Source: Caproicibacterium sp. BJN0003 (GTDB taxonomy: Bacteria > Bacillota > Clostridia > Oscillospirales > Acutalibacteraceae). Taken from it: DNA of 64,000 bases. The position numbers were made by a program, and so were the translations under genes. The notes under the pieces are model-generated. The model did not search any database, was not told the origin of the DNA, and saw only the letters and a program-made list of their open reading frames with translations. Shown piece by piece: positions 1-64,000 of this stretch; position 1 is the first letter of the stretch, and every line of letters begins with the position of its first letter. The stretch lies in NCBI RefSeq assembly GCF_026314295.1, contig NZ_CP111108.1, positions 620,001 to 684,000 of the forward strand. The letters run 5' to 3'.

Positions 1-699
1 GGAATGCTGGAAAATACCGATCCGACACTGCTGTCTAATGTGTGCAGCTATCAAGAGGGCGTCTGGAGTTCGGATCAAGGGAAAAAAGTGCTCGATACTT
101 TTGCAAAATTAGCATCTTATACCGATGGGACTGTTCCTGCCAATGCAAATGATGAAAATTATCTTAAAAATGAACAGCTTTTGTTGGAAGATAAGGTCCT
201 CTTTATGCCCGGTGAGAACGGAATCCTCGACCAGACTGCACAAGAGACAAAGGCGGAAGGTTTTGAATGGGGATTTGCTCCAGTGCCATCTTTTGAATCC
301 GGGAAAAATCAGACTCTTTATACGATAACCAGTGAATGCTGGATTCCAACAGCTGCAGAGAATCAGGAGTTGGGGAAAAAGTTTTTGGTTTGGTCTTATA
401 GCGATGAAGCAGCTGCGATTTGTGCCCAATTTGGAGAGACAACCGTCGTGCCGAAATCCGAAACGCAGCTTGATCAGGCACATCAAGCGTTTTATTCTCA
501 GTATGGGGATCAGCTTACAAATAGGCTGATTACGGACGAATTTCTTCCAGTGGGTGCTTCTGATATGAAAGATTTTCGCAGCAGCCTTTTCGGCACTTTT
601 GGAGCTCTTGTCAGCGGTGAGGTTACCCCGGAAAGTTGGAGCCAGGGGGTCATTACGGCAACGGATACCTTGCGGGCAAAACGAAACGCATCCACTTAA
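1..699 (+). CDS. Sugar ABC transporter solute-binding protein, C-terminal part (5' truncated)
   Basis: The frame is open from the left edge, so the N-terminus with its lipoprotein signal lies outside the window. The visible 232 residues resemble the C-terminal lobe of family 1 extracellular solute-binding proteins of carbohydrate importers. The pattern includes a W-I-P-T segment followed by a helix with K-K-F-L-V-W-S, then V-V-P-K-S, as is usual near the hinge of this family. Such proteins sit outside the membrane and hand a sugar or oligosaccharide to an ABC permease. No permease gene follows; the gene ends at a strong terminator, so it is the last gene of its operon. The ligand cannot be deduced. 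The family call is from overall character, not from a decisive motif. Confidence 0.7.
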   Translation, partial: GMLENTDPTLLSNVCSYQEGVWSSDQGKKVLDTFAKLASYTDGTVPANANDENYLKNEQLLLEDKVLFMPGENGILDQTAQETKAEGFEWGFAPVPSFESGKNQTLYTITSECWIPTAAENQELGKKFLVWSYSDEAAAICAQFGETTVVPKSETQLDQAHQAFYSQYGDQLTNRLITDEFLPVGASDMKDFRSSLFGTFGALVSGEVTPESWSQGVITATDTLRAKRNAST

Positions 700-701
700 A
701 T

Positions 702-749
702 AAACGGAAAAGGAAAGCCATAAGCTTTTCTTTTCCGTTTTCTTTTTTA
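702..749 (+). terminator. Rho-independent terminator after the solute-binding protein
   Basis: A 17-bp stem (702-718 with 724-740, one G-U pair) with a 5-base loop is followed by a T-rich run at 738-748. Confidence 0.9.
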
Positions 750-758
750 AGATAATAC

Positions 759-820
759 TTGACATTATAAAAGCTTATGATATACTACGATTAGATGACC
801 GTCTAATAGATGACCGTCTA
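759..820 (+). promoter_or_regulatory. Promoter with twin TetR-like operators for the ABC exporter
   Basis: TTGACA (759-764) and TATACT (781-786) are separated by 16 bp. Immediately downstream lie two exact copies of the imperfect palindrome TAGATGACCGTCTA (792-805 and 807-820), repeating every 15 bp. The dyads cover the expected transcription start, which suits repression by a TetR-family dimer. No such regulator is encoded in the window. Confidence 0.75.
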
Positions 821-847
821 AATAAAGAAAAATCCGGAGGGAAAATT

Positions 848-1573
848 ATGCTGAAAATTTCTGAATTTTCAAAAACGTATGCAGGCGGCAAAAGAGCGGT
901 GGATCACCTGAATTTGGAGGTTCATTCCGGCGAAATCCTTGGCTTTATCGGACATAATGGAGCGGGAAAGACGACGACGCTGCGCGCTGTTGCGGGAATT
1001 CTCGATTTTACCGAAGGAGAAATCACCATTGATGGGCATTCGATTCAAAAGGAGCCGGTAGAGGCCAAAAAAGTGATGGCTTTTTTGCCGGATAACCCTG
1101 ATATTTATGAATTCCTTACCGGAATCAAATATCTAAATTTTCTTGGAGATCTGTATGAGATTCCTGCGAAAGTGCGGGAAGAGCGGATTAAAACTTATGC
1201 AGATGCGTTTGAAATTACAGGGGTTCTGGGCAGTGCGATTGGCGGATACAGTCATGGGATGAAACAGAAACTGTCTCTGGTTTCTGCCTTTATGCGCAAA
1301 CCAAAGCTGCTGATTTTAGACGAACCTTTTGTGGGGCTTGACCCACAGGCTTCCTTTTTACTCAAAGGTTTTCTGCATGAATTATGCAAAACGGGAGGAG
1401 CGGTTTTCTTTTCCACGCACGTTTTGGAAGTAGCAGAAAAACTTTGTGACCGGATTGCGATTATTAAACAGGGAAAATTGATTAAGGTGGATACAACAGC
1501 TTCCATTGTTGGTGATGAGAGCTTGGAGCAGGTGTTTCTGGAACTTGAAAAGGAGGATGTGCCGCATGCGTAA
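848..1573 (+). CDS. ABC exporter ATP-binding protein (ABC-2 type)
   Basis: This 241-residue protein is the nucleotide-binding subunit of a drug, antibiotic or lipid exporter. It shows the Walker A motif GHNGAGKTT near residue 37, a signature-like segment YSHGMKQKLSLV, the Walker B motif LLILDEPFVGLDP and a switch histidine in STHVLE. The C-terminal extension typical of the CcmA/YbhF-like exporter class is short. The start is fixed by TCCGGAGGG eight bases upstream. It overlaps the next gene by 8 nt, so the two are translated together as one transporter. Expression is probably repressed by a TetR-family protein acting on the twin operators in the promoter. The substrate is unknown. Confidence 0.92.
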   Translation: MLKISEFSKTYAGGKRAVDHLNLEVHSGEILGFIGHNGAGKTTTLRAVAGILDFTEGEITIDGHSIQKEPVEAKKVMAFLPDNPDIYEFLTGIKYLNFLGDLYEIPAKVREERIKTYADAFEITGVLGSAIGGYSHGMKQKLSLVSAFMRKPKLLILDEPFVGLDPQASFLLKGFLHELCKTGGAVFFSTHVLEVAEKLCDRIAIIKQGKLIKVDTTASIVGDESLEQVFLELEKEDVPHA

Positions 1574-3137
1574 GCTTGGGATTCTTTTAAAGATTAATTT
1601 TCAGGCGATGCTGCGCTCATTTTCTGTCGGAAAAAAGCGTTCGGCAGGCTGGATTGGTGCGCTTGCTTTGATGGTGTTTTTAGCGCTGTATCTTTCTGGA
1701 GTTTATAGCTTTATGCTGGCAGCTGCTTTATCATCAATAGGAAATTTGCAGCTTTTAATTCCGATGATGACAATTCTGGCAACCATTGTTTCTGTGATAT
1801 TTACGATCTTTGCGGCTAGTGGTCTTGTCTTTGGCAGTAAAGACAGCAATTTATTGCTGCCTTTGCCGGTTTCGGCATTTACGGTGATGCTTAGTAAAGT
1901 GCTTGCACTTTATCTTGAAAATTTAGTGTTCTGCGGGCTCTGGATGATCCCTGCAACTGTTGCGTATCTTTTTTATGGCGGCGGCAGTGCTTTTTTGATT
2001 TTTCCGATTATTATCAGCATTATTTTTCTACCATTTTTGTCGTCTCTGCTTGCCCTTTTAGGTGGCTGGCTGATTGCATTTCTCTCTGCACACAGCCGTC
2101 ATCGTGCTTTGATGGGAAATTTAATCAGCGGCATTTTGCTGGCAGTCGTTTTGATTGGTTCTATGCAGGTCAATCGTATTCTTCAAACGCTGCTTCTCAA
2201 TGCAAATCAAGTTGAAAAGACATTGCATACCGGACTTTTCCTATTTGGATGGCTTATGGATGGTTTACAGGGAAATTTTCTTTCCCTCTTATGGCTGGTT
2301 TTATTCTGTTTCTTACCATTTTTGCTGATTTCGTGGGCACTCAGTTCACATTATCAGAAACTGCTTTCTAAAATGCAGAGTCACGTACTCCGCAATGATT
2401 ATCATTTGCAAAAATTGGAAAGCAACAGTCAATTTGCTGCACTCTTTAAAAAAGAATGCGGCCGCTATTTTGGAACGACGATTTACTTGTTTAATACCGG
2501 AATCGGCGTATTAATGATGCTTGGATTTTCTGTTTATGCGCTTATTGCCAGGCAGAGTCTCCTTAATTTTGTCCAACAGTTCGGAGAAGAGATTCTTGTG
2601 CCGATCTTGGCGCTTGGAATTTGTATGATTCTTTCGATGACAAATACAACATGTGTATCAATTAGCCTGGAAGGCAATACTTTTTGGGTTTTAAAGGGAT
2701 CCCCTGTACCAACAAGAGTGATTTTTCGCGCGAAGGCAGCGCTTAATTTGATCATTTGTTGGGTTAGCACAATTATCAGTGTTCCTCTTTTGGGCATTGC
2801 ATTTTCTTTGCCGGTATTGAGCACAATCAGCCTTTTGCTGGTCGGCCTTGCAATGGGAGTATTTGTAGCACAGTTTGGATTGATGGTCAATCTTAAATTT
2901 CCGAAGATGAACGGGGAAAACGATACCATTATCGTAAAGCAATCTGCGGCGGCATTTTGTGGTATTTTTGGAGGAATGCTGCTGACGGCACTATTGGCAG
3001 GCGCATTTTATTTGCTTTCTTCTCATCTTGGAATTCAACAGTTTTTATTCCTTGCAAGTGCATTTTTACTTTTACTGGCGCTGATAATTCATCGATGGCT
3101 TTTAACGCGCGGAACCGAAATTTTTAAGACTTTATAA
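1566..3137 (+). CDS. ABC exporter multi-pass membrane subunit
   Basis: This 523-residue protein is very hydrophobic. Roughly a dozen apolar segments are spread over its length, with a short cytosolic loop near the middle carrying K-K-E-C-G-R-Y-F. That layout fits permeases of ABC-2-like exporters of the putative ABC exporter family with two homologous halves. The ATG at 1566 is preferred because AAGGAGG lies just upstream, inside the end of the ATPase gene; an earlier in-frame start would run through that gene. The 8-nt overlap makes it the partner of the preceding ATPase. A strong terminator follows at once, so this is a two-gene operon. Confidence 0.85.
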   Translation: MRKLGILLKINFQAMLRSFSVGKKRSAGWIGALALMVFLALYLSGVYSFMLAAALSSIGNLQLLIPMMTILATIVSVIFTIFAASGLVFGSKDSNLLLPLPVSAFTVMLSKVLALYLENLVFCGLWMIPATVAYLFYGGGSAFLIFPIIISIIFLPFLSSLLALLGGWLIAFLSAHSRHRALMGNLISGILLAVVLIGSMQVNRILQTLLLNANQVEKTLHTGLFLFGWLMDGLQGNFLSLLWLVLFCFLPFLLISWALSSHYQKLLSKMQSHVLRNDYHLQKLESNSQFAALFKKECGRYFGTTIYLFNTGIGVLMMLGFSVYALIARQSLLNFVQQFGEEILVPILALGICMILSMTNTTCVSISLEGNTFWVLKGSPVPTRVIFRAKAALNLIICWVSTIISVPLLGIAFSLPVLSTISLLLVGLAMGVFVAQFGLMVNLKFPKMNGENDTIIVKQSAAAFCGIFGGMLLTALLAGAFYLLSSHLGIQQFLFLASAFLLLLALIIHRWLLTRGTEIFKTL

Positions 3138-3180
3138 AAACAATCGGGGTGGAAAAATTTTCTGCCCCGATTGTTTTTTT
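3137..3180 (+). terminator. Rho-independent terminator of the ABC exporter operon
   Basis: The stem ACAATCGGGG / CCCCGATTGT is followed by seven or more Ts. Confidence 0.92.
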
Positions 3181-3228
3181 GATTAATTTCGACTAAGATT
3201 GAACTGGAAGGATTTTCATAAAAGTAAA

Positions 3229-3255
3229 TTAGCACTTAATTAAATAGAGTGCTAA
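3229..3255 (+). promoter_or_regulatory. CIRCE operator (HrcA site) upstream of clpB
   Basis: TTAGCACTT, a 9-base spacer and GAGTGCTAA match the CIRCE consensus TTAGCACTC-N9-GAGTGCTAA with one changed base. This is the known binding site of the heat-shock repressor HrcA. It lies about 120 bp before the clpB start. A TATACT at 3296-3301 is a candidate -10 downstream of it, with no clear -35. Confidence 0.9.
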
Positions 3256-3376
3256 AAATTAATTATTTGTTCACAATATATTCATGAATCCCAATTATAC
3301 TAAATTCAGAACGATTGGGAAAGACTTAAAAGATGGTTTTTTAGACGTTCAGTTGAATTATGAGGAGTGAGATGCT

Positions 3377-5980
3377 ATGAATGCACAGAATTTTACACAG
3401 AAATCCATTGACGCGGTTCAAGGCGCACAGAGCTTGGCAACAGCCAACGAAAATATGCAGATTGAACAGGTACATTTGCTGGCGGCATTGCTTCAGCAGG
3501 AAAATGGTCTGATTCCGCAGCTGATGAAAAAGATGAATGTGGATCCACAGGCATTTTTAAATGCGGTCAATCTAGAAATTAAAAAACTGCCGGGCGTTTC
3601 CGGACCAGGTAGAGAGGCGGGGAAAATTTATGTTTCTCAGGCAGTGGATTCTGCTCTGAATGAGGCAGAAAATGCTGCTTCTCACATGAAAGATGAATAT
3701 GTCAGTGTTGAGCATTTACTTTTAGGATTGCTGCGCAAAGCAGACAAAACGTTAAAGGATCTGTTTCGTACCTTTGGAGTTACCGAAAGCGGATTTCTTG
3801 CGGCACTTTCCAGTGTGCGCGGAAATACAAGAGTGACCAGTGATAATCCGGAAGGAACCTATGATTCTCTTTCTAAATATGCGCAGGATTTGGTAGAGCT
3901 TGCGCGAAACCATAAATTGGATCCTGTGATTGGCCGTGATACAGAGATTCGGGACGTGGTTCGAATCCTTTCGCGTAAAACGAAAAACAATCCGGTTCTG
4001 ATTGGTGAACCGGGTGTCGGCAAAACTGCGATTGCTGAGGGACTTGCCCTGCGAATTGTTCGTGGAGATGTTCCTGACAACCTAAAGGACCGCAAGCTTT
4101 ATTCTCTGGATATGGGATCGCTCATTGCGGGGGCCAAATACCGCGGTGAATTTGAGGAACGTCTCAAGGCGGTTCTCAATGAAGTTAAAAAATCCGAAGG
4201 AAAAATCATTCTGTTTATCGATGAGCTGCATACCATTGTAGGCGCCGGAAAAACAGAAGGCAGTATGGATGCCGGAAACCTTTTAAAGCCGATGTTGGCC
4301 CGCGGCGAATTGCATTGTATTGGTGCAACGACCTTAAATGAATACCATAAATATATTGAAAAAGACGCTGCGCTGGAGCGTCGGTTCCAACCGGTCATGG
4401 TGGAAGAGCCAACCGTTGAGGATACGATTTCGATTCTGCGTGGATTAAAGGAACGCTATGAGGTGTTCCATGGCGTTAAAATTCAGGATCAGGCACTGAT
4501 TGCAGCAGCAACCCTTTCTGACCGATATATTTCGGATCGTTTTCTGCCGGATAAGGCAATCGACCTTGTTGATGAAGCATGTGCAATGGTTCGCACCGAG
4601 ATGGACTCTATGCCGACCGAGCTGGACGATGTTTCGCGTAAAATTATGCAGTTGGAGATTGAAGAAGCAGCGCTCAAAAAAGAGGATGACCGTTTGAGTC
4701 AGGCTCATCTTATCGATATTCAGAAAGAACTTGCGGAGCGTCGTGAGAAATTTAAAGAAATGAAGGCAAAATGGGATAACGAAAAGCAGTCTATTGAGAA
4801 GGTCCAAAAACTGCGCAGTGATCTGGAAGACTGCCATGCACAGATTGAGAAGGCAGAGCGGGAATATGATCTAAATAAAGCCGCCGAACTCAAATATGGC
4901 CGTTTGCCGCAGCTGCAAAAAGAGCTGGAAAAGCAGGAAGCAATCGCTGAAAAATCGCAGGAAGCCCAGCTTTTGCATGACCGCGTGACTGATGAGGAGA
5001 TTGCAGAGATTGTGGGGCGTTGGACCGGAATCCCCGTAGCAAAATTGATGGAAGGCGAAAGAGAAAAGCTTTTACGTCTTGATGAACAGCTTCATCAGCG
5101 GGTGATTGGCCAGGACGAAGCAGTCCAAAAGGTGGCAGATGCAATTCTGCGTTCCCGTGCAGGCATTCAGGATCCAAATCGTCCGATCGGCTCATTCCTA
5201 TTCCTTGGACCTACCGGTGTCGGCAAAACAGAGCTTGCAAAAGCATTGGCCGAGACGCTGTTCGATGATGAAAAAAATCTGATTCGGATTGATATGACGG
5301 AATATATGGAGAAATTTAGCGTATCCCGTTTAATCGGAGCGCCTCCGGGGTATGTTGGTTATGAAGAGGGCGGTCAGCTGACCGAAGCCGTTCGTCGTCA
5401 TCCTTACAGTGTTGTACTGTTTGATGAGGTGGAGAAAGCCCATCCGGATGTTTTTAATGTGCTGCTCCAGGTTCTTGATGATGGAAGAATTACAGATAGT
5501 CAGGGCCGTACTGTTGATTTTAAGAATACCATCATTATTCTGACCTCTAATCTGGGTTCTCAGTATATTCTGGAAGGAATCGGAGCGGATGGTTCTATCA
5601 GCGAAGAAGCGAGAAATCAAGTTCATGCACTGCTCAGAAAGCAGTTCCGTCCAGAATTTTTAAACCGCTTGGACGAGATCGTCTTTTATAAACCTCTGCA
5701 GCGTTCTGAAATTGATCAGATTGTCAATCTGCAGATGGAAGATCTTCGTCGCCGTCTGGCAGATAAAGAACTGGATGTCACCCTTACTGACCGTGCCCGC
5801 GATTATGTGGTAGATCAGGCGTTTGATCCCGCTTATGGTGCGCGTCCACTTAAGAGATTTCTGCAGAGCAGGGTGGAGACGTTGATCGCGAGAAAGATGA
5901 TTGCCGGCGAAATTGCACCGCGCAGCACGATTGTGGTGGATTATGACGGCAAGGAACTGACCGCTTCTTCTCAAAAATAA
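3377..5980 (+). CDS. clpB: ATP-dependent disaggregase ClpB
   Basis: This is a full-length 867-residue Hsp100 chaperone that pulls proteins out of aggregates together with DnaK. The N-domain (about 1-150) has the double Clp repeat. The first AAA+ module has Walker [14 protein letters not shown] and Walker [10 protein letters not shown] long charged coiled-coil M domain (about 400-530), absent from ClpA and ClpC, supports ClpB specifically. The second AAA+ module has [14 protein letters not shown] and [13 protein letters not shown]. The start is the ATG after GAGGAGTGAG. The upstream CIRCE element points to HrcA-controlled heat induction. It appears to be transcribed alone. Confidence 0.97.
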
Positions 5981-6113
5981 GGGAAACAAAAATCTAAAAA
6001 GTTCTTTAAAAAGCATAGAATTTTTTCATGAAATGTGATATAGTAAAAATCGGCTTTAGACGACAAAATAGTTCGTTTAGAGTCGATTTGTACTCAAAGG
6101 AGGTTCCCCACCC

Positions 6114-6407
6114 ATGGTGAAACATCTTGTTCTTTGGAAGCTCAAAGATTCAGAACGAAAAAATGCAGTAGCAGATGCGGCACTGTTGCGCAGCCGCTTC
6201 AATTCACTGATTGGAATTGTTGATGGATTAAAATCCATACAAGTTGGGGCCAATTATAAACCCGGAAATTATGATTTATGTTTAGAGTGTGTATTTGATT
6301 CGAAAGAAGACGAAGAGCAGTATCAAGTTCACCCGGAACATTTAAAAATTAAGGCATTGGTTGCAAAGATGATTTGTGGGCGCACCGCGTTTGATTATGA
6401 AATCTAA
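6114..6407 (+). CDS. Dabb (stress-responsive A/B barrel) family protein
   Basis: This 97-residue protein begins MVKHLVLWKLK and contains a central Y-x-L-C-L-E-C-V-F-D strand and a Y-Q-V-H-P-E-H turn. Those are hallmarks of the small dimeric alpha-beta barrel (Dabb) fold. Members are of mostly unknown function; some are cyclases or stress proteins. AAAGGAGG sits 12 bases before the ATG. It stands alone between clpB and a terminator shared with the convergent phosphopantetheinyl transferase gene. No substrate can be named. Confidence 0.85.
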   Translation: MVKHLVLWKLKDSERKNAVADAALLRSRFNSLIGIVDGLKSIQVGANYKPGNYDLCLECVFDSKEDEEQYQVHPEHLKIKALVAKMICGRTAFDYEI

Positions 6408-6427
6408 ATGACGAAAATAAAATAGGA

Positions 6428-6462
6428 AAGGGATGCTGAATGAATTCAGCATCCCTTTTTTT
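6428..6462. terminator. Bidirectional terminator between Dabb gene and NRPS operon
   Basis: A perfect hairpin GGGATGCTGAA / TTCAGCATCCC has a T-run on the plus side and a T-rich stretch on the minus side. The stop codon of the minus-strand gene lies inside the stem, so it serves both convergent units. Confidence 0.9.
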
Positions 6463-6997
6463 GAGCAAAATTATAAAAAAACGGAGTTGATTTTCCGCCG
6501 CAGCAAAAAATTCGGTAAGAGGAGTTCCACTTGATAGGATAAAGAGCAGTTCCGTTTATTGCAGGCAGAAATCCGTTTTGATTAACCGTAGAAAAGCGGC
6601 AAAAATTTTCGTCGATACCGCTGCCTAAATATTTAACATAACTTTCCTTTGCGGTCCATATGGAAAAGAAATCAGAAAACTGTGTTCGGCATAGATGAGA
6701 GTATTCTGCGGGATGAAAAAACCGCTTAGCGATGGAATTCATTTCACGATTTTGTTCAATAATTTGAATATCAAAGCCGATTTTATCACAGTCGCAGAGC
6801 GCACAACCCCAAAAAGTACCGCTGTGTGAGATGGAGATCGTGTAAGGAACTCCTTTTAGATAGGGTTGACCACTTTTCTGATGTTCTAATTTTACGGTAT
6901 AAAAATTGAAATCCGGATTAAAAAGGTGCAGAGATTTTTGCAGTGCGTATTCGAGCGAAAAATCCGGATCTTTTTGAAAGAGAAAAATTTTTGTCAT
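6446..6997 (-). CDS. 4'-phosphopantetheinyl transferase (Sfp type)
   Basis: This enzyme moves the phosphopantetheine arm of CoA onto a serine of carrier proteins. The Sfp-type motifs are visible: G-Q-P-Y-L followed by ISISHSG, the metal-binding I-G-F-D-I-Q, and FFSIWTAKESYVKYLGSG, matching the W-x-x-K-E-x-x-x-K box. At 183 residues it is shorter than Sfp (about 224) but all core motifs are present. It is the last gene of the NRPS operon and overlaps the carrier protein gene by 4 nt (ATGA). It is therefore the expected activator of the two NRPS carrier domains and the stand-alone carrier protein. Confidence 0.93.
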   Translation of the reverse strand: MTKIFLFQKDPDFSLEYALQKSLHLFNPDFNFYTVKLEHQKSGQPYLKGVPYTISISHSGTFWGCALCDCDKIGFDIQIIEQNREMNSIAKRFFHPAEYSHLCRTQFSDFFSIWTAKESYVKYLGSGIDENFCRFSTVNQNGFLPAINGTALYPIKWNSSYRIFCCGGKSTPFFYNFAQKKGC

Positions 6998-7227
6998 TGT
7001 ACGCCCTTATCCTGTAGATAAGAAATGACATCTTTAATGCGGTGCAGCTTCCAAATTTCCCGTGTCTCAATTGTAATGTGAAACTTTTTTTCACAGGCAC
7101 AGACAATGTTAATCAGGTCAAAAGAATTTAACTGTAAATCCTTTACGAGGTCGGTTTCATAGGTGATTCCCTGTTTCCCAGTGATTTCATAAATGATCGC
7201 TTGTAATGTATTTAATAAATTTTCCAA
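6994..7227 (-). CDS. Stand-alone acyl carrier protein
   Basis: This small acidic helical protein has the carrier motif D-L-x-L-N-S-F-D-L, whose serine is the expected phosphopantetheine site. It would hold an acyl chain as a thioester for delivery to the NRPS starter condensation domain. The reading frame extends to a TTG at 7254. An AGGAGG at about 7240-7245 lies inside that extension, so a TTG at 7227 (77 residues) is the better start; the choice is not certain. It lies between the acyl ligase gene (3 nt beyond the longer start) and the transferase gene (4-nt overlap). That order suggests ligase loads carrier and transferase activates it. Confidence 0.88.
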   Translation of the reverse strand: MENLLNTLQAIIYEITGKQGITYETDLVKDLQLNSFDLINIVCACEKKFHITIETREIWKLHRIKDVISYLQDKGVQ

Positions 7228-7257
7228 AATCCGATTTTCCCTCCTAACTTCCAATTT

Positions 7258-8901
7258 CTAAATTTGCCGTTTGATTTTTTGCGCGGAGGTTTTTTCAAAA
7301 GGTGTTTCGCGCAGGTTGACAAGCTGAATTTGTTTGTAAGATGGATATTCAACATTCAGCTCATCAATTTGTTTTTGCAAAAGGTTCAAGACCTCATAAG
7401 AATTCATTCCCTGTGTTTTGTCAGGGTCCGGATAGATCATAACGGCAAGTCTGGCATTGTCCTTTACTTCTCCGATGCTTGCTCCATATGCAATGACCTC
7501 TTTTACAAGTGGTAATTGAGATACACGGGTTTCTATTTCTTCCGGAGAGACCTTTTTTCCGTTTTTCAGAACGATCAAATTCTTTTTTCTGCCGGTAATA
7601 TGTAGAAAACCGTTTTTATCCAGAACTCCAAGATCGCCGGTATGGAACCAGCCGTCAATTAAAACGGAATCCGTCAATTCCTTATCTTTGTAATATCCAA
7701 TCATCACACTGTCTCCACGCACAAGGATTTCATCCTCTTGCAGCTTGAGTTGGAAGCAGGGAAGAACTTTTCCTACACTGCCAAAGCAATAATCCTTATT
7801 GCGGTTTACGCTGATCAGCGGGGAACATTCTGTAATTCCATATCCTTCTAGGCAAACAATGCCGAATTTATGCATCCTCTCAACTACATCCGGAGCAAGA
7901 CAAGCGCCTCCACAGATCAAAAGAGAAAGATCTCCCAAACATTTCTGCTTAATTGCTTTCCATTCAGGTGGGACGGATTCTTCTTTTCGGTGGAACCAAA
8001 GAAGCTGTTTTTCGGGCGGATTTTCAGGCAAACCAGCTTCTGATAAAGCTTGTGACAGGTTTTTGTTTATAATCTCCATAACAAGGGGAACCGCCAGTAA
8101 GGTTCCAGGATCAAAAAGGGCAAGATCACGCTGGAACGTTTTGAGGTTTCCGTTAATACAGAGATGGCAGCCGGCAATCAGTGCATTCAAAACGCAGCAG
8201 GTGATTCCATAGGTATGGAAAAACGGAAGGAAGGTAAATACTTTTTCTGTGAATTTTACCATCGCCATAGATTGACCGGCATTAATTAAGATCCCTTTTT
8301 GAGAGAGCATAACTGCCTTGGAAGCATTGGTTGTTCCGGAGGTGAAGGCAATTACCGCCAGATCATTGCCATTTGTGTTAAGATTTAAAAATGCGTTTCC
8401 CTGCTGTGCAATTAATTGGGCACCCTGTGCACAAACACTCTGAAAACTGTTCGGTGCTTTTTTGTCGTCCGAACATATGCTGACGTTTGCCATTTGTGAA
8501 ATAGGGCCATCTTTTGAGAAAAGCTTTTTTACAGAATCAGACATAATCAAAAAATCGCAGTCCGCAGAAGAAATCATTTTGCGAATCGTATCCGTATCTT
8601 GGTCAATGTCAATTAAAACCGCGACAGAACCGATAGCAGTTACTGTAAAAAAGGAAATCAACCATTCCAGACTGTTTTCTCCAGCGATAGCAATGTGTTT
8701 TCCCTGTAATCCTTTTTGAAGAAGCGCTTCTCCGAATTCATGAGCAGTTTGATAAATTTGCTGGTAAGTAACCGTATGAGGAACCCCGTCCTGATCATAT
8801 TCCGTAATGGCCGGCTGATTTTTATACCGTGCCTGAATGCCAGAAAGGAATGATGAAAAAGTATCATAACAAGTGGTGGGGTAATATGGATAAGAATGCA
8901 T
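7258..8901 (-). CDS. AMP-dependent acyl ligase (fatty acyl-CoA or acyl-ACP synthetase)
   Basis: This 547-residue adenylate-forming enzyme activates a carboxylic acid with ATP. Motifs are the P-loop IAFTSGTTNASKAVMLS, LEGYGITECSPLIS, the hinge region DGWFHTGDLG and ITGRKKNLIVLKNGKKVSPEE. The C-terminus has K-T-S-A-Q-K-I-K-R, where the catalytic lysine of the family lies. The ATG at 8901 follows AAAGGAGAC. The frame is open further upstream, but that part overlaps the preceding gene and has no ribosome site. Placed next to a free carrier protein and an NRPS starting with a condensation domain, it most likely supplies the N-acyl chain. CoA or carrier protein as acceptor cannot be decided here. 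Confidence 0.92.
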   Translation of the reverse strand: MHSYPYYPTTCYDTFSSFLSGIQARYKNQPAITEYDQDGVPHTVTYQQIYQTAHEFGEALLQKGLQGKHIAIAGENSLEWLISFFTVTAIGSVAVLIDIDQDTDTIRKMISSADCDFLIMSDSVKKLFSKDGPISQMANVSICSDDKKAPNSFQSVCAQGAQLIAQQGNAFLNLNTNGNDLAVIAFTSGTTNASKAVMLSQKGILINAGQSMAMVKFTEKVFTFLPFFHTYGITCCVLNALIAGCHLCINGNLKTFQRDLALFDPGTLLAVPLVMEIINKNLSQALSEAGLPENPPEKQLLWFHRKEESVPPEWKAIKQKCLGDLSLLICGGACLAPDVVERMHKFGIVCLEGYGITECSPLISVNRNKDYCFGSVGKVLPCFQLKLQEDEILVRGDSVMIGYYKDKELTDSVLIDGWFHTGDLGVLDKNGFLHITGRKKNLIVLKNGKKVSPEEIETRVSQLPLVKEVIAYGASIGEVKDNARLAVMIYPDPDKTQGMNSYEVLNLLQKQIDELNVEYPSYKQIQLVNLRETPFEKTSAQKIKRQI

Positions 8902-8920
8902 GATTTTTGTCTCCTTTTCT

Positions 8921-10411
8921 TTAAAAGTTAGTGGGGTTGCTTGCGGAGTTGGAATCAGAAAGAATATTTGGATTTCGCTCCAGAATGGACAGAAATACAT
9001 CGACAGGTTCCGGGGCAAATTGCGTTCCACGACCTTCAATTAATTGTTGCTTTGCTTGTTCCAGGGTCAAATTATTGCGGTAGCGGCGGTGAGAGGTCAT
9101 CGCATCAAACGCATCTGCAACACTGATAATTCTCGATTCTTCGGGAATTTCGTAACCGGATATTCCATTTGGATATCCGGTTCCATCCCAATGTTCATGG
9201 TGACTTAAAACGATAGGTGCAATTGTTTGATAGGAACGAATGGAAGAAAGTAAGACGGCACCATCTTTTGAATGCCTTTTGATTACTTTAAATTCTTCAT
9301 CAGTCAGAGGACCATTTTTTAATAAGATTTGGTCAGGGACTTTGATTTTCCCAATATCATGGAAAAGACCGGCGATACGAATTCTTTTGACAAATTCCTT
9401 ACTTTTGCCCATCGATTTTGCAATTAATTCGGAATAATAAGAGACTCGATCAGAGTGGTTGGAGGTATAAATATCTTTTGCATCTACCATGGAGCGTACT
9501 GCATTTGTCATTTCTGCAAATTGCTGCTCCAATTGAGTGTAAGCTTTTTGCAAATGCGCATTTGTCAGATCAACCGTATTTTGAAGCATACGATTTTCCA
9601 GAGCGGCGGTTGCCTGACGGACATAAAGCTGTAAAAGCTGATGGTCTGGAAAATGGTGGGTGGAACTTGAAATTCCGATGATCCCGATTTGCTGATGATA
9701 TTCATCAACTAATGGGATGATTAGAAGCGGATTTTCGGAATCAATTTGGTAATTGTCCTGTTTGTTGTGGGATTGTTCCCAAATTTTATCTGCTGATTTT
9801 TTCCCCTCTTTCAGATTCCCGATTCCGGAAAAAAGTGTTCCTATACTTTTTTCCGGAATATAAACAAATCCATCTTCGATCGAAAATAAACGTTTGAGTT
9901 GTTCCAAAATCAAATCCATTTGCTGCTGTAATGGTTGTCTTTGAAATAATTCGAGGCTTTTTTCTAAAATGTCTTGTAAACCATTTTGATAATGGCGGAT
10001 CGTGCGCATTTGCCGGATCGATTTTACGCAGGATTCTACCAAAAGGCCAAGCTGATCAAAGCGGTCACTTTTTTCATAGTATCCCTGAATATCCAGTTCC
10101 CGAATTGTTTTGACCGGGGGAACTAGGTCCTTATGGCCTGTTAAAAGAATAATATAAAGATCCTGGTTAAAAGCGCGAATTTTCGTAACGACCTCGTCTC
10201 CACAAATTGGAGACATCAGATAATCCAGAAGCAAAATATCATAATTTCCAGTACGAATGCGTTCGATCGCACGTTCCGGATTGTTTTCGGTGTCTACATG
10301 ATATCCGAATTCCTGCAGATAAGATTGTACTGTCAGTGTCATGATTTCATCATCGTCAAGTGTAAGAATTGAAATATCAGTTTGTTGTGCGGAGATGCGG
10401 TGTTTTCTCAT
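8921..10411 (-). CDS. Response regulator with HD-GYP output domain
   Basis: The 496 residues hold a receiver domain (about 12-130; acidic D19-D21, phospho-acceptor D63, T91, K114), a GAF-like middle (about 150-280), a short coiled coil, then an HD-GYP domain (about 305-480). The catalytic signature is complete: HDIGK at 351-355, HHEHWDGTGYP at 404-414. HD-GYP proteins degrade cyclic di-GMP, so phosphorylation is expected to switch local c-di-GMP turnover rather than DNA binding. It overlaps the histidine kinase gene by 4 nt, making a cognate pair, and lies inside the NRPS operon. Confidence 0.95.
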   Translation of the reverse strand: MRKHRISAQQTDISILTLDDDEIMTLTVQSYLQEFGYHVDTENNPERAIERIRTGNYDILLLDYLMSPICGDEVVTKIRAFNQDLYIILLTGHKDLVPPVKTIRELDIQGYYEKSDRFDQLGLLVESCVKSIRQMRTIRHYQNGLQDILEKSLELFQRQPLQQQMDLILEQLKRLFSIEDGFVYIPEKSIGTLFSGIGNLKEGKKSADKIWEQSHNKQDNYQIDSENPLLIIPLVDEYHQQIGIIGISSSTHHFPDHQLLQLYVRQATAALENRMLQNTVDLTNAHLQKAYTQLEQQFAEMTNAVRSMVDAKDIYTSNHSDRVSYYSELIAKSMGKSKEFVKRIRIAGLFHDIGKIKVPDQILLKNGPLTDEEFKVIKRHSKDGAVLLSSIRSYQTIAPIVLSHHEHWDGTGYPNGISGYEIPEESRIISVADAFDAMTSHRRYRNNLTLEQAKQQLIEGRGTQFAPEPVDVFLSILERNPNILSDSNSASNPTNF

Positions 10412-12273
10412 TGTAAAGTACCCTCCTCGGAAAAAGTAACTGTTTCGGCAGGAATAGAGATACCGAAAACAGCACCTCCTTCAGGATGATTATCTGCCCA
10501 CATAATTCCATTGAATTTTGCTTTTATAATGGAGTTTGAAATGTAAAGCCCCAGTCCGGTGCCTAAACTTCCTTTGCTGGTATACATTTGTTTAAACAGC
10601 TTTGTCATGATTTCCGGCGGAATACCTGTGCCATGATCACGGATAGAAAGAATTAAGGCATGGTTGTCTTTTTTAAGAGACAGTTCGATCAGTCCTCCGT
10701 CTGGCTTTTGGGCATCAATCGCATTGGAAATTAAGTTATTAAGGACTTGAACAAGACCGTTAATATCTCCTTGCAGTAAAGCTTCTCCGGAAAAATCCTG
10801 CTGAATTTTTAAAGTGCATTTTTTACTCTTTAATTCATGACGCATTAGAATTTCTACGCGCTTAATTGCGTCATTTAAAGCAAATGTTTGGTTTGGTATT
10901 TCCTGGCTCATGCTGATGGCTTGTCCTTTGACTGCCGAAATAATATCAGACATATAAGAACAGGATTCCCGAATTCTGTTCAACCATTCGGCCATCTCCT
11001 GATAGATTTGGCGGTAGTCTTCTTCGTTTACTTCTGGGTCGCCTAAACTTTTGCAGCATTCATCAACCAGATTGTTAATGGCAAGCGTTCCTCCCGAAAT
11101 TGCCATAATTGGGGTCTTTAGATTATGTGCAATCCCGCCGATCATTTGTCCAAGGGAAGCCAGCCGTTCTTGCTCCACCATACGTTTTTGGCTTTCCTGT
11201 AAACGCTGAATGCTTTTTTTCATCATGGAGACGTCTTTAAAGCAGGCCAAAAATCCGCCTATTTTATCTTGAAGAATGAGGGGAGTGATTTCTACCATGT
11301 AGTATTTTTGATGGTAACCTTCTCCTTCGTTGGGGAGTGTAATGGGTTGTTCATAGGAGATATTGGAACCGGTTTGACGGCAAGTGCCCAAAGAGGTTAG
11401 TAAATTGACAAGACAGGAGCGGTCCAAAGAGTTTCCTTGAATACTGGGAAGATACTGATTTTCCTGAATCCCATTTGCTTTTCCGAAAACTTTTTCAAAT
11501 GGTTTATTATAGTCCAACACCAGGTAATGATCACTTAAAACAAGATAACCGTCGGTAAAAGAATCCAGGATTTGCTGCGTTGCCAATGGCTTGATGTCAA
11601 GAATATGAAAATAAAAAATGGCGAATCCGTCGAGAAGAATCGTTACATTAAAGGCCAGCGGCGTTGCATAAATCTGAAAATCTACAATTCTGAAAGTTGC
11701 AAGGAAACTGACAATTAAAGGAACGGCGGCACCGACGGAAAAGCAGATAGTTTGTTTTATATATAAGCGGTTATGATTGTGAATTGCAAAGTTTGTCATA
11801 AGGGCAATCGAAGAGATCATGCAGATATAACAGTAAATTCCATTTACCATCATAAACGGGCCGAAAACAATTTGATCGGGGATTACGGAGAAATGTTCAT
11901 ACATCAAATGATGCAGTGGATTTGTCCATGCAAGAATTACGGTACAGACAGGAATGACCAAAAACCAATAATAGCGTTTTGGAAACTTTTCCAATCCTTT
12001 GATAAAGGTCAAAGCGATGAGCAGGCAATCAGTGGAGGCTAGTGGTCCTCCCAAATAAGTAGTAGAGTCGCAAAGCCAAAGTCCAAAAGTATCGTCGGGG
12101 TTCGTAAGGCGCATGACCAAAAGGGCGCCCATAAAGACGGCCATTGCAAGAGCCAGCGTAAAAAACAGCCGATGGATCAGACGAAGATTTCCTTTTTTGA
12201 TACTATATGTTACGAAAAATAAAATTGCAAGAATTGAAAAGGAAAAGATGGTACAAACAACGTCTGGTATCAA
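10408..12273 (-). CDS. Membrane sensor histidine kinase (7TM N-terminus, PAS)
   Basis: The 621 residues begin with about seven hydrophobic segments (1-225), as in the 7TM-type kinases. A PAS-like region (about 232-350) and a kinase core follow. The phospho-acceptor H383 lies in IAHNLKTP, the N-box is NLISNAIDA (about 514), the G1 box is DHGTG (547) and the G2 box is GTGLG (572). The start is TTG, set by AAAGGAGG that overlaps the end of the NRPS gene 14 nt away. It therefore is translated from the NRPS message and probably phosphorylates the HD-GYP regulator encoded next. The signal could be an extracellular or membrane-soluble compound; autosensing of the NRPS product is only a guess. Confidence 0.94.
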   Translation of the reverse strand: MIPDVVCTIFSFSILAILFFVTYSIKKGNLRLIHRLFFTLALAMAVFMGALLVMRLTNPDDTFGLWLCDSTTYLGGPLASTDCLLIALTFIKGLEKFPKRYYWFLVIPVCTVILAWTNPLHHLMYEHFSVIPDQIVFGPFMMVNGIYCYICMISSIALMTNFAIHNHNRLYIKQTICFSVGAAVPLIVSFLATFRIVDFQIYATPLAFNVTILLDGFAIFYFHILDIKPLATQQILDSFTDGYLVLSDHYLVLDYNKPFEKVFGKANGIQENQYLPSIQGNSLDRSCLVNLLTSLGTCRQTGSNISYEQPITLPNEGEGYHQKYYMVEITPLILQDKIGGFLACFKDVSMMKKSIQRLQESQKRMVEQERLASLGQMIGGIAHNLKTPIMAISGGTLAINNLVDECCKSLGDPEVNEEDYRQIYQEMAEWLNRIRESCSYMSDIISAVKGQAISMSQEIPNQTFALNDAIKRVEILMRHELKSKKCTLKIQQDFSGEALLQGDINGLVQVLNNLISNAIDAQKPDGGLIELSLKKDNHALILSIRDHGTGIPPEIMTKLFKQMYTSKGSLGTGLGLYISNSIIKAKFNGIMWADNHPEGGAVFGISIPAETVTFSEEGTLQ

Positions 12274-12287
12274 AATTTTTGCCTCCT

Positions 12288-15200
12288 TTAAGAGTCAAAT
12301 TGAAGAAATTGCTTTAATAAAATGGTCGGTTTCGGATTTTTCCATTCGAATCCTAGCTGTTGTAAACGCGTAACCGTTTGTTCGCAGGAGGGAATGATAT
12401 GTACCGGTTTGCTGCAGGAACGGTTCCAGATTTCCATGAGAGGAGCCATTAAAAGATCAGGAAGCTGCTCCATTTTTTGCAGCATTCGTTTTTCAAATAT
12501 GGAATCTTCCACGATTTGAGCGGATGGAGAAAGTGTATGGACTAGTTCCCATAACGGCCAAGTATGCGGATTCAGTAAATGATAGACCGCAGGAGATTTT
12601 GTGCTGGGATGAAGAGAGAGCAGTACAATTGCTTTTGCACATTCATCGACAGGGCAAAGCTCGATGGGAGTATTTTTAAGAGAATCCGGAACGCAGTTTA
12701 AAAGCAGCAGACCACGCAAAAACCCATAAAAAGCATTGCTCTTTGGATTGCGCTGGAATTTTCCGTCTTGGCTGCGTCCGACGAGCCTTCCAATCCGAAA
12801 AATCTGTGCATGAAGCCCATGAGAAGCGGCAAAGAATATTTTTTGTTCTGCTAGGAACTTTCCTTTTATATAGAGGTTTTCTTCCCAGTTTTGTCCAATG
12901 TCCAAATCGTTTTCTGTAAACCGAACTTCCTTTGAGGGATGATCCAGAAGATAATCACCGCAGACACTGGCAGTGGAAATATGAAGCAGTTTTGCACCGG
13001 TCCTTTGGGCGAGGCGGATTGCCTGTACCGTACCATCTACATTCGTGCGGAGAGAATGGTTCTCTTCTGCATAATGACGGACATCGGCCGCTGCGTGAAG
13101 AATGGTTCCGACAGAGTGGGTCAGTTCATTTAATGTGTTTTCCGAAAGCCCCATCAGTGGACGGCAAAGATTTCCGTCCAGAATGGTTAGTTTTTGTTTG
13201 TTTTTGGAGACCCATTGTTCTCCAAAATAATCGGAGAGAATTTGAAACAGACGCTCCGGTTCTCCGCCGCGCACAAGGCAATATAAATTTTGACACCCAT
13301 TTTCTAGAAGCTCTTTTAGTAAATGAGAGCCTAAAAATCCGGTGCTGCCTGTTAAGAATACGGCACTTTTTTTGGTTGGAGAAGCTGAAAATTCTGAGTC
13401 GATTTGAGAAATTGTCGAAGAGGAGACTTTTAATCCTGTCGGCTTTTTGTGAATTTCTGTTTCTGAAGAATTGTCGGATTTTCTCGATAACAGCTTTAGC
13501 TGACCATTGAGAGTGGGCACCTCGTAAAATTGTGCCAGAGTCATCGTCCAACCTTTTCGAAAATAACGGCTGAGAATTGTTAGTGCGGTTAAAGAGGTTC
13601 CCCCCTGATCGAAGAAGGACTCATTCGGGTCCAACTTTTCACGGTTGAGAACAGAAGTCCAAATTTCCAAGAGAAATTCTTCTGTAGGAGAATCGTGCGA
13701 TCCATCGGAAGAAGGCCTAATCTCCTTTTGAGGCAAAGCAGGAGGACAACTGTCCTTTTGAGGAGAAAGGGAGGCTGCAGAATCCACCCGGTAAGCTTTT
13801 AAAGCTTGTCGGTCTGTTTTTCCGCTTGCCGTTCTCGGCAGGGACTCCAAAACAATAAAAGTAGAGGGAATCATATATTTTGGAAGCTTTTCAGAAAGAA
13901 ATGATTTTAGTGCGGAAAGATCGGGAGAAGACTGTCTTCCTTTTGGCACGACAAAAGCGCGAAGTTCCATAGCAATTTTACTGCGAACTGCGATAACAGC
14001 TGCCTCTGCGACCAATTTTGAAGCGAGAATTTGTCCTGCAATTTCGTCCAGTTCCACACGCTGACCATTTAATTTTACCTGTAAATCGCGGCGTTCTACA
14101 AAGTCAAAGGAGCGGTCGGGCAGCATCCGAATAATATCTCCGGATTTATACATTCGACTTCCTGGACAGAACGGGTCTGGAAGATAAGAGTTCTTTGTCA
14201 AATCCGGTCGGTTTACATAACCAATAGAAAGACAGTCTCCGCCGATATAAAGTTCACCGCGCGCAGTTGGCATAACTGGGCGCAAATTTTCGTCCAAAAC
14301 ATAGGTATGGCAATTTGGAATTGCTTTTCCGACGGAAATCTTTTTGCGGTGTGTCATGTCAATACAGGTCATATAAACGGTTACTTCTGTTGGCCCATAG
14401 AGATTATAAATTTGTTCGACACCGGTTTTTCGCAGGGACTCCAAAAGCTGAGGAGTCAGCAGCTCTCCGCAGGAAAATAATAGCTTGATTTGAGGCAGAA
14501 CACTGAGAAATTCCTCATTATTTAAACACATCTGAAGTCTTGTAGGGGTAAACTGTAAAAATTCGACATGCTCTTCACGAACAAGACGGGCAATTTCCCA
14601 AGGCAAAAGCATTTCGTTTTCGTCTGCCATGACGCAGCATCTTCCCATTGCAAAGGTCAGAAGTGTTTCTGTAATAAACGTATCAAAAATCACACCGGCA
14701 ATACAGAGACTTGCTCCACGAACGTTTTTAAAAACCTGCCGCATGGTGCCCAAAAGATTTGCTAGAGCGCGGTGGGGAAGAACCGCTCCCTTTGGTTTTC
14801 CGGTAGAACCTGATGTAAAGAGAATATGAATAGCATCTTCCGGGGAACGTCCCGAGATGGGCAGACGGGGGACAACCTCATCTGTCATCGTTAAAATTTC
14901 ACAGGGAAGATCGTTTGGCAGTTCTTTTTGTGTATTCGGATCGCAAAAAAGCAGCTTTGCACCCGAAATATCCAGCATATAGCAGATGCGTTCTTTCGGG
15001 AAATTGGAAAGAATCGGCATATAGGCAGCGCCTGCTTTTAAAATGCCCAACATCCCTGCAACAAGGTCGGAGTCTCTGCGAGCTGCCAATGCGACATAAT
15101 CGCCGTGCTTTACGCCTGCTTGCTGTAGCTGTCCGGCGAGAGAATCAGAGCGGGCTTTTAATTGCGCAAAGGTAGTGGTATGCCCATGACAGCGGATTGC

Positions 15201-18101
15201 AGGGGAATTTGGAATGATCGCCGCTGTTTCATCAAAGATCTGATCCATACATTCGTTTAGATAGGGCATACTCATACGGTTTGGGAGAACGAGAAGCTCC
15301 AAACGGTCTCTCTCTGAGGTTGGGTTCAAATCATAAAGCTCCTGTTGATCATCTTGCAGAATACGTTCTACCAGTGTGCAGTAGCTTCTGGAAAGAAGCT
15401 GAATTGTTTCCGGGAGGAATAAAGTTTTTGCATATTCCAAGTAAAAAATAAATTGGCCATTTTCATCGCGTGCTTCCATATTGAGATCAAGCTTTGCGGT
15501 TTTGGTAGGAATAGGCAGATACTTTAATGGCTTTCCGTGAAACTGAAATGCCTTTTCAGAAATTGGCCGATAAGAGAAGAGAATATTAAAAAGAGCGTTG
15601 CGGCTTAGATCACGCTGTGCGCCTGTAATGGAAATCAGTTCTTCCATGGAAATGTCGGGATGATCCAGAAGTCCAATTACGGATTCTTTTAAATCAGAAA
15701 AATATTGAGAACAGGTCTTTTTGCGCTGGGGGATGATCCTTAATGGCAGGGAATGAATAAAAACACCCAGAACATTTTGAAGTGCGGGATCAGGCCGGTT
15801 CGAGACCGGAGTACCAATTAGAAAATCTTCTGTTCCACTCCATTTTGAGAGCAAAATCCCATAAACTCCAATGAAAAAGGTGAAGAAAGAAAGATCGTTT
15901 TTCTGACAATATTTTTGACACTTTTCGCTGAGATCATGACTGAGCGAAAATTCAATGGAATCTCCACAGTAGTCAAACTGTTTTGGACGTGCAAAATCTA
16001 AAGGAATATCCAGAAAATCCGGCACGCCAGAGAGTGCCTTTTCCCAGTAGGAAAAGTGTGCGGAGCTGGATGATTTCCGATTTTCCAGGAGATAGGCATA
16101 GTCTTTATAGAAGATTTTTTGTTGCTCTTTTGGGCTTCCACAGTAGCGGGCGTTGAGACGCTGCAAAAGAAGCGGCGTGCTGAGGCCGTCCCCGATAATG
16201 TGATGCGAATCGACAAAGAGAATCCATTCGTCTTTTGGAGAATGCCAAAGTGCAGCGCGGAGAAGCGGCGGTTTATCAAGCTCGAACGGATGGACAAAAT
16301 GGTCGGCTGCCTTTTGGAAGGTTTCGTCCTCTAAGTGTTGCAGATGGAAAGAAACATTTTCCAGAATTTTTTGACGTGGTTCTGACTCATTCATATAAAA
16401 AGCAGTCCGAAAGATCTCTTCATCGGAAATTAGCTCGCAAAAAGCGTTTTCGAGCAAGGATTCGTCCGGCTTTTCGGAAAAAAGAAAAGCGCCCGGCATA
16501 TTGTAAGAAATCTTTTGGGGATCAAGCTGAGACTGAAAATAGAGACTTTTCTGTGCCGGAGAAAGCGGATAGCTCTCATAAAGCGGCGCGGGCTGAATCT
16601 TTTGAGAGACCGAAATCCCATATTGAGAGCGCTCTTCCTGTACTTTCTTTTCCAGACGGCGTACTGTGCGAAAAGCGTAAAGATCTGAAATTTTTAGAGA
16701 GACGCCCAACTGATCGTAAATTTGGCAAAGCGTTCCCATTGCGTTGAGAGAATCTCCACCTGAAAGAAAATAGTCGCTGTCAATGTTTAAAGATTCCTGC
16801 TTTAGCACATGGCAAAAAATTTGCAGCAGCGTTTTTTGCACGGTGGTTTCTGCCAAAGCATCTCCTACTTGTTCCTGCGGCTTTGGCAATTGCTTCTCGT
16901 CCACTTTTCCGTTTGCAGTGAGCGGGAGGACGGACATTTTTATAAATACTGCTGGAATCATTGGAGCGGGCAGATAGGAAGCCATATGGGTGATCAGCTG
17001 TGTTTCAGATAGATCGGAGTCCGAGGTGTAATAAGCTGCAAGATAAGAAGATTCTCCCTGATGGAAAAGGCGCAGGGCGGCCTCTTTTATTTTTGGGTGA
17101 GAAGTTAAGCAGGAAATAATTTCCTGTGGTTCCATCCGATAGCCGCGAAGTTTGATTTGCTGATCCTTCCGGCCGTCTAAGATGATTTTTCCGTCGGCAG
17201 TAAAGTGGGCAAGATCGCCGGTTTTATAAAGACGTTCTCCCGGCACGAATGGGTTTTTGCAGAAGGAGGACTCGGTCAGATCTTTTCTGCCGCGATAGCC
17301 CCTACTTAGGCATACTCCTCCAATAAAAAGTTCTCCGGAAATGCCGATCGGTAAAGGCTGCAGATGAGAATTCAGAATATAAAGCGAACAGTTCTGCATG
17401 GGGGTTCCCGCAGTGAGAATACTTTCTGAATTTAAGAGTTGCAGACTGACTCCGATAGTGGCTTCAGAGGGACCATATTGATTGTAAATTTTAGCATGGG
17501 TTTTAGACTTTAGTGTTTCGATCAGTTCCCATGGAATTGATTCTCCTCCGCAGAGAATTCCTTCCAATCCCGAAATAGAATCTGCAAATGTCTGATTTTG
17601 CAGATAGGCTGCTAGGCGGGATGGGGTCGTTGAAAGGAACGATACGTTTTGTGAGAGAATCAGCCGAGCAAGTTCATCCGGATTTTCCTGCTCTTTTTGT
17701 GTTGCCAGAACGACAGTACACCCATTTAAAAGGGCACAGATACTTTCCAGCAAAAAAGCGTCAAAACCGATATTGCAGATGGATAAAACGGTTTTGCCCT
17801 CATAAATAGCTGCCATTCCAGATGCAAAATTAAGGAGGCTCTTCTGCTCAATTTCTACTCCTTTAGGGGTACCGGTGCTGCCGGAGGTATAAACTACATA
17901 GGCAAGCGAATCCTGAGAAACCGGTAACGCTTTTGAGGAAGCTTTTTTGAAGAAACTGCTTCTGCGGACAGAAAAGGGATTTTTGTCAGCATAGGAGCTT
18001 TTTCCAGATTCGTTTCGTCGCAGATCCAAAGAGCAGCTCCGCTTTCCTTTAAAAGAACTTTCAGACGTTCCGATGGAAATTCCTGAGGGAGCAGGACCCA
18101 T
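12288..18101 (-). CDS. NRPS, main reading frame: A1(C-terminal)-T-C-A-T-reductase
   Basis: This 1937-codon frame continues the condensation/adenylation frame encoded upstream, one base out of phase. Its first 52 or so codons are not meaningful protein; homology starts near residue 60. It then holds adenylation core TSGSTGTPKG (72-81), NQYGPSE (207), LYKTGDL, carrier domain 1 GGDSL (Ser451), condensation domain 2 HHIIGDG (633-639), adenylation domain 2 TSGSTGKPKG (1096-1105) with YGPTE (1235), carrier domain 2 GGTSL (Ser1503), and a thioester reductase with GSTGFLG (1585-1591), STAS and the YIKGK catalytic pair (1744-1748). A terminal reductase releases the chain as an aldehyde. There is no ribosome site at the formal ATG, so translation should enter by a -1 shift from the upstream frame. 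Fused product: about 2481 residues. Confidence 0.92.
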   Translation of the reverse strand: MGPAPSGISIGTSESSFKGKRSCSLDLRRNESGKSSYADKNPFSVRRSSFFKKASSKALPVSQDSLAYVVYTSGSTGTPKGVEIEQKSLLNFASGMAAIYEGKTVLSICNIGFDAFLLESICALLNGCTVVLATQKEQENPDELARLILSQNVSFLSTTPSRLAAYLQNQTFADSISGLEGILCGGESIPWELIETLKSKTHAKIYNQYGPSEATIGVSLQLLNSESILTAGTPMQNCSLYILNSHLQPLPIGISGELFIGGVCLSRGYRGRKDLTESSFCKNPFVPGERLYKTGDLAHFTADGKIILDGRKDQQIKLRGYRMEPQEIISCLTSHPKIKEAALRLFHQGESSYLAAYYTSDSDLSETQLITHMASYLPAPMIPAVFIKMSVLPLTANGKVDEKQLPKPQEQVGDALAETTVQKTLLQIFCHVLKQESLNIDSDYFLSGGDSLNAMGTLCQIYDQLGVSLKISDLYAFRTVRRLEKKVQEERSQYGISVSQKIQPAPLYESYPLSPAQKSLYFQSQLDPQKISYNMPGAFLFSEKPDESLLENAFCELISDEEIFRTAFYMNESEPRQKILENVSFHLQHLEDETFQKAADHFVHPFELDKPPLLRAALWHSPKDEWILFVDSHHIIGDGLSTPLLLQRLNARYCGSPKEQQKIFYKDYAYLLENRKSSSSAHFSYWEKALSGVPDFLDIPLDFARPKQFDYCGDSIEFSLSHDLSEKCQKYCQKNDLSFFTFFIGVYGILLSKWSGTEDFLIGTPVSNRPDPALQNVLGVFIHSLPLRIIPQRKKTCSQYFSDLKESVIGLLDHPDISMEELISITGAQRDLSRNALFNILFSYRPISEKAFQFHGKPLKYLPIPTKTAKLDLNMEARDENGQFIFYLEYAKTLFLPETIQLLSRSYCTLVERILQDDQQELYDLNPTSERDRLELLVLPNRMSMPYLNECMDQIFDETAAIIPNSPAIRCHGHTTTFAQLKARSDSLAGQLQQAGVKHGDYVALAARRDSDLVAGMLGILKAGAAYMPILSNFPKERICYMLDISGAKLLFCDPNTQKELPNDLPCEILTMTDEVVPRLPISGRSPEDAIHILFTSGSTGKPKGAVLPHRALANLLGTMRQVFKNVRGASLCIAGVIFDTFITETLLTFAMGRCCVMADENEMLLPWEIARLVREEHVEFLQFTPTRLQMCLNNEEFLSVLPQIKLLFSCGELLTPQLLESLRKTGVEQIYNLYGPTEVTVYMTCIDMTHRKKISVGKAIPNCHTYVLDENLRPVMPTARGELYIGGDCLSIGYVNRPDLTKNSYLPDPFCPGSRMYKSGDIIRMLPDRSFDFVERRDLQVKLNGQRVELDEIAGQILASKLVAEAAVIAVRSKIAMELRAFVVPKGRQSSPDLSALKSFLSEKLPKYMIPSTFIVLESLPRTASGKTDRQALKAYRVDSAASLSPQKDSCPPALPQKEIRPSSDGSHDSPTEEFLLEIWTSVLNREKLDPNESFFDQGGTSLTALTILSRYFRKGWTMTLAQFYEVPTLNGQLKLLSRKSDNSSETEIHKKPTGLKVSSSTISQIDSEFSASPTKKSAVFLTGSTGFLGSHLLKELLENGCQNLYCLVRGGEPERLFQILSDYFGEQWVSKNKQKLTILDGNLCRPLMGLSENTLNELTHSVGTILHAAADVRHYAEENHSLRTNVDGTVQAIRLAQRTGAKLLHISTASVCGDYLLDHPSKEVRFTENDLDIGQNWEENLYIKGKFLAEQKIFFAASHGLHAQIFRIGRLVGRSQDGKFQRNPKSNAFYGFLRGLLLLNCVPDSLKNTPIELCPVDECAKAIVLLSLHPSTKSPAVYHLLNPHTWPLWELVHTLSPSAQIVEDSIFEKRMLQKMEQLPDLLMAPLMEIWNRSCSKPVHIIPSCEQTVTRLQQLGFEWKNPKPTILLKQFLQFDS

Positions 18102-19732
18102 GCGTTTCCGGATTGAGCAATTCCAATCATGGCGGCAATTAAAAGAAATCCTTTTGGCAGGGTGACAGCGATCAGCTCATGACCGTTTGGACAAAGTGAA
18201 TGAATTGCAGATGCAAAATTTTCCGCAATGGAAAATAGTTGATGAAAAGAAAGCTCAGTATCTTTACAGATCAGAGCAGCCTTTTGTGGAGCTTCTTTGG
18301 CTGCTTTCAAGAGATTTTCATAGAGACTGCCCGGCTTTATCGGTGCCTGATTTTTGTTAAATTGAAAAAGAATTTTTTCCTGCTCTGCTTTTGGAAGAAT
18401 CGGAAGCTGAGAAAGCACTTCTTGCGGTGAGTCGATTGCTGCTTTTAAAATTTCTATTAAAGATTCATGAAGATTCGTGATTTCTTTTTGGGAAAAAAGC
18501 TGTACTCTGTAATCGTAGTCGATAGAGAGGGGGCTCCCTACCTCTAAATTGCCTAAATGAATGACCAGAGCTTCTGCCTGACAGCCGCTGTAAAACCAGT
18601 GCCCGGAAAAGTTTAGAGAAGAGGATTTAGAAGGAATAAGATGGGTATCCTGATAGGAGAGTGCCACCTGAAAAATTCGATCGGTTCCAGGAATCGATTT
18701 TCTGAATAGTTCTGTGATTTTTCCAAAAGGATACTGTTGGTGACGCAGTAAATCATACCAGGCTACGGCAAGACTTTGAATCAACTTTTCGAATGTTTGG
18801 GATTCATCTATTTCGAAAACAAATGGAAGGGTGCTGACAAACATACCGGTCATTTGTTTTTCTAGAAAAGTTGGGCGATTTAAAATCGGAACACCAATGC
18901 AGATATCTGGAGAGTTGGAAATCTTTTGCTGATAAATTGCAAGTGCCGCGTAAAAAAGCAGAAATGGGGCAATATGATTTTGCTGACAAAATACTTTTAA
19001 TGTTTTGTCTAGCTTATCAGTAAGGACAAAAGATTTTCGATTACCCACAGTGCTGGCTGCAGAAAGAGTTTGTTTTTTTAGAAAGTTGTTTTCCTTAAAA
19101 AGAGAAGCTTGTTTTTTCCAAAAAATTTCATCAGATTTTTGTATTTCGGAATCCAAATACATTTGTTCCCGCTTTAAATGTTCCGAATAATCTGGAAAAG
19201 AGATTTTGGGAAGGACTTCTCCATTTAAAAGTGCTTGATAAATGGAAGCGATACGGTTAGCAATCAGCATTTGAGACCAACCGTCCGAAATCAGATGATG
19301 AATTTTAAAAAGTACGCCGCCGCTTGTTTCTCCGGCTTTAAAGACAGAAAAATAAAAAAGCGGGTGGTCATTGATTGGAAATGCTTCATGAGCCACTGCT
19401 TTTTCCCAGGATAAAAGTCCTTCTTTTCCAGTTTGAGAAAAATCGAATACTGGGATCGAAACTTTTTTGTACGGAGAAATCCATTGAACAGGAACCCCGC
19501 TTTTTTGCTGGATTTGAATGCGTAGAGCGGAATCGCTTTTTAAAACAAGTTGGATTGCTTCTATCAAAAAAGGAATTTTAAAAGTTCCATTGATTGAGAG
19601 AGAGGTCGTGATAATGTTCATTGGAGAGCCAGAATAGAGTTGCTCTAAGTTCCAGATGTTTTTCTGACTCGAGGAGAGAGCAGAGATAGGGTGTGATTGC
19701 CAAGTGGAAAATTCATTTTCGGGGGAATCCAT
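17894..19732 (-). CDS. NRPS, upstream reading frame: starter condensation domain and N-terminal half of A1
   Basis: This frame starts at the ATG at 19732 after AAGGAAGGCGG. Residues about 15-440 form a condensation domain with the active-site HHLISDGW (His145, His146, Asp150, Gly151). Since it is the first domain and no module precedes it, it is probably a lipo-initiating (starter) condensation domain that accepts an acyl group. From about residue 470 an adenylation domain begins, but the frame ends at 612 soon after the A2-like region S-G-N-A-W-V-L-L-P. The rest of the adenylation domain continues in the -1 frame from 17943-17948. If no shift occurred, the 612-residue product would lack an adenylation active site. 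Confidence 0.9.
   Translation of the reverse strand: MDSPENEFSTWQSHPISALSSSQKNIWNLEQLYSGSPMNIITTSLSINGTFKIPFLIEAIQLVLKSDSALRIQIQQKSGVPVQWISPYKKVSIPVFDFSQTGKEGLLSWEKAVAHEAFPINDHPLFYFSVFKAGETSGGVLFKIHHLISDGWSQMLIANRIASIYQALLNGEVLPKISFPDYSEHLKREQMYLDSEIQKSDEIFWKKQASLFKENNFLKKQTLSAASTVGNRKSFVLTDKLDKTLKVFCQQNHIAPFLLFYAALAIYQQKISNSPDICIGVPILNRPTFLEKQMTGMFVSTLPFVFEIDESQTFEKLIQSLAVAWYDLLRHQQYPFGKITELFRKSIPGTDRIFQVALSYQDTHLIPSKSSSLNFSGHWFYSGCQAEALVIHLGNLEVGSPLSIDYDYRVQLFSQKEITNLHESLIEILKAAIDSPQEVLSQLPILPKAEQEKILFQFNKNQAPIKPGSLYENLLKAAKEAPQKAALICKDTELSFHQLFSIAENFASAIHSLCPNGHELIAVTLPKGFLLIAAMIGIAQSGNAWVLLPQEFPSERLKVLLKESGAALWICDETNLEKAPMLTKIPFLSAEAVSSKKLPQKRYRFLRIRLPM
17942..17948 (-). other. Candidate -1 ribosomal slippery heptamer A-AAA-AAG within the NRPS
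   Basis: Read on the minus strand in the upstream NRPS frame, the sequence is A AAA AAG, the heptamer used for programmed -1 frameshifting in Escherichia coli dnaX. A -1 slip here joins the two frames exactly in the variable linker between adenylation core motifs A2 and A3, giving V-S-S-K-K-A-S-S-K-A. The zero frame stops 17 codons later. Downstream, TACCGGT (17870-17876) and ACCGGTA (17920-17926) could pair, but the loop is long, and no Shine-Dalgarno-like enhancer is visible upstream. A lost A in a run of originally seven would give the same picture. Confidence 0.6.
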
Positions 19733-20170
19733 TTAATTTCCGCCTTCCTTAAAAAAGAATTTTACAGAAAAAAGAAAAGGCATTTTTCTAGAGCAATTGA
19801 ACAATTTAAAATGCAACTTTTCCTTTTATATATATATGTACTCATTATAAAAGTCATTTTTACAAAATTCAATGAAAAGATACATTTTTTTACACTTTAA
19901 TTAGAAGCTTTTTACACATAAAAAGCACAATATTAAAATATGAAAATATAAAGTTAAGCATTTGTTCTCGACGAAATTAATAGAAAAAATGGAACATTTT
20001 GACGTTACAAAACGTTCATTTTATAAGTCTTGCAATTGAAATTCATTTTGTATATACTTAATAAGACTGTAAATATTGGTTGAACTATGTGAATTACGCA
20101 TTTTAAGATAAAATTTTTACACGAAATTCAAAACCTGTTTTCGATAAGGAATCAGGGAAGGGGAGGTTTC
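19733..20170. promoter_or_regulatory. AT-rich divergent regulatory region between NRPS operon and polysaccharide cluster
   Basis: No gene is seen in these 438 bases. On the minus strand TTGAAT and TATAAT (19867-19872 and 19844-19849, 17-bp spacer) make a good NRPS promoter, leaving a leader of about 105 nt. On the plus strand TTGCAA (20030-20035) and TATACT (20053-20058, 17-bp spacer) should drive the glycosyltransferase operon. An inverted repeat TGACGTT / AACGTTCA near 20000-20018 lies just upstream of the plus promoter and may be an operator. Confidence 0.65.
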
Positions 20171-20971
20171 ATGTACCGATATTCCGTTGGAATTGTCACT
20201 TATAATAGTAAAAAGGAAATTGGACAACTGCTTTCTCAATTAACTTCTTTTTTTTCACCAGAAGAATGCCAAGTGATCATTTTAGACAACTGTTCTACAG
20301 ATGGTACGGCAGAATGGGTTGAGCAGCATTATCCCACTGTAACGGTTTTGCGTTCCAAAGAAAATAAAGGCTTCGGCCACGGACATAATCAGATTATCAA
20401 AAAAATTGATTCTCAGTATCATGCAATTGTCAATCCCGATATCAACATTCAGGAAGATTCGATTCCAAAGCTTTGTGAATATCTGGATAACCATCCGGAG
20501 GCAGTTATGGTAACGCCGCGGATTTTAAATGAGGATGGGTCGGAGCAGTTTCTGCCCAAACGTCGCCCGAAAATTCGCTATTTACTGGGTGGCAGATTGG
20601 AAAAATTCGGTGCACCGTTTTCCAAATGGCGCGCAGAATACACCATGAAAAATGAAAAACTGACAAAGCCGACCCCCATTGATTTTTGTACAGGATGTTT
20701 TTCTGTTATCCGTACAGATATTCTAAAAAAACTGGGTGGATTTGACGACGATTTCTTTATGTATTTTGAAGATGCTGATCTTACTAGAAGAGCCCAAAAG
20801 TACGGAGAAGTTTTGTTTTGTCCGGTTACCAGTGTAACACATCTTTGGGAGCGTGCCAGTTCTAAAAGCGCTCATTTTTTGAAGATTCAGATTTCTTCGA
20901 TGTTCTTGTACTTTAAAAAATGGAGAAATGATTCGCAAAGGGCATCGCTTCCATCAAATAAGGATTCATAA
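20171..20971 (+). CDS. Family 2 glycosyltransferase (rhamnosyltransferase-like)
   Basis: This 266-residue GT-A enzyme opens with Y-S-V-G-I-V-T-Y-N-S and has ILDNCSTDGT, NPDINI (the D-x-D-like metal site) and FFMYFEDADLTRRA. That set resembles WbbL-type rhamnosyltransferases, which use dTDP-L-rhamnose. It starts at an ATG after GGGAAGGGGAGG and is the first gene of the polysaccharide cluster. rfbA follows 70 bp later. It is predicted to act at the inner membrane face on a lipid-linked glycan. Acceptor and linkage are not predictable. Confidence 0.88.
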   Translation: MYRYSVGIVTYNSKKEIGQLLSQLTSFFSPEECQVIILDNCSTDGTAEWVEQHYPTVTVLRSKENKGFGHGHNQIIKKIDSQYHAIVNPDINIQEDSIPKLCEYLDNHPEAVMVTPRILNEDGSEQFLPKRRPKIRYLLGGRLEKFGAPFSKWRAEYTMKNEKLTKPTPIDFCTGCFSVIRTDILKKLGGFDDDFFMYFEDADLTRRAQKYGEVLFCPVTSVTHLWERASSKSAHFLKIQISSMFLYFKKWRNDSQRASLPSNKDS

Positions 20972-21041
20972 AATAAGCACTTTAAGCACTTTTATAAAAT
21001 TCAAAGCTCAGAGAAAAAAATAAGAAAGGGGCTTTTTTCTG

Positions 21042-21920
21042 ATGAAAGGAATTATTCTTGCAGGGGGGTCCGGTACGCGGCTTTATCCGCTTACCATGGT
21101 GACTTCCAAACAGCTTCTTCCAATCTATGATAAACCAATGATTTACTATCCGCTTTCCACCTTAATGTTAGCGGGAATTCGTGATATTCTCATTATTTCT
21201 ACACCGCATGATCTGCCGAATTTTGAACGGCTTTTAGGGGACGGCTCAAAATATGGGGTGCATCTTTCTTATAAAGAACAGCCCTCTCCCGATGGACTTG
21301 CTCAGGCGTTCCTTTTGGGAGAAGAATTTATTAATGGGGATTCTTGTGCAATGGTGCTGGGAGATAATATCTTTTATGGAAGTGGACTGGGAAACCATCT
21401 GCGCAAAGCAGCTGCTCAGGAATCCGGCGCGACGGTTTTTGGTTATTATGTAGAGGATCCGGAGCGGTTTGGAATCGTTGAATTTGATAAAGAAGGACGG
21501 GCTGTCTCTTTGGAAGAAAAGCCCAGTCATCCAAAGTCAAATTATGCGGTAACAGGGCTCTATTTTTATGACAGCCATGTTTGTGAATACGCGCACCGCG
21601 TAAAGCCTTCCGCAAGGGGAGAACTGGAAATTACTGATTTAAATAAAATATATCTGGAAGAGGGAACTCTGAATGTGGTAACACTGGGGCGCGGTTATGC
21701 ATGGCTTGATACCGGCACAATGGACGCACTCAATGAAGCTTCTGAGTTTGTCAAGGTAATTGAGACTCGTCAGGGCATTCAAATTTCCGCTCCGGAAGAA
21801 ATTGCTTTCCGTAACGGCTGGATCAGTCCGAAAGAACTTTTGGACTCTGCCAATCTTTACGGAAAGTCTACATATGGGGTGCATTTAAAAAAAGTTCTAG
21901 AAGGAAAAATTCGGTATTGA
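21042..21920 (+). CDS. rfbA: Glucose-1-phosphate thymidylyltransferase
   Basis: The first enzyme of dTDP-L-rhamnose synthesis makes dTDP-glucose from dTTP and glucose 1-phosphate. The protein is 292 residues, the usual length, and starts [18 protein letters not shown], the nucleotidyltransferase signature. Further family motifs are [19 protein letters not shown] and AWLDTGT. AAGAAAGGGG precedes the ATG. It is followed by rfbD, rfbB and rfbC in the same direction, so the full pathway is encoded here. Confidence 0.97.
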
Positions 21921-21942
21921 TTTTGTTGGAAAGGAACCGATT

Positions 21943-22794
21943 ATGAAAGTATTGGTAACAGGCGTAAAAGGCCAACTTGGCTATGATGTGATGAAAGTGC
22001 TCAAGAGCAGGAAGATTGACTGCATCGGGGCTGATCTGGAGCAGTTTGATATTACAGACTTAGAGGCAACAGAAAAGTTTATCAAGGAATATCATCCGGA
22101 TACAGTGATTCATTGTTCTGCGTTTACAGCGGTGGATCGTGCGGAAGAACAGCTTGATCTTTGTCGCAAAGTCAATGCAGAAGGACCTCGAAATATTGCA
22201 AAAGTCTGTAAAGAACTCAATGCAAAGATGATTTATATCAGCACGGATTATGTATTTCCGGGCGTGGGGGACCATGCCTATGAGCCCGACGATCCCACCG
22301 GCCCCCTGAGTGTTTACGGCCAAACAAAACTGGAAGGTGAAAAGGCGGTACAAGCGCTGCTTAACCGCTATTTTATTGTCCGGATCTCATGGGTGTTCGG
22401 CAAGAATGGGAACAACTTTATCAAGACGATGCTGCGCTTGTCCGAAACGCATGATGAAGTTTCGGTCGTTTGCGATCAGATCGGTTCTCCTACTTATACA
22501 GCGGACTTGGCACCGCTTCTTTGCGATATGGCCGAAACGGAAAAGTATGGCGTTTACCATGCAACCAATGAAGGCTATTGCAGCTGGGCTGATTTTGCTA
22601 AAGAGATTTTTCGTCAGTCAGGGCGTTCTACAAAGGTGAACGCAATTCCAAGCGATCAGTATCCCGCAAAAGCACATCGCCCGGAAAATTCCAGAATGTC
22701 CAAGGATAAACTGGTGGAAAATGGGTTTCATAGGCTGCCGACTTGGCAGGATGCTTTGAGCCGCTATTTGACTGAAATCAACGAAAAAGCTTAA
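21943..22794 (+). CDS. rfbD: dTDP-4-dehydrorhamnose reductase
   Basis: The last step of dTDP-L-rhamnose synthesis reduces the 4-keto sugar with NADPH. The 283-residue SDR-type protein has the Rossmann motif VTGVKGQLGYDV near the N-terminus, HCSAFTAVDRAEE, ISTDYVFPG and the catalytic Y-G-Q-T-K-L-E-G-E (YxxxK). A potential ribosome site, GGAAAGGAAC, precedes the ATG. It sits between rfbA and rfbB, 22 and 20 bp apart. Confidence 0.96.
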   Translation: MKVLVTGVKGQLGYDVMKVLKSRKIDCIGADLEQFDITDLEATEKFIKEYHPDTVIHCSAFTAVDRAEEQLDLCRKVNAEGPRNIAKVCKELNAKMIYISTDYVFPGVGDHAYEPDDPTGPLSVYGQTKLEGEKAVQALLNRYFIVRISWVFGKNGNNFIKTMLRLSETHDEVSVVCDQIGSPTYTADLAPLLCDMAETEKYGVYHATNEGYCSWADFAKEIFRQSGRSTKVNAIPSDQYPAKAHRPENSRMSKDKLVENGFHRLPTWQDALSRYLTEINEKA

Positions 22795-22814
22795 AAGAAA
22801 CGAGAGGGATACGA

Positions 22815-23876
22815 ATGAAAAAAACCTATTTGGTAACCGGTGGTGCCGGATTTATCGGTTCAAACTTTATTCATTATATGCTGAAAAAATATGACGACAT
22901 TTCGATCGTTAATCTGGATAAATTAACTTATGCAGGAAATCTGGAAAATCTCAAAGAGGTTGAAGATGATCCAAGATATTCTTTTGTACAAGCCGATATT
23001 CGTGATAAAGAGGCAGTGACAAAAGTTTTTAAAGAGAATCAGATCGATTATGTTGTCAACTTTGCAGCAGAAAGCCATGTGGACCGCAGCATTTCCAATC
23101 CGGAAATTTTTGTGGAGACCAATGTACTCGGTACGGTCAACCTTTTGAACTGCGCAAAAAATGCATGGCTGATCGGAGACGATCAATACCGCGAAGGGGT
23201 TAAATATCTGCAGGTTTCAACAGATGAGGTATATGGAGCTCTGGGCAAAGAAGGATTCTTTATGGAGACGACGCCGCTTTGCCCGCATAGCCCGTATTCT
23301 TCGAGCAAAGCTTCGGCAGACCTTTTTGTGAAGGCTTATTTTGATACTTACCATTTTCCGATGAATATTACCCGCTGTTCCAATAACTACGGGCCTTACC
23401 AGTTTCCGGAAAAATTGATTCCGTTAATTATGAATAATACCATGGGCCATAAAGAACTTCCGGTTTACGGAGATGGCATGCAGGTTCGCGACTGGCTTTA
23501 TGTAGAAGATCACTGCAAGGCGATTGATATGGTCATTCGCGGCGGCGTTTTGGGTGAGGTTTATAATATTGGCGGTCATAATGAGCGGCCGAATATTTTT
23601 ATTGTTAAGACAATTATTGGATATATTAAAGAGCATGTCGACGATACAGTAAGCGAAGATCTGATTCGCCATGTGACGGATCGTAAAGGACACGACCGCC
23701 GCTACGGAATTGATCCGACTAAGATTAAAAATGCGCTTGGCTGGTATCCAGAGACGACGTTTGAAGTCGGAATTAAAAAGACGCTTCAGTGGTATCTTGA
23801 CCACGAAGACTGGATGAAGAATGTGACTTCCGGTGACTATCAGAATTATTATAAAAGGATGTACGCAAATCGATGA
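22815..23876 (+). CDS. rfbB: dTDP-glucose 4,6-dehydratase
   Basis: This second enzyme of the dTDP-rhamnose pathway converts dTDP-glucose to the 4-keto-6-deoxy sugar with tightly bound NAD. The 353 residues show the Rossmann motif TGGAGFIGSNF, AAESHVDRS, STDEVYG, and the catalytic YSSSKASADLFVKAY (YxxxK) followed by N-N-Y-G-P-Y-Q-F-P-E-K-L-I-P, which are diagnostic for RmlB. It overlaps the next glycosyltransferase gene by 4 nt, indicating coupling. Confidence 0.97.
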   Translation: MKKTYLVTGGAGFIGSNFIHYMLKKYDDISIVNLDKLTYAGNLENLKEVEDDPRYSFVQADIRDKEAVTKVFKENQIDYVVNFAAESHVDRSISNPEIFVETNVLGTVNLLNCAKNAWLIGDDQYREGVKYLQVSTDEVYGALGKEGFFMETTPLCPHSPYSSSKASADLFVKAYFDTYHFPMNITRCSNNYGPYQFPEKLIPLIMNNTMGHKELPVYGDGMQVRDWLYVEDHCKAIDMVIRGGVLGEVYNIGGHNERPNIFIVKTIIGYIKEHVDDTVSEDLIRHVTDRKGHDRRYGIDPTKIKNALGWYPETTFEVGIKKTLQWYLDHEDWMKNVTSGDYQNYYKRMYANR

Positions 23877-24748
23877 ATTCCAAAATTGCTGCGGGAATCG
23901 TTCTCTATAATCCGGAACTTCCCCGTTTGGAACAGAATCTGAAGCATATTTCTCCACAGGTGGATCATTTATATCTTGCGGATAACGGTTCTGAAAATTT
24001 ATCTGCGGTACAAAGCTTTTTATCTTCTTTTAAAAAAGTCTCGCTGATTCCATTGGGAGAAAATAAAGGGATCGCTGCAGCACTCAATGCTTGTATGGAG
24101 ATGGCCGAAAAAGATGGTTTTGAGTGGGTCATAACTTTGGATCAGGATTCTGTCTGTGAGGAAAATCTGGTTAGTGCTTATCTTTCGCAGATCGAGCAGA
24201 AAAATGTCGGAATTTTTACGCCGGTGATTCTCTATGAAAAAAAAGGAGAATCCCTTTCTTTACCTGAATTTAAAGAACCTTTTACGGAAGTAGAACGCTG
24301 TATTACTTCTGCCGGGATGACTTCAGTAAAAGCATGGAAAGAAATCGGCGGATTTGATGAGCGGCTTTTTATCGATTATGTGGATTATGATTTTTGTATC
24401 CGCCTGAAAAAGCGCGGCTATCGGATTTTGCGTGTCAATTCTGTTTGCCTTCATCAACAGCTCGGTAGGGCGGATGAAGTCGATTTTTTAGAGAATCTTG
24501 GAAAGCTTCTGCGTATCAAAAGATTGCAGAAGAAAATTTATGTTTATAATCATTCTCCGATGCGAACCTATTACTATGCAAGAAATTCCGCTTATTATAT
24601 TCGGAAGTATGCAGAGGATCTTTCCGATCTTTCGCAGGAAAAGCATGAGGTAAAGCATTGGCTGATGATGAAAGTCTTGTTTGAAAAGCAGAAATGCGCA
24701 AAGATTTGCGCGATTGTGCGCGGACGGCGGGACAGTAAAAAGCTTTAA
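23873..24748 (+). CDS. Family 2 glycosyltransferase (rhamnosyltransferase)
   Basis: This 291-residue GT-A protein has A-A-G-I-V-L-Y-N-P-E at its start, LADNGSEN, ENKGIAAALN, ITLDQDS as the metal-binding acidic motif and FIDYVDYDFCIRLKKRGY. The arrangement matches the rhamnosyltransferase (RfbF-like) group. It overlaps rfbB by 4 nt and is followed 20 bp later by rfbC, so it is embedded in the dTDP-rhamnose genes and most likely adds a rhamnose to the repeat unit. The acceptor is unknown. Confidence 0.9.
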   Translation: MNSKIAAGIVLYNPELPRLEQNLKHISPQVDHLYLADNGSENLSAVQSFLSSFKKVSLIPLGENKGIAAALNACMEMAEKDGFEWVITLDQDSVCEENLVSAYLSQIEQKNVGIFTPVILYEKKGESLSLPEFKEPFTEVERCITSAGMTSVKAWKEIGGFDERLFIDYVDYDFCIRLKKRGYRILRVNSVCLHQQLGRADEVDFLENLGKLLRIKRLQKKIYVYNHSPMRTYYYARNSAYYIRKYAEDLSDLSQEKHEVKHWLMMKVLFEKQKCAKICAIVRGRRDSKKL

Positions 24749-24768
24749 TTTTTGGAGGCAGAGTCAAA

Positions 24769-25332
24769 ATGGGAAAATTTCGTTTTACAGAGACTGACAT
24801 TTCAGGTGTTTATATCATTGAGCCAACTGTTTTTGGCGATTCACGCGGCTATTTTATGGAGACCTATGAATATGAAGAGTTTAAAGCGGCAGGTCTTGGT
24901 ATGACTTTTGTGCAGGACAATCAGTCCAAATCCACCAAGGGAGTTTTACGCGGACTTCATTTTCAAAAGAATCATCCGCAGGGAAAGCTGGTCCGGGTCG
25001 TTTCCGGAGAAGTTTTTGACGTAGCGGTCGATCTTCGTGCAGGCAGTGCTACTTATGGAAAGTGGACCGGTGTGATCCTGTCGGCTGAAAATAAGCGTCA
25101 GTTTTATATTCCGCGTGGCTTTGCTCATGGATTTTTGGTGCTCTCTGATGAAGCGGAATTCACCTATAAATGTGATGAATATTATCACCCTGAAGATGAA
25201 GGCGGCCTTAAATGGGATGATCCAACAGTTGGAGTAAAATGGCCGATCTCTAAAGATATGAAGCTTCTTTTGAGCGATAAAGATCAAAAGCATCCTGATT
25301 TTAAACATTTAGGAGTTCAATTTCATGTCTGA
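24769..25332 (+). CDS. rfbC: dTDP-4-dehydrorhamnose 3,5-epimerase
   Basis: This cupin-fold enzyme epimerises C3 and C5 of dTDP-4-keto-6-deoxyglucose. The 187 residues include S-R-G-Y-F-M-E-T-Y, FVQDNQSKSTKGVLRGLHFQ (with the catalytic His in RGLHFQ), GEVFDVAVDLR and IPRGFAHGF. All are standard RmlC motifs. The start follows TTGGAGGCAG. The gene overlaps the flippase gene by 8 nt. With rfbA, rfbD and rfbB it completes dTDP-L-rhamnose synthesis in this cluster. Confidence 0.97.
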   Translation: MGKFRFTETDISGVYIIEPTVFGDSRGYFMETYEYEEFKAAGLGMTFVQDNQSKSTKGVLRGLHFQKNHPQGKLVRVVSGEVFDVAVDLRAGSATYGKWTGVILSAENKRQFYIPRGFAHGFLVLSDEAEFTYKCDEYYHPEDEGGLKWDDPTVGVKWPISKDMKLLLSDKDQKHPDFKHLGVQFHV

Positions 25333-26755
25333 AAAACGTTCCGGCATTAAGGCCGTGATGCACAATCTGATTTATGCGTTTGCGGTTCAAGGAATTTCTC
25401 TTTTGCTGAGCATGATGATGTCTCTGGTCGTTCCAAAGATTCTCGGGGAAGAACAGTTTAGCTATTGGCAGCTCTTTCTGTTTTATGTTTCCTATGTGGG
25501 GTTCTTTTCGTTCGGTTTTATCGATGGCATCTATCTGCGTTATGGCGGAAAACGCTATGAAGATCTAGATGATTCTTTGCTTTGCACAGAATTTTGGATT
25601 TCAGCAGCATTTCAGATCATTTTGACGATTTTTGGTGTTATCTATACGATGACGCAGGTTCCTGATCCGAATCGTCAGTTTGTCCTTTATATTACGTTTG
25701 CCTATATGGTGGTCGGCAATGTAGGCGGAATGCTTTGCTATGTCTTTCAGGCAACGAATCGGGTGAATGTTTATTCTACTTCCGTCCTGATCGATAAGAT
25801 GTCCTTTATTGTTGCAGTCTTAGTGCTGCTCTTTTATAAAGAACGCAGCTTTGTTCCTTTTATTTTGCTGTATTTGACCGGTAAGACGATCAGTTTTATT
25901 TATACCGTGATCAAGGGCAGAGATATGGTTTTCCATAAAGGGGTTCCGATTGCTCTGGCAATGCCGGAAGTGAAGATCAATGTATTTACCGGCATTACGC
26001 TCATGCTTTCCAATATTGCAAGCATGCTGATTCTAGGCAGTGGGCGCTTTGTTGTTGATAATCTCTGGGGGATTAATGCCTTCGGAAAATTTTCTTTTTC
26101 AGTTTCTTTGGCAAACTTCTTTCTGCTCTTCATTTCACAGGCCAGTATGGTGCTGTTTCCGGTTTTGCGGCAGGCAAATGACAAGAATTTAAAAAAGTTT
26201 TATTCGTTGGTTCGGGACCTTCTGGATCTGGTTTTGCCGGGAGCATTCCTGTTCTACATTCCAGTGAAAGTGATTTTGAGCAGATGGCTACCGCAGTATA
26301 CGGAGAGTCTTACCTATTTGGTTCTGCTTTTGCCGTTGTGTACTTTTGACAGCAAGATGAATCTGCTCTGTACCACTTATATGAAAGTGCTTCGCCTGGA
26401 GCGGACCCTTTTGTGGATCAATGGAATCAGCTTTGGGGTCAGCATTGGATTGAGTTTGTTGGGAGGATATGTTTTCCACAATATTTACATGATTATTGTA
26501 TTTATGGTGGTTTCAGTGGCTTTTCGTGAGATCCTTTCCGAATGGGTTCTGTCCCGTTTCTTGGAGTTGCCGTTTTTGCGCAGTGTTCTCACCGAAAGTA
26601 TTCTTTCGGTGGGATTTGTCTGTTTTACATGGCTTTTACCTTCGGCGGTTGGATTTGTTTGTTATGTAGCGCTTTATGGCGGCTATCTGCTTATCTTCCG
26701 TAAAAGTATCCGTTCTGTCCTGCATGAGAGCCGACGGGTATTTCGTGGCAAATAA
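25325..26755 (+). CDS. Polysaccharide flippase (Wzx/MATE-like)
   Basis: This 476-residue protein has some 12 to 14 membrane segments and the loose pattern of the MOP exporter superfamily: an early helix with S-L-L-L-S-M-M-M-S-L-V-V-P-K-I-L-G, and a repeated pattern of short cytosolic loops. Wzx proteins flip lipid-linked oligosaccharide repeat units from the inner to the outer membrane face. Its place between rfbC and further glycosyltransferases, with a polymerase-like gene downstream, supports that role. It overlaps rfbC by 8 nt. Substrate specificity is not predictable. Confidence 0.88.
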   Translation: MSEKRSGIKAVMHNLIYAFAVQGISLLLSMMMSLVVPKILGEEQFSYWQLFLFYVSYVGFFSFGFIDGIYLRYGGKRYEDLDDSLLCTEFWISAAFQIILTIFGVIYTMTQVPDPNRQFVLYITFAYMVVGNVGGMLCYVFQATNRVNVYSTSVLIDKMSFIVAVLVLLFYKERSFVPFILLYLTGKTISFIYTVIKGRDMVFHKGVPIALAMPEVKINVFTGITLMLSNIASMLILGSGRFVVDNLWGINAFGKFSFSVSLANFFLLFISQASMVLFPVLRQANDKNLKKFYSLVRDLLDLVLPGAFLFYIPVKVILSRWLPQYTESLTYLVLLLPLCTFDSKMNLLCTTYMKVLRLERTLLWINGISFGVSIGLSLLGGYVFHNIYMIIVFMVVSVAFREILSEWVLSRFLELPFLRSVLTESILSVGFVCFTWLLPSAVGFVCYVALYGGYLLIFRKSIRSVLHESRRVFRGK

Positions 26756-26771
26756 ATTTTAGGGGGATTTT

Positions 26772-27836
26772 ATGGCTCAGGTAGATGTGGTCGTACCGGT
26801 TTATAATGTAGAAAAGTTTTTGCCGGCCTGTGTGGATTCTATTTTGCAGCAGACATTTTCTGATTTTTCTTTGTTGCTGGTAGATGATGGTTCCACCGAC
26901 AAAAGCGGGAGTTTGTGCGACCAATATGCAAAAAAAGATTCTCGCATTTCGGTGATTCATAAAGAAAACAGAGGCCTTTCTCATACAAGAAATGTTGGGA
27001 TCGATCATGCAGATGCGCAATATCTTTTGTTTGTGGATTCTGATGATTTTCTGGAGCCGGATACGCTGGAACAGACTGTTTCGGCAGCACAGGAAAGCGG
27101 AGCGGATCTAATTCTTTTTGGATATTATGTAGATGTGGTGAAGGATGGAAAACTGGAAGACCGTACCTGTAATCTTCCGGAAAAAGCGTTTTTGTCGGAT
27201 CCGGTTGGGATTGCGGAGCGAATGGTTTCTCTCAAGCGGAATTTTTTGTTCGATCCAGCGTGGAATAAATTATATCGGACAGAGATTCTAAAAAACAGCC
27301 AAGTTAGAATGCCTGAGGGCGAAATATTTGAGGATACAGCGTTTAATCTGTCGTTGCTTCCTTTTTTGTCGTCAGTTGACTTTTTAAATAAATGCTTTTA
27401 TCATTATATGCAGCGTGACGCAAAGCGAATTACGAATTCTTACCATCCGGAAAAACCGGTATTTCTGAAAAAAAGGCATTTAAGCCTGATAAAGTATCTG
27501 GAAAGATTCCCGCAGATTGGAAAAGAAACGATTGCAACGGCGAATTTCATTTACATTAAATATGTCTTTTCGGGATGGATCGATCTGTTTTTGCCGGAAT
27601 GCCACCTGACAGCCGAAAAGCGGCTGCAGCTGATTCGAAAAGATTTGGAAGAACCGGTCTTTCAAAAAGCTTTGGCAGATGCAGGCGGTACTTCTAAGAT
27701 GGAGAACTTAGTATTAAAGATTGCAAAATCCAAAAATCCGAAAAGAATTGCGTTGTTTGCAAAATTTTTGTATCGGATGAAATATCAAAATAAGAAATTA
27801 TTTTTCTTTTTAAAGCGGAAAAATATGGAAGAATAA
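26772..27836 (+). CDS. Family 2 glycosyltransferase
   Basis: The 354 residues begin with V-D-V-V-V-P-V-Y-N-V-E-K-F-L and show LLVDDGSTDKSG, ENRGLSHTRNVG and FVDSDDF, the DxD-type motif of GT2 enzymes making cell-surface glycans. A basic C-terminal region of about 150 residues follows. The ATG follows TTAGGGGG. It lies between the flippase and the polymerase-like gene with gaps below 20 bp. Donor and acceptor cannot be named. Confidence 0.9.
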   Translation: MAQVDVVVPVYNVEKFLPACVDSILQQTFSDFSLLLVDDGSTDKSGSLCDQYAKKDSRISVIHKENRGLSHTRNVGIDHADAQYLLFVDSDDFLEPDTLEQTVSAAQESGADLILFGYYVDVVKDGKLEDRTCNLPEKAFLSDPVGIAERMVSLKRNFLFDPAWNKLYRTEILKNSQVRMPEGEIFEDTAFNLSLLPFLSSVDFLNKCFYHYMQRDAKRITNSYHPEKPVFLKKRHLSLIKYLERFPQIGKETIATANFIYIKYVFSGWIDLFLPECHLTAEKRLQLIRKDLEEPVFQKALADAGGTSKMENLVLKIAKSKNPKRIALFAKFLYRMKYQNKKLFFFLKRKNMEE

Positions 27837-27849
27837 GAGGGGAATCTTT

Positions 27850-29271
27850 TTGACAGAAAAAACCGACCATTTACAGCACATATGGAATATCAGCCGAGCA
27901 GTTACAAATTTTATGCTGGTATTTTTTGTTATTTATTATGTTCTGCAGTGTACAGCAATCAGCTTTCGTTTGTCTAACCTGTTTATTATTGCGGCGTTTT
28001 TTGTAGTGCTGTGTATTCATATTTTTATTACATTGAAATATAAAAACATTCAATTTTCTTTGAGAAATCGTCATGATCCTAAAAGTCTGGGACATTATAT
28101 CGGAAAATTGGACCTCGTTTTATTCGTTTTTTTGTTGATTAACAGTATTTGGCTGCTGATTATTCCTAAAATGAATGGAGGTTCTATTTCTCAGGCGGTT
28201 TCAGAAGCGGGGATGCTTTTAGTATTTGTTTTGTATTTTCCACTGGCAGTTTTGATTCGTATCAAAGAGATTCAATTTGAAACGATTTTAAAAATCTTTT
28301 TTCGAACCATTGTCGTTTTGGCTGTGATCCATATTGGCCTTTGGATTTATGAAACCGGCCATAAAAATGGTGTGCAGGGAATTCTGAATTACATAGGAGT
28401 TCATTTTGGCAAGATTTTTCGGACGGCGGATTTGATTTCCGGATGGGGAATCGTGCGGATTGTATTTTCCAATTCTTTGCTTTTAGGAATTGGACTTTTG
28501 CTGCTTTTCCTTAAAGCAGGCAGCTTTAAGCCTTTAGATTACGTTCTTGGAGCAGTTTTGACCTTTGGCGTTATTTGTCCGGGTCTTCGTTCCCTTTGGG
28601 GAGGAACTGCTGCAGGATTCGGGGTTATGGCAATCTATTTTGTTTTTGCTGTTTATAAAGGCCGCAAGAAAGTTTGGAGACAAATGCTCGCATTTGTTGT
28701 GGTAGTGGCGGCTACGGTTTTGCTGCTCAACGGTACCCTTTTTCATGGAACAATTTTAAATCGTCTCATGAATACGTTTAACGGAAATGCAGTGACTTCT
28801 TCGGACCTTTCTGCGTCGCCGAAGAGTGCTTTCGATGAAGATATTGATACGATCGGAACAGCAGTTTCCAACACCTATAAGAAGGAAGAATCTCAAAAAC
28901 TGATTCATGCTTGGCTGCAAAAGCCGGTTTTAGGCAGCGGTTATGGCGGAAGCATTGAAGGATATCCGGGAAAATCTGCTCCTTATGCTTACGAGATGAC
29001 CTCTCTTTCTCTGCTCTTTAAGATGGGAGTCGTAGGATTTGCCGCATGGGTGCTTTTAGTAGTCAGCATGATGATTCATGCAATTCGAAATTGGAAAAAG
29101 AAGCCGTGGAGACTGGCGGTTTGGTTCGCAACTTTTACATGCTTTTTCCTTACTATTCAGACCAATCCATTGCTCTTTACGGCGAATGCCCTGAGCTTTA
29201 TTATGTATCTTGCTTTGGCAACGGTTGGCGCCGAGCAACCTGAACAAGAAAGGCTGGAAAGATCAAAATGA
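27850..29271 (+). CDS. Wzy/O-antigen ligase-like membrane protein
   Basis: This 473-residue protein has about 11 to 12 hydrophobic segments and a large extracytoplasmic loop (about residues 305-370) that carries G-S-G-Y-G-G-S-I, a region typical of Wzy polymerases and WaaL-type ligases. It probably joins flipped repeat units or transfers the chain to its carrier. Such proteins are poorly conserved, so this rests on topology and context. The start is TTG, supported by AGAGGGG ten bases upstream. It overlaps the next glycosyltransferase by 4 nt. Confidence 0.78.
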   Translation: MTEKTDHLQHIWNISRAVTNFMLVFFVIYYVLQCTAISFRLSNLFIIAAFFVVLCIHIFITLKYKNIQFSLRNRHDPKSLGHYIGKLDLVLFVFLLINSIWLLIIPKMNGGSISQAVSEAGMLLVFVLYFPLAVLIRIKEIQFETILKIFFRTIVVLAVIHIGLWIYETGHKNGVQGILNYIGVHFGKIFRTADLISGWGIVRIVFSNSLLLGIGLLLLFLKAGSFKPLDYVLGAVLTFGVICPGLRSLWGGTAAGFGVMAIYFVFAVYKGRKKVWRQMLAFVVVVAATVLLLNGTLFHGTILNRLMNTFNGNAVTSSDLSASPKSAFDEDIDTIGTAVSNTYKKEESQKLIHAWLQKPVLGSGYGGSIEGYPGKSAPYAYEMTSLSLLFKMGVVGFAAWVLLVVSMMIHAIRNWKKKPWRLAVWFATFTCFFLTIQTNPLLFTANALSFIMYLALATVGAEQPEQERLERSK

Positions 29272-30257
29272 TTTCTGTTGCGATGGCGACTTATTGCGGA
29301 GAGAAATATATCCTACAGCAGCTGAATTCTATTTTGCATCAGACGCGTCCTGTTGATGAAGTAGTCATCAGCGATGATGCTTCGAAAGATCAAACTGCAC
29401 AAATCGTCGCGCGCTTTATTAAAGAAAATCATCTGGAAGAAACTTGGCATCTGATTGTGAATGAGCACAATCTAGGGTTTAACGGGAACTTTTTTTCTGC
29501 ATTGGATCATACGCACGGAGAGATCGTGTTTCTAAGTGATCAAGATGACGTATGGCTTTCGAACAAAGTGAAAGTCATGACAGAATATATGGAGCTTCAT
29601 CCGGAGTGTATGGCACTTTCTTCTGCATATACGCTGATTGACGGTAACGGAGATCCGTTTTCCGAAGAAAATAAAGTTTTAAATGCGATTACAGATCAGG
29701 GAGGCAACCTAGAGCCGGTTTCAGTTGACAGCCAGATTGTTTGCTCTCGTATTCGAGGCTGCGCGATGTGTTTGCGGCGTCCGGTGATCCAGAAAGCAGA
29801 TCGTGAGCATTTAAGTCCCATTTTAGGACATGACTGGGCACTTAATATGATGGCTGCCCTTTTGGGAAAAAATCAAATCTTACATCAGCCACTTTTTCAG
29901 TATCGCTTTCACGGAGATAACAATTCTCTTTCTGCAGTTTCCCGTAAGACCCTAATTGATGATACGGAAAAAAGAAAAGCTGCTCTCCAAAAATCGATCG
30001 AAGCGCATGAATGGATTTTAAAAACAAAAGACCAATATCCGTGCCTTACCGACGGGGATGCTGAAGAAATTCAAAAGGCAGTTGTATTCGAAAAAAAGAG
30101 GTTGATTTTTCTTTCAAAAAAACATTTTTCTTCCTGGCTTTCTTTGATAGGAAGCTTAAAAGAATATGAGCGATATTACCATACCACAAAGGGAGCATGG
30201 AAAGTGTATTTTGGAGATCTATGCTATGCTTATCAAATTAATTTTAAGATTCGTTAA
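29268..30257 (+). CDS. Family 2 glycosyltransferase (alpha-L-Rha or similar transferase)
   Basis: This 329-residue enzyme starts I-S-V-A-M-A-T-Y-C-G-E-K-Y and has ISDDASKDQT, FLSDQDDVW as the metal site and an H-D-W-A-L segment, the pattern of RfbG/RgpB-like glycosyltransferases of rhamnose-rich polysaccharides. It overlaps the polymerase-like gene by 4 nt (ATGA). The repeat-bearing surface protein gene follows 14 bp downstream with its own ribosome site, so glycan assembly and the surface proteins may share a message. Confidence 0.9.
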   Translation: MISVAMATYCGEKYILQQLNSILHQTRPVDEVVISDDASKDQTAQIVARFIKENHLEETWHLIVNEHNLGFNGNFFSALDHTHGEIVFLSDQDDVWLSNKVKVMTEYMELHPECMALSSAYTLIDGNGDPFSEENKVLNAITDQGGNLEPVSVDSQIVCSRIRGCAMCLRRPVIQKADREHLSPILGHDWALNMMAALLGKNQILHQPLFQYRFHGDNNSLSAVSRKTLIDDTEKRKAALQKSIEAHEWILKTKDQYPCLTDGDAEEIQKAVVFEKKRLIFLSKKHFSSWLSLIGSLKEYERYYHTTKGAWKVYFGDLCYAYQINFKIR

Positions 30258-30271
30258 GGAGGCATTCTCCC

Positions 30272-32968
30272 TTGAAGCACAAACAATTTGGAATGATGTT
30301 GGTAACGGCGTTATTAGGCGTTGGGACTGCTTTGATTCCGGTATATGCTGCGGAACAGACCTCGTCATCTGAAAATGCACTTTCTTCTTTTTCACAGGAA
30401 CAAGTAGAATCCCAATCTGTTTCGGAGAGTAATAGTCAAGTATCCTCAACACCTTCGACGTCATCGAAATCAGCAATAACATCTGATACCAGCGCTTCTG
30501 TTTCCTCGGCTTCTTCGAGCGTAAGTGGGAATCCATCTTCAGATGTAGAAGGGACTCCCTCATCAAAAGAATCGTTGCAGACAGTGACTCCGCCAGTTTC
30601 TGATGGCTGGAAAACAGAAAGTGGAGCTGTCTATTATTACAAGAATGGACAGAAGCAAAAAGGTTGGCTGCAGCTGGACGGAAAGAAGTATTACCTGGAT
30701 GCCCAGACAGGAGTCAGAAAGACAAAAGAACTATTTCAGACAGAAAAAGGCTTCAGCTATGCGCAGGCAGATGGAACGATTCTGAGCGGCGGCAAGCAAA
30801 AGGGGGACGATGGGAATCTCTATTTAGTAAGCAGCGATGGGATTTTACGAGATCCTGGTTTGCTTGTAACTCCAGACTATGACGGTTACTGGGCACCTTA
30901 CTATATCGACCCTAACACCCATGCAGTCAAGACCGGACTTTTCAGTGTGAATGGGACTTATTATTATGGTCGGGAAGACAAAGGGTATCTTGTCTGCGGA
31001 AAATACAAGGCACCGGACGGAAATACTTACTTAGCAAATAGTGATGGCACTTTGCGGAAATCCGGTTTGCTGATAACTCCGGACTATGATGGTTATTGGG
31101 CACCTTACTATATCGATCCTAACACCCATGCAATCAAAACCGGGCTTTTCAACATAAACGGGACTTATTATTACGGTCGGGAAGATAAAGGATATCTTGT
31201 CTGCGGAAAATACAAAGCTCCGGACGGAAATACCTACTTAGCCAACAGTAACGGTACTTTGCGAAATTCCGGTTTGCTTGTAACTCCGGACTATGACGGT
31301 TACTGGGCACCGTATTATATCGACCCTGCGACCCATGCAATTAAAACAGGGCTTTTCAACATAAACGGGACTTATTATTACGGTCGGGAAGATAAAGGAT
31401 ATCTTGCCTGCGGAAAATACAAGGCACCGGACGGAAAGACTTACTTAGCAAATAGTGACGGTACTTTGCGGAATTCTGGTTTGCTGATAACTCCGGACTA
31501 TGATGGCTACTGGGCACCGTATTATATTGATCCTGCGACTCATGCAGTTAAAACAGGGCTTTTCAGCGTGAACGGGACTTATTATTACGGTCGGGAAGAT
31601 AAAGGATATCTTGCCTGCGGAAAATATAAGGCACCAGACGGAAAGACTTACTTAGCAAACAGCAACGGTACTTTGCGGAATTCTGGTTTGGTTGTAACAA
31701 ATCAGTATGACGGCTATTGGGCACCGTATTATATTGACCCTGAAACTCATGCAGTTAAAACTGGGCTTTTCAGTGTGAATGGGACTTATTATTATGGCCG
31801 GGAAGATAAAGGATATTTTGTCTGCGGAAAATACAAAGCACCGGACGGAAAGACCTACTTAGCAAATAGTGACGGCACTTTGCGGAATTCTGGTTTGGTT
31901 GTAACAAATCAGTATGATGGCTACTGGGCACCGTATTATATTGATCCTGAAACCCATGCAGTTAAGACAGGCCTTTTCAACATAAACGGGACTTATTATT
32001 ACGGTCGGGAAGATAAAGGATATTTTGTCTGCGGAAAGTATAAAGCTCCGGATGGACATTTTTATCTTGCGAATAGTGACGGGAAACTGCTGACTCAAAC
32101 TGGATGGCTTGAGACGAGTCAGTATGATGGGGTTACAGAACGCTATTATCTGGAAAATCCAACCGGAAATTATTCGACTGTTAAAACGGGAAAATTCAGT
32201 GTGGATGGCCATGATTATTACGGTCGGGAAGATAATGGATCTCTTGTGATTGGCCTCTATTATGCTCCGGATGGAACCTGTTATTACGGAGACCATAATG
32301 GAATTTTGGGAACAGTTCCCGATACAGCACAGATTAATGTTCCGTATTTTAGCCAAGAGGGAGACTTCCCAACTGGATGTGAATTAGTGAGCGCATATAT
32401 GGTGCTGCAATATTATGGAGTTCCTATTTCTGAGGACGAATGGGTTTCTCGTATCCCATGTACGGATTTGAGTTCTATTGATTCGTGGCCTGAACTTGCT
32501 GGCCCTAGTCCAGATGAATGTTTTGTTGGAAATCCATATCTTTTAGATGGATTTGGGTGCTTTCCACCTGTCATTGTAGATGCAATGAATCAGGTTTTAC
32601 CGGAAGGGCATAGAGCAATGGTCACAACTGGAACTCCTTTGCAGGAGTTGGCAGAATCGTATGTATCGGTTGGAAAACCCGTCCTTGTTTGGGCAACAAT
32701 TAATATGATTCCTAGTTATCCTTCCCTGACATGGATGATTACAGATCCCGGAATTCAATCTGTAGATTATTATGATTATTGGGATTCTGTTACCGGCGAA
32801 ACCTTTACATGGCCTGCTAATGAGCATTGTTTGGTTTTAGTCGGGTATGACTCAGACTATTATTATTTCAATGATCCCTATGATGGGAATGGAGTAAAAG
32901 CTTATGACCGTGCCCTTGTGGAAAGCCGTTTTCTGGGTCTTGGGTGTCGAAGCGCAGTCGTTTTATAA
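30272..32968 (+). CDS. Secreted repeat protein with C39-like peptidase domain
   Basis: TTG start after AAGGAGG. The 898 residues hold a signal peptide (cleavage near V-Y-A-A), a Ser/Thr-rich linker (about 25-105), two cell-wall-binding-type repeats (W-K-T-E-S-G-A-V-Y-Y-Y and G-W-L-Q-L-D-G-K-K-Y-Y-L-D), six 69-residue repeats, one divergent repeat, and a C-terminal catalytic domain (about 690-898). That domain has an early Cys in PTGCELVSAYM and a late His in NEHCLVLVGYD followed by FNDP, the layout of the C39-like peptidase family 2. It may cleave peptides or peptidoglycan cross-links at the surface. The substrate is unknown. The scaffold is nearly identical to the next two proteins. Confidence 0.88.
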   Translation: MKHKQFGMMLVTALLGVGTALIPVYAAEQTSSSENALSSFSQEQVESQSVSESNSQVSSTPSTSSKSAITSDTSASVSSASSSVSGNPSSDVEGTPSSKESLQTVTPPVSDGWKTESGAVYYYKNGQKQKGWLQLDGKKYYLDAQTGVRKTKELFQTEKGFSYAQADGTILSGGKQKGDDGNLYLVSSDGILRDPGLLVTPDYDGYWAPYYIDPNTHAVKTGLFSVNGTYYYGREDKGYLVCGKYKAPDGNTYLANSDGTLRKSGLLITPDYDGYWAPYYIDPNTHAIKTGLFNINGTYYYGREDKGYLVCGKYKAPDGNTYLANSNGTLRNSGLLVTPDYDGYWAPYYIDPATHAIKTGLFNINGTYYYGREDKGYLACGKYKAPDGKTYLANSDGTLRNSGLLITPDYDGYWAPYYIDPATHAVKTGLFSVNGTYYYGREDKGYLACGKYKAPDGKTYLANSNGTLRNSGLVVTNQYDGYWAPYYIDPETHAVKTGLFSVNGTYYYGREDKGYFVCGKYKAPDGKTYLANSDGTLRNSGLVVTNQYDGYWAPYYIDPETHAVKTGLFNINGTYYYGREDKGYFVCGKYKAPDGHFYLANSDGKLLTQTGWLETSQYDGVTERYYLENPTGNYSTVKTGKFSVDGHDYYGREDNGSLVIGLYYAPDGTCYYGDHNGILGTVPDTAQINVPYFSQEGDFPTGCELVSAYMVLQYYGVPISEDEWVSRIPCTDLSSIDSWPELAGPSPDECFVGNPYLLDGFGCFPPVIVDAMNQVLPEGHRAMVTTGTPLQELAESYVSVGKPVLVWATINMIPSYPSLTWMITDPGIQSVDYYDYWDSVTGETFTWPANEHCLVLVGYDSDYYYFNDPYDGNGVKAYDRALVESRFLGLGCRSAVVL
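30857..32101 (+). repeat. Six tandem 207-bp coding repeats (surface protein 1)
   Basis: The unit encodes 69 residues with D-Y-D-G-Y-W-A-P-Y-Y-I-D, T-G-L-F, N-G-T-Y-Y-Y-G-R-E-D-K-G-Y and C-G-K-Y-K-A-P-D-G. Units are mostly identical at DNA level; two N-terminal variants (L-L-V/I-T-P-D and L-V-V-T-N-Q) and two strand variants (F-S-V-N-G and F-N-I-N-G) alternate. The aromatic-rich pattern resembles choline- or glucan-binding repeats. Confidence 0.92.
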
Positions 32969-32995
32969 AAAATTTTAGAAAGGGGATCAATCACT

Positions 32996-35854
32996 TTGGT
33001 CGTACATAAAAGAAAACTTAGCTTTTTAGGAACAATTTTGTTTGGACTTGCTTTGTGTACATTCCCTGTTAATGCACAAGAAGTTAGTAGTTCGGAACAA
33101 CCTTTTGAAAATCCAGTGTCAAGTGTCCAGTCGGCCTCTGTTCCTTCTGTATCTTCTGCATCAAGTGCAGTAGAAAGTTCAACGTCAAGCTTATCTTCAT
33201 CTTCTGAGAGCACTAGTGAACAAAATACGGTTTCCTCGGCTCCTTCGAGCGTAAGTGGGAGTCCATCTTCAGATGTAGGAGGGACTCCCTCATCAAAAGA
33301 ATCGTTGCAGACAGTGACTCCGCCAGTTTCTGATGGCTGGAAAACAGAAAGTGGAGCTGTCTATTATTACAAGAATGGACAGAAGCAAAAAGGTTGGCTG
33401 CAGCTGGACGGAAAGAAGTATTACCTGGATGCCCAGACAGGAGTCAGAAAGACAAAAGAACTGTTTCAGACAGAAAAAGGCTTCAGCTATGCGCAGGCAG
33501 ATGGAACGATTCTGAGCGGCGGCAAGCAAAAGGGGGACGATGGGAATCTCTATTTAGTAAGCAGCGACGGAATTTTACGAGATCCTGGTTTGCTTGTAAC
33601 CCCAGACTATGACGGTTACTGGGCACCTTACTATATCGACCCTAACACCCATGCAGTCAAGACCGGACTTTTCAACATAAATGGAACTTATTATTATGGT
33701 CGGGAAGATAAAGGGTATCTTGTCTGCGGAAAATACAAGGCACCGGACGGAAATACTTACTTAGCAAATAGTGACGGCACTTTGCGGAAATCCGGTTTGC
33801 TGATAACTCCGGACTATGATGGTTATTGGGCACCTTACTATATCGATCCTAACACCCATGCAATTAAAACCGGGCTTTTCAACATAAACGGGACTTATTA
33901 TTATGGTCGGGAAGATAAAGGCTATCTTGTCTGCGGAAAATATAAGGCACCGGACGGAAATACCTACTTAGCCAACAGTAACGGTACTTTGCGAAATTCC
34001 GGTTTGCTTGTAACTCCAGACTATGATGGTTATTGGGCACCTTACTATATCGACCCTAACACCCATGCAATCAAAACAGGGCTTTTCAGCGTGAACGGGA
34101 CTTATTATTACGGTCGGGAAGATAAAGGATATCTCGTTTGCGGAAAATACAAGGCACCGGACGGAAGTACCTACTTAGCCAACAGTAACGGTACTTTGCG
34201 AAATTCCGGTTTGCTTGTAACTCCAGACTATGACGGCTATTGGGCACCGTATTATATTGATGCGCAGACTCATGCAGTTAAAACCGGGCTTTTCAACATA
34301 AACGGGACTTATTATTATGGTCGGGAAGATAAAGGATATTTTGTCTGCGGAAAATATAAGGCTCCGGATGGAAAGACCTACTTAGCAAATAGTGACGGCA
34401 CTTTGCGAAAATCCGGTTTGTTGATAACTCCGGACTATGACGGCTATTGGGCACCGTATTATATTGACCCTGAAACTCATGCAGTTAAAACTGGGCTTTT
34501 CAGTGTGAATGGGACTTATTATTATGGCCGGGAAGATAAAGGATATTTTGTCTGCGGAAAATACAAAGCACCGGACGGAAAGACTTATTTAGCAAATAGT
34601 GATGGTACTTTACGGAATTCTGGTTTGGTTGTAACAAATCAGTATGACGGCTATTGGGCACCGTATTATATTGATGCGCAAACCCATGCAGTCAAGATTG
34701 GGCTTTTCAACATAAACGGGACTTATTATTATGGCCGAGAAGATAAAGGCTACCTTGTCTGCGGAAAATATAAAGCACCAAACGGAAAAACCTACTTAGC
34801 AAATAGTGACGGCACGTTGAAAGTTTCTGGATGGGTTTCTACGTCTGACTATGATGGTAGTTTGCAGATATACTATATTGATGCAGATACTCATGCAGTT
34901 AAGATCGGACTTTTTATGGTTGATGAGAAAAACTACTATGGCCGAGAGGACTATGGCTATATTGTTCGAGGTACCTATACCAATCCGAACGGAGATGTTT
35001 ATACTTCTAGCGATGATGGCGTTTTGAATGATAAAATGCTTGGAGTGGATGTTTCTAAATATCAAGGGGTTATCGATTGGAATAAGGTCAAAAATACTGG
35101 AATTTCCTTTGCAATTATACAAGCAGGTTATGGGGATAGCTCTACCCAAATTGATCCATATTTTATTAAAAATATCGAAGGGGCTCTTGCGGCGGGCATT
35201 AAGGTTGGTTCCTATTGGTTTAGTTATGCCACGAGTGTTGAGGATGCCAAACTGGAAGCTTCTGTTTTTGCAAACGCATTGACTCCTTATAAAGATCGTT
35301 TGACTTTCCCTGTATTTTACGATTTTGAATATGCTTCTTACAACTATTATCAAAAAATCAACAAAGTTGAACCGACCAAAGAAAATATTACCGATATGGC
35401 GGTTGCATTTATTGAAGCAATGAAATCCGCGGGATATATTGCTGGAAATTATACGAACTTGGATTATTATCGAAATTATTTTGATTATTCCAAATTGGAG
35501 CAGTATCCGATGTGGTATGCGCAATATGAAGTTGCTTCTCCAGATGTAAAGACTTCTCTTTGGCAGTACAGTTCTAAGGGAACAATAGACGGAATTAACG
35601 GAGATGCAGATTTGGATCGGTATAATATAGCCGGGCTTCCTGAATCGCCGAAGACAGGAATTTGTACGGCAACCGAGGGATCTGTAAATGTCAGACAGAC
35701 GGCTCCGAATGGAGATCCAATTAGCCAAATTTCCCCTAATGAAGAGGTCGTTGTTTTGGATCAACAACTTGTAAATGGAGTTGTTTGGTATCAGATTCGG
35801 AAAACAGATGGAACAGTTGGCTGGGTCTGTGGAGAATACCTAAAGGTTCAATAA
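32996..35854 (+). CDS. Secreted repeat protein with GH25 muramidase and SH3 domains
   Basis: TTG start after AGAAAGGGG. The 952 residues start with a signal peptide (cleavage near V-N-A-Q), a Ser-rich linker, the same wall-binding block as the upstream protein, six 69-residue repeats and one divergent repeat. The catalytic part (about 680-880) begins M-L-G-V-D-V-S-K-Y-Q-G-V-I-D-W and has F-A-I-I-Q-A-G-Y-G, PVFYDFEY and W-Q-Y-S-S-K-G, all diagnostic for GH25 lysozymes that cut the N-acetylmuramate linkage. A bacterial SH3 domain (about 890-952, S-V-N-V-R-Q-T-A-P-N-G) closes the chain. It should act on the cell wall outside the cell. A terminator follows. Confidence 0.95.
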   Translation: MVVHKRKLSFLGTILFGLALCTFPVNAQEVSSSEQPFENPVSSVQSASVPSVSSASSAVESSTSSLSSSSESTSEQNTVSSAPSSVSGSPSSDVGGTPSSKESLQTVTPPVSDGWKTESGAVYYYKNGQKQKGWLQLDGKKYYLDAQTGVRKTKELFQTEKGFSYAQADGTILSGGKQKGDDGNLYLVSSDGILRDPGLLVTPDYDGYWAPYYIDPNTHAVKTGLFNINGTYYYGREDKGYLVCGKYKAPDGNTYLANSDGTLRKSGLLITPDYDGYWAPYYIDPNTHAIKTGLFNINGTYYYGREDKGYLVCGKYKAPDGNTYLANSNGTLRNSGLLVTPDYDGYWAPYYIDPNTHAIKTGLFSVNGTYYYGREDKGYLVCGKYKAPDGSTYLANSNGTLRNSGLLVTPDYDGYWAPYYIDAQTHAVKTGLFNINGTYYYGREDKGYFVCGKYKAPDGKTYLANSDGTLRKSGLLITPDYDGYWAPYYIDPETHAVKTGLFSVNGTYYYGREDKGYFVCGKYKAPDGKTYLANSDGTLRNSGLVVTNQYDGYWAPYYIDAQTHAVKIGLFNINGTYYYGREDKGYLVCGKYKAPNGKTYLANSDGTLKVSGWVSTSDYDGSLQIYYIDADTHAVKIGLFMVDEKNYYGREDYGYIVRGTYTNPNGDVYTSSDDGVLNDKMLGVDVSKYQGVIDWNKVKNTGISFAIIQAGYGDSSTQIDPYFIKNIEGALAAGIKVGSYWFSYATSVEDAKLEASVFANALTPYKDRLTFPVFYDFEYASYNYYQKINKVEPTKENITDMAVAFIEAMKSAGYIAGNYTNLDYYRNYFDYSKLEQYPMWYAQYEVASPDVKTSLWQYSSKGTIDGINGDADLDRYNIAGLPESPKTGICTATEGSVNVRQTAPNGDPISQISPNEEVVVLDQQLVNGVVWYQIRKTDGTVGWVCGEYLKVQ
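33587..34828 (+). repeat. Six tandem 207-bp coding repeats (surface protein 2)
   Basis: Same unit as in the neighbouring genes, six copies without indels. The 340 bp preceding the first unit are almost identical in all three genes. Confidence 0.92.
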
Positions 35855-35869
35855 AATTCATAATGAAAT

Positions 35870-35914
35870 AAAAAAGATTGCAAGCCTAGAATAGTAGGTT
35901 TGCAATCTTTTTTT
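35870..35914 (+). terminator. Rho-independent terminator after the GH25 protein
   Basis: The stem AAAAAAGATTGCAAGCCTA pairs with TAGGTTTGCAATCTTTTTT, followed by more Ts. It separates the third repeat protein, which has its own AT-rich leader at 35915-36056. Confidence 0.9.
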
Positions 35915-36056
35915 ATGTTGTCTAAAAATAAAAACGAAAGCATATAGATTTAATTGGATACATATACAAATTTTAGAAATTTTAATAAAATAATTTTGTA
36001 AATTTTTAAAATTTATGCTAAAATATTTATATTATAAAAAGAAGTAGGGAAAAGTG

Positions 36057-38732
36057 ATGAAAGCATTTAAAAAAATGCTGTGCATAGTCAGCATAGCTAC
36101 CTTTACCGCTGCGGCGGTGCTTCCTTTCGCTTATGCGCAGGAAGCAGAAAGCCCAAAAGTAGAAACTACAGTTGTACAATCTGTATCTTCTGCATCAAGT
36201 GCAGTAGAAAGTTCAACGTCAAGCTTATCTTCATCTTCTGAGAGCACAAGTGAACAAAATACGGTTTCCTCGGCTTCTTCGAGCGTAAGTGGGAATCCAT
36301 CTTCAGATGTAGGAGGGACTCCCTCATCAAAAGAATCGTTGCAGACAGTGACTCCGCCAGTTTCTGATGGCTGGAAAACAGAAAGTGGAGCTGTCTATTA
36401 TTACAAGAATGGACAGAAGCAAAAAGGTTGGCTACAGCTGGACGGAAAGAAGTATTATCTGGATTCCCAGACAGGAGTCAGAAAGACAAAAGAACTGTTT
36501 CAGACAGAAAAAGGCTTTAGCTATGCGCAGGCAGATGGAACGATTCTGAGCGGCGGCAAGCAAAAGGGGGACGATGGGAATCTCTATTTAGTAAGCAGCG
36601 ATGGGATTTTACGAGATCCTGGTTTGCTTGTAACCCCAGACTATGACGGTTACTGGGCACCTTACTATATTGACCCTAACACCCATGCAGTCAAGACCGG
36701 ACTTTTCAGTGTGAATGGGACTTATTATTACGGTCGAGAAGATAAAGGGTATCTTGTCTGCGGGAAATACAAGGCACCGGACGGAAATACTTACTTAGCA
36801 AATAGTGACGGCACTTTGCGGAAATCCGGTTTGCTGATAACTCCGGACTATGATGGTTATTGGGCACCTTACTATATCGATCCTAACACCCATGCAATCA
36901 AAACAGGGCTTTTCAACATAAACGGGACTTATTATTACGGTCGGGAAGATAAAGGATATCTTGCCTGCGGAAAATACAAAGCACCGGACGGAAAGACTTA
37001 CTTAGCAAACAGCAATGGTACTTTAAGAAATCCTGGTTTGTTAATAACTCCGGACTATGACGGCTACTGGGCACCTTACTATATCGACCCTAACACCCAT
37101 GCAATCAAAACAGGGCTTTTCAGCGTGAACGGGACTTATTATTACGGTCGGGAAGATAAAGGATATCTCGTTTGCGGAAAATACAAGGCACCGGACGGAA
37201 ATACTTACTTAGCCAACAGCAACGGCACTTTGCGAAAATCCGGTTTGCTTGTAACTCCGGACTATGATGGTTACTGGGCACCTTACTATATCGACCCTAA
37301 CACCCATGCAATTAAAACAGGGCTTTTCAGCGTGAACGGGACTTATTATTACGGTCGGGAAGATAAAGGATATCTCGTTTGCGGAAAATACAAAGCACCG
37401 GACGGAAAGACTTATTTAGCAAATAGTGATGGTACTTTACGGAATTCTGGTTTGCTGATAACTCCGGACTATGATGGCTATTGGGCACCGTATTATATTG
37501 ATGCGCAAACCCATGCAGTCAAGATTGGGCTTTTCAACATAAACGGGACTTATTATTACGGTCGGGAAGATAAAGGATATCTTGCCTGCGGAAAATATAA
37601 GGCACCGGACGGAAAGACCTACTTAGCAAATAGTGACGGCACTTTGCGAAAATCCGGTTTGCTTGTAACTCCGGACTATGACGGCTATTGGGCACCGTAT
37701 TATATTGATACGCAGACTCATGCAGTCAAGACTGGGCTTTTCAGCGTGAATGGGACTTATTATTACGGTCGGGAAGATAAAGGATATTTTGTCTGCGGAA
37801 AGTATAAAGCTCCGGATGGACATTTTTATCTTGCGAATAGTGACGGGAAACTGCTGACTCAAACTGGATGGCTTGAGACGAGTCAGTATGATGGGGTTAC
37901 AGAACGCTATTATCTGGAAAATCCAACCGGAAATTATTCGACTGTTAAAACGGGGTTCTTTGATTTAAACGGATATTCCTATTATGGAATTCCGGATGAA
38001 GGCCATGTTTTAAGAGGAAAAAAGGTAATTAGCGGACAGATGTTTCTTGCAGATCAAGAAGGCCATTTGCAAGAGACGACCGGTTGGTTTATCACATCGG
38101 AATATGATAACGGAACTTTGCAACGCTATTATTTAAATGATTCTGCAGTCTCAGGACATCCTGGTGCCATAATTGGTGCGTTTACTGCAGATGGAAAAAA
38201 GTATTACGGCCGAGAAGATACAGGATATGAAGTACGCGGAACTTATCGCGCTCCCAACGGTACCATTTATTATGCGGATAATGATGGCGTTTTGATGGAT
38301 GTACCGCCTGAAATTGCAGAGATGGAAGCGCGTGCACAAGGGTATAGCAGTGATACCAATTATTTAATCCTTGTCAATACGAGTGTGCATAAAGTTTCCG
38401 TGTTTTATGGATGGTCCGGAAACTGGAACCGCCTTTATACATGGGATTGCGCAAATGGAGCGCCGGGAACCCCTACAATTACTGGAGAATTTTCTACATC
38501 GTCTAAGGGATATTATTTTGATTCCGGTTCTGCAAGATGCTTTTACTATACACAGTTTTATGAAGACTTTCTGTTTCATTCCACTTTGTATTATCAGTAT
38601 CCAACGCCTGATTACCCGATGGATGATCGGGTTGGAATGGCACTTTCACATGGATGTGTCCGTTTAAAATTGGAAAATGCAAAATGGATTTATGATAATA
38701 TTCCATATGGAACTAAGGTCGTTTCTTATTGA
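36057..38732 (+). CDS. Secreted repeat protein with YkuD L,D-transpeptidase domain
   Basis: The 891 residues have a signal peptide (cleavage near A-Y-A-Q), a Ser-rich linker, the shared wall-binding block, six 69-residue repeats, two divergent repeats, then a YkuD domain (about 775-891). Its signature ends in MALSHGCVRL, with the catalytic Cys and His. L,D-transpeptidases make 3-3 peptidoglycan cross-links or attach proteins to the wall. ATG at 36057 fits the AGGGA six bases upstream better than the GTG one codon earlier. It lies after a terminator, so it can be expressed separately from the two related genes. The divergent repeat after the sixth unit is shared, almost unchanged, with the C39-like protein. 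Confidence 0.94.
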   Translation: MKAFKKMLCIVSIATFTAAAVLPFAYAQEAESPKVETTVVQSVSSASSAVESSTSSLSSSSESTSEQNTVSSASSSVSGNPSSDVGGTPSSKESLQTVTPPVSDGWKTESGAVYYYKNGQKQKGWLQLDGKKYYLDSQTGVRKTKELFQTEKGFSYAQADGTILSGGKQKGDDGNLYLVSSDGILRDPGLLVTPDYDGYWAPYYIDPNTHAVKTGLFSVNGTYYYGREDKGYLVCGKYKAPDGNTYLANSDGTLRKSGLLITPDYDGYWAPYYIDPNTHAIKTGLFNINGTYYYGREDKGYLACGKYKAPDGKTYLANSNGTLRNPGLLITPDYDGYWAPYYIDPNTHAIKTGLFSVNGTYYYGREDKGYLVCGKYKAPDGNTYLANSNGTLRKSGLLVTPDYDGYWAPYYIDPNTHAIKTGLFSVNGTYYYGREDKGYLVCGKYKAPDGKTYLANSDGTLRNSGLLITPDYDGYWAPYYIDAQTHAVKIGLFNINGTYYYGREDKGYLACGKYKAPDGKTYLANSDGTLRKSGLLVTPDYDGYWAPYYIDTQTHAVKTGLFSVNGTYYYGREDKGYFVCGKYKAPDGHFYLANSDGKLLTQTGWLETSQYDGVTERYYLENPTGNYSTVKTGFFDLNGYSYYGIPDEGHVLRGKKVISGQMFLADQEGHLQETTGWFITSEYDNGTLQRYYLNDSAVSGHPGAIIGAFTADGKKYYGREDTGYEVRGTYRAPNGTIYYADNDGVLMDVPPEIAEMEARAQGYSSDTNYLILVNTSVHKVSVFYGWSGNWNRLYTWDCANGAPGTPTITGEFSTSSKGYYFDSGSARCFYYTQFYEDFLFHSTLYYQYPTPDYPMDDRVGMALSHGCVRLKLENAKWIYDNIPYGTKVVSY
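36621..37865 (+). repeat. Six tandem 207-bp coding repeats (surface protein 3)
   Basis: Same unit as in the two upstream genes, six copies; the last has one extra codon before the divergent repeats, exactly as in surface protein 1. Confidence 0.92.
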
Positions 38733-38751
38733 AATATTGGTTTATATTGGC

Positions 38752-38790
38752 TTTTGTCGTCAGAAATTTAATTTCTGACGACAATTTTAT
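38752..38790 (+). terminator. Terminator after the L,D-transpeptidase gene
   Basis: TTGTCGTCAGAAAT pairs with ATTTCTGACGACAA over a 2-base loop remainder; the following ATTTTATCTT is only moderately T-rich. Confidence 0.75.
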
Positions 38791-38803
38791 CTTAAAAAGG
38801 ATC

Positions 38804-38832
38804 TTGCAAAAATACGCGCGAATCAGTATGAT
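38804..38832 (+). promoter_or_regulatory. Promoter of the lacI-type gene
   Basis: TTGCAA (38804-38809) and TATGAT (38827-38832) with a 17-bp spacer, 34 bp before the start codon. Confidence 0.75.
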
Positions 38833-38865
38833 ATTTAGGTATGATAAAAGAAAGAGGAAGCCGTC

Positions 38866-39870
38866 ATGGAAAAAGCGAAAAGTATTAAAGAAATTGCCAA
38901 ATTGGCCGGCGTTTCTACGGCAACCGTTTCGCGTGTGATCAATCAGAATGGTCGCTTTTCAAGGGAAACGGAAGAACGTGTGCGCCGTGTGATCCGAGAA
39001 AACGATTATATCCCGAATATGAGTGCGAAGGGATTGCGAACCAGCCGTACCCGCGTAGTAGGAATCATTGTACCGGATATTACGAACCCGCATTTTGCAA
39101 ATTTAGTCCTTCATTTGGAGATGGATTTATTTCGAAGAGGATATTCCTGCCTGATTTGCAATACAAATGAATCCGAAGAGCTGGAAAGTAAACACATCCA
39201 GTCTTTAACAGCACAGAATGTCAGCGGAATTGTGTTGATTTCCGGAATGAGAAATTATGAGGAACTTGGAGATTTGCCGGTTGTCTATGTGGATCGCCCT
39301 TCCAATAGTCAGGACAAAGAAGAAGTGATGATTGAATCTGATAATGAAGAGGGTGGATATCTCGCAACAAGAGAACTGATTCAATCCGGATGCCGCCATA
39401 TTTTGATTTTAAAGAGTTTGGGAAACGATTCTAATCAGTTTGCCCGATATTGCGGATTTCGGCGTGCATTGGACGAATTCAAGATTAAAGAAGAGCGCTC
39501 TTTATGTATTAATCTGAAAGCTGTTTCGATGGAAGAAGCCAGAGAGTCCATTTTATTTATGTTGGATCGAGAAGCGAAATTTGATGGCATTATGTCAACT
39601 ACAGATACGTTGGCCGCCGGTGCTGTGATTGCTTTGCGTGAGCGTGGATTAGAAGTTCCAAAAGATATTTTAGTGACCGGATTTGATGACTGTCAAATAG
39701 CGGCAGCATGTGGGCCGGGGATTACCAGTGTGCATCAGGATATTGACCAGATGTCTCGGATGGCTGCAAAGCTCCTTTTTGAAATGATGCATGATGGAAA
39801 GCAAATTCACAATCATTATCGTCTTCCTGTGAGTTTAACGGTGCGAAATTCGACTTGTCGTTCAAAGTGA
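38866..39870 (+). CDS. LacI-family repressor of the allose-type operon
   Basis: The 334-residue protein has the classic N-terminal helix-turn-helix IKEIAKLAGVSTATVSRVIN and hinge, then a periplasmic-binding-protein-like sensor (about 60-330) with V-G-I-I-V-P-D-I-T-N-P-H-F. The start follows AGAGGAAGCCGTC. It has its own promoter and terminator and precedes the sugar operon. Two LacI-type operators with a central CG flank the promoter of that operon, so it is the probable regulator, released by the sugar or its phosphate. Confidence 0.93.
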   Translation: MEKAKSIKEIAKLAGVSTATVSRVINQNGRFSRETEERVRRVIRENDYIPNMSAKGLRTSRTRVVGIIVPDITNPHFANLVLHLEMDLFRRGYSCLICNTNESEELESKHIQSLTAQNVSGIVLISGMRNYEELGDLPVVYVDRPSNSQDKEEVMIESDNEEGGYLATRELIQSGCRHILILKSLGNDSNQFARYCGFRRALDEFKIKEERSLCINLKAVSMEEARESILFMLDREAKFDGIMSTTDTLAAGAVIALRERGLEVPKDILVTGFDDCQIAAACGPGITSVHQDIDQMSRMAAKLLFEMMHDGKQIHNHYRLPVSLTVRNSTCRSK

Positions 39871-39888
39871 TTCCTTAATTAAATAAAC

Positions 39889-39932
39889 AAACAAAATTCC
39901 CTGATTTTTTCCAAAATCAGGGAATTTTGTTC
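39889..39932 (+). terminator. Terminator after the lacI-type gene
   Basis: A long A/T-flanked perfect stem AACAAAATTCCCTGATTTT / AAAATCAGGGAATTTTGTT. Confidence 0.85.
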
Positions 39933-39988
39933 ACTTTGTAGCTTGATTGTGATTGTTTTATCTTTCACAATGAGCAACTTGCACAAAT

Positions 39989-40091
39989 TGCGCAAACGAT
40001 TACTCAACATTCATCCGAAAAAAAATTCATGTATTGACTTATATTTGGCACAATAGTATATTGTAAATGAAAGTGGGAAATCGATTACATT
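39989..40091 (+). promoter_or_regulatory. Promoter with two LacI-type operators, allose-type operon
   Basis: TTGACT (40034-40039) and TATATT (40057-40062) have a 17-bp spacer. Operator 1 (39989-40006) reads TGCGCAAACGATTACTCA, a palindrome around a central CG. Operator 2 (40074-40091) reads TGGGAAATCGATTACATT, weaker on one side. The centres are about 85 bp apart, upstream of the -35 and just past the start point, a spacing that would allow DNA looping. Confidence 0.8.
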
Positions 40092-40151
40092 TTATGATTT
40101 CCCGAAAATATCCGAGTTTGTATCGGAACAAAATTTAGGAGGAAGTTTAGT

Positions 40152-41180
40152 ATGAAAAAAATGAAAGCTTTTATTGCAGCAGTTATGGCTGCCGCAATGA
40201 GCCTGAGCATGGCAGCCTGCGGGTCGTCCAGCTCATCATCCACAGCATCTACAGCAGCATCCGGTTCTGCTGCCAGCACTGCAGCAGCTTCAGGAGAAGC
40301 TCAGTATGCAGTTGTTCTGAAGGTTCTGTCCAGTCAGTTCTGGCAGAGCATGCGCGATGGAATTCAGGCAGAAGCTGATAAGCTCGGCGTCAAAGTTGAC
40401 ATTTATGCCGCAAATACAGAGGATGACGTTGAAGGTCAGGTTTCTTTACTTGAAAATGCAATTTCCAAGGGAACTTACAAAGCAATCGGCGTTGCTCCAA
40501 TTTCCGATGTAAACCTGAACAATGCAATTGCAGATGCAACTTCCAAGGGAATCAAAATCGTTGATATTGATGAAAAAATCAACATGGATGCACTTTCTAA
40601 GTTGGGCGGTGCTTGCTATGCTTATGTTGCAACTGATAATAAAGCAGTTGGCAAGATGGGCGCAGAGAACTTGATTAAGCAAATCGGCGGTTCCGGCGAA
40701 GTTGCTATCGTTGAAGGCAAAGCCGGTGCTGTTTCCGGTGAAAATCGCCGCGACGGTGCAAAAGCTGCTTTTGAAGCAGCCGGCTTGAAAATTGTAGAGA
40801 GCCAGCCTGCTGATTGGGATCGTACCAAGGCATATGATGTTGCAACCAACTATATCACGGCTCATCCGGATCTGAAAGCAATTTATTGCTGCAATGATAC
40901 GATGGCAATGGGCGTTCAGGAAGCTGTTGAGGCTTCCGGAAAAGACATCAAGGTTTGCGGAACCGATGGCAATGACGATGCAATTCAGTCTGTAGCTGAT
41001 GGTAAACTCGCAGCTACAGTTGCACAGGATCCTGCTTCCGTTGGCGCAAAAGGACTTGATTTGTTGACTGAGGCTGTTCAGAAAGATGTAAAGCCTGAGG
41101 TCGGTGCAGACGTTCCGGTTTACAGCATTAATGCAATTCTGATTACCAAAGATAATGCTTCTCAATATATCAAAAAGTAA
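40152..41180 (+). CDS. Sugar ABC transporter substrate-binding lipoprotein (AlsB-like)
   Basis: This 342-residue lipoprotein has the lipobox S-M-A-A-C after a 20-residue signal, a Ser/Thr/Ala-rich tether, then a ribose-binding-protein-type fold with Q-F-W-Q-S-M-R-D-G, ISDVNLNNAI and a K-A-I-Y-C-C-N-D-T-M-A-M-G hinge. These resemble AlsB, the D-allose binding protein. The ATG follows TTAGGAGGAAG. It is the first gene of the operon and is separated from the ATPase gene by a long stable hairpin. Sugar specificity is inferred from the downstream enzymes. Confidence 0.9.
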   Translation: MKKMKAFIAAVMAAAMSLSMAACGSSSSSSTASTAASGSAASTAAASGEAQYAVVLKVLSSQFWQSMRDGIQAEADKLGVKVDIYAANTEDDVEGQVSLLENAISKGTYKAIGVAPISDVNLNNAIADATSKGIKIVDIDEKINMDALSKLGGACYAYVATDNKAVGKMGAENLIKQIGGSGEVAIVEGKAGAVSGENRRDGAKAAFEAAGLKIVESQPADWDRTKAYDVATNYITAHPDLKAIYCCNDTMAMGVQEAVEASGKDIKVCGTDGNDDAIQSVADGKLAATVAQDPASVGAKGLDLLTEAVQKDVKPEVGADVPVYSINAILITKDNASQYIKK

Positions 41181-41234
41181 GATGATTTTTTAAGAAGTAT
41201 TGCGAACGGCGCCTCTGCAAGAAATTGCAGCAGG

Positions 41235-41289
41235 CGCTGTGAGCGGTAGGCACTGCAGAAAATTTGAAGTGCCTACCTTGCTGACAGCG
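41235..41289 (+). other. Long intergenic hairpin between binding protein and ATPase genes
   Basis: GGTAGGCACT (41245-41254) pairs perfectly with AGTGCCTACC (41268-41277); outer arms CGCTGT and ACAGCG extend the stem. No T-run follows, so it is more likely an mRNA 3'-protecting element that keeps binding-protein transcripts abundant than a terminator. Confidence 0.7.
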
Positions 41290-41355
41290 TCTGGCCGAAC
41301 CGAATCTTTAGAATATCTTTAGAATCGGATTTTACTTTGAAAGGAGAGAATACGT

Positions 41356-42882
41356 TTGGAACCAATTGTTCAAATGAAGAATATTACCAAGCGTTTTCCA
41401 GGGGTTGTAGCACTTAACAAGATTAATTTTGATGTGTGCCCCGGTGAGGTGCATGTTTTACTTGGAGAAAATGGTGCAGGAAAATCGACTTTGATGAAGG
41501 TGCTTAGTGGCGCTTATAAGCCAGATGAAGGAAGCATTGTACTTAACGGAAAAGAGTATGACAGGTTGACTCCGCATTTGTCATCTGAAGGCGGAATTAG
41601 CATTATTTATCAGGAACTTAGTGTCGTTAACTGGCTTGATATTCGTGAAAATCTTTTTATGGGGCGGCTGCCTATGAAAAAGGTAGGCCCTGTCTCTGTT
41701 GTTGATTATGCAACAATGAATGCTAAAACAAAAGAGTTGCTCAAGAAAGTGAATCTTTCCCATTGTACACCGACCACCAATGTAGGGGATTTAAGCATCA
41801 GTGAAAAGCAGATGGTCGAAATTGCAAAGTCAATTGCGTTCAATGCAAAAGTGATCGTGATGGATGAACCGACCTCTTCTCTTACAGAAGACGAAGTGCA
41901 AAAGCTTTTTACGATTATTCGTCAGCTCAAGGCAGAGGGACGCGGGGTCGTTTTTATTTCCCATAAGCTCTCCGAAATTTCAGAAATTGGGGACCGAATC
42001 ACCATCTTAAAAGATGGTGGATATGTAGGAACTTATAATGTTTCTGATCTGACAACCGATGATATGATCCGAAAGATGGTTGGCCGTGAGATTAAAGGAA
42101 CCTACCAGCATTTGCCGGAAGAGCATTATCAGTTCGGTGATGTAATGTTTTCCTGCAAAAATCTTACCCGTAAAGATCATTTAGTCGAGAATATTTCTTT
42201 TGATCTTAGAAAAGGGGAAATTTTAGGTTTTTCGGGATTGGTCGGAGCAGGCCGCAGCGAGACAATGTGTGCGGTTTATGGAGCTGCACCAAAAATTTCC
42301 GGCGATATTTTTTTGAATGGTAAAAAGTTAAAAATTAGAAATCCTTATGACGCTTTGCGCAATGGAATCGGGATGGTAACAGAAAACCGGCGTGAAACCG
42401 GATTTTTCCAAAATTTCAGCAATCAGCGAAATATTGCGATTGCGAGGCAGCTAAAAGAATCTAAATTAGATGGATTAATCGGCCTTACCAATGAAGTAGA
42501 AGAAAGGAAAATGGCGGACGAAGAGCATGAATCCATTCAAATTAAGTGGACTTCGCGCGAGCAGCTGACATCACAGCTTTCAGGCGGAAATCAGCAAAAA
42601 GTGATTCTGGGCAAATGGATGGCTGCTAATGTAAAGGTTTTGATTTTTGATGAGCCGACAAAAGGAATTGATGTCGGAACCAAGAGTGAGATTTATAAAT
42701 TAATGCGCAGACTCGCAGATAACGGGATCGGTGTAATCGTTGTTTCCAGTGAAATGCCGGAGCTGTTGGGACTGTGTGACCGGATCATCATTATGGCGAA
42801 CGGTCGGATCACAGGCAGTTATGATATTGCAGAAGCGACGGAAGAAAAGCTGGCAAAGGCAGCCACCAGCGAGACGGCATAA
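41356..42882 (+). CDS. Sugar ABC transporter ATP-binding protein (AlsA/RbsA-like)
   Basis: This 508-residue protein has two fused nucleotide-binding domains, as in RbsA and AlsA. The first has GENGAGKSTLMK, LSISEKQMVEIAKS and VIVMDEPTSSLT. The second has a degenerate Walker A GLVGAGRSE, the signature LSGGNQQKVILGKW and VLIFDEPTKGIDVG; this asymmetry is normal for the family. Start TTG after AAAGGAGAG. It powers the importer formed with the permease encoded 18 bp downstream. Confidence 0.95.
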   Translation: MEPIVQMKNITKRFPGVVALNKINFDVCPGEVHVLLGENGAGKSTLMKVLSGAYKPDEGSIVLNGKEYDRLTPHLSSEGGISIIYQELSVVNWLDIRENLFMGRLPMKKVGPVSVVDYATMNAKTKELLKKVNLSHCTPTTNVGDLSISEKQMVEIAKSIAFNAKVIVMDEPTSSLTEDEVQKLFTIIRQLKAEGRGVVFISHKLSEISEIGDRITILKDGGYVGTYNVSDLTTDDMIRKMVGREIKGTYQHLPEEHYQFGDVMFSCKNLTRKDHLVENISFDLRKGEILGFSGLVGAGRSETMCAVYGAAPKISGDIFLNGKKLKIRNPYDALRNGIGMVTENRRETGFFQNFSNQRNIAIARQLKESKLDGLIGLTNEVEERKMADEEHESIQIKWTSREQLTSQLSGGNQQKVILGKWMAANVKVLIFDEPTKGIDVGTKSEIYKLMRRLADNGIGVIVVSSEMPELLGLCDRIIIMANGRITGSYDIAEATEEKLAKAATSETA

Positions 42883-42900
42883 TAACGGGAGGAAAGTAAG

Positions 42901-43881
42901 TTGAAAACGAAGACGATTGAGAAAAAGAAATTCACTTTCAGCGATTACTGGGATCGCTACAGTACGATTACGATTCTTGCAATCATGATCGTTGTATTTG
43001 GAATACTGCGGCCTACCAGTTTTTTGACGACAGGAAATCTGGTTAAGATTATGGAGCAAAGTTCCATTACGATTCTTCTGGGGCTTGGAGAATTTTTTGC
43101 TATTTTGCTTGGCGGAATTGATTTGAGTGTCAGTTCGATTATGGCGCTTTCTGGTGCAGTGACCGCAAAACTGATGATTAATGCGGGATTTGATCCGTGG
43201 TTGGCCATTCTGGTCGGCGTTGTTTTCTTTGGCCTGTTTGTTGGATTGGTCAACGGCGTTTTGGTGACGGCAACGGGCCTTCCGCCTTTCATCATCACTT
43301 TGGGCACACAGGCAATCCTTCGCAGCCTTGTTTATATCGTTACAGATGCGCGTGCGGTATCCGGTTTACCAGCCTCATTCTCTACCAGTATCGGCGGAAA
43401 ACTTTTCGGCGTAGTTCCAGTTCCGATCATTGTAGCACTGGTTGCAGCAGCTGTTTTAACTTTCTTTACAGTAAAATGTCAGTCCGGCCGTAACCTCTAT
43501 GCACTAGGTGGAAATACACAGTCCGCATGGTATGCCGGCATTACAGTTAAAAAGCATACGATTATTGCTTTTGCGATTTCCGGACTTTGTGCAGCTTTAG
43601 CTGGAATGGTCAACATTGCAAGACTGGCAGCAGCAGAGCCGAACGCAGGTACTGGTTACGAAACGTATGCAATCGAAGCTGTCATCATCGGCGGTGCTTC
43701 TTTCTTCGGTGGAATCGGCAAAATCCCGAAGGTGATTATTGGTGGTTTAATTATCGGTGTTATCAATAACGGCCTCAACATGGTGGGCGTTTCCAGCTAT
43801 TATCAGCAATTGGCGATGGGCTGCCTGCTGATCATTGCCGTAACGTTGGATCGTTTCTTCGGAGCAAGCCGCAAGAGCTGA
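42901..43881 (+). CDS. Sugar ABC transporter permease (AlsC/RbsC-like)
   Basis: The 326-residue membrane protein has about eight to ten hydrophobic segments and the RbsC-family patterns GEFFAILLGGIDLSVSS, G-L-P-P-F-I-I-T-L-G-T and YAIEAVIIGGASFFGG. It forms the membrane channel of the sugar importer. Start TTG behind GGGAGGAAAG. Gene order binding protein, ATPase, permease, epimerase, kinase mirrors alsBACEK of Escherichia coli. Confidence 0.94.
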   Translation: MKTKTIEKKKFTFSDYWDRYSTITILAIMIVVFGILRPTSFLTTGNLVKIMEQSSITILLGLGEFFAILLGGIDLSVSSIMALSGAVTAKLMINAGFDPWLAILVGVVFFGLFVGLVNGVLVTATGLPPFIITLGTQAILRSLVYIVTDARAVSGLPASFSTSIGGKLFGVVPVPIIVALVAAAVLTFFTVKCQSGRNLYALGGNTQSAWYAGITVKKHTIIAFAISGLCAALAGMVNIARLAAAEPNAGTGYETYAIEAVIIGGASFFGGIGKIPKVIIGGLIIGVINNGLNMVGVSSYYQQLAMGCLLIIAVTLDRFFGASRKS

Positions 43882-43921
43882 TTTTTAAGAATAAGTAAAA
43901 AACTCTGGAGGAAAAGAAAAA

Positions 43922-44608
43922 ATGAGACCTAAATTTTCAGTTAGCTTAATGTGTATGGATTTTCTGGATATAAAAAACCAGATCAAAATTTTGGATTCCA
44001 ATATGGATGGATATCATATCGATATTATGGATGGTCATTATTGTAAAAACATTACCCTGAGTCCGGACTTTATGCGTGCGTGTTCCCGCGTCGCGAAAAA
44101 GCCAATGGATGTGCATTTGATGACAACAAATCCTAATGATTGGATCGATGCCTGCGCAGAGGCTGGAGCCGCAATGATTAGTCCGCATGCAGAAACAATG
44201 AATACGGATTGCTTTCGGACCCTCAACCATATCGCACAGGTTGGCTGTAAGTTAGGTGTAACGCTGAATCCGGCAACTCCGCTCTCTTATTGCAAACACT
44301 ATCTCAATCGCATTGATGTTCTGACTTTGATGACGGTAGATGTTGGATTTGCAGGTCAGCCGTTTATTGAGGAAATGCTTGATAAGATCAAAGAAGCAAA
44401 AGAGCTGCGTGAGAAAAACGGGTGGCACTATCAGATTATGATTGATGGTTCCTGCAACCAAAAGACTTTTGGACGCTTATATGAAGCGGGAGCAGATGTT
44501 TTTGTGCTTGGTTCTTCCGGACTTTTTAGCTTGGATTCCGATCTGGAGACAGCCTGTCAGAAAACGAAAGACAATTTCCAAAAGGAAACTGGAGTAAAAT
44601 GCCTATGA
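43922..44608 (+). CDS. alsE: D-allulose-6-phosphate 3-epimerase (AlsE-like)
   Basis: This 228-residue TIM-barrel enzyme belongs to the ribulose-phosphate 3-epimerase family. It shows SVSLMCMDFL, HIDIMDGHYCKNITLSP, the metal-binding histidines in D-V-H-L-M and S-P-H-A-E, MTVDVGFAGQPFIEEMLDKI and IDGSCNQKTF. The last three are much closer to AlsE than to general Rpe. It would turn D-allulose 6-phosphate into fructose 6-phosphate. The start follows CTGGAGG. The gene ends just before the kinase start. Confidence 0.92.
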   Translation: MRPKFSVSLMCMDFLDIKNQIKILDSNMDGYHIDIMDGHYCKNITLSPDFMRACSRVAKKPMDVHLMTTNPNDWIDACAEAGAAMISPHAETMNTDCFRTLNHIAQVGCKLGVTLNPATPLSYCKHYLNRIDVLTLMTVDVGFAGQPFIEEMLDKIKEAKELREKNGWHYQIMIDGSCNQKTFGRLYEAGADVFVLGSSGLFSLDSDLETACQKTKDNFQKETGVKCL

Positions 44609-44622
44609 ACGGGGGAGGTACC

Positions 44623-45555
44623 ATGGCAATTACAGAGCAGCTTGTGCTCGGAATTGATATCGGCGGTACCAATATGCGATTTGGTCTGGTGAATGATGCG
44701 TTGGAATTAACCGCTTTTGAGCGACTGAGTACAAGAGAAATATTTGGGGCCGAGTGTGACCCTGCTCAAAGATTGGCGGATTGTATCAAAACCTATTGTG
44801 ATCGCCATATGGAAGGGAAAATGCCGAAAGCAGTTTCGATCGGTTTTCCTTCTACTATTAATAGAGAAAGAACCGTCGTTGTGCAAACCCCCAATATCAG
44901 CTGTATTTCAGATAATTTGGCAATTGTAGATGTACTGGAAAAGACTTTAAAGATACCGGCCTTTATCAATCGCGATGTCAATGACCTCTTGCTTTTTGAT
45001 CTGGAAGATTTAGGGGTCGCTGATCAAGACTGTGTGGCTGGAATTTATTTCGGCACCGGAATTGGAAATTCAGTGATGGTGGATGGAAAAATCCTGTTGG
45101 GGCATAATGGAGTTGCCTCGGAGCTGGGACATTTGCCCGTCTATGGAAACCATCGGATTTGCATGTGCGGAAATGAAAGCTGTTTAGAGACGCTTGTTTC
45201 AGGAATTGCTCTTGAACGGATTCAGAGACAAGAGTTTCCGGATACACCAATTCAGGAATTGTTCGCAACGAAAATGGATACTTCTATTATGAGAGAGTTT
45301 TTAACAGGAATGGCTCAGACGGTAGCAGCAGAAGCAAATCTGTTTGATCCGGACTGCCTGATTATTGGCGGTGGGCTTTTGCAGATGAGAGGTTTTCCAC
45401 GGGAACTCTTTGAAAAAGAAGTGCATCGTTTTGCTAGAAAACCTTATCCGGAAAAGACTTTGGATATTCGTTATTCGAGGCCAAATCAGGAAAATGGGGT
45501 AGTAGGTGCCGCTATTTATGCACAAAAGCGCATGCAGGATTTGAATTATTTATAA
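44623..45555 (+). CDS. alsK: ROK-family sugar kinase, probable D-allose kinase
   Basis: The 310-residue protein has the ROK ATP-binding motif LGIDIGGTNMRFGL, N-R-D-V-N-D, GTGIGNSVMVDG, the substrate motif ASELGHLPV and the zinc-binding set H-x(6)-C-M-C-G-N-E-S-C-L-E-T. It resembles AlsK and would phosphorylate D-allose to allose 6-phosphate. ATG at 44623 follows GGGGGAGG; an earlier in-frame ATG at 44599 overlaps the alsE end without its own ribosome site. It is followed 53 bp later by the isomerase gene. Confidence 0.9.
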   Translation: MAITEQLVLGIDIGGTNMRFGLVNDALELTAFERLSTREIFGAECDPAQRLADCIKTYCDRHMEGKMPKAVSIGFPSTINRERTVVVQTPNISCISDNLAIVDVLEKTLKIPAFINRDVNDLLLFDLEDLGVADQDCVAGIYFGTGIGNSVMVDGKILLGHNGVASELGHLPVYGNHRICMCGNESCLETLVSGIALERIQRQEFPDTPIQELFATKMDTSIMREFLTGMAQTVAAEANLFDPDCLIIGGGLLQMRGFPRELFEKEVHRFARKPYPEKTLDIRYSRPNQENGVVGAAIYAQKRMQDLNYL

Positions 45556-45608
45556 GTTGTAAAATGAAAGCTGTCGTTTTAGAAATTTAGTTGTAATCGG
45601 AGGCAATT

Positions 45609-46076
45609 ATGAAATTAGCAATTGGAAATGATCATGTTGCAGTTGAGATGAAAAATCAAATAAAAGCTTATCTGGAAGAGAAGGGGATTGAAGTGATCGA
45701 TGTTGGCACAAACAGCACCGAGCGCTTTAATTATCCGATCAGCGGATATAAAGTAGCGAAGCTGGTGGCATCTGGAAAGGTAGACGGCGGCGTACTGATA
45801 TGTGGAACCGGAATTGGAATTTCTCTGGCAGCAAACAAAGTAAAAGGCATTCGTGCATGTGCTTGCAGTGAGCCTTATTCCGCAAAGCTTTCCAAGCAGC
45901 ATAATAATTCCAATATTATTGCATTTGGAGCACGTGTTATTGGAATCGAAACAGCCAAAATGATTGTTGATGAATGGCTTGGAGCAAAGTATGAGGGTGG
46001 CCGCCACCAGGTACGAATTGATATGATTTCTGAAATCGAAAATACCGGCCATTTGAAAGCGGCCGATGAAGATTAA
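45609..46076 (+). CDS. rpiB: RpiB/LacAB-family sugar-phosphate isomerase (allose-6-phosphate isomerase)
   Basis: The 155-residue protein is of RpiB length and has the catalytic Cys in G-V-L-I-C-G-T-G-I-G-I-S, the N-K-V-K-G-I-R-A segment and S-N-I-I-A-F-G-A-R. RpiB enzymes interconvert ribose 5-phosphate and ribulose 5-phosphate, and also allose 6-phosphate and allulose 6-phosphate. At the end of an AlsB-A-C-E-K-like operon, the second role is likely, closing the path allose to fructose 6-phosphate. The start follows CGGAGGC. Confidence 0.92.
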   Translation: MKLAIGNDHVAVEMKNQIKAYLEEKGIEVIDVGTNSTERFNYPISGYKVAKLVASGKVDGGVLICGTGIGISLAANKVKGIRACACSEPYSAKLSKQHNNSNIIAFGARVIGIETAKMIVDEWLGAKYEGGRHQVRIDMISEIENTGHLKAADED

Positions 46077-46348
46077 TGGTTTAATTTTGCTTTTGTCTGA
46101 TATTGGAAGCAGTTATCATAGGGAGCGTCATTGATTGGCAGAAAGAAAATAATTTGCAGCTTTTGTTGGGAAACTGTAAAGAGAATCTGTTTTCTTAATT
46201 GGTGCCTTTGCGATGATGAAAGATGCAAAAGACTAATCTCATTTTGGGGGATTAGTCTTTTGCGTTTTTTAGAAGAATATGGTATACTTTCCACACGCAG
46301 CTTTCGTAGAGGCTTTATAGGCTGAATCTGCAAATAGGAGGATTTCAT
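46077..46348 (+). other. Intergenic: operon terminator and promoter of the HAD gene
   Basis: No convincing gene. GCAAAAGACTAATC (46225-46238) pairs with GATTAGTCTTTTGC (46250-46263), followed by six Ts: the terminator of the allose-type operon. Partly overlapping its T-run, TTGCGT (46260-46265) and TATACT (46283-46288) with a 17-bp spacer form a good promoter for the HAD gene. The 140 bases before the terminator hold nothing recognisable. Confidence 0.8.
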
Positions 46349-46957
46349 ATGATTAAAAATATGATTTTTGATATGGGAAATGTACTGTTGGACTATAATC
46401 CTCAGAACTATGTAAAAGCATTTTTGCACAGTGAAGAAGATCAGGACATGGTGTTGACGGCTCTATTTGGCGGGCAGGAATGGCTTGATCTGGATCATGG
46501 CCTTATCACAGAGCGGGAAGCTTTAAAAAAAATGCTTCAAAAGCTGCCTAAGAGTCTTCATCAGGAGGCCAGTGCACTTTTTTATGGGTGGCAGAATTAT
46601 ACACGCCCGATTGAGAGCGTTAATTTACTTGCGATCAAGCTTCATAGGGCAGGCTATCATCTCTATCTGCTTAGCAATACGGGAGTGCGGCTTCATGTTT
46701 ATGCGCTTCGCCTTCCAGCGTTACAGTATTTTGATGGAGTGGTTATGTCTGCAGATGTTCAGCAGGTAAAGCCTGAACCGCAGATTTATCAGATCCTTTT
46801 TGATCGTTATCATCTGGATCCTAAAGAATGTTTTTTTATTGATGATTGTGAGCAAAACCTAAAAACCGGGGAACAATTTGGAATGCATGGCTATTTGTTT
46901 GACGGAGATGAGAAAAAATTAGAGTCCGCCTTGCGTAAGGAAAAAGTCAACTGGTAA
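46349..46957 (+). CDS. HAD-superfamily hydrolase (subclass IA phosphatase)
   Basis: The 202 residues carry all four HAD motifs: I-F-D-M-G-N-V-L-L-D (nucleophile Asp, with the second acid replaced by Asn-Val as in the YihX-like group), L-L-S-N-T-G, K-P-E-P-Q-I-Y and FIDDCEQN. A helical cap of subclass IA lies between motifs I and II. YihX-like enzymes hydrolyse sugar phosphates such as glucose 1-phosphate; the substrate here is unknown. The start follows ATAGGAGGAT. It is transcribed alone and ends at a two-way terminator. Confidence 0.9.
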   Translation: MIKNMIFDMGNVLLDYNPQNYVKAFLHSEEDQDMVLTALFGGQEWLDLDHGLITEREALKKMLQKLPKSLHQEASALFYGWQNYTRPIESVNLLAIKLHRAGYHLYLLSNTGVRLHVYALRLPALQYFDGVVMSADVQQVKPEPQIYQILFDRYHLDPKECFFIDDCEQNLKTGEQFGMHGYLFDGDEKKLESALRKEKVNW

Positions 46958-47002
46958 AAAAAGCAGCCTGAAATCTTGCGAAAAGATTTCAGGCTGCTTT
47001 TT
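46956..47002. terminator. Bidirectional terminator between HAD gene and HTH-desulfoferrodoxin gene
   Basis: AAAAAAGCAGCCTGAAATCTT pairs with AAGATTTCAGGCTGCTTTTTT over a short loop; A-run and T-run on both sides serve the convergent genes. Confidence 0.93.
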
Positions 47003-47006
47003 TATT

Positions 47007-47591
47007 TTAGACAGTGATAGAAAAAAGTCCGTGTCGGTTGCAGAAAGCATAGAAAGTTCCATGCCCACGGATTTTAAAGCGTGCTTCTGCATTTTGCTCT
47101 GGATAGAGTTTGATCATTTGAAGTTGCCCGGCGGAAAGATAAGCAAAAAAAGAAAGATAATGCTCCTTTTCCATGGGATGATGGCATGAGACTAAATATT
47201 CGTCCTCTATTCGTTCTGCTTTCAATGGATGCTCCGAATCAATTGCTTCGGCTTCTAAAGGAGGAAGCGCAATTCCACAGCAATGAAAAGAACCGTTTCC
47301 AACTGCATAAATAATATTTCCGCAGACCGGACAAACATAAAAGTTTCCCTTCCTTAAATTTGCAGAACGGTTTTCATTGGAAAATAATTGTCCTGATAAA
47401 AGCTCTCCAATCGAGACGCCAAGTGTTTCTGCCAGCGGTTTTATTAGTGTAATATCCGGGAGCCCTTTTTGTGTTTCCCATTTTGAGATTGTTTTATCGC
47501 TGACTGCTAAAAGTTCTGCCAACTGTTTCTGTGTTAATTTTTTCTTTTCACGTAATGCCTTGATGGTAGAACCCGTTACATATTGATCCAA
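47007..47591 (-). CDS. XRE-type HTH protein fused to a desulfoferrodoxin (superoxide reductase-like) domain
   Basis: The 194 residues start with an XRE helix-turn-helix (about 8-65; L-T-Q-K-Q-L-A-E-L-L, S-D-K-T-I-S-K-W-E). From residue 84 a desulfoferrodoxin-like part follows: a rubredoxin-like FeS4 site C87-x2-C90-x13-C104-C105, then the superoxide reductase iron ligands H121, H138 (HHPMEKEHY), H144, C184 and H187 (CNRHGL). All five ligands of the catalytic centre are present. It may sense superoxide or redox state, or reduce superoxide while bound to DNA. TTG at 47591 is chosen because GGAGGG lies six bases upstream; an ATG five codons earlier contains that site. Confidence 0.85.
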   Translation of the reverse strand: MDQYVTGSTIKALREKKKLTQKQLAELLAVSDKTISKWETQKGLPDITLIKPLAETLGVSIGELLSGQLFSNENRSANLRKGNFYVCPVCGNIIYAVGNGSFHCCGIALPPLEAEAIDSEHPLKAERIEDEYLVSCHHPMEKEHYLSFFAYLSAGQLQMIKLYPEQNAEARFKIRGHGTFYAFCNRHGLFSITV

Positions 47592-47727
47592 ATAAATCCC
47601 TCCCATATCTTTTCTGCTTTCAGCATAACGCAGATTAAAGTTTCATACAACCTACGTTTCGCAGAGTCCTTATAAAAGCATGGCTTTAAGGAAAATAAAA
47701 ATATTTTTAAAATATTGAAAAAAAGTC

Positions 47728-47785
47728 TTTACATTTTCAAAACGAAGTAGTATTATAAAAACAAGAAAAGTAATCATTATTAAAT
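47728..47785 (+). promoter_or_regulatory. Promoter and Fur/PerR-like box of the perR-type gene
   Basis: TTTACA (47728-47733) and TATTAT (47751-47756) have a 17-bp spacer. Just downstream, GTAATCATTATTAAA (from 47770) contains the palindrome TAATCATTA, close to the Fur-family operator half-sites. It covers the likely start point and would suit autoregulation. Confidence 0.6.
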
Positions 47786-47875
47786 TTGTTTTGCAGCCCT
47801 TGCCCTTTACAAATGCCAAAAGATTTAGTAAAGTAAATTAAGAACAAATATTATAAATTATTGGGGACATGGACT

Positions 47876-48295
47876 ATGGAAAGAAAACAGAATTACAGCC
47901 GAAAACGAGAAGCGATTCTTACCGCTTTGCAGAAGACGAAAATCCATCCCACAGCGGAATGGGTTTATCAGGAACTGAAAAATGAATATCCTGATCTAAG
48001 TTTAGGAACCGTCTACCGCAATCTTCGCCTTTTTAAAGAAGAGGGCGTTATCGCTAGTGTAGGCGTCGTAGATGGGCAGGAACGTTATGACGGAGATATT
48101 ACACCGCACTCTCATTTTGTATGCACAAATTGCGGAAAAGTAATCGATGTTAATGACGAATTTGTCGATCCGGAAGCAGATACAATGGTTGCACGAAAAT
48201 GTAAAGTAAAAGTGTTAAGCCATTCTGTTTGTTTTAATGGAATTTGCATGGAATGCCTGGAGGCTTTGAAAAAAGCTGAAACAGGTTCCAAATAA
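47876..48295 (+). CDS. perR: Fur-family regulator, PerR-like
   Basis: This 139-residue metalloregulator has the winged-helix segment [20 protein letters not shown], the regulatory-site stretch [11 protein letters not shown] and the structural zinc pairs C-T-N-C and C-M-E-C. Family membership is certain; PerR rather than Fur is inferred from the Asp in the D-I-T-P-H-x-H-F region and from the rubrerythrin gene 38 bp downstream. ATG at 47876 follows TTGGGGACA; a TTG five codons earlier is an alternative. It represses peroxide defence when reduced metal is bound. Confidence 0.88.
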
Positions 48296-48333
48296 ATTAT
48301 TTGCCATCAATTTTTTTCAAGGAGGAAGTAAAA

Positions 48334-48879
48334 ATGAAAAAATGGGTTTGTTCTGTATGTGGTTATGTATATGAAGGCGAAGTTCCGCCGCTGTTCTGCC
48401 CCCAGTGTAAAGCACCTCGGGAGAAATTTGTAGAGCAGGTTGAAGAGAAGAGCCAGGGCTTTGCATGTGAGCATGAAATTGGCGTTGCACAGGGCTGCGA
48501 CCCTGAAGTTTATCAGGGTCTTCAAGCAAACTTTAACGGAGAATGCAGCGAAGTTGGTATGTATCTTGCCATGAGCCGTCAGGCAGAGCGCGAAGGGTAT
48601 CCCGAAATTGCAGAAGCTTTTAAGCGCTATGCGTTTGAAGAGGCTGAGCATGCTTCGAAGTTTGCAGAGCTTCTGGGCGAAGTCCTTACAAAGAGCACCA
48701 AGAAGAATCTTGAGATGCGTGTAGAGGCTGAAGCTGGTGCATGTAAGGGCAAGCTGGATCTTGCAACGAAAGCAAAAGCACTTAACTACGATGCTATTCA
48801 TGATACTGTGCATGAAATGGCGAAAGATGAGGCACGGCATGGATGCGGATTCCAGGGCCTTTTAAAGCGTTATTTCTAA
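48334..48879 (+). CDS. Rubrerythrin with N-terminal rubredoxin domain (reverse rubrerythrin type)
   Basis: The 181 residues open with a rubredoxin domain, [10 protein letters not shown] and FCPQCKAP, followed by a ferritin-like di-iron domain with [19 protein letters not shown] and D-E-A-R-H-G. The rubredoxin-first order is that of the clostridial reverse rubrerythrins, which reduce hydrogen peroxide with NADH-derived electrons and are PerR-controlled. The ATG follows AAGGAGGAAG. It lies directly behind the PerR-like gene with no terminator between, so they are probably co-transcribed. Confidence 0.94.
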
Positions 48880-49337
48880 TTGGTATAAAGAAGAAATGGA
48901 GACGACCATTTTTCCCTTTCCATTTATGTGAATTTCATTTCCATCATTACCGATGTCCTACTTTTTAGCAAGTGAAAAATTTGTATAGTTGTTGTGTAAA
49001 TAAAAAAGAGGTGCAGCCGTTATGGCTGTGCCTTTTTTGTTTAATTGTTTTTAATGTACCACAAAAAGCCTGATTATAATTGCAAAAAATTGTTTTGTCC
49101 GGATTTGGTTCCTCAATTCTTCCAAAATTCTCTTAATTTATTTTGTATGATTGACTTTATAAAACAGCAAAAATACAACTTTCCCTTTTACGACACTTTG
49201 ACGATTTTGGGTAGCTTCGTTTGGGCGTTTCGTATTGATTTATAAGAATCAAAGTGTTATACTCAACAACATAGAAAATCAGTATGATGAACAGTTAGAA
49301 ATGTTCAAGTACAAGAAGTTTGAGGAGGCTTTTATTT
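48880..49337 (+). promoter_or_regulatory. Intergenic: rubrerythrin terminator and radical SAM promoter with dyad
   Basis: A terminator at about 49003-49038 (stem AGGTGCAGCC / GGCTGTGCCT, then Ts) ends the perR unit. The promoter of the next gene is TTGATT (49235-49240), 17 bp, TATACT (49258-49263). A perfect inverted repeat TTGATT-TATAAG-AATCAA (49235-49252) covers the -35 box and looks like an operator. The stretch 49040-49230 contains no recognisable gene. Confidence 0.72.
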
Positions 49338-50741
49338 ATGGATAGCATTACACATGCAATGCAGCGAAAAGCGTTTGAAGTGGCAATCGATGCTGCAATC
49401 AAATATACCAATCATGATCGCTCCAAAGCTTTGCTGCAGCTGGTCGACTTGACGGAGAAAATACTTGGTGATGTGTGGAAACCAGAAGCTTACGCTCAAC
49501 TGCGCAATATTTTTAGTAATCCAGACAGTAAATGGATGAAATTTGCGAATAACCTTTTGGATAATACAGACCCGAAACTGCTTAAAATGGCTATGCTCAA
49601 TCTGGGCTATGAAGCAGGTTTTCGTGGATTCCATATTGCAGAAGAGAACTCTAAAAAATATGGCTGCGCAATCCCGTGGATTATCCTTTTTGATCCAACC
49701 AGTGCCTGCAACCTGCATTGCACCGGTTGTTGGGCTGCCGAATATGATCGTCAGCTGAACCTTTCCTTTGAAGATATGGACAGCATTGTCACACAGGCCA
49801 AAGAGCTTGGAATTCATGCATTCCTTTTGACCGGCGGCGAGCCGCTCGTCCGCAAAAAGGATGTCATTCGTCTGTGCGAAAAGCACAATGATTGCGCTTT
49901 CCATGCTTTTACAAATGGTACTTTGATCGATGACGATTTCTGCAAGGAAATGCTTCGCGTTGGTAACTTTGTTCCTTCTGTCAGCTTGGAAGGCTTTGAA
50001 GAAGAAAATGATGCAAGACGCGGCAAGGGCGACTTCCAGAAGGTCATGCATGCACTTGATCTGATGAAGAAATATAAGCTTTTGTATGGCACTTCTATCT
50101 GCTACACCAGTCAGAACTACAAGACGGTAACTTCTGATGAATTCTTGGATATGATTATTGCAAAAGGCGTTACTTATACCTGGTACTTCCATTACATGCC
50201 TGTTGGGAATGACGCTTCCACCGATCTGCTTCTGTCGCCGGAACAGCGGGAATATATGTATCACCGTGTGCGTGAGATTCGTGACTATGAAGGCGGAAAA
50301 CCGATTTTCGCAATCGATTTCCAGAACGACGGCGAATTTGTCAATGGCTGTGTAGCTGGAGGAAAAGAGTATTGTCATATCAACCCGAACGGTGATGTGG
50401 AGCCTTGTGTCTTTATTCATTATTCCAGCGCAAATATCCATGACAAATCTTTGATCGAATGCCTACAGCAGCCGCTCTTTAAAGCTTATCAGGCAGCACA
50501 GCCGTTTAATGATAATATGCTGCGCCCTTGCCCGATGCTTGAAAATCCGGAAACACTCCAGCGCTTGGTAACGGCAACGGGTGCAAAATCTACTGATATG
50601 GAATCTCCGGAAAGCTGCCAGCATCTTTGTGGAAAATGTGTTCATTATGCTGAAGAATGGGAGCCTACTGCTGAGAAGCTTTGGCTCAAGGGACATCCGA
50701 CAGGACAAAAAGATTCTCGTGTGGACGAACTAAATAAATAA
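49338..50741 (+). CDS. Radical SAM protein with C-terminal SPASM-like cysteine region
   Basis: The 467-residue protein has about 110 residues before the radical SAM core, then D-P-T-S-A-C-N-L-H-C-T-G-C-W, the C-x3-C-x2-C site for the S-adenosylmethionine-binding 4Fe-4S cluster, followed by LLTGGEPL and S-V-S-L-E-G. The C-terminal part has several cysteines (C-V-A-G-G-K-E-Y-C, C-V-F, C-P-M-L, C-x3-C-G-K-C), as in SPASM domains with extra clusters. It is related to the family of putative Fe-S oxidoreductases; the substrate is unknown. No peptide precursor gene is seen next to it. ATG at 49338 follows TGAGGAGG. Confidence 0.9.
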   Translation: MDSITHAMQRKAFEVAIDAAIKYTNHDRSKALLQLVDLTEKILGDVWKPEAYAQLRNIFSNPDSKWMKFANNLLDNTDPKLLKMAMLNLGYEAGFRGFHIAEENSKKYGCAIPWIILFDPTSACNLHCTGCWAAEYDRQLNLSFEDMDSIVTQAKELGIHAFLLTGGEPLVRKKDVIRLCEKHNDCAFHAFTNGTLIDDDFCKEMLRVGNFVPSVSLEGFEEENDARRGKGDFQKVMHALDLMKKYKLLYGTSICYTSQNYKTVTSDEFLDMIIAKGVTYTWYFHYMPVGNDASTDLLLSPEQREYMYHRVREIRDYEGGKPIFAIDFQNDGEFVNGCVAGGKEYCHINPNGDVEPCVFIHYSSANIHDKSLIECLQQPLFKAYQAAQPFNDNMLRPCPMLENPETLQRLVTATGAKSTDMESPESCQHLCGKCVHYAEEWEPTAEKLWLKGHPTGQKDSRVDELNK

Positions 50742-50761
50742 CTTTTTCTGATTATAAACAT

Positions 50762-50808
50762 AAAATCCGGAATGCTATCACATTTTATGATAGCATTCCG
50801 GATTTTTC
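50762..50808 (+). terminator. Terminator after the radical SAM gene
   Basis: AAATCCGGAATGCTATCA pairs with TGATAGCATTCCGGATTT, a perfect 18-bp stem, followed by Ts. It may also serve the convergent Crp gene. Confidence 0.92.
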
Positions 50809-50861
50809 TATTTTTAAAAAGAATTTCAAAATGGAGACGCTGTTAACCTGCAAAAGTTCTT

Positions 50862-51521
50862 TTATAACAACGTAAAATGGTTTTTTTGAAAAGAAATTAC
50901 GTTATCTTTCCTTAATTTAGACAATTCTGCAGACATTGCACTTCTTTCGACGGAAAGATAATCTGCAAGTTCCTGGCGGTTAAAAGGAATGTTAAAATGA
51001 TTGCTTTTTGCCTTATTTGCTTCAGCGGAGAGATAAGCCAAAAGTTTTTCACGAGTGGTACGTTTTGATATAAATTCAATTTTCTGCGTAAGCGCGATGT
51101 TTTTTATAGAAACAATACGCAGCATATTCTGAATCAATTTGCTGTGAAAAGTACAAGCTTTCGCACATGGAGTCGCTAGCTTGCAGTAGTCGATCAATAG
51201 AAGTTCACTTTCAGTTGTCGTAATTACACTGACCGGCAGCGTTTTTACATTTGCGCAGGCAAAGGATTCTCCAAACAAATTTCCTGCGCCGATTTGTGAA
51301 AGAATACTTCTATTCCCGTAATAGTCGTCCTGAACGATTTGAATTTGGCCCGCTAAAACAATGCCAAACCGATCTGCACTTTGACCGCTAAAAAATACAG
51401 TTTCACCTTTTTTAAAATCAATTTTTTTCATACCTAAGCAGGACAAAAGTGATAACAAATCCGATTCTTCTATGTCTTTAAATAGTTCAGATGTTTTTAG
51501 TATCTCTAAATAATTTTTCAT
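50862..51521 (-). CDS. Crp/Fnr-family transcription regulator
   Basis: The 219 residues have an N-terminal cyclic-nucleotide-binding-type beta barrel (about 20-130; F-K-K-G-E-T-V-F-F-S-G, G-A-G-N-L-F-G-E-S-F) and a C-terminal helix-turn-helix with R-Q-E-L-A-D-Y-L-S-V-E-R-S-A-M-S-A-E-L. There is no N-terminal Fnr-type cysteine cluster. It is divergent from the ferredoxin-like gene, and a perfect 14-bp palindrome lies between them. In many clostridia such regulators control redox or nitrosative stress genes; the effector here is unknown. Confidence 0.9.
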   Translation of the reverse strand: MKNYLEILKTSELFKDIEESDLLSLLSCLGMKKIDFKKGETVFFSGQSADRFGIVLAGQIQIVQDDYYGNRSILSQIGAGNLFGESFACANVKTLPVSVITTTESELLLIDYCKLATPCAKACTFHSKLIQNMLRIVSIKNIALTQKIEFISKRTTREKLLAYLSAEANKAKSNHFNIPFNRQELADYLSVERSAMSAELSKLRKDNVISFQKNHFTLL

Positions 51522-51534
51522 AAAGCCCTCTTAT

Positions 51535-51571
51535 GTTGGAATTCCAACAGATTTATTAGATTGATTATAGT
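51535..51571 (+). promoter_or_regulatory. Perfect palindrome and promoter between Crp and ferredoxin genes
   Basis: GTTGGAATTCCAAC (51535-51548) is a perfect 14-bp palindrome. TATAGT (51566-51571) is a good -10 for the plus-strand gene and the palindrome overlaps the -35 position, which fits binding by the adjacent Crp-family protein as activator or repressor. Confidence 0.7.
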
Positions 51572-51611
51572 AAACTAAACTCGAAAAATCAAGATAATGG
51601 GAGTGAAAATA

Positions 51612-52316
51612 ATGATTAGAAAAATAATTAGAATTGATGAAGAAAAATGTAATGGTTGCGGACTATGCGCAAAAGCTTGCCATGAAGGTGCAATTGGAAT
51701 GATAAACGGCAAAGCAAAACTTCTGAGGGAGGATTATTGTGATGGCCTGGGAGATTGCTTGCCGGCATGCCCTGCGGGAGCAATCAGCTTTGAGGAACGC
51801 GAAGCGAAGAAGTATGATGAGATTTCTGCTGGAAAAAGTAAGTTGGAAAAACAAAAAGAGATACTAGCTTGCGGGTGCCCTGGGACACAATCCAAAGCAA
51901 TTTGCCACGAAGCTGAGGGAAAGTTTGTTCCTTTGAATAGGAATGAAAATAAAAGTCAGCTTTCTCAGTGGCCTGTTCAGATCAAGCTTGCACCAGTAAA
52001 TGCACCGTATTTTAATGATGCAAACCTACTGATTGCTGCCGATTGTACCGCTTATGCTTATGGGGATTTTCATAACCGGTTTATCAAAAATAAAATTACT
52101 TTAATAGGCTGCCCAAAATTGGATGAAGGGGATTACAGCGAGAAACTGACAGCAATTATTAAAAATAATCAAATTAAAAGTGTTACAGTTGTCAGAATGG
52201 AGGTCCCTTGCTGTGGTGGAATTGAAAATGCAGTAAAAAGAGCACTCCAAAACAGCGGAAAATTCATTCCATGGCAGATTGTTACGATTTCGACCGAAGG
52301 TAAAATTATGGATTAA
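51612..52316 (+). CDS. 4Fe-4S ferredoxin-domain protein
   Basis: The 234-residue protein starts with a two-cluster ferredoxin domain: C-N-G-C-G-L-C-A-K-A-C-H-E-G-A and C-D-G-L-G-D-C-L-P-A-C-P-A-G-A. A linker with C-G-C-P-G and a domain of about 120 residues with I-A-A-D-C-T-A-Y-A-Y-G-D-F and P-C-C-G-G-I-E-N-A follow, a pattern seen in clostridial proteins found near hybrid-cluster protein and Crp-type regulators. The role is probably electron transfer; the partner is not in the window. ATG at 51612 follows TGGGAGTG. It is divergent from the Crp gene and probably its target. Confidence 0.85.
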   Translation: MIRKIIRIDEEKCNGCGLCAKACHEGAIGMINGKAKLLREDYCDGLGDCLPACPAGAISFEEREAKKYDEISAGKSKLEKQKEILACGCPGTQSKAICHEAEGKFVPLNRNENKSQLSQWPVQIKLAPVNAPYFNDANLLIAADCTAYAYGDFHNRFIKNKITLIGCPKLDEGDYSEKLTAIIKNNQIKSVTVVRMEVPCCGGIENAVKRALQNSGKFIPWQIVTISTEGKIMD

Positions 52317-52636
52317 GAGTTAAAATGCAGTCTTATATTTTGCTTTAATTTTTTAGGCAATATAAATTTTGGTTGTAATTATAAAAATATTTGTTACAAT
52401 AATGGTGAAATCTGGAATAGTGTGCAAAATTTATTTCGATAAGGGCAAAAATCTTTGCTTAAATAAGCAGATATATGAATTGTAAAGTAGAGATCCGGGA
52501 ATTACTAGACTGTTGGAAGTAAATGGACTTTTGAAAACTCTATATCTGGATATTCACAGCAGCGGATAAGTTATGTTGCAATCAATAAAATGAGCAAACA
52601 TTTTATTTGAAATTATAAAGTTAAGGAGGAATTTAC
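52317..52636 (+). other. Intergenic: promoter remnant, no gene recognised
   Basis: TTGTAA (52373-52378) and TACAAT (52395-52400), 16 bp apart, look like a promoter. The rest is AT-rich without an open frame of note. AAGGAGGAATTTAC before 52637 is a strong ribosome site that now leads into a broken PAS gene, so this may be the leader of a gene that was deleted. Confidence 0.5.
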
Positions 52637-52913
52637 GTGAGTACAGCTGCACAACGGCAATTATTGGTCGAAAAGTTTCTAACTGTTATTCCCCGGCAAG
52701 TGTGCATATTGTCGAAAGACTTGTGGAGAATTTTAAAGTCGGCCCCAAAAGCAGTGAAGATTTTTGGATCAATATGGGCGAAAAATATATTCTCATCCGG
52801 GACTTTTGCCGTACGCAGTGAAAGAAGTGAATATCTTGGTGTGTTCGAAGTGACTCAGAATATCAGACATATTTAGGAGATCAAAGAAGAAAAGCGTCTG
52901 GTTTCAGAGTGAC
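52637..52913 (+). pseudogene. Decayed DUF438/PAS-domain gene remnant
   Basis: Three short frames together spell the end of a PAS domain of the DUF438-associated type. From 52655, I-I-G-R-K-V-S-N-C-Y-S-P-A-S-V-H-I-V and F-W-I-N-M-G-E-K-Y-I are read in one frame. After about 52800 the text continues one frame over as F-A-V-R-S-E-R-S-E-Y-L-G-V-F-E-V-T-Q-N-I, then meets a TAG where Gln is expected, followed by E-E-K-R-L-V-S-E. So there is a frameshift and a nonsense change. The N-terminal part is missing. A GTG with a perfect ribosome site at 52637 opens a third frame across it, yielding 79 meaningless residues. Confidence 0.75.
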
Positions 52914-52941
52914 CGAAGAATTAAAAAAGGTGGTTCAGAGG

Positions 52942-53286
52942 ATGGAAACACATTATTTAAAAAATATTGAATTTGAGAATGTACTGGAGTTGCCCTCGCT
53001 GGTGGAATACCAGCAGGGACAAGTTGTGAGCCGAACTTTTGTACAAAACAAAGTTGTGAGTATTACCCTGTTCGCATTTGATGAAGGGGAAGAAATAAGT
53101 TCCCATTCTTCAGACGGAGACGCAATGTTGATGATCCTTGAAGGTGCCGCACGTATTACAATTGGGAATCAGGAGTTTTCACTTAACAAAGGAAAGACGA
53201 TTGTGATGCCCGCGGGAATCCCTCATGCTGTGGCGGCGGATGGAAAGTTCAAGATGCTGCTAACAGTTGTATTTCCTCAGCCGTAA
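52942..53286 (+). CDS. Small cupin-domain protein
   Basis: The 114-residue protein is a single cupin barrel with F-D-E-G-E-E-I-S-S-H-S-S-D-G-D-A-M-L and the second motif P-A-G-I-P-H-A-V. Histidines in both motifs suggest metal binding. Small cupins of this kind often accompany redox-stress regulators; the function is not known. ATG at 52942 after AAAGGTGG is preferred; a GTG 11 codons earlier sits within the decayed PAS gene. The ferredoxin gene follows 46 bp later. Confidence 0.85.
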   Translation: METHYLKNIEFENVLELPSLVEYQQGQVVSRTFVQNKVVSITLFAFDEGEEISSHSSDGDAMLMILEGAARITIGNQEFSLNKGKTIVMPAGIPHAVAADGKFKMLLTVVFPQP

Positions 53287-53332
53287 ACATTTTTATGTTG
53301 ATTATATTATGCTCGGAAAGGAGGGGAATTTT

Positions 53333-53521
53333 ATGAAAGCAAAACTGGACAGAAGTGGCTGTATTTCCTGTGGACTCTGCGCAGAAACATGTCCTGAAGT
53401 TTTTCGCATTGCCAATGATGGAGTAGCTGAAGTTTATCAGGAAGATGTCCCAGCAGGGATAGAAGACAAAGCAGTTGAAGCACAGGAAGGATGCCCTGTT
53501 TCGGTCATTACGGTCGAATAA
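53333..53521 (+). CDS. Small single-cluster 4Fe-4S ferredoxin
   Basis: This 62-residue acidic protein has C-I-S-C-G-L-C-A-E-T-C-P for three cluster ligands and the distant fourth Cys in E-G-C-P-V-S-V-I. The pattern is that of monocluster ferredoxins of the Thermotoga/Clostridium type, soluble low-potential electron carriers. The ATG follows GGAAAGGAGGGG, a very strong ribosome site. It may be co-transcribed with the cupin gene and ends at a terminator. Confidence 0.93.
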   Translation: MKAKLDRSGCISCGLCAETCPEVFRIANDGVAEVYQEDVPAGIEDKAVEAQEGCPVSVITVE

Positions 53522-53535
53522 TCATTTTTCACTGA

Positions 53536-53586
53536 ATAAAAAAGCAAGTGGTGGCCTCTAAAAAGAGAGTCATCGCTTGCTTTTTT
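53536..53586 (+). terminator. Terminator after the ferredoxin gene
   Basis: AAAAAAGCAAG pairs with CTTGCTTTTTT, with an imperfect inner stem including G-U pairs, then Ts. Confidence 0.85.
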
Positions 53587-53790
53587 AAGTTTCACTGTTC
53601 CTTAGGTAGATAACATTTTTTAATCGAACGCTTTTGTTGAAAAAGATAGACTGCCAGCTGTTTTTACAAAAAGTTTTAGTAACGGCTAGAGACCTATTTT
53701 CGATCATACTCCCTTAGCAGGGGAAACAAAAATCCAGGTACAAAGCCATTTGCTGCAATAATAGTGGGAATAGGGTGGGAATAGAATAAA
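53587..53790. other. Region between ferredoxin terminator and integrase: possible attachment-site area
   Basis: No gene. A tandem direct repeat GTGGGAATAG (53764-53773 and 53775-53784) lies directly downstream of the integrase stop and could be an arm-type binding site. No attachment core can be proven because the other end of any element is not visible. Confidence 0.35.
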
Positions 53791-54838
53791 TTAAATCTGG
53801 TTTGCAGCTTCTATTTTGGACTGTAAAGATAGGCGATTATAGTTATCAATCGCTGTTTTATATTGTGCGTGACCGCCCATAGCAGCGATCAGTGCAGGGT
53901 GTACTTTGTGTTCTGCAAGCAGGGTAAAGTAGGTGTGCCTGCATGTTTGAGGCGGTAATTTGCGAATTTCGAGCCGGGAGATGGTGTCCCAATATTCAGA
54001 ATAGAATGTGTCAAGATTTTTTTCAATGAGTCTTTCTTTTCCCATAAGGTAAAATTTTTGTACGATAGGAAATATAAAATCATTGATTGGAATTTCTCTG
54101 TCACGGCCGGCGGAAGTTTTCTCGCCGCCTACCATATAGCGTTTGTCTAAATAGACATGATCCTTTTTAATTCCAAATAGTTCGCCGACTCGCATTCCGG
54201 TATAGATCATAATTAAGATGTATCCGGAGAAGTCATGGGCAACGGCTTTTCCCTCCGGGCATTGACCATTATAATCGTCCCAGAATTTTGCAATATCCTT
54301 TTCGGAGAATGTTTGACGCTTTGCAGTAGGAGCGTCGGGCAATTCAATGTACTCGGATTTATTAGAAGATTCAATTTCGGATTTTATGGCAATCTCATAC
54401 AGATGGGAAAATAAGACTTTGATATCTCGTGCCGGATAATAGGATTGAGTGGTAGCATCGATGATGTCCTGCATCGACTTTACAGTGAGATCCGATATCT
54501 TTGTGAGCTGCATTTGCTCGATCTTATTCCATGCAAATTTCATCTTGTCTTTTTGCGATTGGCTGAGCTTATCATATTTTTTAGTAGCTTGATATTCCTT
54601 GTACAGATCAAAGAGGGTCATCGATTTTTTATGATCGGTGGTATGCTTTAATTTTTGGATGGCGAGTATCGCATCTTTTTTCTTTTTGCAGGTAATGGTT
54701 TTCCTTTGCTTTTTCGAAATTCCATTTTCTTTGTAATAACCGATTACGACTTCCGCTTTATAGTTCCCATTAGGAAGCTTATAAACAGTTCCGGTGCCGT
54801 TTCCTCGTTTCTTTACATTGTGCTCAATATTTAGAATT
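53791..54838 (-). pseudogene. Tyrosine integrase, C-terminal part (split by IS30 element)
   Basis: About 348 residues of a phage/ICE-type tyrosine recombinase are intact here. It has an N-terminal arm-binding segment (R-G-N-G-T-G-T-V-Y-K-L-P-N-G), a SAM-like core-binding domain and a catalytic domain with Y-T-G-M-R-V-G-E-L, T-C-R-H-T-Y-F-T, a G-G-H box and the nucleophile Tyr in A-I-D-N-Y-N-R. The frame runs on into the insertion sequence, so any ATG there is spurious. The missing first 24 codons lie beyond the IS at 56069-56140. Removing the IS and one copy of the 13-bp duplication restores a 372-residue protein. Confidence 0.9.
54826..54838. repeat. Target-site duplication, left copy
   Basis: AATATTTAGAATT, repeated at 56057-56069, borders the IS. 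It belongs to the integrase coding sequence. Confidence 0.88.
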
Positions 54839-56056
54839 GGTCGGTTGTAAAATGAAGTTGGACACTTGAACAGAAAAATCCACAGTGATTTTCCTACATG
54901 GTAGAATGGAGTTATCACACACTCAAACTGCCAGAGGAGGACAATCACTATGGACTGCCCAGATTATATCACAGTGGAGCCAGAACGCAAGCCGGGACAG
55001 CATTTACAGCGAGAAGATAGAGGCGCAATTGAGCGGCTGCGCCGCCTTGGCTACTCAAATCGTGCAATCGCCAGAGAGCTTAACTGCTCACCAAGCACTG
55101 TAGGAAACGAGCTGCGTCGGGGCACACCGCCCCGCAAGAGCAACAAAGGCCGAGTGCCGGGCTATTCCGCAAAGCGAGGACAGGCGGTGTACAGGTCAAA
55201 CAGGAGCCGGTGCCATAAGCCCCATAAGGTGGATAGCTGCACTGCTTTCATCGACTGGGTCGTGCAGCGGGTCAGAGAGCATCGCTGGTCTTTGGATGCC
55301 TGCGTGGGTTATGCAAGGCTTCACATGTTATTCAAGGAAAATGAGATGATGAGCACTAAGACTCTCTACAACGAACTGTGGGCTGGAGGCTTGTCATTAT
55401 CTCTGTTTGAGGTGCCGGATGCCCTGAAACGCCGTAACACCAGAGGAAAGAGCCGAATCAACAAGCGTCCCAAGGGTCGTAGTATTGAGGAACGTCCCGA
55501 TGAGGTCACTGCCCGTACTGTGCCGGGTCACTGGGAAGCCGATACTGTCGTTGGCCTACGAAACGGCAAAGAAGCGGTTGTATTTACTCTCGTTGAAAGA
55601 GTGACTGACAACTACATTGCCATGCAGATTGCCGGAAAGACCAGCGAGGATGTACAAGCCGCTATGCAGGCGCTTCACGCCGAGTTTGGCGACCATTTCA
55701 GCAGTGTTTTCAAAACCATCACTGCCGATAACGGCTCAGAGTTTGAGAACTTCGCTCAGACTGAACAGTGGGGCACAATGGTTTACTTTACACATCCGTA
55801 TTCGTCATGGGAGCGCCCTGTAAACGAGCGCCACAATGGCCTGCTGCGGGACTTCATTCCCAAGGGAACCTCCATTGAAAAGTTCTCCCCGGCGCAGGTC
55901 CTGACCTTTGCTGACGAGCTAAATGGGCGCCCACGCAGGCGGCTTGGATACCAGACACCGGAGGAGCTTTTTGATGCTTTCTTGGACGGCGTCTACGCTG
56001 CATGAACCCTCGCTACCATTCTACCGGGGGTGTCCAACTTGCACTTGCAATTTACG
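54839..56056 (+). mobile_element. IS30-family insertion sequence, 1218 bp
   Basis: The ends are imperfect inverted repeats of about 27 bp. The best part, AAGTTGGACAC (54855-54865) and GTGTCCAACTT (56030-56040), lies exactly 16 bases inside each edge, which fixes the borders. One transposase gene fills the element. It is flanked by a 13-bp direct repeat and interrupts the integrase gene. Confidence 0.92.
54950..56005 (+). CDS. IS30-family transposase
   Basis: The 351-residue DDE transposase has an N-terminal helix-turn-helix (about 20-60; L-G-Y-S-N-R-A-I-A-R-E-L-N-C-S-P-S-T-V) and catalytic acids in G-H-W-E-A-D-T-V, T-A-D-N-G-S-E-F and R-P-V-N-E-R-H-N-G-L-L-R, the spacing of the IS30 family. 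The start follows AGAGGAGGAC. It is uninterrupted, so the element may still be active. The base composition is higher in GC than the flanking integrase. Confidence 0.96.
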   Translation: MDCPDYITVEPERKPGQHLQREDRGAIERLRRLGYSNRAIARELNCSPSTVGNELRRGTPPRKSNKGRVPGYSAKRGQAVYRSNRSRCHKPHKVDSCTAFIDWVVQRVREHRWSLDACVGYARLHMLFKENEMMSTKTLYNELWAGGLSLSLFEVPDALKRRNTRGKSRINKRPKGRSIEERPDEVTARTVPGHWEADTVVGLRNGKEAVVFTLVERVTDNYIAMQIAGKTSEDVQAAMQALHAEFGDHFSSVFKTITADNGSEFENFAQTEQWGTMVYFTHPYSSWERPVNERHNGLLRDFIPKGTSIEKFSPAQVLTFADELNGRPRRRLGYQTPEELFDAFLDGVYAA

Positions 56057-56140
56057 AATATTTAGAATTCGTTTTTTACCGCAAAAAGGGCAAAAGGTCC
56101 AGTCGTCGGATAGAATTTGATTGCAGTTGCTACAGCGCAT
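56045..56140 (-). pseudogene. Tyrosine integrase, N-terminal zinc-ribbon fragment
   Basis: From the ATG at 56140 (ribosome site AAGGTGAT) the frame reads M-R-C-S-N-C-N-Q-I-L-S-D-D-W-T-F-C-P-F-C-G-K-K-R-I-L-N-I before entering the IS. Two C-x2-C pairs make a zinc ribbon. The frame continues in register with the C-terminal part beyond the IS, proving it is the amino end of the same gene. Alone it is not functional. Confidence 0.85.
56057..56069. repeat. Target-site duplication, right copy
   Basis: Second copy of AATATTTAGAATT next to the right end of the IS. Confidence 0.88.
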
Positions 56141-56302
56141 AGTATCACCTTATGAAATAAAGATTGTTAATTAATAACAAGATATAATTTTGTTTAGTAT
56201 AAACTCTTTTTAAAAAAATGAAAAGATGTGTTTGTAAAACCGCAGAAATCGGGACTTAATTATGTTTAAAATAAGTTATTTTTCTAAAAATGAACAGTCA
56301 CG

Positions 56303-56418
56303 TTGCGAATTACAGAATATATGGTATAATTAAAGTACATTTAATCGAGATATAAATAATAATGGCAATGAAGCCATCCGCCGCAGAAATTTTTGTTTTT
56401 GCGGCGGATGGCTTTTTT
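56303..56418 (+). promoter_or_regulatory. amtB promoter and leader with terminator/antiterminator
   Basis: TTGCGA (56303-56308) and TATAAT (56325-56330), 16 bp apart, start a short leader. A 13-bp perfect stem GCCATCCGCCGCA / TGCGGCGGATGGC (56373-56385 with 56400-56412) followed by seven Ts is a strong terminator ahead of the gene. Its 5' arm overlaps a small hairpin ATGGC-AATGAA-GCCAT (56362-56377). The hexaloop has A at position 1 and G at position 4, the hallmark of RNA hairpins bound by ANTAR-domain antiterminators. The two structures exclude each other. Confidence 0.7.
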
Positions 56419-56443
56419 TATTTTAAATATTGGAGGATTTTGG

Positions 56444-57691
56444 ATGAATGGTATCAATTCGGGTGACATCGCGTGGATGCTGACTTCTTCAGCGTTGGTT
56501 TTAATTATGACCCCAGGGCTTGCTTTCTTTTACGGCGGCATGGTAAAAAAGAAAAACACCGTCAATACGATGATGTCTTCCGTATTTGTAATGGGACTGG
56601 CATCCCTTTTGTGGGTTCTGATCGGTTTTTCATTGGCTTTCAGCGGCGGAAAAGATGGTTTGATTGGAAACCTCAATTGGTTTTGCCTGAATCACACAGA
56701 AGAAACGGCGGATTCCGCTTATCCGCCAACCATATTATGCTTCGCAATTTTTCAAATGATGTTCGCCATCATTACACCAGCTCTAGTTACCGGTGCTATC
56801 GTGGAGCGGATGCGTTTTTCAGCGCTTTTTATCTTTATCGCTGTGTGGTCGATTATTGTATATTATCCGATGGCTCACATGGTGTGGGGAGGCGGTTTGC
56901 TTCAGCAGCTTGGGGCGATCGATTTTGCAGGCGGCGATGTTGTACATATCAGTTCCGGTGTCAGTGCGCTTGTGGCAGCTCTCGTCATTGGGAAAAGGAA
57001 AAGTTACGGGAAAGGTTCTTGTCAGCCGCATAATGTTCCCTTTGTGCTTCTTGGTGCGTCGCTGCTGTGGTTCGGTTGGTTCGGGTTTAACGCGGGCAGC
57101 GCGGGCGCGGCAAATGCGCTTGCAATTCACGCTTTCATGACTACAAATACGGCGGCCGCTGCGGCCATGCTTTCCTGGATGCTAATTGAAAAGATTCGGA
57201 GCGGAAAACCGACGCTCGTCGGTGCCAGCACGGGGCTTGTTCTCGGGCTTGTGTCCATCACGCCCGGTGCGGGATATGTTCCGATCTGGTCATCTATTAT
57301 AATTGGTGCGCTGGTAAGTCCCATCTGCTATTTCTTCATCACGGTCGTGAAACCCAAATTTGGGTATGATGATTCACTAGATGCATTTGGCTGCCATGGG
57401 ATAGGCGGAATCTGGGGAGGCATTGCCACCGGCATTTTTGCAACCAGGGGAGTCACTGATCTCGTCGGTAATTATGATGGCCTTATCTATGGACAATGGC
57501 AGCTGTTTGTTCGTCAGCTGATTGCAGTCGGAGTCACCGTTGCCGTCGCTGTCGTTGGAACTTTGATTGCATTGGGAGTAGCCAAACTCTGTGTACGGAA
57601 TCTTCGAGTTTCCGACGAGGATGAAGCTATTGGTCTGGATATGTCGGAGCACGGGGAATCTGCTTATTCGTTACTCGATGACAAGGACTAA
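56444..57691 (+). CDS. amtB: Ammonium transporter AmtB
   Basis: The 415-residue protein has eleven predicted membrane helices and the Amt signatures: P-G-L-A-F-F-Y-G-G-M-V-K-K-K-N, H-M-V-W-G-G-G, V-H-I-S-S-G-V-S-A-L, F-G-W-F-G-F-N-A-G-S-A-G and D-A-F-G-C-H-G-I-G-G-I-W-G-G, which include the conserved pore histidine pair. It conducts ammonium or ammonia across the membrane. ATG at 56444 follows TTGGAGGAT. No GlnK/PII gene follows; the gene is alone between a leader terminator and a downstream terminator. The leader suggests nitrogen-responsive transcription antitermination. Confidence 0.96.
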   Translation: MNGINSGDIAWMLTSSALVLIMTPGLAFFYGGMVKKKNTVNTMMSSVFVMGLASLLWVLIGFSLAFSGGKDGLIGNLNWFCLNHTEETADSAYPPTILCFAIFQMMFAIITPALVTGAIVERMRFSALFIFIAVWSIIVYYPMAHMVWGGGLLQQLGAIDFAGGDVVHISSGVSALVAALVIGKRKSYGKGSCQPHNVPFVLLGASLLWFGWFGFNAGSAGAANALAIHAFMTTNTAAAAAMLSWMLIEKIRSGKPTLVGASTGLVLGLVSITPGAGYVPIWSSIIIGALVSPICYFFITVVKPKFGYDDSLDAFGCHGIGGIWGGIATGIFATRGVTDLVGNYDGLIYGQWQLFVRQLIAVGVTVAVAVVGTLIALGVAKLCVRNLRVSDEDEAIGLDMSEHGESAYSLLDDKD

Positions 57692-57742
57692 ACTTTGTTT
57701 TTAGAGCTCATGTTTGATGGAATGATTGCAGTTACTACAACA

Positions 57743-57796
57743 TAAAATGCCACCTTGCTCGGCTAAATTAAGAGTCGGGTAAGGTGGCATTATTTA
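57743..57796 (+). terminator. Terminator after amtB
   Basis: AAATGCCACCTT pairs with AAGGTGGCATT with an inner CTCGGCT / AGTCGGG partial stem; the T-run (TTATTT) is short. Confidence 0.8.
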
Positions 57797-58061
57797 TATC
57801 TTAATCATTAAGATGCTGAATTATGTAACCTGCTTCTGCCTGGGTAAATTTTCTTCGATCAATTTTTATTATTCAAGCTTTCTAAAAGTTCCATTTCTTT
57901 TTGCTGATTTTTAAAATGTAGAAACCTTAGATATTGTGATCAGGTATTGGAAAGCAAAAAGCTGTGAGTACCAAAATGGTACTTGCGGTTCTATGCTCTC
58001 CATTAGTGGGGTAACTCTTTCGATTTGCTAATTAGGAAATCATCCATCACCCCTTTTGTCG
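57797..58061. other. Intergenic, no gene seen
   Basis: Only a small perfect hairpin AGTACC-AAAAT-GGTACT (57967-57983) stands out. It may belong to the 3' end of the minus-strand lipoprotein transcript. Confidence 0.4.
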
Positions 58062-58529
58062 TTATTTTTGCTTTTCGAGCTTAATCGTTGTAGTCGTTCC
58101 CATTGCGGAGGCTTCATAGCTTAACACGCCATTTTGGTATGTTATGGTTTTAGTATCATCACCCGACGCGAGTATGGCGCTTTTAGTTTTGCTATGGTCA
58201 TTCTTTGAATCCCATTTATATGGTTCGTCAGCAACAGTCGGAGCAACAAAAGTTCCAGCCCAATAAAGTGATTTTGTGTCGCCGTTATCACTTACCCAAT
58301 AAATTTCAATCGTATCGCCACTAATTGTCGCAGCTTGGTAGGAGCTATCCGATTTACTGTTTGTTTGTTTCCAATTGCCCGTCAGGTCAGGTGCTTGGAT
58401 TTTTTTGCTTTCGACTGAGCTTACTTGTGTACTGTCGGTGTTATGTGAGTTTGTAGACGTGGAGCCACACCCAGGAAGCACAGTGATGAGCAGAGCCGCG
58501 CAAAGGGTAATGATTGCAAGTTTTTTCAT
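58062..58529 (-). CDS. Small lipoprotein of unknown function
   Basis: The 155 residues begin with a lipoprotein signal (M-K-K-L-A-I-I-T-L-C-A-A-L-L and lipobox V-L-P-G-C), a Ser/Thr tether, and a globular part rich in Ser, Thr and Lys. That part has a L-T-G-N-W-K-Q-T start, I-S-G-D-T-I-E-I-Y-W-V and S-K-T-I-x-Y-Q-N-G-like strands. The pattern looks like a lipocalin-like or beta-sandwich domain found in small secreted proteins of clostridial mobile elements. No enzymatic motif is visible. The ATG follows TAGGAGTG. Confidence 0.78.
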   Translation of the reverse strand: MKKLAIITLCAALLITVLPGCGSTSTNSHNTDSTQVSSVESKKIQAPDLTGNWKQTNSKSDSSYQAATISGDTIEIYWVSDNGDTKSLYWAGTFVAPTVADEPYKWDSKNDHSKTKSAILASGDDTKTITYQNGVLSYEASAMGTTTTIKLEKQK

Positions 58530-58658
58530 TTTTGTTACACTCCTAAATAGTATTTTTGAGTTTAGCGTCTTTTTCTATACGCTTCATAATATGACATGTA
58601 ATTTTCGCGAGGGCTTTTACTATGTTGTTCAATGATATAAATTTTTCAGAAACTATTT

Positions 58659-58778
58659 TTATGGGGATACCTTAGCTGCAGTGCTTGCAGTTTTTGAAGA
58701 ATCGGACGAACTTCCACACCCGGAGCATATACATACATCCATTGTTGCGGCCATCAATATGGCCAAAATCTTTTTCAT
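58659..58778 (-). CDS. Truncated lipoprotein leader, 39 residues
   Basis: After AGGAGGAAATTTT an ATG opens a lipoprotein signal with lipobox I-C-S-G-C, a Ser-rich tether S-S-S-D-S-S-K-T-A-S-T-A-A-K, and then a stop. The mature part would be about 18 residues, far too short for a usual lipoprotein. It is either the remnant of a larger gene or a lipopeptide. It lies upstream of, and in the same direction as, the other lipoprotein. Confidence 0.6.
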   Translation of the reverse strand: MKKILAILMAATMDVCICSGCGSSSDSSKTASTAAKVSP

Positions 58779-59018
58779 AAAATTTCCTCCTAAACTAATA
58801 TAAAAGTACATGCCAAAAACTAATATATACCAATATATTCCAAAGTTCAATATATTAATCCTAATTATTATATTGCTATGCTAGTCATGTCCCATTTTTG
58901 GGACATGAGATTTAAAAAAGCATATTTATTATATTTTTATAGTTGATTTGCGCGAATGTATGTTCTATAATAAAAAAGCTACCGAAACAAATGTGCGGAC
59001 TCTTGGAGATGGAAATAC
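58779..59018. other. Intergenic with perfect 8-bp inverted repeat
   Basis: CATGTCCC-ATTTTT-GGGACATG (58886-58907) is a perfect dyad with no T-run and may be an operator. The neighbouring 58795-58880 is very AT-rich and could hold promoters in both directions. No gene is seen apart from the small open frame at 59019. Confidence 0.45.
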
Positions 59019-59129
59019 ATGGAAGATCAAATTTATCAAAATGATATTATTCGAATGGTACAGAAAATTGATGATCCTATAAAGTTAAAGAGAATATTAG
59101 ATCTAGTTTCCTATTTGTTTCACAAATAA
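59019..59129 (+). CDS. Small conserved-looking helical protein, 36 residues
   Basis: The frame reads M-E-D-Q-I-Y-Q-N-D-I-I-R-M-V-Q-K-I-D-D-P-I-K-L-K-R-I-L-D-L-V-S-Y-L-F-H-K. It is an amphipathic helix pair with a D-D-P turn. Similar tiny proteins accompany XRE repressors in clostridial phages and ICEs. TTGGAGATGG precedes the ATG. It ends 12 bp from the convergent repressor gene. Function unknown. Confidence 0.55.
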   Translation: MEDQIYQNDIIRMVQKIDDPIKLKRILDLVSYLFHK

Positions 59130-59141
59130 AAAAGCGCCGAC

Positions 59142-59525
59142 TTAATTGTCGGCGTTTTCTTTTTTATTAGGAAGATTCTTGCGTACTTCTTCAATTATTT
59201 TATATAATGTTTCCCATTGGGAATCATCCAACTTGGCGAAGGCTTTAAAAACGGCCTTCGCCGTTTCATTTTCTCCTGACATGATTCGGTCGAATACAGC
59301 AGTAGTTGCCATATCGTCATCAAGAAACATATCACCGACACCATCGACTAACCATGCGTGGGAGACGTTAAATTCCCGGCAAATAGATAAAGCCATCTGC
59401 TCAGTAATATTGCGAGTTCCCTTTTCTAATTTGGATACGCCACCTCCGGTAATTCCTAAACGTTTGGCAAATTCATCTTGTGTAAGGCACAGTGCCCTGC
59501 GCAATTCTTTTATACGTTCGTTCAT
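59142..59525 (-). CDS. XRE-family repressor of a mobile element
   Basis: The 127-residue protein has an N-terminal helix-turn-helix (L-C-L-T-Q-D-E-F-A-K-R-L-G-I-T-G-G-G-V-S-K-L-E-K-G) and a segment H-A-W-L-V-D-G-V-G-D-M-F, typical of prophage and ICE repressors, followed by a short acidic C-terminus. The start follows CAGGAGGTG. It is divergent from a row of small plus-strand genes; the intergenic region contains a strong promoter and repeated GTACT-type sites that it likely occupies. Confidence 0.9.
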   Translation of the reverse strand: MNERIKELRRALCLTQDEFAKRLGITGGGVSKLEKGTRNITEQMALSICREFNVSHAWLVDGVGDMFLDDDMATTAVFDRIMSGENETAKAVFKAFAKLDDSQWETLYKIIEEVRKNLPNKKENADN

Positions 59526-59643
59526 GTTTTCACCTCCTGTACTTATAATAGCATAAAATTGTACTAAGTCAAGAAAAAAGTATTGACTTTTTGAACTAAG
59601 TACTGTATTATTTGTACAGAGGACAGAAAAGAGGTGACAAAGT
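59526..59643. promoter_or_regulatory. Divergent operator/promoter of the mobile-element repressor
   Basis: TTGACT (59583-59588) and TATTAT (59606-59611) with a 17-bp spacer drive the plus-strand genes. GTACTAAGT and GAACTAAGT direct repeats, plus TGTACTTATAAT and TTGTACAG half-sites, are spread across the region and resemble multiple repressor sites. Confidence 0.7.
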
Positions 59644-59805
59644 ATGACAAATCAATCAATTAAAGAACTTTCGGCAGAAGCGTTTACCAAACTTTCGGCG
59701 GCCGGTAAGAATTACATAGAGGGCTATATGCGTGGGTATCTTATGGCTCATCAGGCAGATACAAAGATTAATTGTAATCCGGAGCCGGAACGAAAGTCCG
59801 CATGA
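59644..59805 (+). CDS. Small early gene of the mobile element, 53 residues
   Basis: The protein starts M-T-N-Q-S-I-K-E-L-S-A-E-A-F and contains a helix A-G-K-N-Y-I-E-G-Y-M-R-G-Y-L-M-A. AGAGGTGAC precedes the ATG. It is the first gene behind the repressor-controlled promoter, in the place where phages and ICEs encode Cro-like or accessory proteins, but no helix-turn-helix is visible. Function unknown. Confidence 0.7.
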   Translation: MTNQSIKELSAEAFTKLSAAGKNYIEGYMRGYLMAHQADTKINCNPEPERKSA

Positions 59806-59837
59806 CCGCGAACCATTAAAAAGAAAAGGAAGTGAAA

Positions 59838-60005
59838 ATGATGGCAAAAAATGAAATCAAACTTGATCTTGTGATCACGAACACTGATGACATTCTTGCA
59901 TATGCAAAACGTCTGGATGAAATTTCTAAGGAACTCACAGCGATTGCCTATAAGCTGCAGGCAAAGCTTGGAGCAAAAGAAGAGCAGCCAAAGGTGGGGG
60001 CCTAA
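59838..60005 (+). CDS. Small hypothetical protein, 55 residues
   Basis: It starts M-M-A-K-N-E-I-K-L-D-L-V-I-T-N-T-D-D-I-L and continues as one heptad-like helix ending in charged residues. AAAAGGAAGTG precedes the double ATG. It is in series with the preceding small gene. The helix pattern (A-Y-A-K-R-L-D-E-I-S-K-E-L) suggests a coiled-coil or dimer. No family recognised. Confidence 0.7.
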   Translation: MMAKNEIKLDLVITNTDDILAYAKRLDEISKELTAIAYKLQAKLGAKEEQPKVGA

Positions 60006-60018
60006 GGCTGCTAGTCAA

Positions 60019-60378
60019 TTAGGAATTTTGTAGTGCGAAAGCAGAATCATTTACTGCATCCATTAACTTGTTGAACTGAATATCTGTCCATTGTTGGGAA
60101 TGATCGGTTGCATAATCGTGTACAAGCTCATCTGCAAATGCGTCAAACTGTTTGAATATGATTTCAGCTTCATTACGCATAAGTATTTCATGTTGAGCCC
60201 AGTAAAGAGCCTCTGCCGCTGACATTTTGCTTGATGCTCTTTGCAGGTAAGCAATCGCAGCAGGTAGGTTTGTATTATCAGGCATTGCATAATCATCAGC
60301 TTGTTTAGCGTATAAGACTGCCGATCGGACAAGTTGCTTAAATGATTCAATAATTTGAATTTCAATATCCTGATCCAT
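60019..60378 (-). CDS. Hypothetical helical protein, 119 residues
   Basis: An acidic all-helical protein with two conspicuous stretches, Y-L-Q-R-A-S-S-K-M-S-A-A-E-A-L-Y-W-A-Q-H-E-I and H-D-Y-A-T-D-H-S-Q-Q-W. AAAGGAGATGAG precedes its ATG. It is the only gene on the minus strand within the small-gene block, convergent with the 55-residue gene. No family recognised. Confidence 0.7.
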   Translation of the reverse strand: MDQDIEIQIIESFKQLVRSAVLYAKQADDYAMPDNTNLPAAIAYLQRASSKMSAAEALYWAQHEILMRNEAEIIFKQFDAFADELVHDYATDHSQQWTDIQFNKLMDAVNDSAFALQNS

Positions 60379-60468
60379 TATATCTCATCTCCTTTCCACT
60401 TCTATTCTACAGCGGATGAAAATGGAAGACAAGCTGACATAATGGGTGAAAAGGAAAGAAAGTGAAAT

Positions 60469-60552
60469 ATGAAATCTTTTATGCACTTGCTAGGCTTTGT
60501 GCTTGGCGCTGTTATTACTTATTTTGTAATGATAAAAATGATGCTACCGTAA
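60469..60552 (+). CDS. Single-pass membrane peptide, 27 residues
   Basis: M-K-S-F-M-H-L-L-G-F-V-L-G-A-V-I-T-Y-F-V-M-I-K is one hydrophobic helix with a basic start. AAAGGAAAGAAAGTG precedes the ATG. Such peptides are common in phage and ICE small-gene rows. The evidence is length, ribosome site and composition only. Confidence 0.45.
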   Translation: MKSFMHLLGFVLGAVITYFVMIKMMLP

Positions 60553-60623
60553 CCAAATTAGTTAGAAAGCCAGATAATCCAATTCGGGTGACAGTGAACC
60601 ATTAAAAGAAAGAGGTCAAAAAA

Positions 60624-60842
60624 ATGACGTTATCAGAAATTGCAAAAATACCAAAACAGACCCTTACAATTGCGCAAGTCTCAGAGGTGCTTGATGCTGC
60701 TCCGCAGCTGCTAAGACTTCAAATCCGGGAAGACAAAGAAACCGGAATCAATAGTCTTGGATTTCCAACCATTGTGACCGGGACCAGAATTAAAATTCCA
60801 AAGATTCCGTTTCTGGAATTTATGGGTTGGAAAGATCCATAA
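60624..60842 (+). CDS. Small DNA-binding-like protein (excisionase-type)
   Basis: The 72 residues include L-T-I-A-Q-V-S-E-V-L-D-A-A-P-Q-L-L-R-L-Q-I-R-E-D, which fits a winged helix of the MerR/excisionase kind, followed by F-P-T-I-V-T-G-T-R-I-K-I-P-K-I-P-F-L-E-F. The latter resembles the wing and second strand of helix-turn-helix domain 17 proteins. AAAGAGGTC precedes the ATG. It may be a recombination directionality factor, but this is inference. Confidence 0.65.
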   Translation: MTLSEIAKIPKQTLTIAQVSEVLDAAPQLLRLQIREDKETGINSLGFPTIVTGTRIKIPKIPFLEFMGWKDP

Positions 60843-60934
60843 AAAAGATATTGCTGTGACTAAATTAGTTGGAAAGCCGGACAATCCGGTCTGCATAAAA
60901 ATGTAGAACGATCAAAAAGGGAGATTAGAAAAGA

Positions 60935-61063
60935 ATGATTGAAATAGAAAGTGAAAATCAGATGAAAATGAGAAAAAATCTTGAAAAAATTGTAGAACTG
61001 CTTCCCAACGTGGTGTTTGTGCTTTCCGGCATTGTGTATTACACACAGCTTGAGGGCGGATAA
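60935..61063 (+). CDS. Small hypothetical protein, 42 residues
   Basis: M-I-E-I-E-S-E-N-Q-M-K-M-R-K-N-L-E-K-I-V-E-L-L-P-N-V-V-F-V-L-S-G-I-V is an amphipathic helix leading into an apolar segment. AAGGGAGATTAG precedes it. No family recognised. Confidence 0.5.
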   Translation: MIEIESENQMKMRKNLEKIVELLPNVVFVLSGIVYYTQLEGG

Positions 61064-61100
61064 TCCGGCGGTTCTTTTACAGAGAAATGTGCGGGAACCG

Positions 61101-61162
61101 CTTGCTATTCCATGCTTTTAGAGTGATATATGTTACTACCAAATAGAAAGGTGGTAACGTTC
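61101..61162 (+). promoter_or_regulatory. Repeated promoter-like leader, copy 1, with hairpin over the ribosome site
   Basis: A 36-base block (61101-61136) recurs at 62635-62670. It contains TTGCTA and, 18 bp on, ATATAT. Behind it GTTACTACC pairs with GGTGGTAAC (61132-61156), a hairpin that includes the ribosome site of the next gene and could limit its translation. Confidence 0.55.
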
Positions 61163-61447
61163 ATGCAAAACAAAAGCTTTGAAAAAGCAGTGGAAAGTTT
61201 CATGGAACAGCGGATTGCTGACTGCGGAATGCGCGGCAGTGACAGCCTGCAGGAAGCTTATCAGCAGTTTGAGCAGGCGGTGCGCGCATTAAAATCCATG
61301 CTCACGCCCGAACAAGCAAAAGCGCTTGCGAAATTGGAGGATGCGTATTCACTGGTTGACGGTGAAACGACAAACTGCTACTACCGTGCCGGGTTTTCCG
61401 ATGCGGTGGAATTTTTACTTGGATGGAGGGATGGAAAATGGAAATAA
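61163..61447 (+). CDS. Mobile-element protein of DUF6809-like appearance
   Basis: The 94 residues are helical, with F-E-K-A-V-E-S-F-M-E-Q-R, A-L-K-S-M-L-T-P-E-Q-A-K-A-L-A-K-L-E-D and a C-terminal Y-Y-R-A-G-F-S-D-A-V-E-F-L-L-G-W. The last is like the end of small DUF6809-type proteins found in clostridial ICEs. ATG at 61163 follows AAAGGTGG. It overlaps the next gene by 10 nt. The base composition is richer in GC than the left half of the element. Confidence 0.68.
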   Translation: MQNKSFEKAVESFMEQRIADCGMRGSDSLQEAYQQFEQAVRALKSMLTPEQAKALAKLEDAYSLVDGETTNCYYRAGFSDAVEFLLGWRDGKWK

Positions 61448-62172
61448 GGTTTAATCGAACCGGCGCGGAGCGAAAAGCGCTGGTCACGGCAATCGGAGAA
61501 ATTTTAGAAATGAAACCGAAATACTGCGGAATGCCGAGCGCGTCCTATCAAATCGGTGCTTTCAATGTTGACAGGAGCGGAACGGTTTCCTTTGATGAGC
61601 GGCAATGCGGTGCTGATGCTGAAAACCTCCTCCACACCCTTGCAGACAGGGGCTTCACCGCCAAAAGGATGCCTGACACTGCCGTGGAAGCGGAGGGCAG
61701 GAACATATTCGAAAGAGCGGACGAAGCCGCAGAAAATGCGCCGCAGGGCGAAACGTCGGGGCTTACAGTGACGATTCCGAGAGAGACCCTTTCGGATACG
61801 GCCATTGAGAACCTAAAAAGAATTGTGGCTTCCAAATCCGCTTTGCTGAAAAAGGCGCTCGGAACAGACAGCCTTCGGATTGAAGTGTCTGATGAGCAGG
61901 TGTCCTTCCCTTGGTTTGCACAGACGGATGGGGATTCTGTAAAGGCATACACCCACCTTGTTGCGGCTCTTTGCGAAATGGCAATGCACGCTAAGCGTGT
62001 GACTGCCACAGAAAAGGAAACCGAAAACGAGAAGTACGCATTCCGCTGTTTTCTCCTCCGGCTGGGATTTATCGGAGCGGAATACAAGGCAGAACGAAAA
62101 ATCCTGCTGAAAAACCTCACGGGTTCCTCAGCGTTTAAGAATGGAGGTGCTGACCGTGCGCTTTCCGAGTAA
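61438..62172 (+). CDS. ICE-associated 'virulence-related' type protein
   Basis: The 244 residues start M-E-I-R-F-N-R-T-G-A-E-R-K-A-L-V-T-A-I-G-E-I-L. They contain an N-terminal domain with Y-C-G-M-P-S-A-S-Y-Q-I-G-A-F-N-V-D-R-S-G-T-V, an acidic linker, and a helical half with T-V-T-I-P-R-E-T-L-S-D-T-A-I-E-N-L. This matches a family carried by Firmicute conjugative elements and often labelled virulence-related, without known function. The start overlaps the preceding gene, with TGGAGGGATGG as ribosome site. It overlaps the next gene by 17 nt. Confidence 0.75.
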   Translation: MEIRFNRTGAERKALVTAIGEILEMKPKYCGMPSASYQIGAFNVDRSGTVSFDERQCGADAENLLHTLADRGFTAKRMPDTAVEAEGRNIFERADEAAENAPQGETSGLTVTIPRETLSDTAIENLKRIVASKSALLKKALGTDSLRIEVSDEQVSFPWFAQTDGDSVKAYTHLVAALCEMAMHAKRVTATEKETENEKYAFRCFLLRLGFIGAEYKAERKILLKNLTGSSAFKNGGADRALSE

Positions 62173-62554
62173 AGAAATTGTCGAGCGGGTGCGCAGGGAA
62201 TATCCCGCCGGCACCCGTGTGGAGCTTATTAAAATGGACGATGCGCAGGCCCCGCCCGTCGGCACAAAAGGCACGGTTATGGGCGTAGATGACACCGGCT
62301 CCCTTCTCATGCGATGGGACAATGGCAGTAGTCTGAATGTGGTTTACGGAGAGGACATTGTCCGCAGGCTGCCTGTTTTAAGCGATACGGTCAAAAAGCA
62401 GATTCTGGCCGTGCGTGACACCGGGCGGACGAATATGTTCGATGTCAACATGGTGCAGCGCATTGCGTATGACATGGAATTCTATGAACTGGTGACCTAT
62501 CTTGAGGAACATCGCCGCGAATATGCGCACTTCATGCTCACCGGAGAGGGATAA
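62156..62554 (+). CDS. DUF4314-DUF5049 fusion protein
   Basis: The 132 residues join two small domains usually found in conjugative elements. Residues about 1-72 have F-P-S-K-E-I-V-E-R-V-R-R-E-Y-P-A-G-T-R-V-E-L and G-T-K-G-T-V-M-G-V-D-D, of DUF4314 type. Residues about 77-132 have K-K-Q-I-L-A-V-R-D-T-G-R-T-N-M-F-D-V-N-M-V-Q, of DUF5049 type. GTG at 62156 is preferred because ATGGAGGTG precedes it by six bases; an ATG five codons earlier contains that site. Function unknown, but the pair is a good marker of ICE DNA. Confidence 0.78.
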   Translation: MRFPSKEIVERVRREYPAGTRVELIKMDDAQAPPVGTKGTVMGVDDTGSLLMRWDNGSSLNVVYGEDIVRRLPVLSDTVKKQILAVRDTGRTNMFDVNMVQRIAYDMEFYELVTYLEEHRREYAHFMLTGEG

Positions 62555-62708
62555 TGCTGTAACCTACACAATTTTAGTGGCGGCAAGGGGCTTCATATTC
62601 GTGTGGTTTACGGCAGAATATATCGCGTAATGGACTTGCTATTCCGGGCGTTCAGAGTGATATATGTACATGCCGAAAGGCACATAACACTTTTTCAGGG
62701 AGGAACCC
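62555..62708 (+). promoter_or_regulatory. Repeated promoter-like leader, copy 2, with tetraloop hairpin
   Basis: The block at 62635-62670 repeats 61101-61136 (TTGCTA, then ATATAT). It leads into TGCC-GAAA-GGCA (about 62671-62682), a small GNRA-type hairpin, and the ribosome site CAGGGAGG. The 80 bases before it hold nothing recognisable. Confidence 0.55.
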
Positions 62709-62876
62709 ATGATGGATTACAGGCAGATGATTCGAGAACAGCTTGGCGAAGGCTGGCGCTTTATCAAAGCATACAATGCTTTTGAAAACGGTGAGATGCG
62801 CATCATTGCGGCGGACGAAACCGGGCGGGAGCACCGCTACATTCTGGTCGACGGGAAGCTGACCGAAAAACCGTAA
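62709..62876 (+). CDS. Small mobile-element protein, 55 residues
   Basis: M-M-D-Y-R-Q-M-I-R-E-Q-L-G-E-G-W-R-F-I-K-A-Y-N-A-F-E-N-G-E-M-R-I-I-A-A-D-E is followed by H-R-Y-I-L-V-D-G-K-L, a helix plus small beta sheet. CAGGGAGGAAC precedes the ATG. It is followed by another small gene 13 bp on. No named family recognised. Confidence 0.68.
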   Translation: MMDYRQMIREQLGEGWRFIKAYNAFENGEMRIIAADETGREHRYILVDGKLTEKP

Positions 62877-62889
62877 GGAGGACTCGACC

Positions 62890-63132
62890 ATGTGGAGCGA
62901 AGGCATTATCACAGACCCGACGACGGGCAGCAAGTACAAATACTGGGTAAAACACTATGAGGAGCCGAGCGAGACGTTCGGCATCGACGGCGGCAAAATA
63001 AGCAAACTCACCATCCGCAAGTTGAACGACAGCCGCGATGTCGTGAACTACGACAGGGGCTGGGACGTGCATTGTCCCGACGAATACGAGATCAAGGCGG
63101 TATACGCCACCATACTCGAAAAGTACAACTAA
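62890..63132 (+). CDS. Small mobile-element protein, 80 residues
   Basis: The protein has W-S-E-G-I-I-T-D-P-T-T-G-S-K-Y-K-Y-W-V-K-H-Y-E-E, then F-G-I-D-G-G-K-I-S-K-L-T-I-R-K-L and Y-D-R-G-W-D-V. It is a beta-rich protein like those repeatedly found in clostridial ICE modules. AAGGAGGACTC precedes the ATG. Function unknown. Confidence 0.72.
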   Translation: MWSEGIITDPTTGSKYKYWVKHYEEPSETFGIDGGKISKLTIRKLNDSRDVVNYDRGWDVHCPDEYEIKAVYATILEKYN

Positions 63133-63200
63133 CCACAGAAACAACCGAGGACACCCCATATGGGGCTGTCTCTCGTTTCAAAATATTTTTCAAAAAGGTA

Positions 63201-63231
63201 TTTACATTGACGTTACGTCATAGTTTACAAT
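63201..63231 (+). promoter_or_regulatory. MerR-type promoter with 19-bp spacer and central dyad
   Basis: TTTACA (63201-63206) and TACAAT (63226-63231) are 19 bp apart. The perfect dyad TGACGT-T-ACGTCA (63208-63220) fills the spacer. This over-long spacer with a dyad is the classic layout of MerR-activated promoters, here just before a MerR-family gene, so autoregulation is likely. Confidence 0.85.
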
Positions 63232-63253
63232 AAGATTCAAGGAGGAAACGTCA

Positions 63254-64000
63254 ATGGAATACACCATCAACCAGCTTGCAAAACTGGCAGGCGTCAGTAC
63301 CCGGACGCTTCGCTATTATGACCAGTGCGGCCTGCTTCCGCCGAAGGCCGTGCGCTCCAACGGGTACCGGATTTACGGAGAAACGGAAGTAAACCGGCTC
63401 CAGCAGATTTTATTCTACCGGGAACTGGGCGTGGAACTGTCGGAAATCGGGCGCATTTTGGCGGAGAAGGATTTTGACGGGCTGTCCGCCCTGCAGAATC
63501 ATCTTTCCGCTCTGCGGGAGAAGCGTGTCCGGCTGGACTGCCTGATTGACAATGTTCAGAAAAGCATTTCGGCAATGAAAGGAGAAACGGAAATGACAGA
63601 CGAGGAAAAATTCGAGGGCTTTAAGGAAAAGCTGATTTTGGACAACGAGCAAAAATACGGCGAGGAAATCCGCGAAAAATACGGGGATGAAACCGTCGAT
63701 CGCTCGAACGCCAAGCTCAAGAACATGACCAAAGAGCAGTACGGCGAGCTGGAAGCCCTGACGCAGGAACTGAACCGTACCCTAAAGGCAGCCTTTGCGC
63801 AGGGCGACCCCGGAAGCGAGCTGGCGCAGAAAGCCTGCGCGCTCCACAAGAGGTGGCTTTGCTTTTACTGGGACCATTACAGCAAAGAAGCGCACATGGG
63901 CGTTGCACAGATGTATGTGGACGACCCGCGGTTCACCGCGTATTATGACGCCATCGCGCCCGGATGCGCCGTGTTCTTAAGGGACGCGGTTCGGATTTTC
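63254..64000 (+). CDS. MerR-family regulator with TipAS-like ligand domain (3' end outside window)
   Basis: The visible 249 residues start with a MerR helix-turn-helix, Y-T-I-N-Q-L-A-K-L-A-G-V-S-T-R-T-L-R-Y-Y-D, wing and dimerisation helix (about 75-115), then an acidic helical domain with M-T-K-E-Q-Y-G-E-L and H-K-R-W-L-C-F-Y-W that matches the TipAS drug-binding domain. Such regulators activate export or resistance genes on binding antibiotics or other ligands. The start follows AAGGAGGAAAC. The frame is open to the window edge, so the C-terminus is missing. GC content is clearly higher than in the left part of the window. Confidence 0.92.
   Translation, partial: MEYTINQLAKLAGVSTRTLRYYDQCGLLPPKAVRSNGYRIYGETEVNRLQQILFYRELGVELSEIGRILAEKDFDGLSALQNHLSALREKRVRLDCLIDNVQKSISAMKGETEMTDEEKFEGFKEKLILDNEQKYGEEIREKYGDETVDRSNAKLKNMTKEQYGELEALTQELNRTLKAAFAQGDPGSELAQKACALHKRWLCFYWDHYSKEAHMGVAQMYVDDPRFTAYYDAIAPGCAVFLRDAVRIF

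Follow-up and report, generated by a model that had tools for sequence, protein, structure and literature searches.

A reductase-terminated nonribosomal peptide synthetase operon of Caproicibacterium with a 7TM histidine kinase and an HD-GYP regulator: a putative make-and-sense cassette

Described systems closest to the locus

Gut bacteria produce N-acyl dipeptide aldehydes that inhibit cathepsins and other proteases (PMC8518294, PMC12327764, PMC8210680). Members of this family include N-octanoyl-Met-Phe-H, from the cluster of Guo et al. 2017 (BGC0001686), and the Ruminococcus bromii product ruminopeptin (Schneider and Balskus), both as described in the same three articles (PMC8518294, PMC12327764, PMC8210680). 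In Streptomyces, peptide aldehydes of the livipeptin/leupeptin type are N-acyl dipeptide aldehyde protease inhibitors that have been postulated to regulate the producer (PMC10548850). A further point of comparison is the Rpf/DSF system of Xanthomonas (rpfBFCG), which groups the genes for the synthase of a lipophilic signal and for a fatty acyl ligase with those for a membrane kinase and a phosphodiesterase of the REC-HD-GYP type (PMC3749722).

We compared with these systems a six-gene cassette on the minus strand (19732-6446) of a 64,000-nucleotide stretch of the Caproicibacterium sp. BJN0003 genome (NZ_CP111108.1, positions 620,001 to 684,000; hereafter the window). The cassette runs from a nonribosomal peptide synthetase (NRPS) gene through genes for a 7TM histidine kinase and a REC/HD-GYP response regulator to those for an acyl ligase, a free acyl carrier protein (ACP), and an Sfp-type transferase. 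It resembles the NRPS pathways of gut Clostridia with N-acylated dipeptide aldehyde products: we found the domain order C-A-T-C-A-T-R (across a frame break; intact in the sister genome G009), a first condensation domain (C1) of the starter type, and acyl activation genes beside the NRPS. By its predicted product, the biosynthetic part is a further member of this known class. By contrast, the window's clade adds an operon-borne 7TM kinase and HD-GYP protein to what is found in the gut family, in which RupA and BGC0001686 were compared by description only, and this obligate, exclusive pair is the new element. The livipeptin/leupeptin type shares the N-acyl dipeptide aldehyde class with the product predicted for the cassette but differs in its C-less NRPS and tRNA-utilizing enzyme (PMC10548850). 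AusA/AusB of Staphylococcus aureus (aureusimines, phevalin) are alike in the match to module 2 and the reductase (R) domain and in the adjoining Sfp-type phosphopantetheinyl transferase. AusA has no starter C domain, ligase, or ACP, and its free-amine aldehyde cyclizes to a pyrazinone. The NRPS in the window does not belong to the AusA pyrazinone synthetases, because a starter C domain is present and module 2 with the R domain scored 1113 bits with the NCBIfam AusA model, below its cut-off of 2500.

The likeness to Rpf/DSF lies in the parts list, in the encoding of a REC-HD-GYP protein with the kinase, and in the lack of an exporter, the lipophilic signal being thought to diffuse out. However, the cassette has an NRPS in place of the RpfF crotonase, a 7TM sensor in place of that of RpfC, a kinase without the REC and HPT domains of RpfC, and all its genes in one operon. 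An RpfF-type crotonase was absent from the operon, and no extra gene was common to the relatives. The cassette is not an Rpf/DSF member, and we found no evidence for common descent as a system. A search of largely open-access literature gave no paper uniting HD-GYP, a histidine kinase, an NRPS, and an aldehyde in Clostridia; the sole match to HD-GYP, nonribosomal peptide, gut, and Lachnospiraceae concerned rumen AI-2.

Operon organization and the frame break in A1

The features of the operon, given in window positions, are as follows.

19844-19872, minus: sigma-70-like promoter match TTGAAT-17-TATAAT, 112 bases upstream of the NRPS start; a consensus match only
17894-19732, minus: NRPS 5' part; starter-type C1 (about 19702-18350) and the N-terminal third of A1, with a stop after the frame break
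17943-17948, minus: frame break in A1; six-A run (T on the plus strand) against seven in sister G009; A_AAA_AAG in the 0 frame
12288-18101, minus: NRPS 3' part; rest of A1 (to ~16878), T1 16832-16650, C2 16574-15294, A2 15236-13818, T2 ~13694-13497, R 13355-12291
10408-12273, minus: sensor histidine kinase; N-terminal 7TM region (HisKA_7TM, 12273-11569), HisKA, and HATPase
8921-10411, minus: response regulator; REC, DUF3369/GAF-like middle, and HD-GYP with all metal and GYP residues
7258-8901, minus: AMP-forming fatty acyl ligase; ORF open from 9039, start at 8901 set by relatives and a Shine-Dalgarno sequence
6994-7254, minus: free ACP; phosphopantetheine site LNS, kept in all relatives
6446-6997, minus: Sfp/AusB-like 4'-phosphopantetheinyl transferase (PPT)
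6427-6458, minus: terminator-like hairpin of 14 pairs at the operon end

The gene order and coordinates agreed with those of the original prediction, which had been made on this DNA from the letters alone. Adjoining genes were spaced by 4-base overlaps or by gaps of ~3-20 bases, and Shine-Dalgarno-like sequences were present upstream of the kinase, regulator, and ligase genes. The regional total of sigma-70-like promoter matches was no higher than in shuffled sequences. The ligase matched only general FadD/AMP-binding models, which fit a CoA ligase and an acyl-ACP ligase alike. All six genes were also found in a genome of another genus of the same family (G245), with 38-54% identity; this occurrence, together with the further loci described below, ruled out a chance ORF pattern.

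The NRPS is present as two overlapping ORFs (19732-17894 and 18101-12288) that lie in different frames, the A run at 17943-17948 being one A short of that in G009. In this sister genome of the same genus, seven A were found at the break site, and the NRPS is one ORF of 2481 aa with 94-95% identity. The match of the 3' ORF to the intact sister begins at ~17942, and the ATG at 18101 is not preceded by a Shine-Dalgarno sequence. In the compared regions, the window's genome and G009 have 69 ORFs in common, among which the NRPS alone was broken. A general sequencing error was thereby ruled out, which leaves an isolated lesion or a single error. The dN/dS ratio was 0.09 on either side of the break, 0.03-0.10 for other operon genes, and 0.28 for PPT. 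Since the coding sequence before and after the break and the other genes are under purifying selection, we regard the break as a lesion of very recent date or as a single sequencing error.

We give even weight, for and against, to the view that in this genome we are dealing with a decaying pseudo-operon, with synthesis abolished by the frame break. The A run one base shorter than that of the intact sister, the downstream ATG without a Shine-Dalgarno sequence, and the absence of a second broken gene from the 69 orthologous ORFs favor it; the purifying selection flanking the break and in all other genes, however, is contrary to it. A programmed or slippage-corrected -1 frameshift at A_AAA_AAG, which would give full-length NRPS at a set low rate, is highly improbable. 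The known slippery heptamer is there, in the correct frame, but the features that accompany it in programmed -1 frameshift genes, a stimulatory structure and conservation in relatives, are both absent: the downstream structure was no stronger than in shuffles (z 0.41), and the sister and other relatives are read in a single frame, so that a break at this site is unconserved. Moreover, the heptamer is common, with 75 sites within the window, and a cut within the A domain would yield no useful short product. With the NRPS broken, production is doubtful, and the strain may yield no product at all; it is probably a non-producer if the frame break is real. The original prediction of a product was partly supported: its biosynthetic reading passed the check that it had set itself, but the broken NRPS in this genome was left out of account.

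Two observations were made alongside. Across the window, AAAAAAG was over-represented (75 vs 49.6 expected), and none of 100 shuffles contained as many. A split gene in Holdemania filiformis (L069) was considered as a case of parallel decay, which was ruled out by a run of N in the record.

The synthetase and its predicted product

When both NRPS ORFs were read jointly, the order C-A-T-C-A-T-R of the original prediction was recovered, and in G009 it lies within the single 2481-aa ORF. The motifs of the NRPS were intact, with HHxxxDG in both C domains (HHLISDG in C1) and GGxS in both T domains. The R domain likewise retained TGSTGFLG, ISTASV, and YIKGKF, which comprise the NAD motif and the S/T-Y-K residues.

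The type of C1 was examined in a tree of C domains (n = 70), in which the starter-position domains and RzmA-Cs were split from internal domains with a support of 1.0. C1 fell in the starter group and C2 in the internal/LCL group with TycC6, Txo2, 5u89, and 8xjz, while one N-terminal C domain (L040) was placed among the internal domains. The tree references were drawn from HMMER alignments and were partial, including RzmA-Cs, the single solved starter reference; the node joining the starter group to RzmA-Cs was weak (0.49-0.59), whereas the split from LCL was strong. The PDB ranking of C1 alone was ambiguous, with 125 bits for Txo2 and 120 bits for RzmA-Cs. The tree split ruled out that C1 is an LCL domain, a grouping that the original prediction had named as evidence against itself. 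The genome has no more than two full condensation domains, besides one weak and distant match, and there is therefore no upstream module to feed C1. The earlier proposal of N-acylation from the starter C domain, ligase, and carrier is in line with the starter-group C1 and with the ligase and ACP being kept in the operon across families.

The solved R domains closest to that of the NRPS were 6vtj, which we take to be an archaeal PCP-R, and AusA-R. Taken together, the starter-type C1, an R domain nearest to PCP-R/AusA, and the absence of an upstream module make an N-acyl dipeptide aldehyde the best and most likely product prediction; the acyl chain, the amino acids, and the aldehyde as the end product are all parts of this inference. 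A four-electron reduction by the R domain, which would give an N-acyl dipeptide alcohol, is quite unlikely. Some NRPS R domains are known to reduce to alcohols, and the MxcG NRPS model matched as well. By contrast, the archaeal PCP-R and AusA are the nearest solved R domains, and a two-electron reductive release has been reported for AusA (PMC8210680). The aldehyde release expected from the start thus fits the nearest R domains, although an alcohol is also allowed by the sequence itself.

Furthermore, we aligned the adenylation domains to GrsA-PheA and obtained the pocket codes DALSLGQIG-K for A1 and DTTQFCLVY-K for A2. The PheA reference sequence gave back the known PheA code. The A1 residues read earlier (DALSLGQIG) were identical, but those of A2 (DTFQLSLVY) were wrong at positions 239, 299, and 301. 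Across the clade, the codes were D-[AV]-[LI]-[SAT]-x-G-Q-[IV]-[GA] for A1 and Dxx[QE]xxxV[YC] for A2. Substrate assignment from these codes was given up, as there was no confident match. In Holdemania massiliensis (L072), the R domain has an ORF to itself, with a 4-base overlap with the NRPS stop (16345-16348), and this split is either a natural separation of T2 and R or a frame change.

The kinase and HD-GYP pair in the clade

We next describe the two signaling genes. The kinase matched HisKA_7TM (PF16927) with 113.6 bits against a cut-off of 28.6, which places it among the 7TM kinases, and its HisKA domain was just below the cut-off (22 vs 26.9 bits). It is the one HisKA_7TM protein in the whole genome carrying the window. 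The structure model of the sensor was confident (pLDDT 84) and contained seven helices, and comparison with GPCR-like folds gave Z of 16-18 and rmsd of 3.0-3.6 over 205-219 residues, with a Foldseek E no better than 7e-3. Helical bundles score high Z by themselves, and only topology is claimed: for the sensor (11569-12273, minus strand), a GPCR-like arrangement of seven helices is predicted. The most conserved sensor stretch was TNPLHHLxYxxFS; provided that the kinase domain is in the cytoplasm, this stretch would fall in the outer loop that links helices 4 and 5. The phospho-acceptor H383 and ATP-binding boxes of the kinase were conserved, as were the Asp and Lys of the receiver.

In the regulator, the HD residues, the downstream metal His/Asp, and the HHExxDGxGYP residues were conserved in 14 sequences, and the protein is a predicted c-di-GMP phosphodiesterase. 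The genome contains seven GGDEF matches, two EAL, and one PilZ, with the operon's HD-GYP as the sole one, and c-di-GMP control is therefore plausible. The HD-GYP protein has no DNA-binding domain; thus, feedback on its own operon is not evident. At four loci (L064, L065, L066, and L103), a short response regulator of about 345 aa was found, without the DUF3369/GAF-like middle and with REC and HD-GYP kept.

Scanning of named genomes yielded 16 loci, including L059, which is on the same contig as G245. The hosts were Eisenbergiella porci and E. tayi, Lachnospiraceae CE91-St56, two Diplocloster, three Holdemania, and several MAGs. At 14 of the 16 loci, such a kinase directly followed the NRPS and was followed by the HD-GYP gene and then the ligase where the available sequence extended far enough. 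L071 differs in the sensor of its kinase; at L073 there is an NRPS fragment, and a different contig of the same genome carries the kinase, HD-GYP, and an NRPS. Eight loci could be extended, and these carried the ligase (8/8), the ACP (8/8), and the transferase (5/8), the ACP in two Holdemania loci having been found by reading the short gap. Beyond the cassette, the flanks of these eight loci differed and held housekeeping or unrelated genes. No exporter, protease, resistance target, or DNA-binding regulator was common to these relatives, and nothing was shared beyond PPT.

The distribution of the sensor was followed with a profile built from 15 sequences of the sensor region alone. At E<=1e-12, exactly one copy was detected in 14 of the 15 relatives' genomes, at the NRPS locus, and the fifteenth was that of L071. 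Among 391 genomes of the class, 28 had a close C1 (E<=1e-90), and the sensor was found only in the window's genome at E<=1e-45, a strict cut-off that remote 7TM kinases in the class genomes may escape. In the C-domain tree, the kinase-bearing NRPSs formed one clade (support 1.0). The pairwise distances of C1, the kinase, and HD-GYP were correlated (r 0.73-0.87; 0 of 2000 permutations as high). The host families differ (Lachnospiraceae, Holdemania/Erysipelotrichaceae, and the window's family), which, together with the unrelated flanks, suggests that the whole cassette spread horizontally. The kinase/HD-GYP pair is an obligate and exclusive part of the unit and is not incidental. The original prediction had listed both genes correctly but left them uninterpreted, even though they define the cassette of this clade.

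A different arrangement was observed in the MAG SUG1206 (L071, 1980-8327), where a monomodular C-A-T-R NRPS of 1446 aa has the pocket DILQMGMIWK. The kinase that follows it has a catalytic core 47% like that of the window and a sensor without a 7TM match. This locus is possibly a second, shorter version that both makes and senses a product.

On balance, we favor the reading of the six genes as a mobile make-and-sense cassette, in which synthesis of an acyl dipeptide aldehyde is joined to a dedicated sensor with c-di-GMP output. The ligase would activate a fatty acid and load the free ACP, C1 would couple the acyl group to the first amino acid on T1, and C2 would add the second. Reduction with NADPH by the R domain would then free the chain as an N-acyl dipeptide aldehyde, expected to be a transition-state-type inhibitor of serine/cysteine proteases. 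The kinase may respond to this lipophilic product or to a state caused by it, and the phosphorylated REC-HD-GYP protein should lower c-di-GMP, as RpfC/RpfG do for DSF; both the kinase ligand and the direction of the c-di-GMP effect are inferred. Sensing of its own product would be the simplest reason for the strict co-inheritance of the kinase.

The main rival to product sensing is an external cue: the operon would be a plain biosynthetic operon of the known family, and the kinase and HD-GYP protein would sense a nutrient, a surface, or the host, being co-transcribed so that production and lifestyle switch together. We regard this as a serious possibility, though somewhat improbable. In its favor, gut bacteria already have known products of this class (PMC12327764, PMC8518294), the remaining members of the C1 family have no such sensor, and co-transcription fits regulation by an external cue equally well. 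However, the sensor never occurred without the NRPS in the tested genomes, whereas a general environmental sensor would not usually be so restricted. Beyond the make-and-sense reading, a self-contained cell-cell signaling system of gut Firmicutes can be imagined, with the aldehyde as autoinducer, a GPCR-like 7TM kinase, and an HD-GYP c-di-GMP readout, as a Gram-positive, nonribosomal counterpart of Rpf/DSF that passes between families as a six-gene unit; this we consider unlikely, if conceivable. A clade in which synthesis always comes with a single dedicated membrane sensor and an output of the c-di-GMP type gives a direct and testable lead: the producer itself may perceive the molecule or what the molecule does. 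Intact-looking operons are available for this in named, mostly cultured hosts (Eisenbergiella, Holdemania, and Diplocloster).

Elsewhere in the window (30272-38732, plus strand), three surface proteins of about 890-950 aa are arranged in tandem and have common N-terminal parts (a choline-binding-like repeat and DUF1408). Their C-terminal catalytic domains differ, being a C39-like peptidase, a GH25 lysozyme, and a YkuD L,D-transpeptidase, and the array, which adjoins polysaccharide genes, looks like a case of domain swapping.
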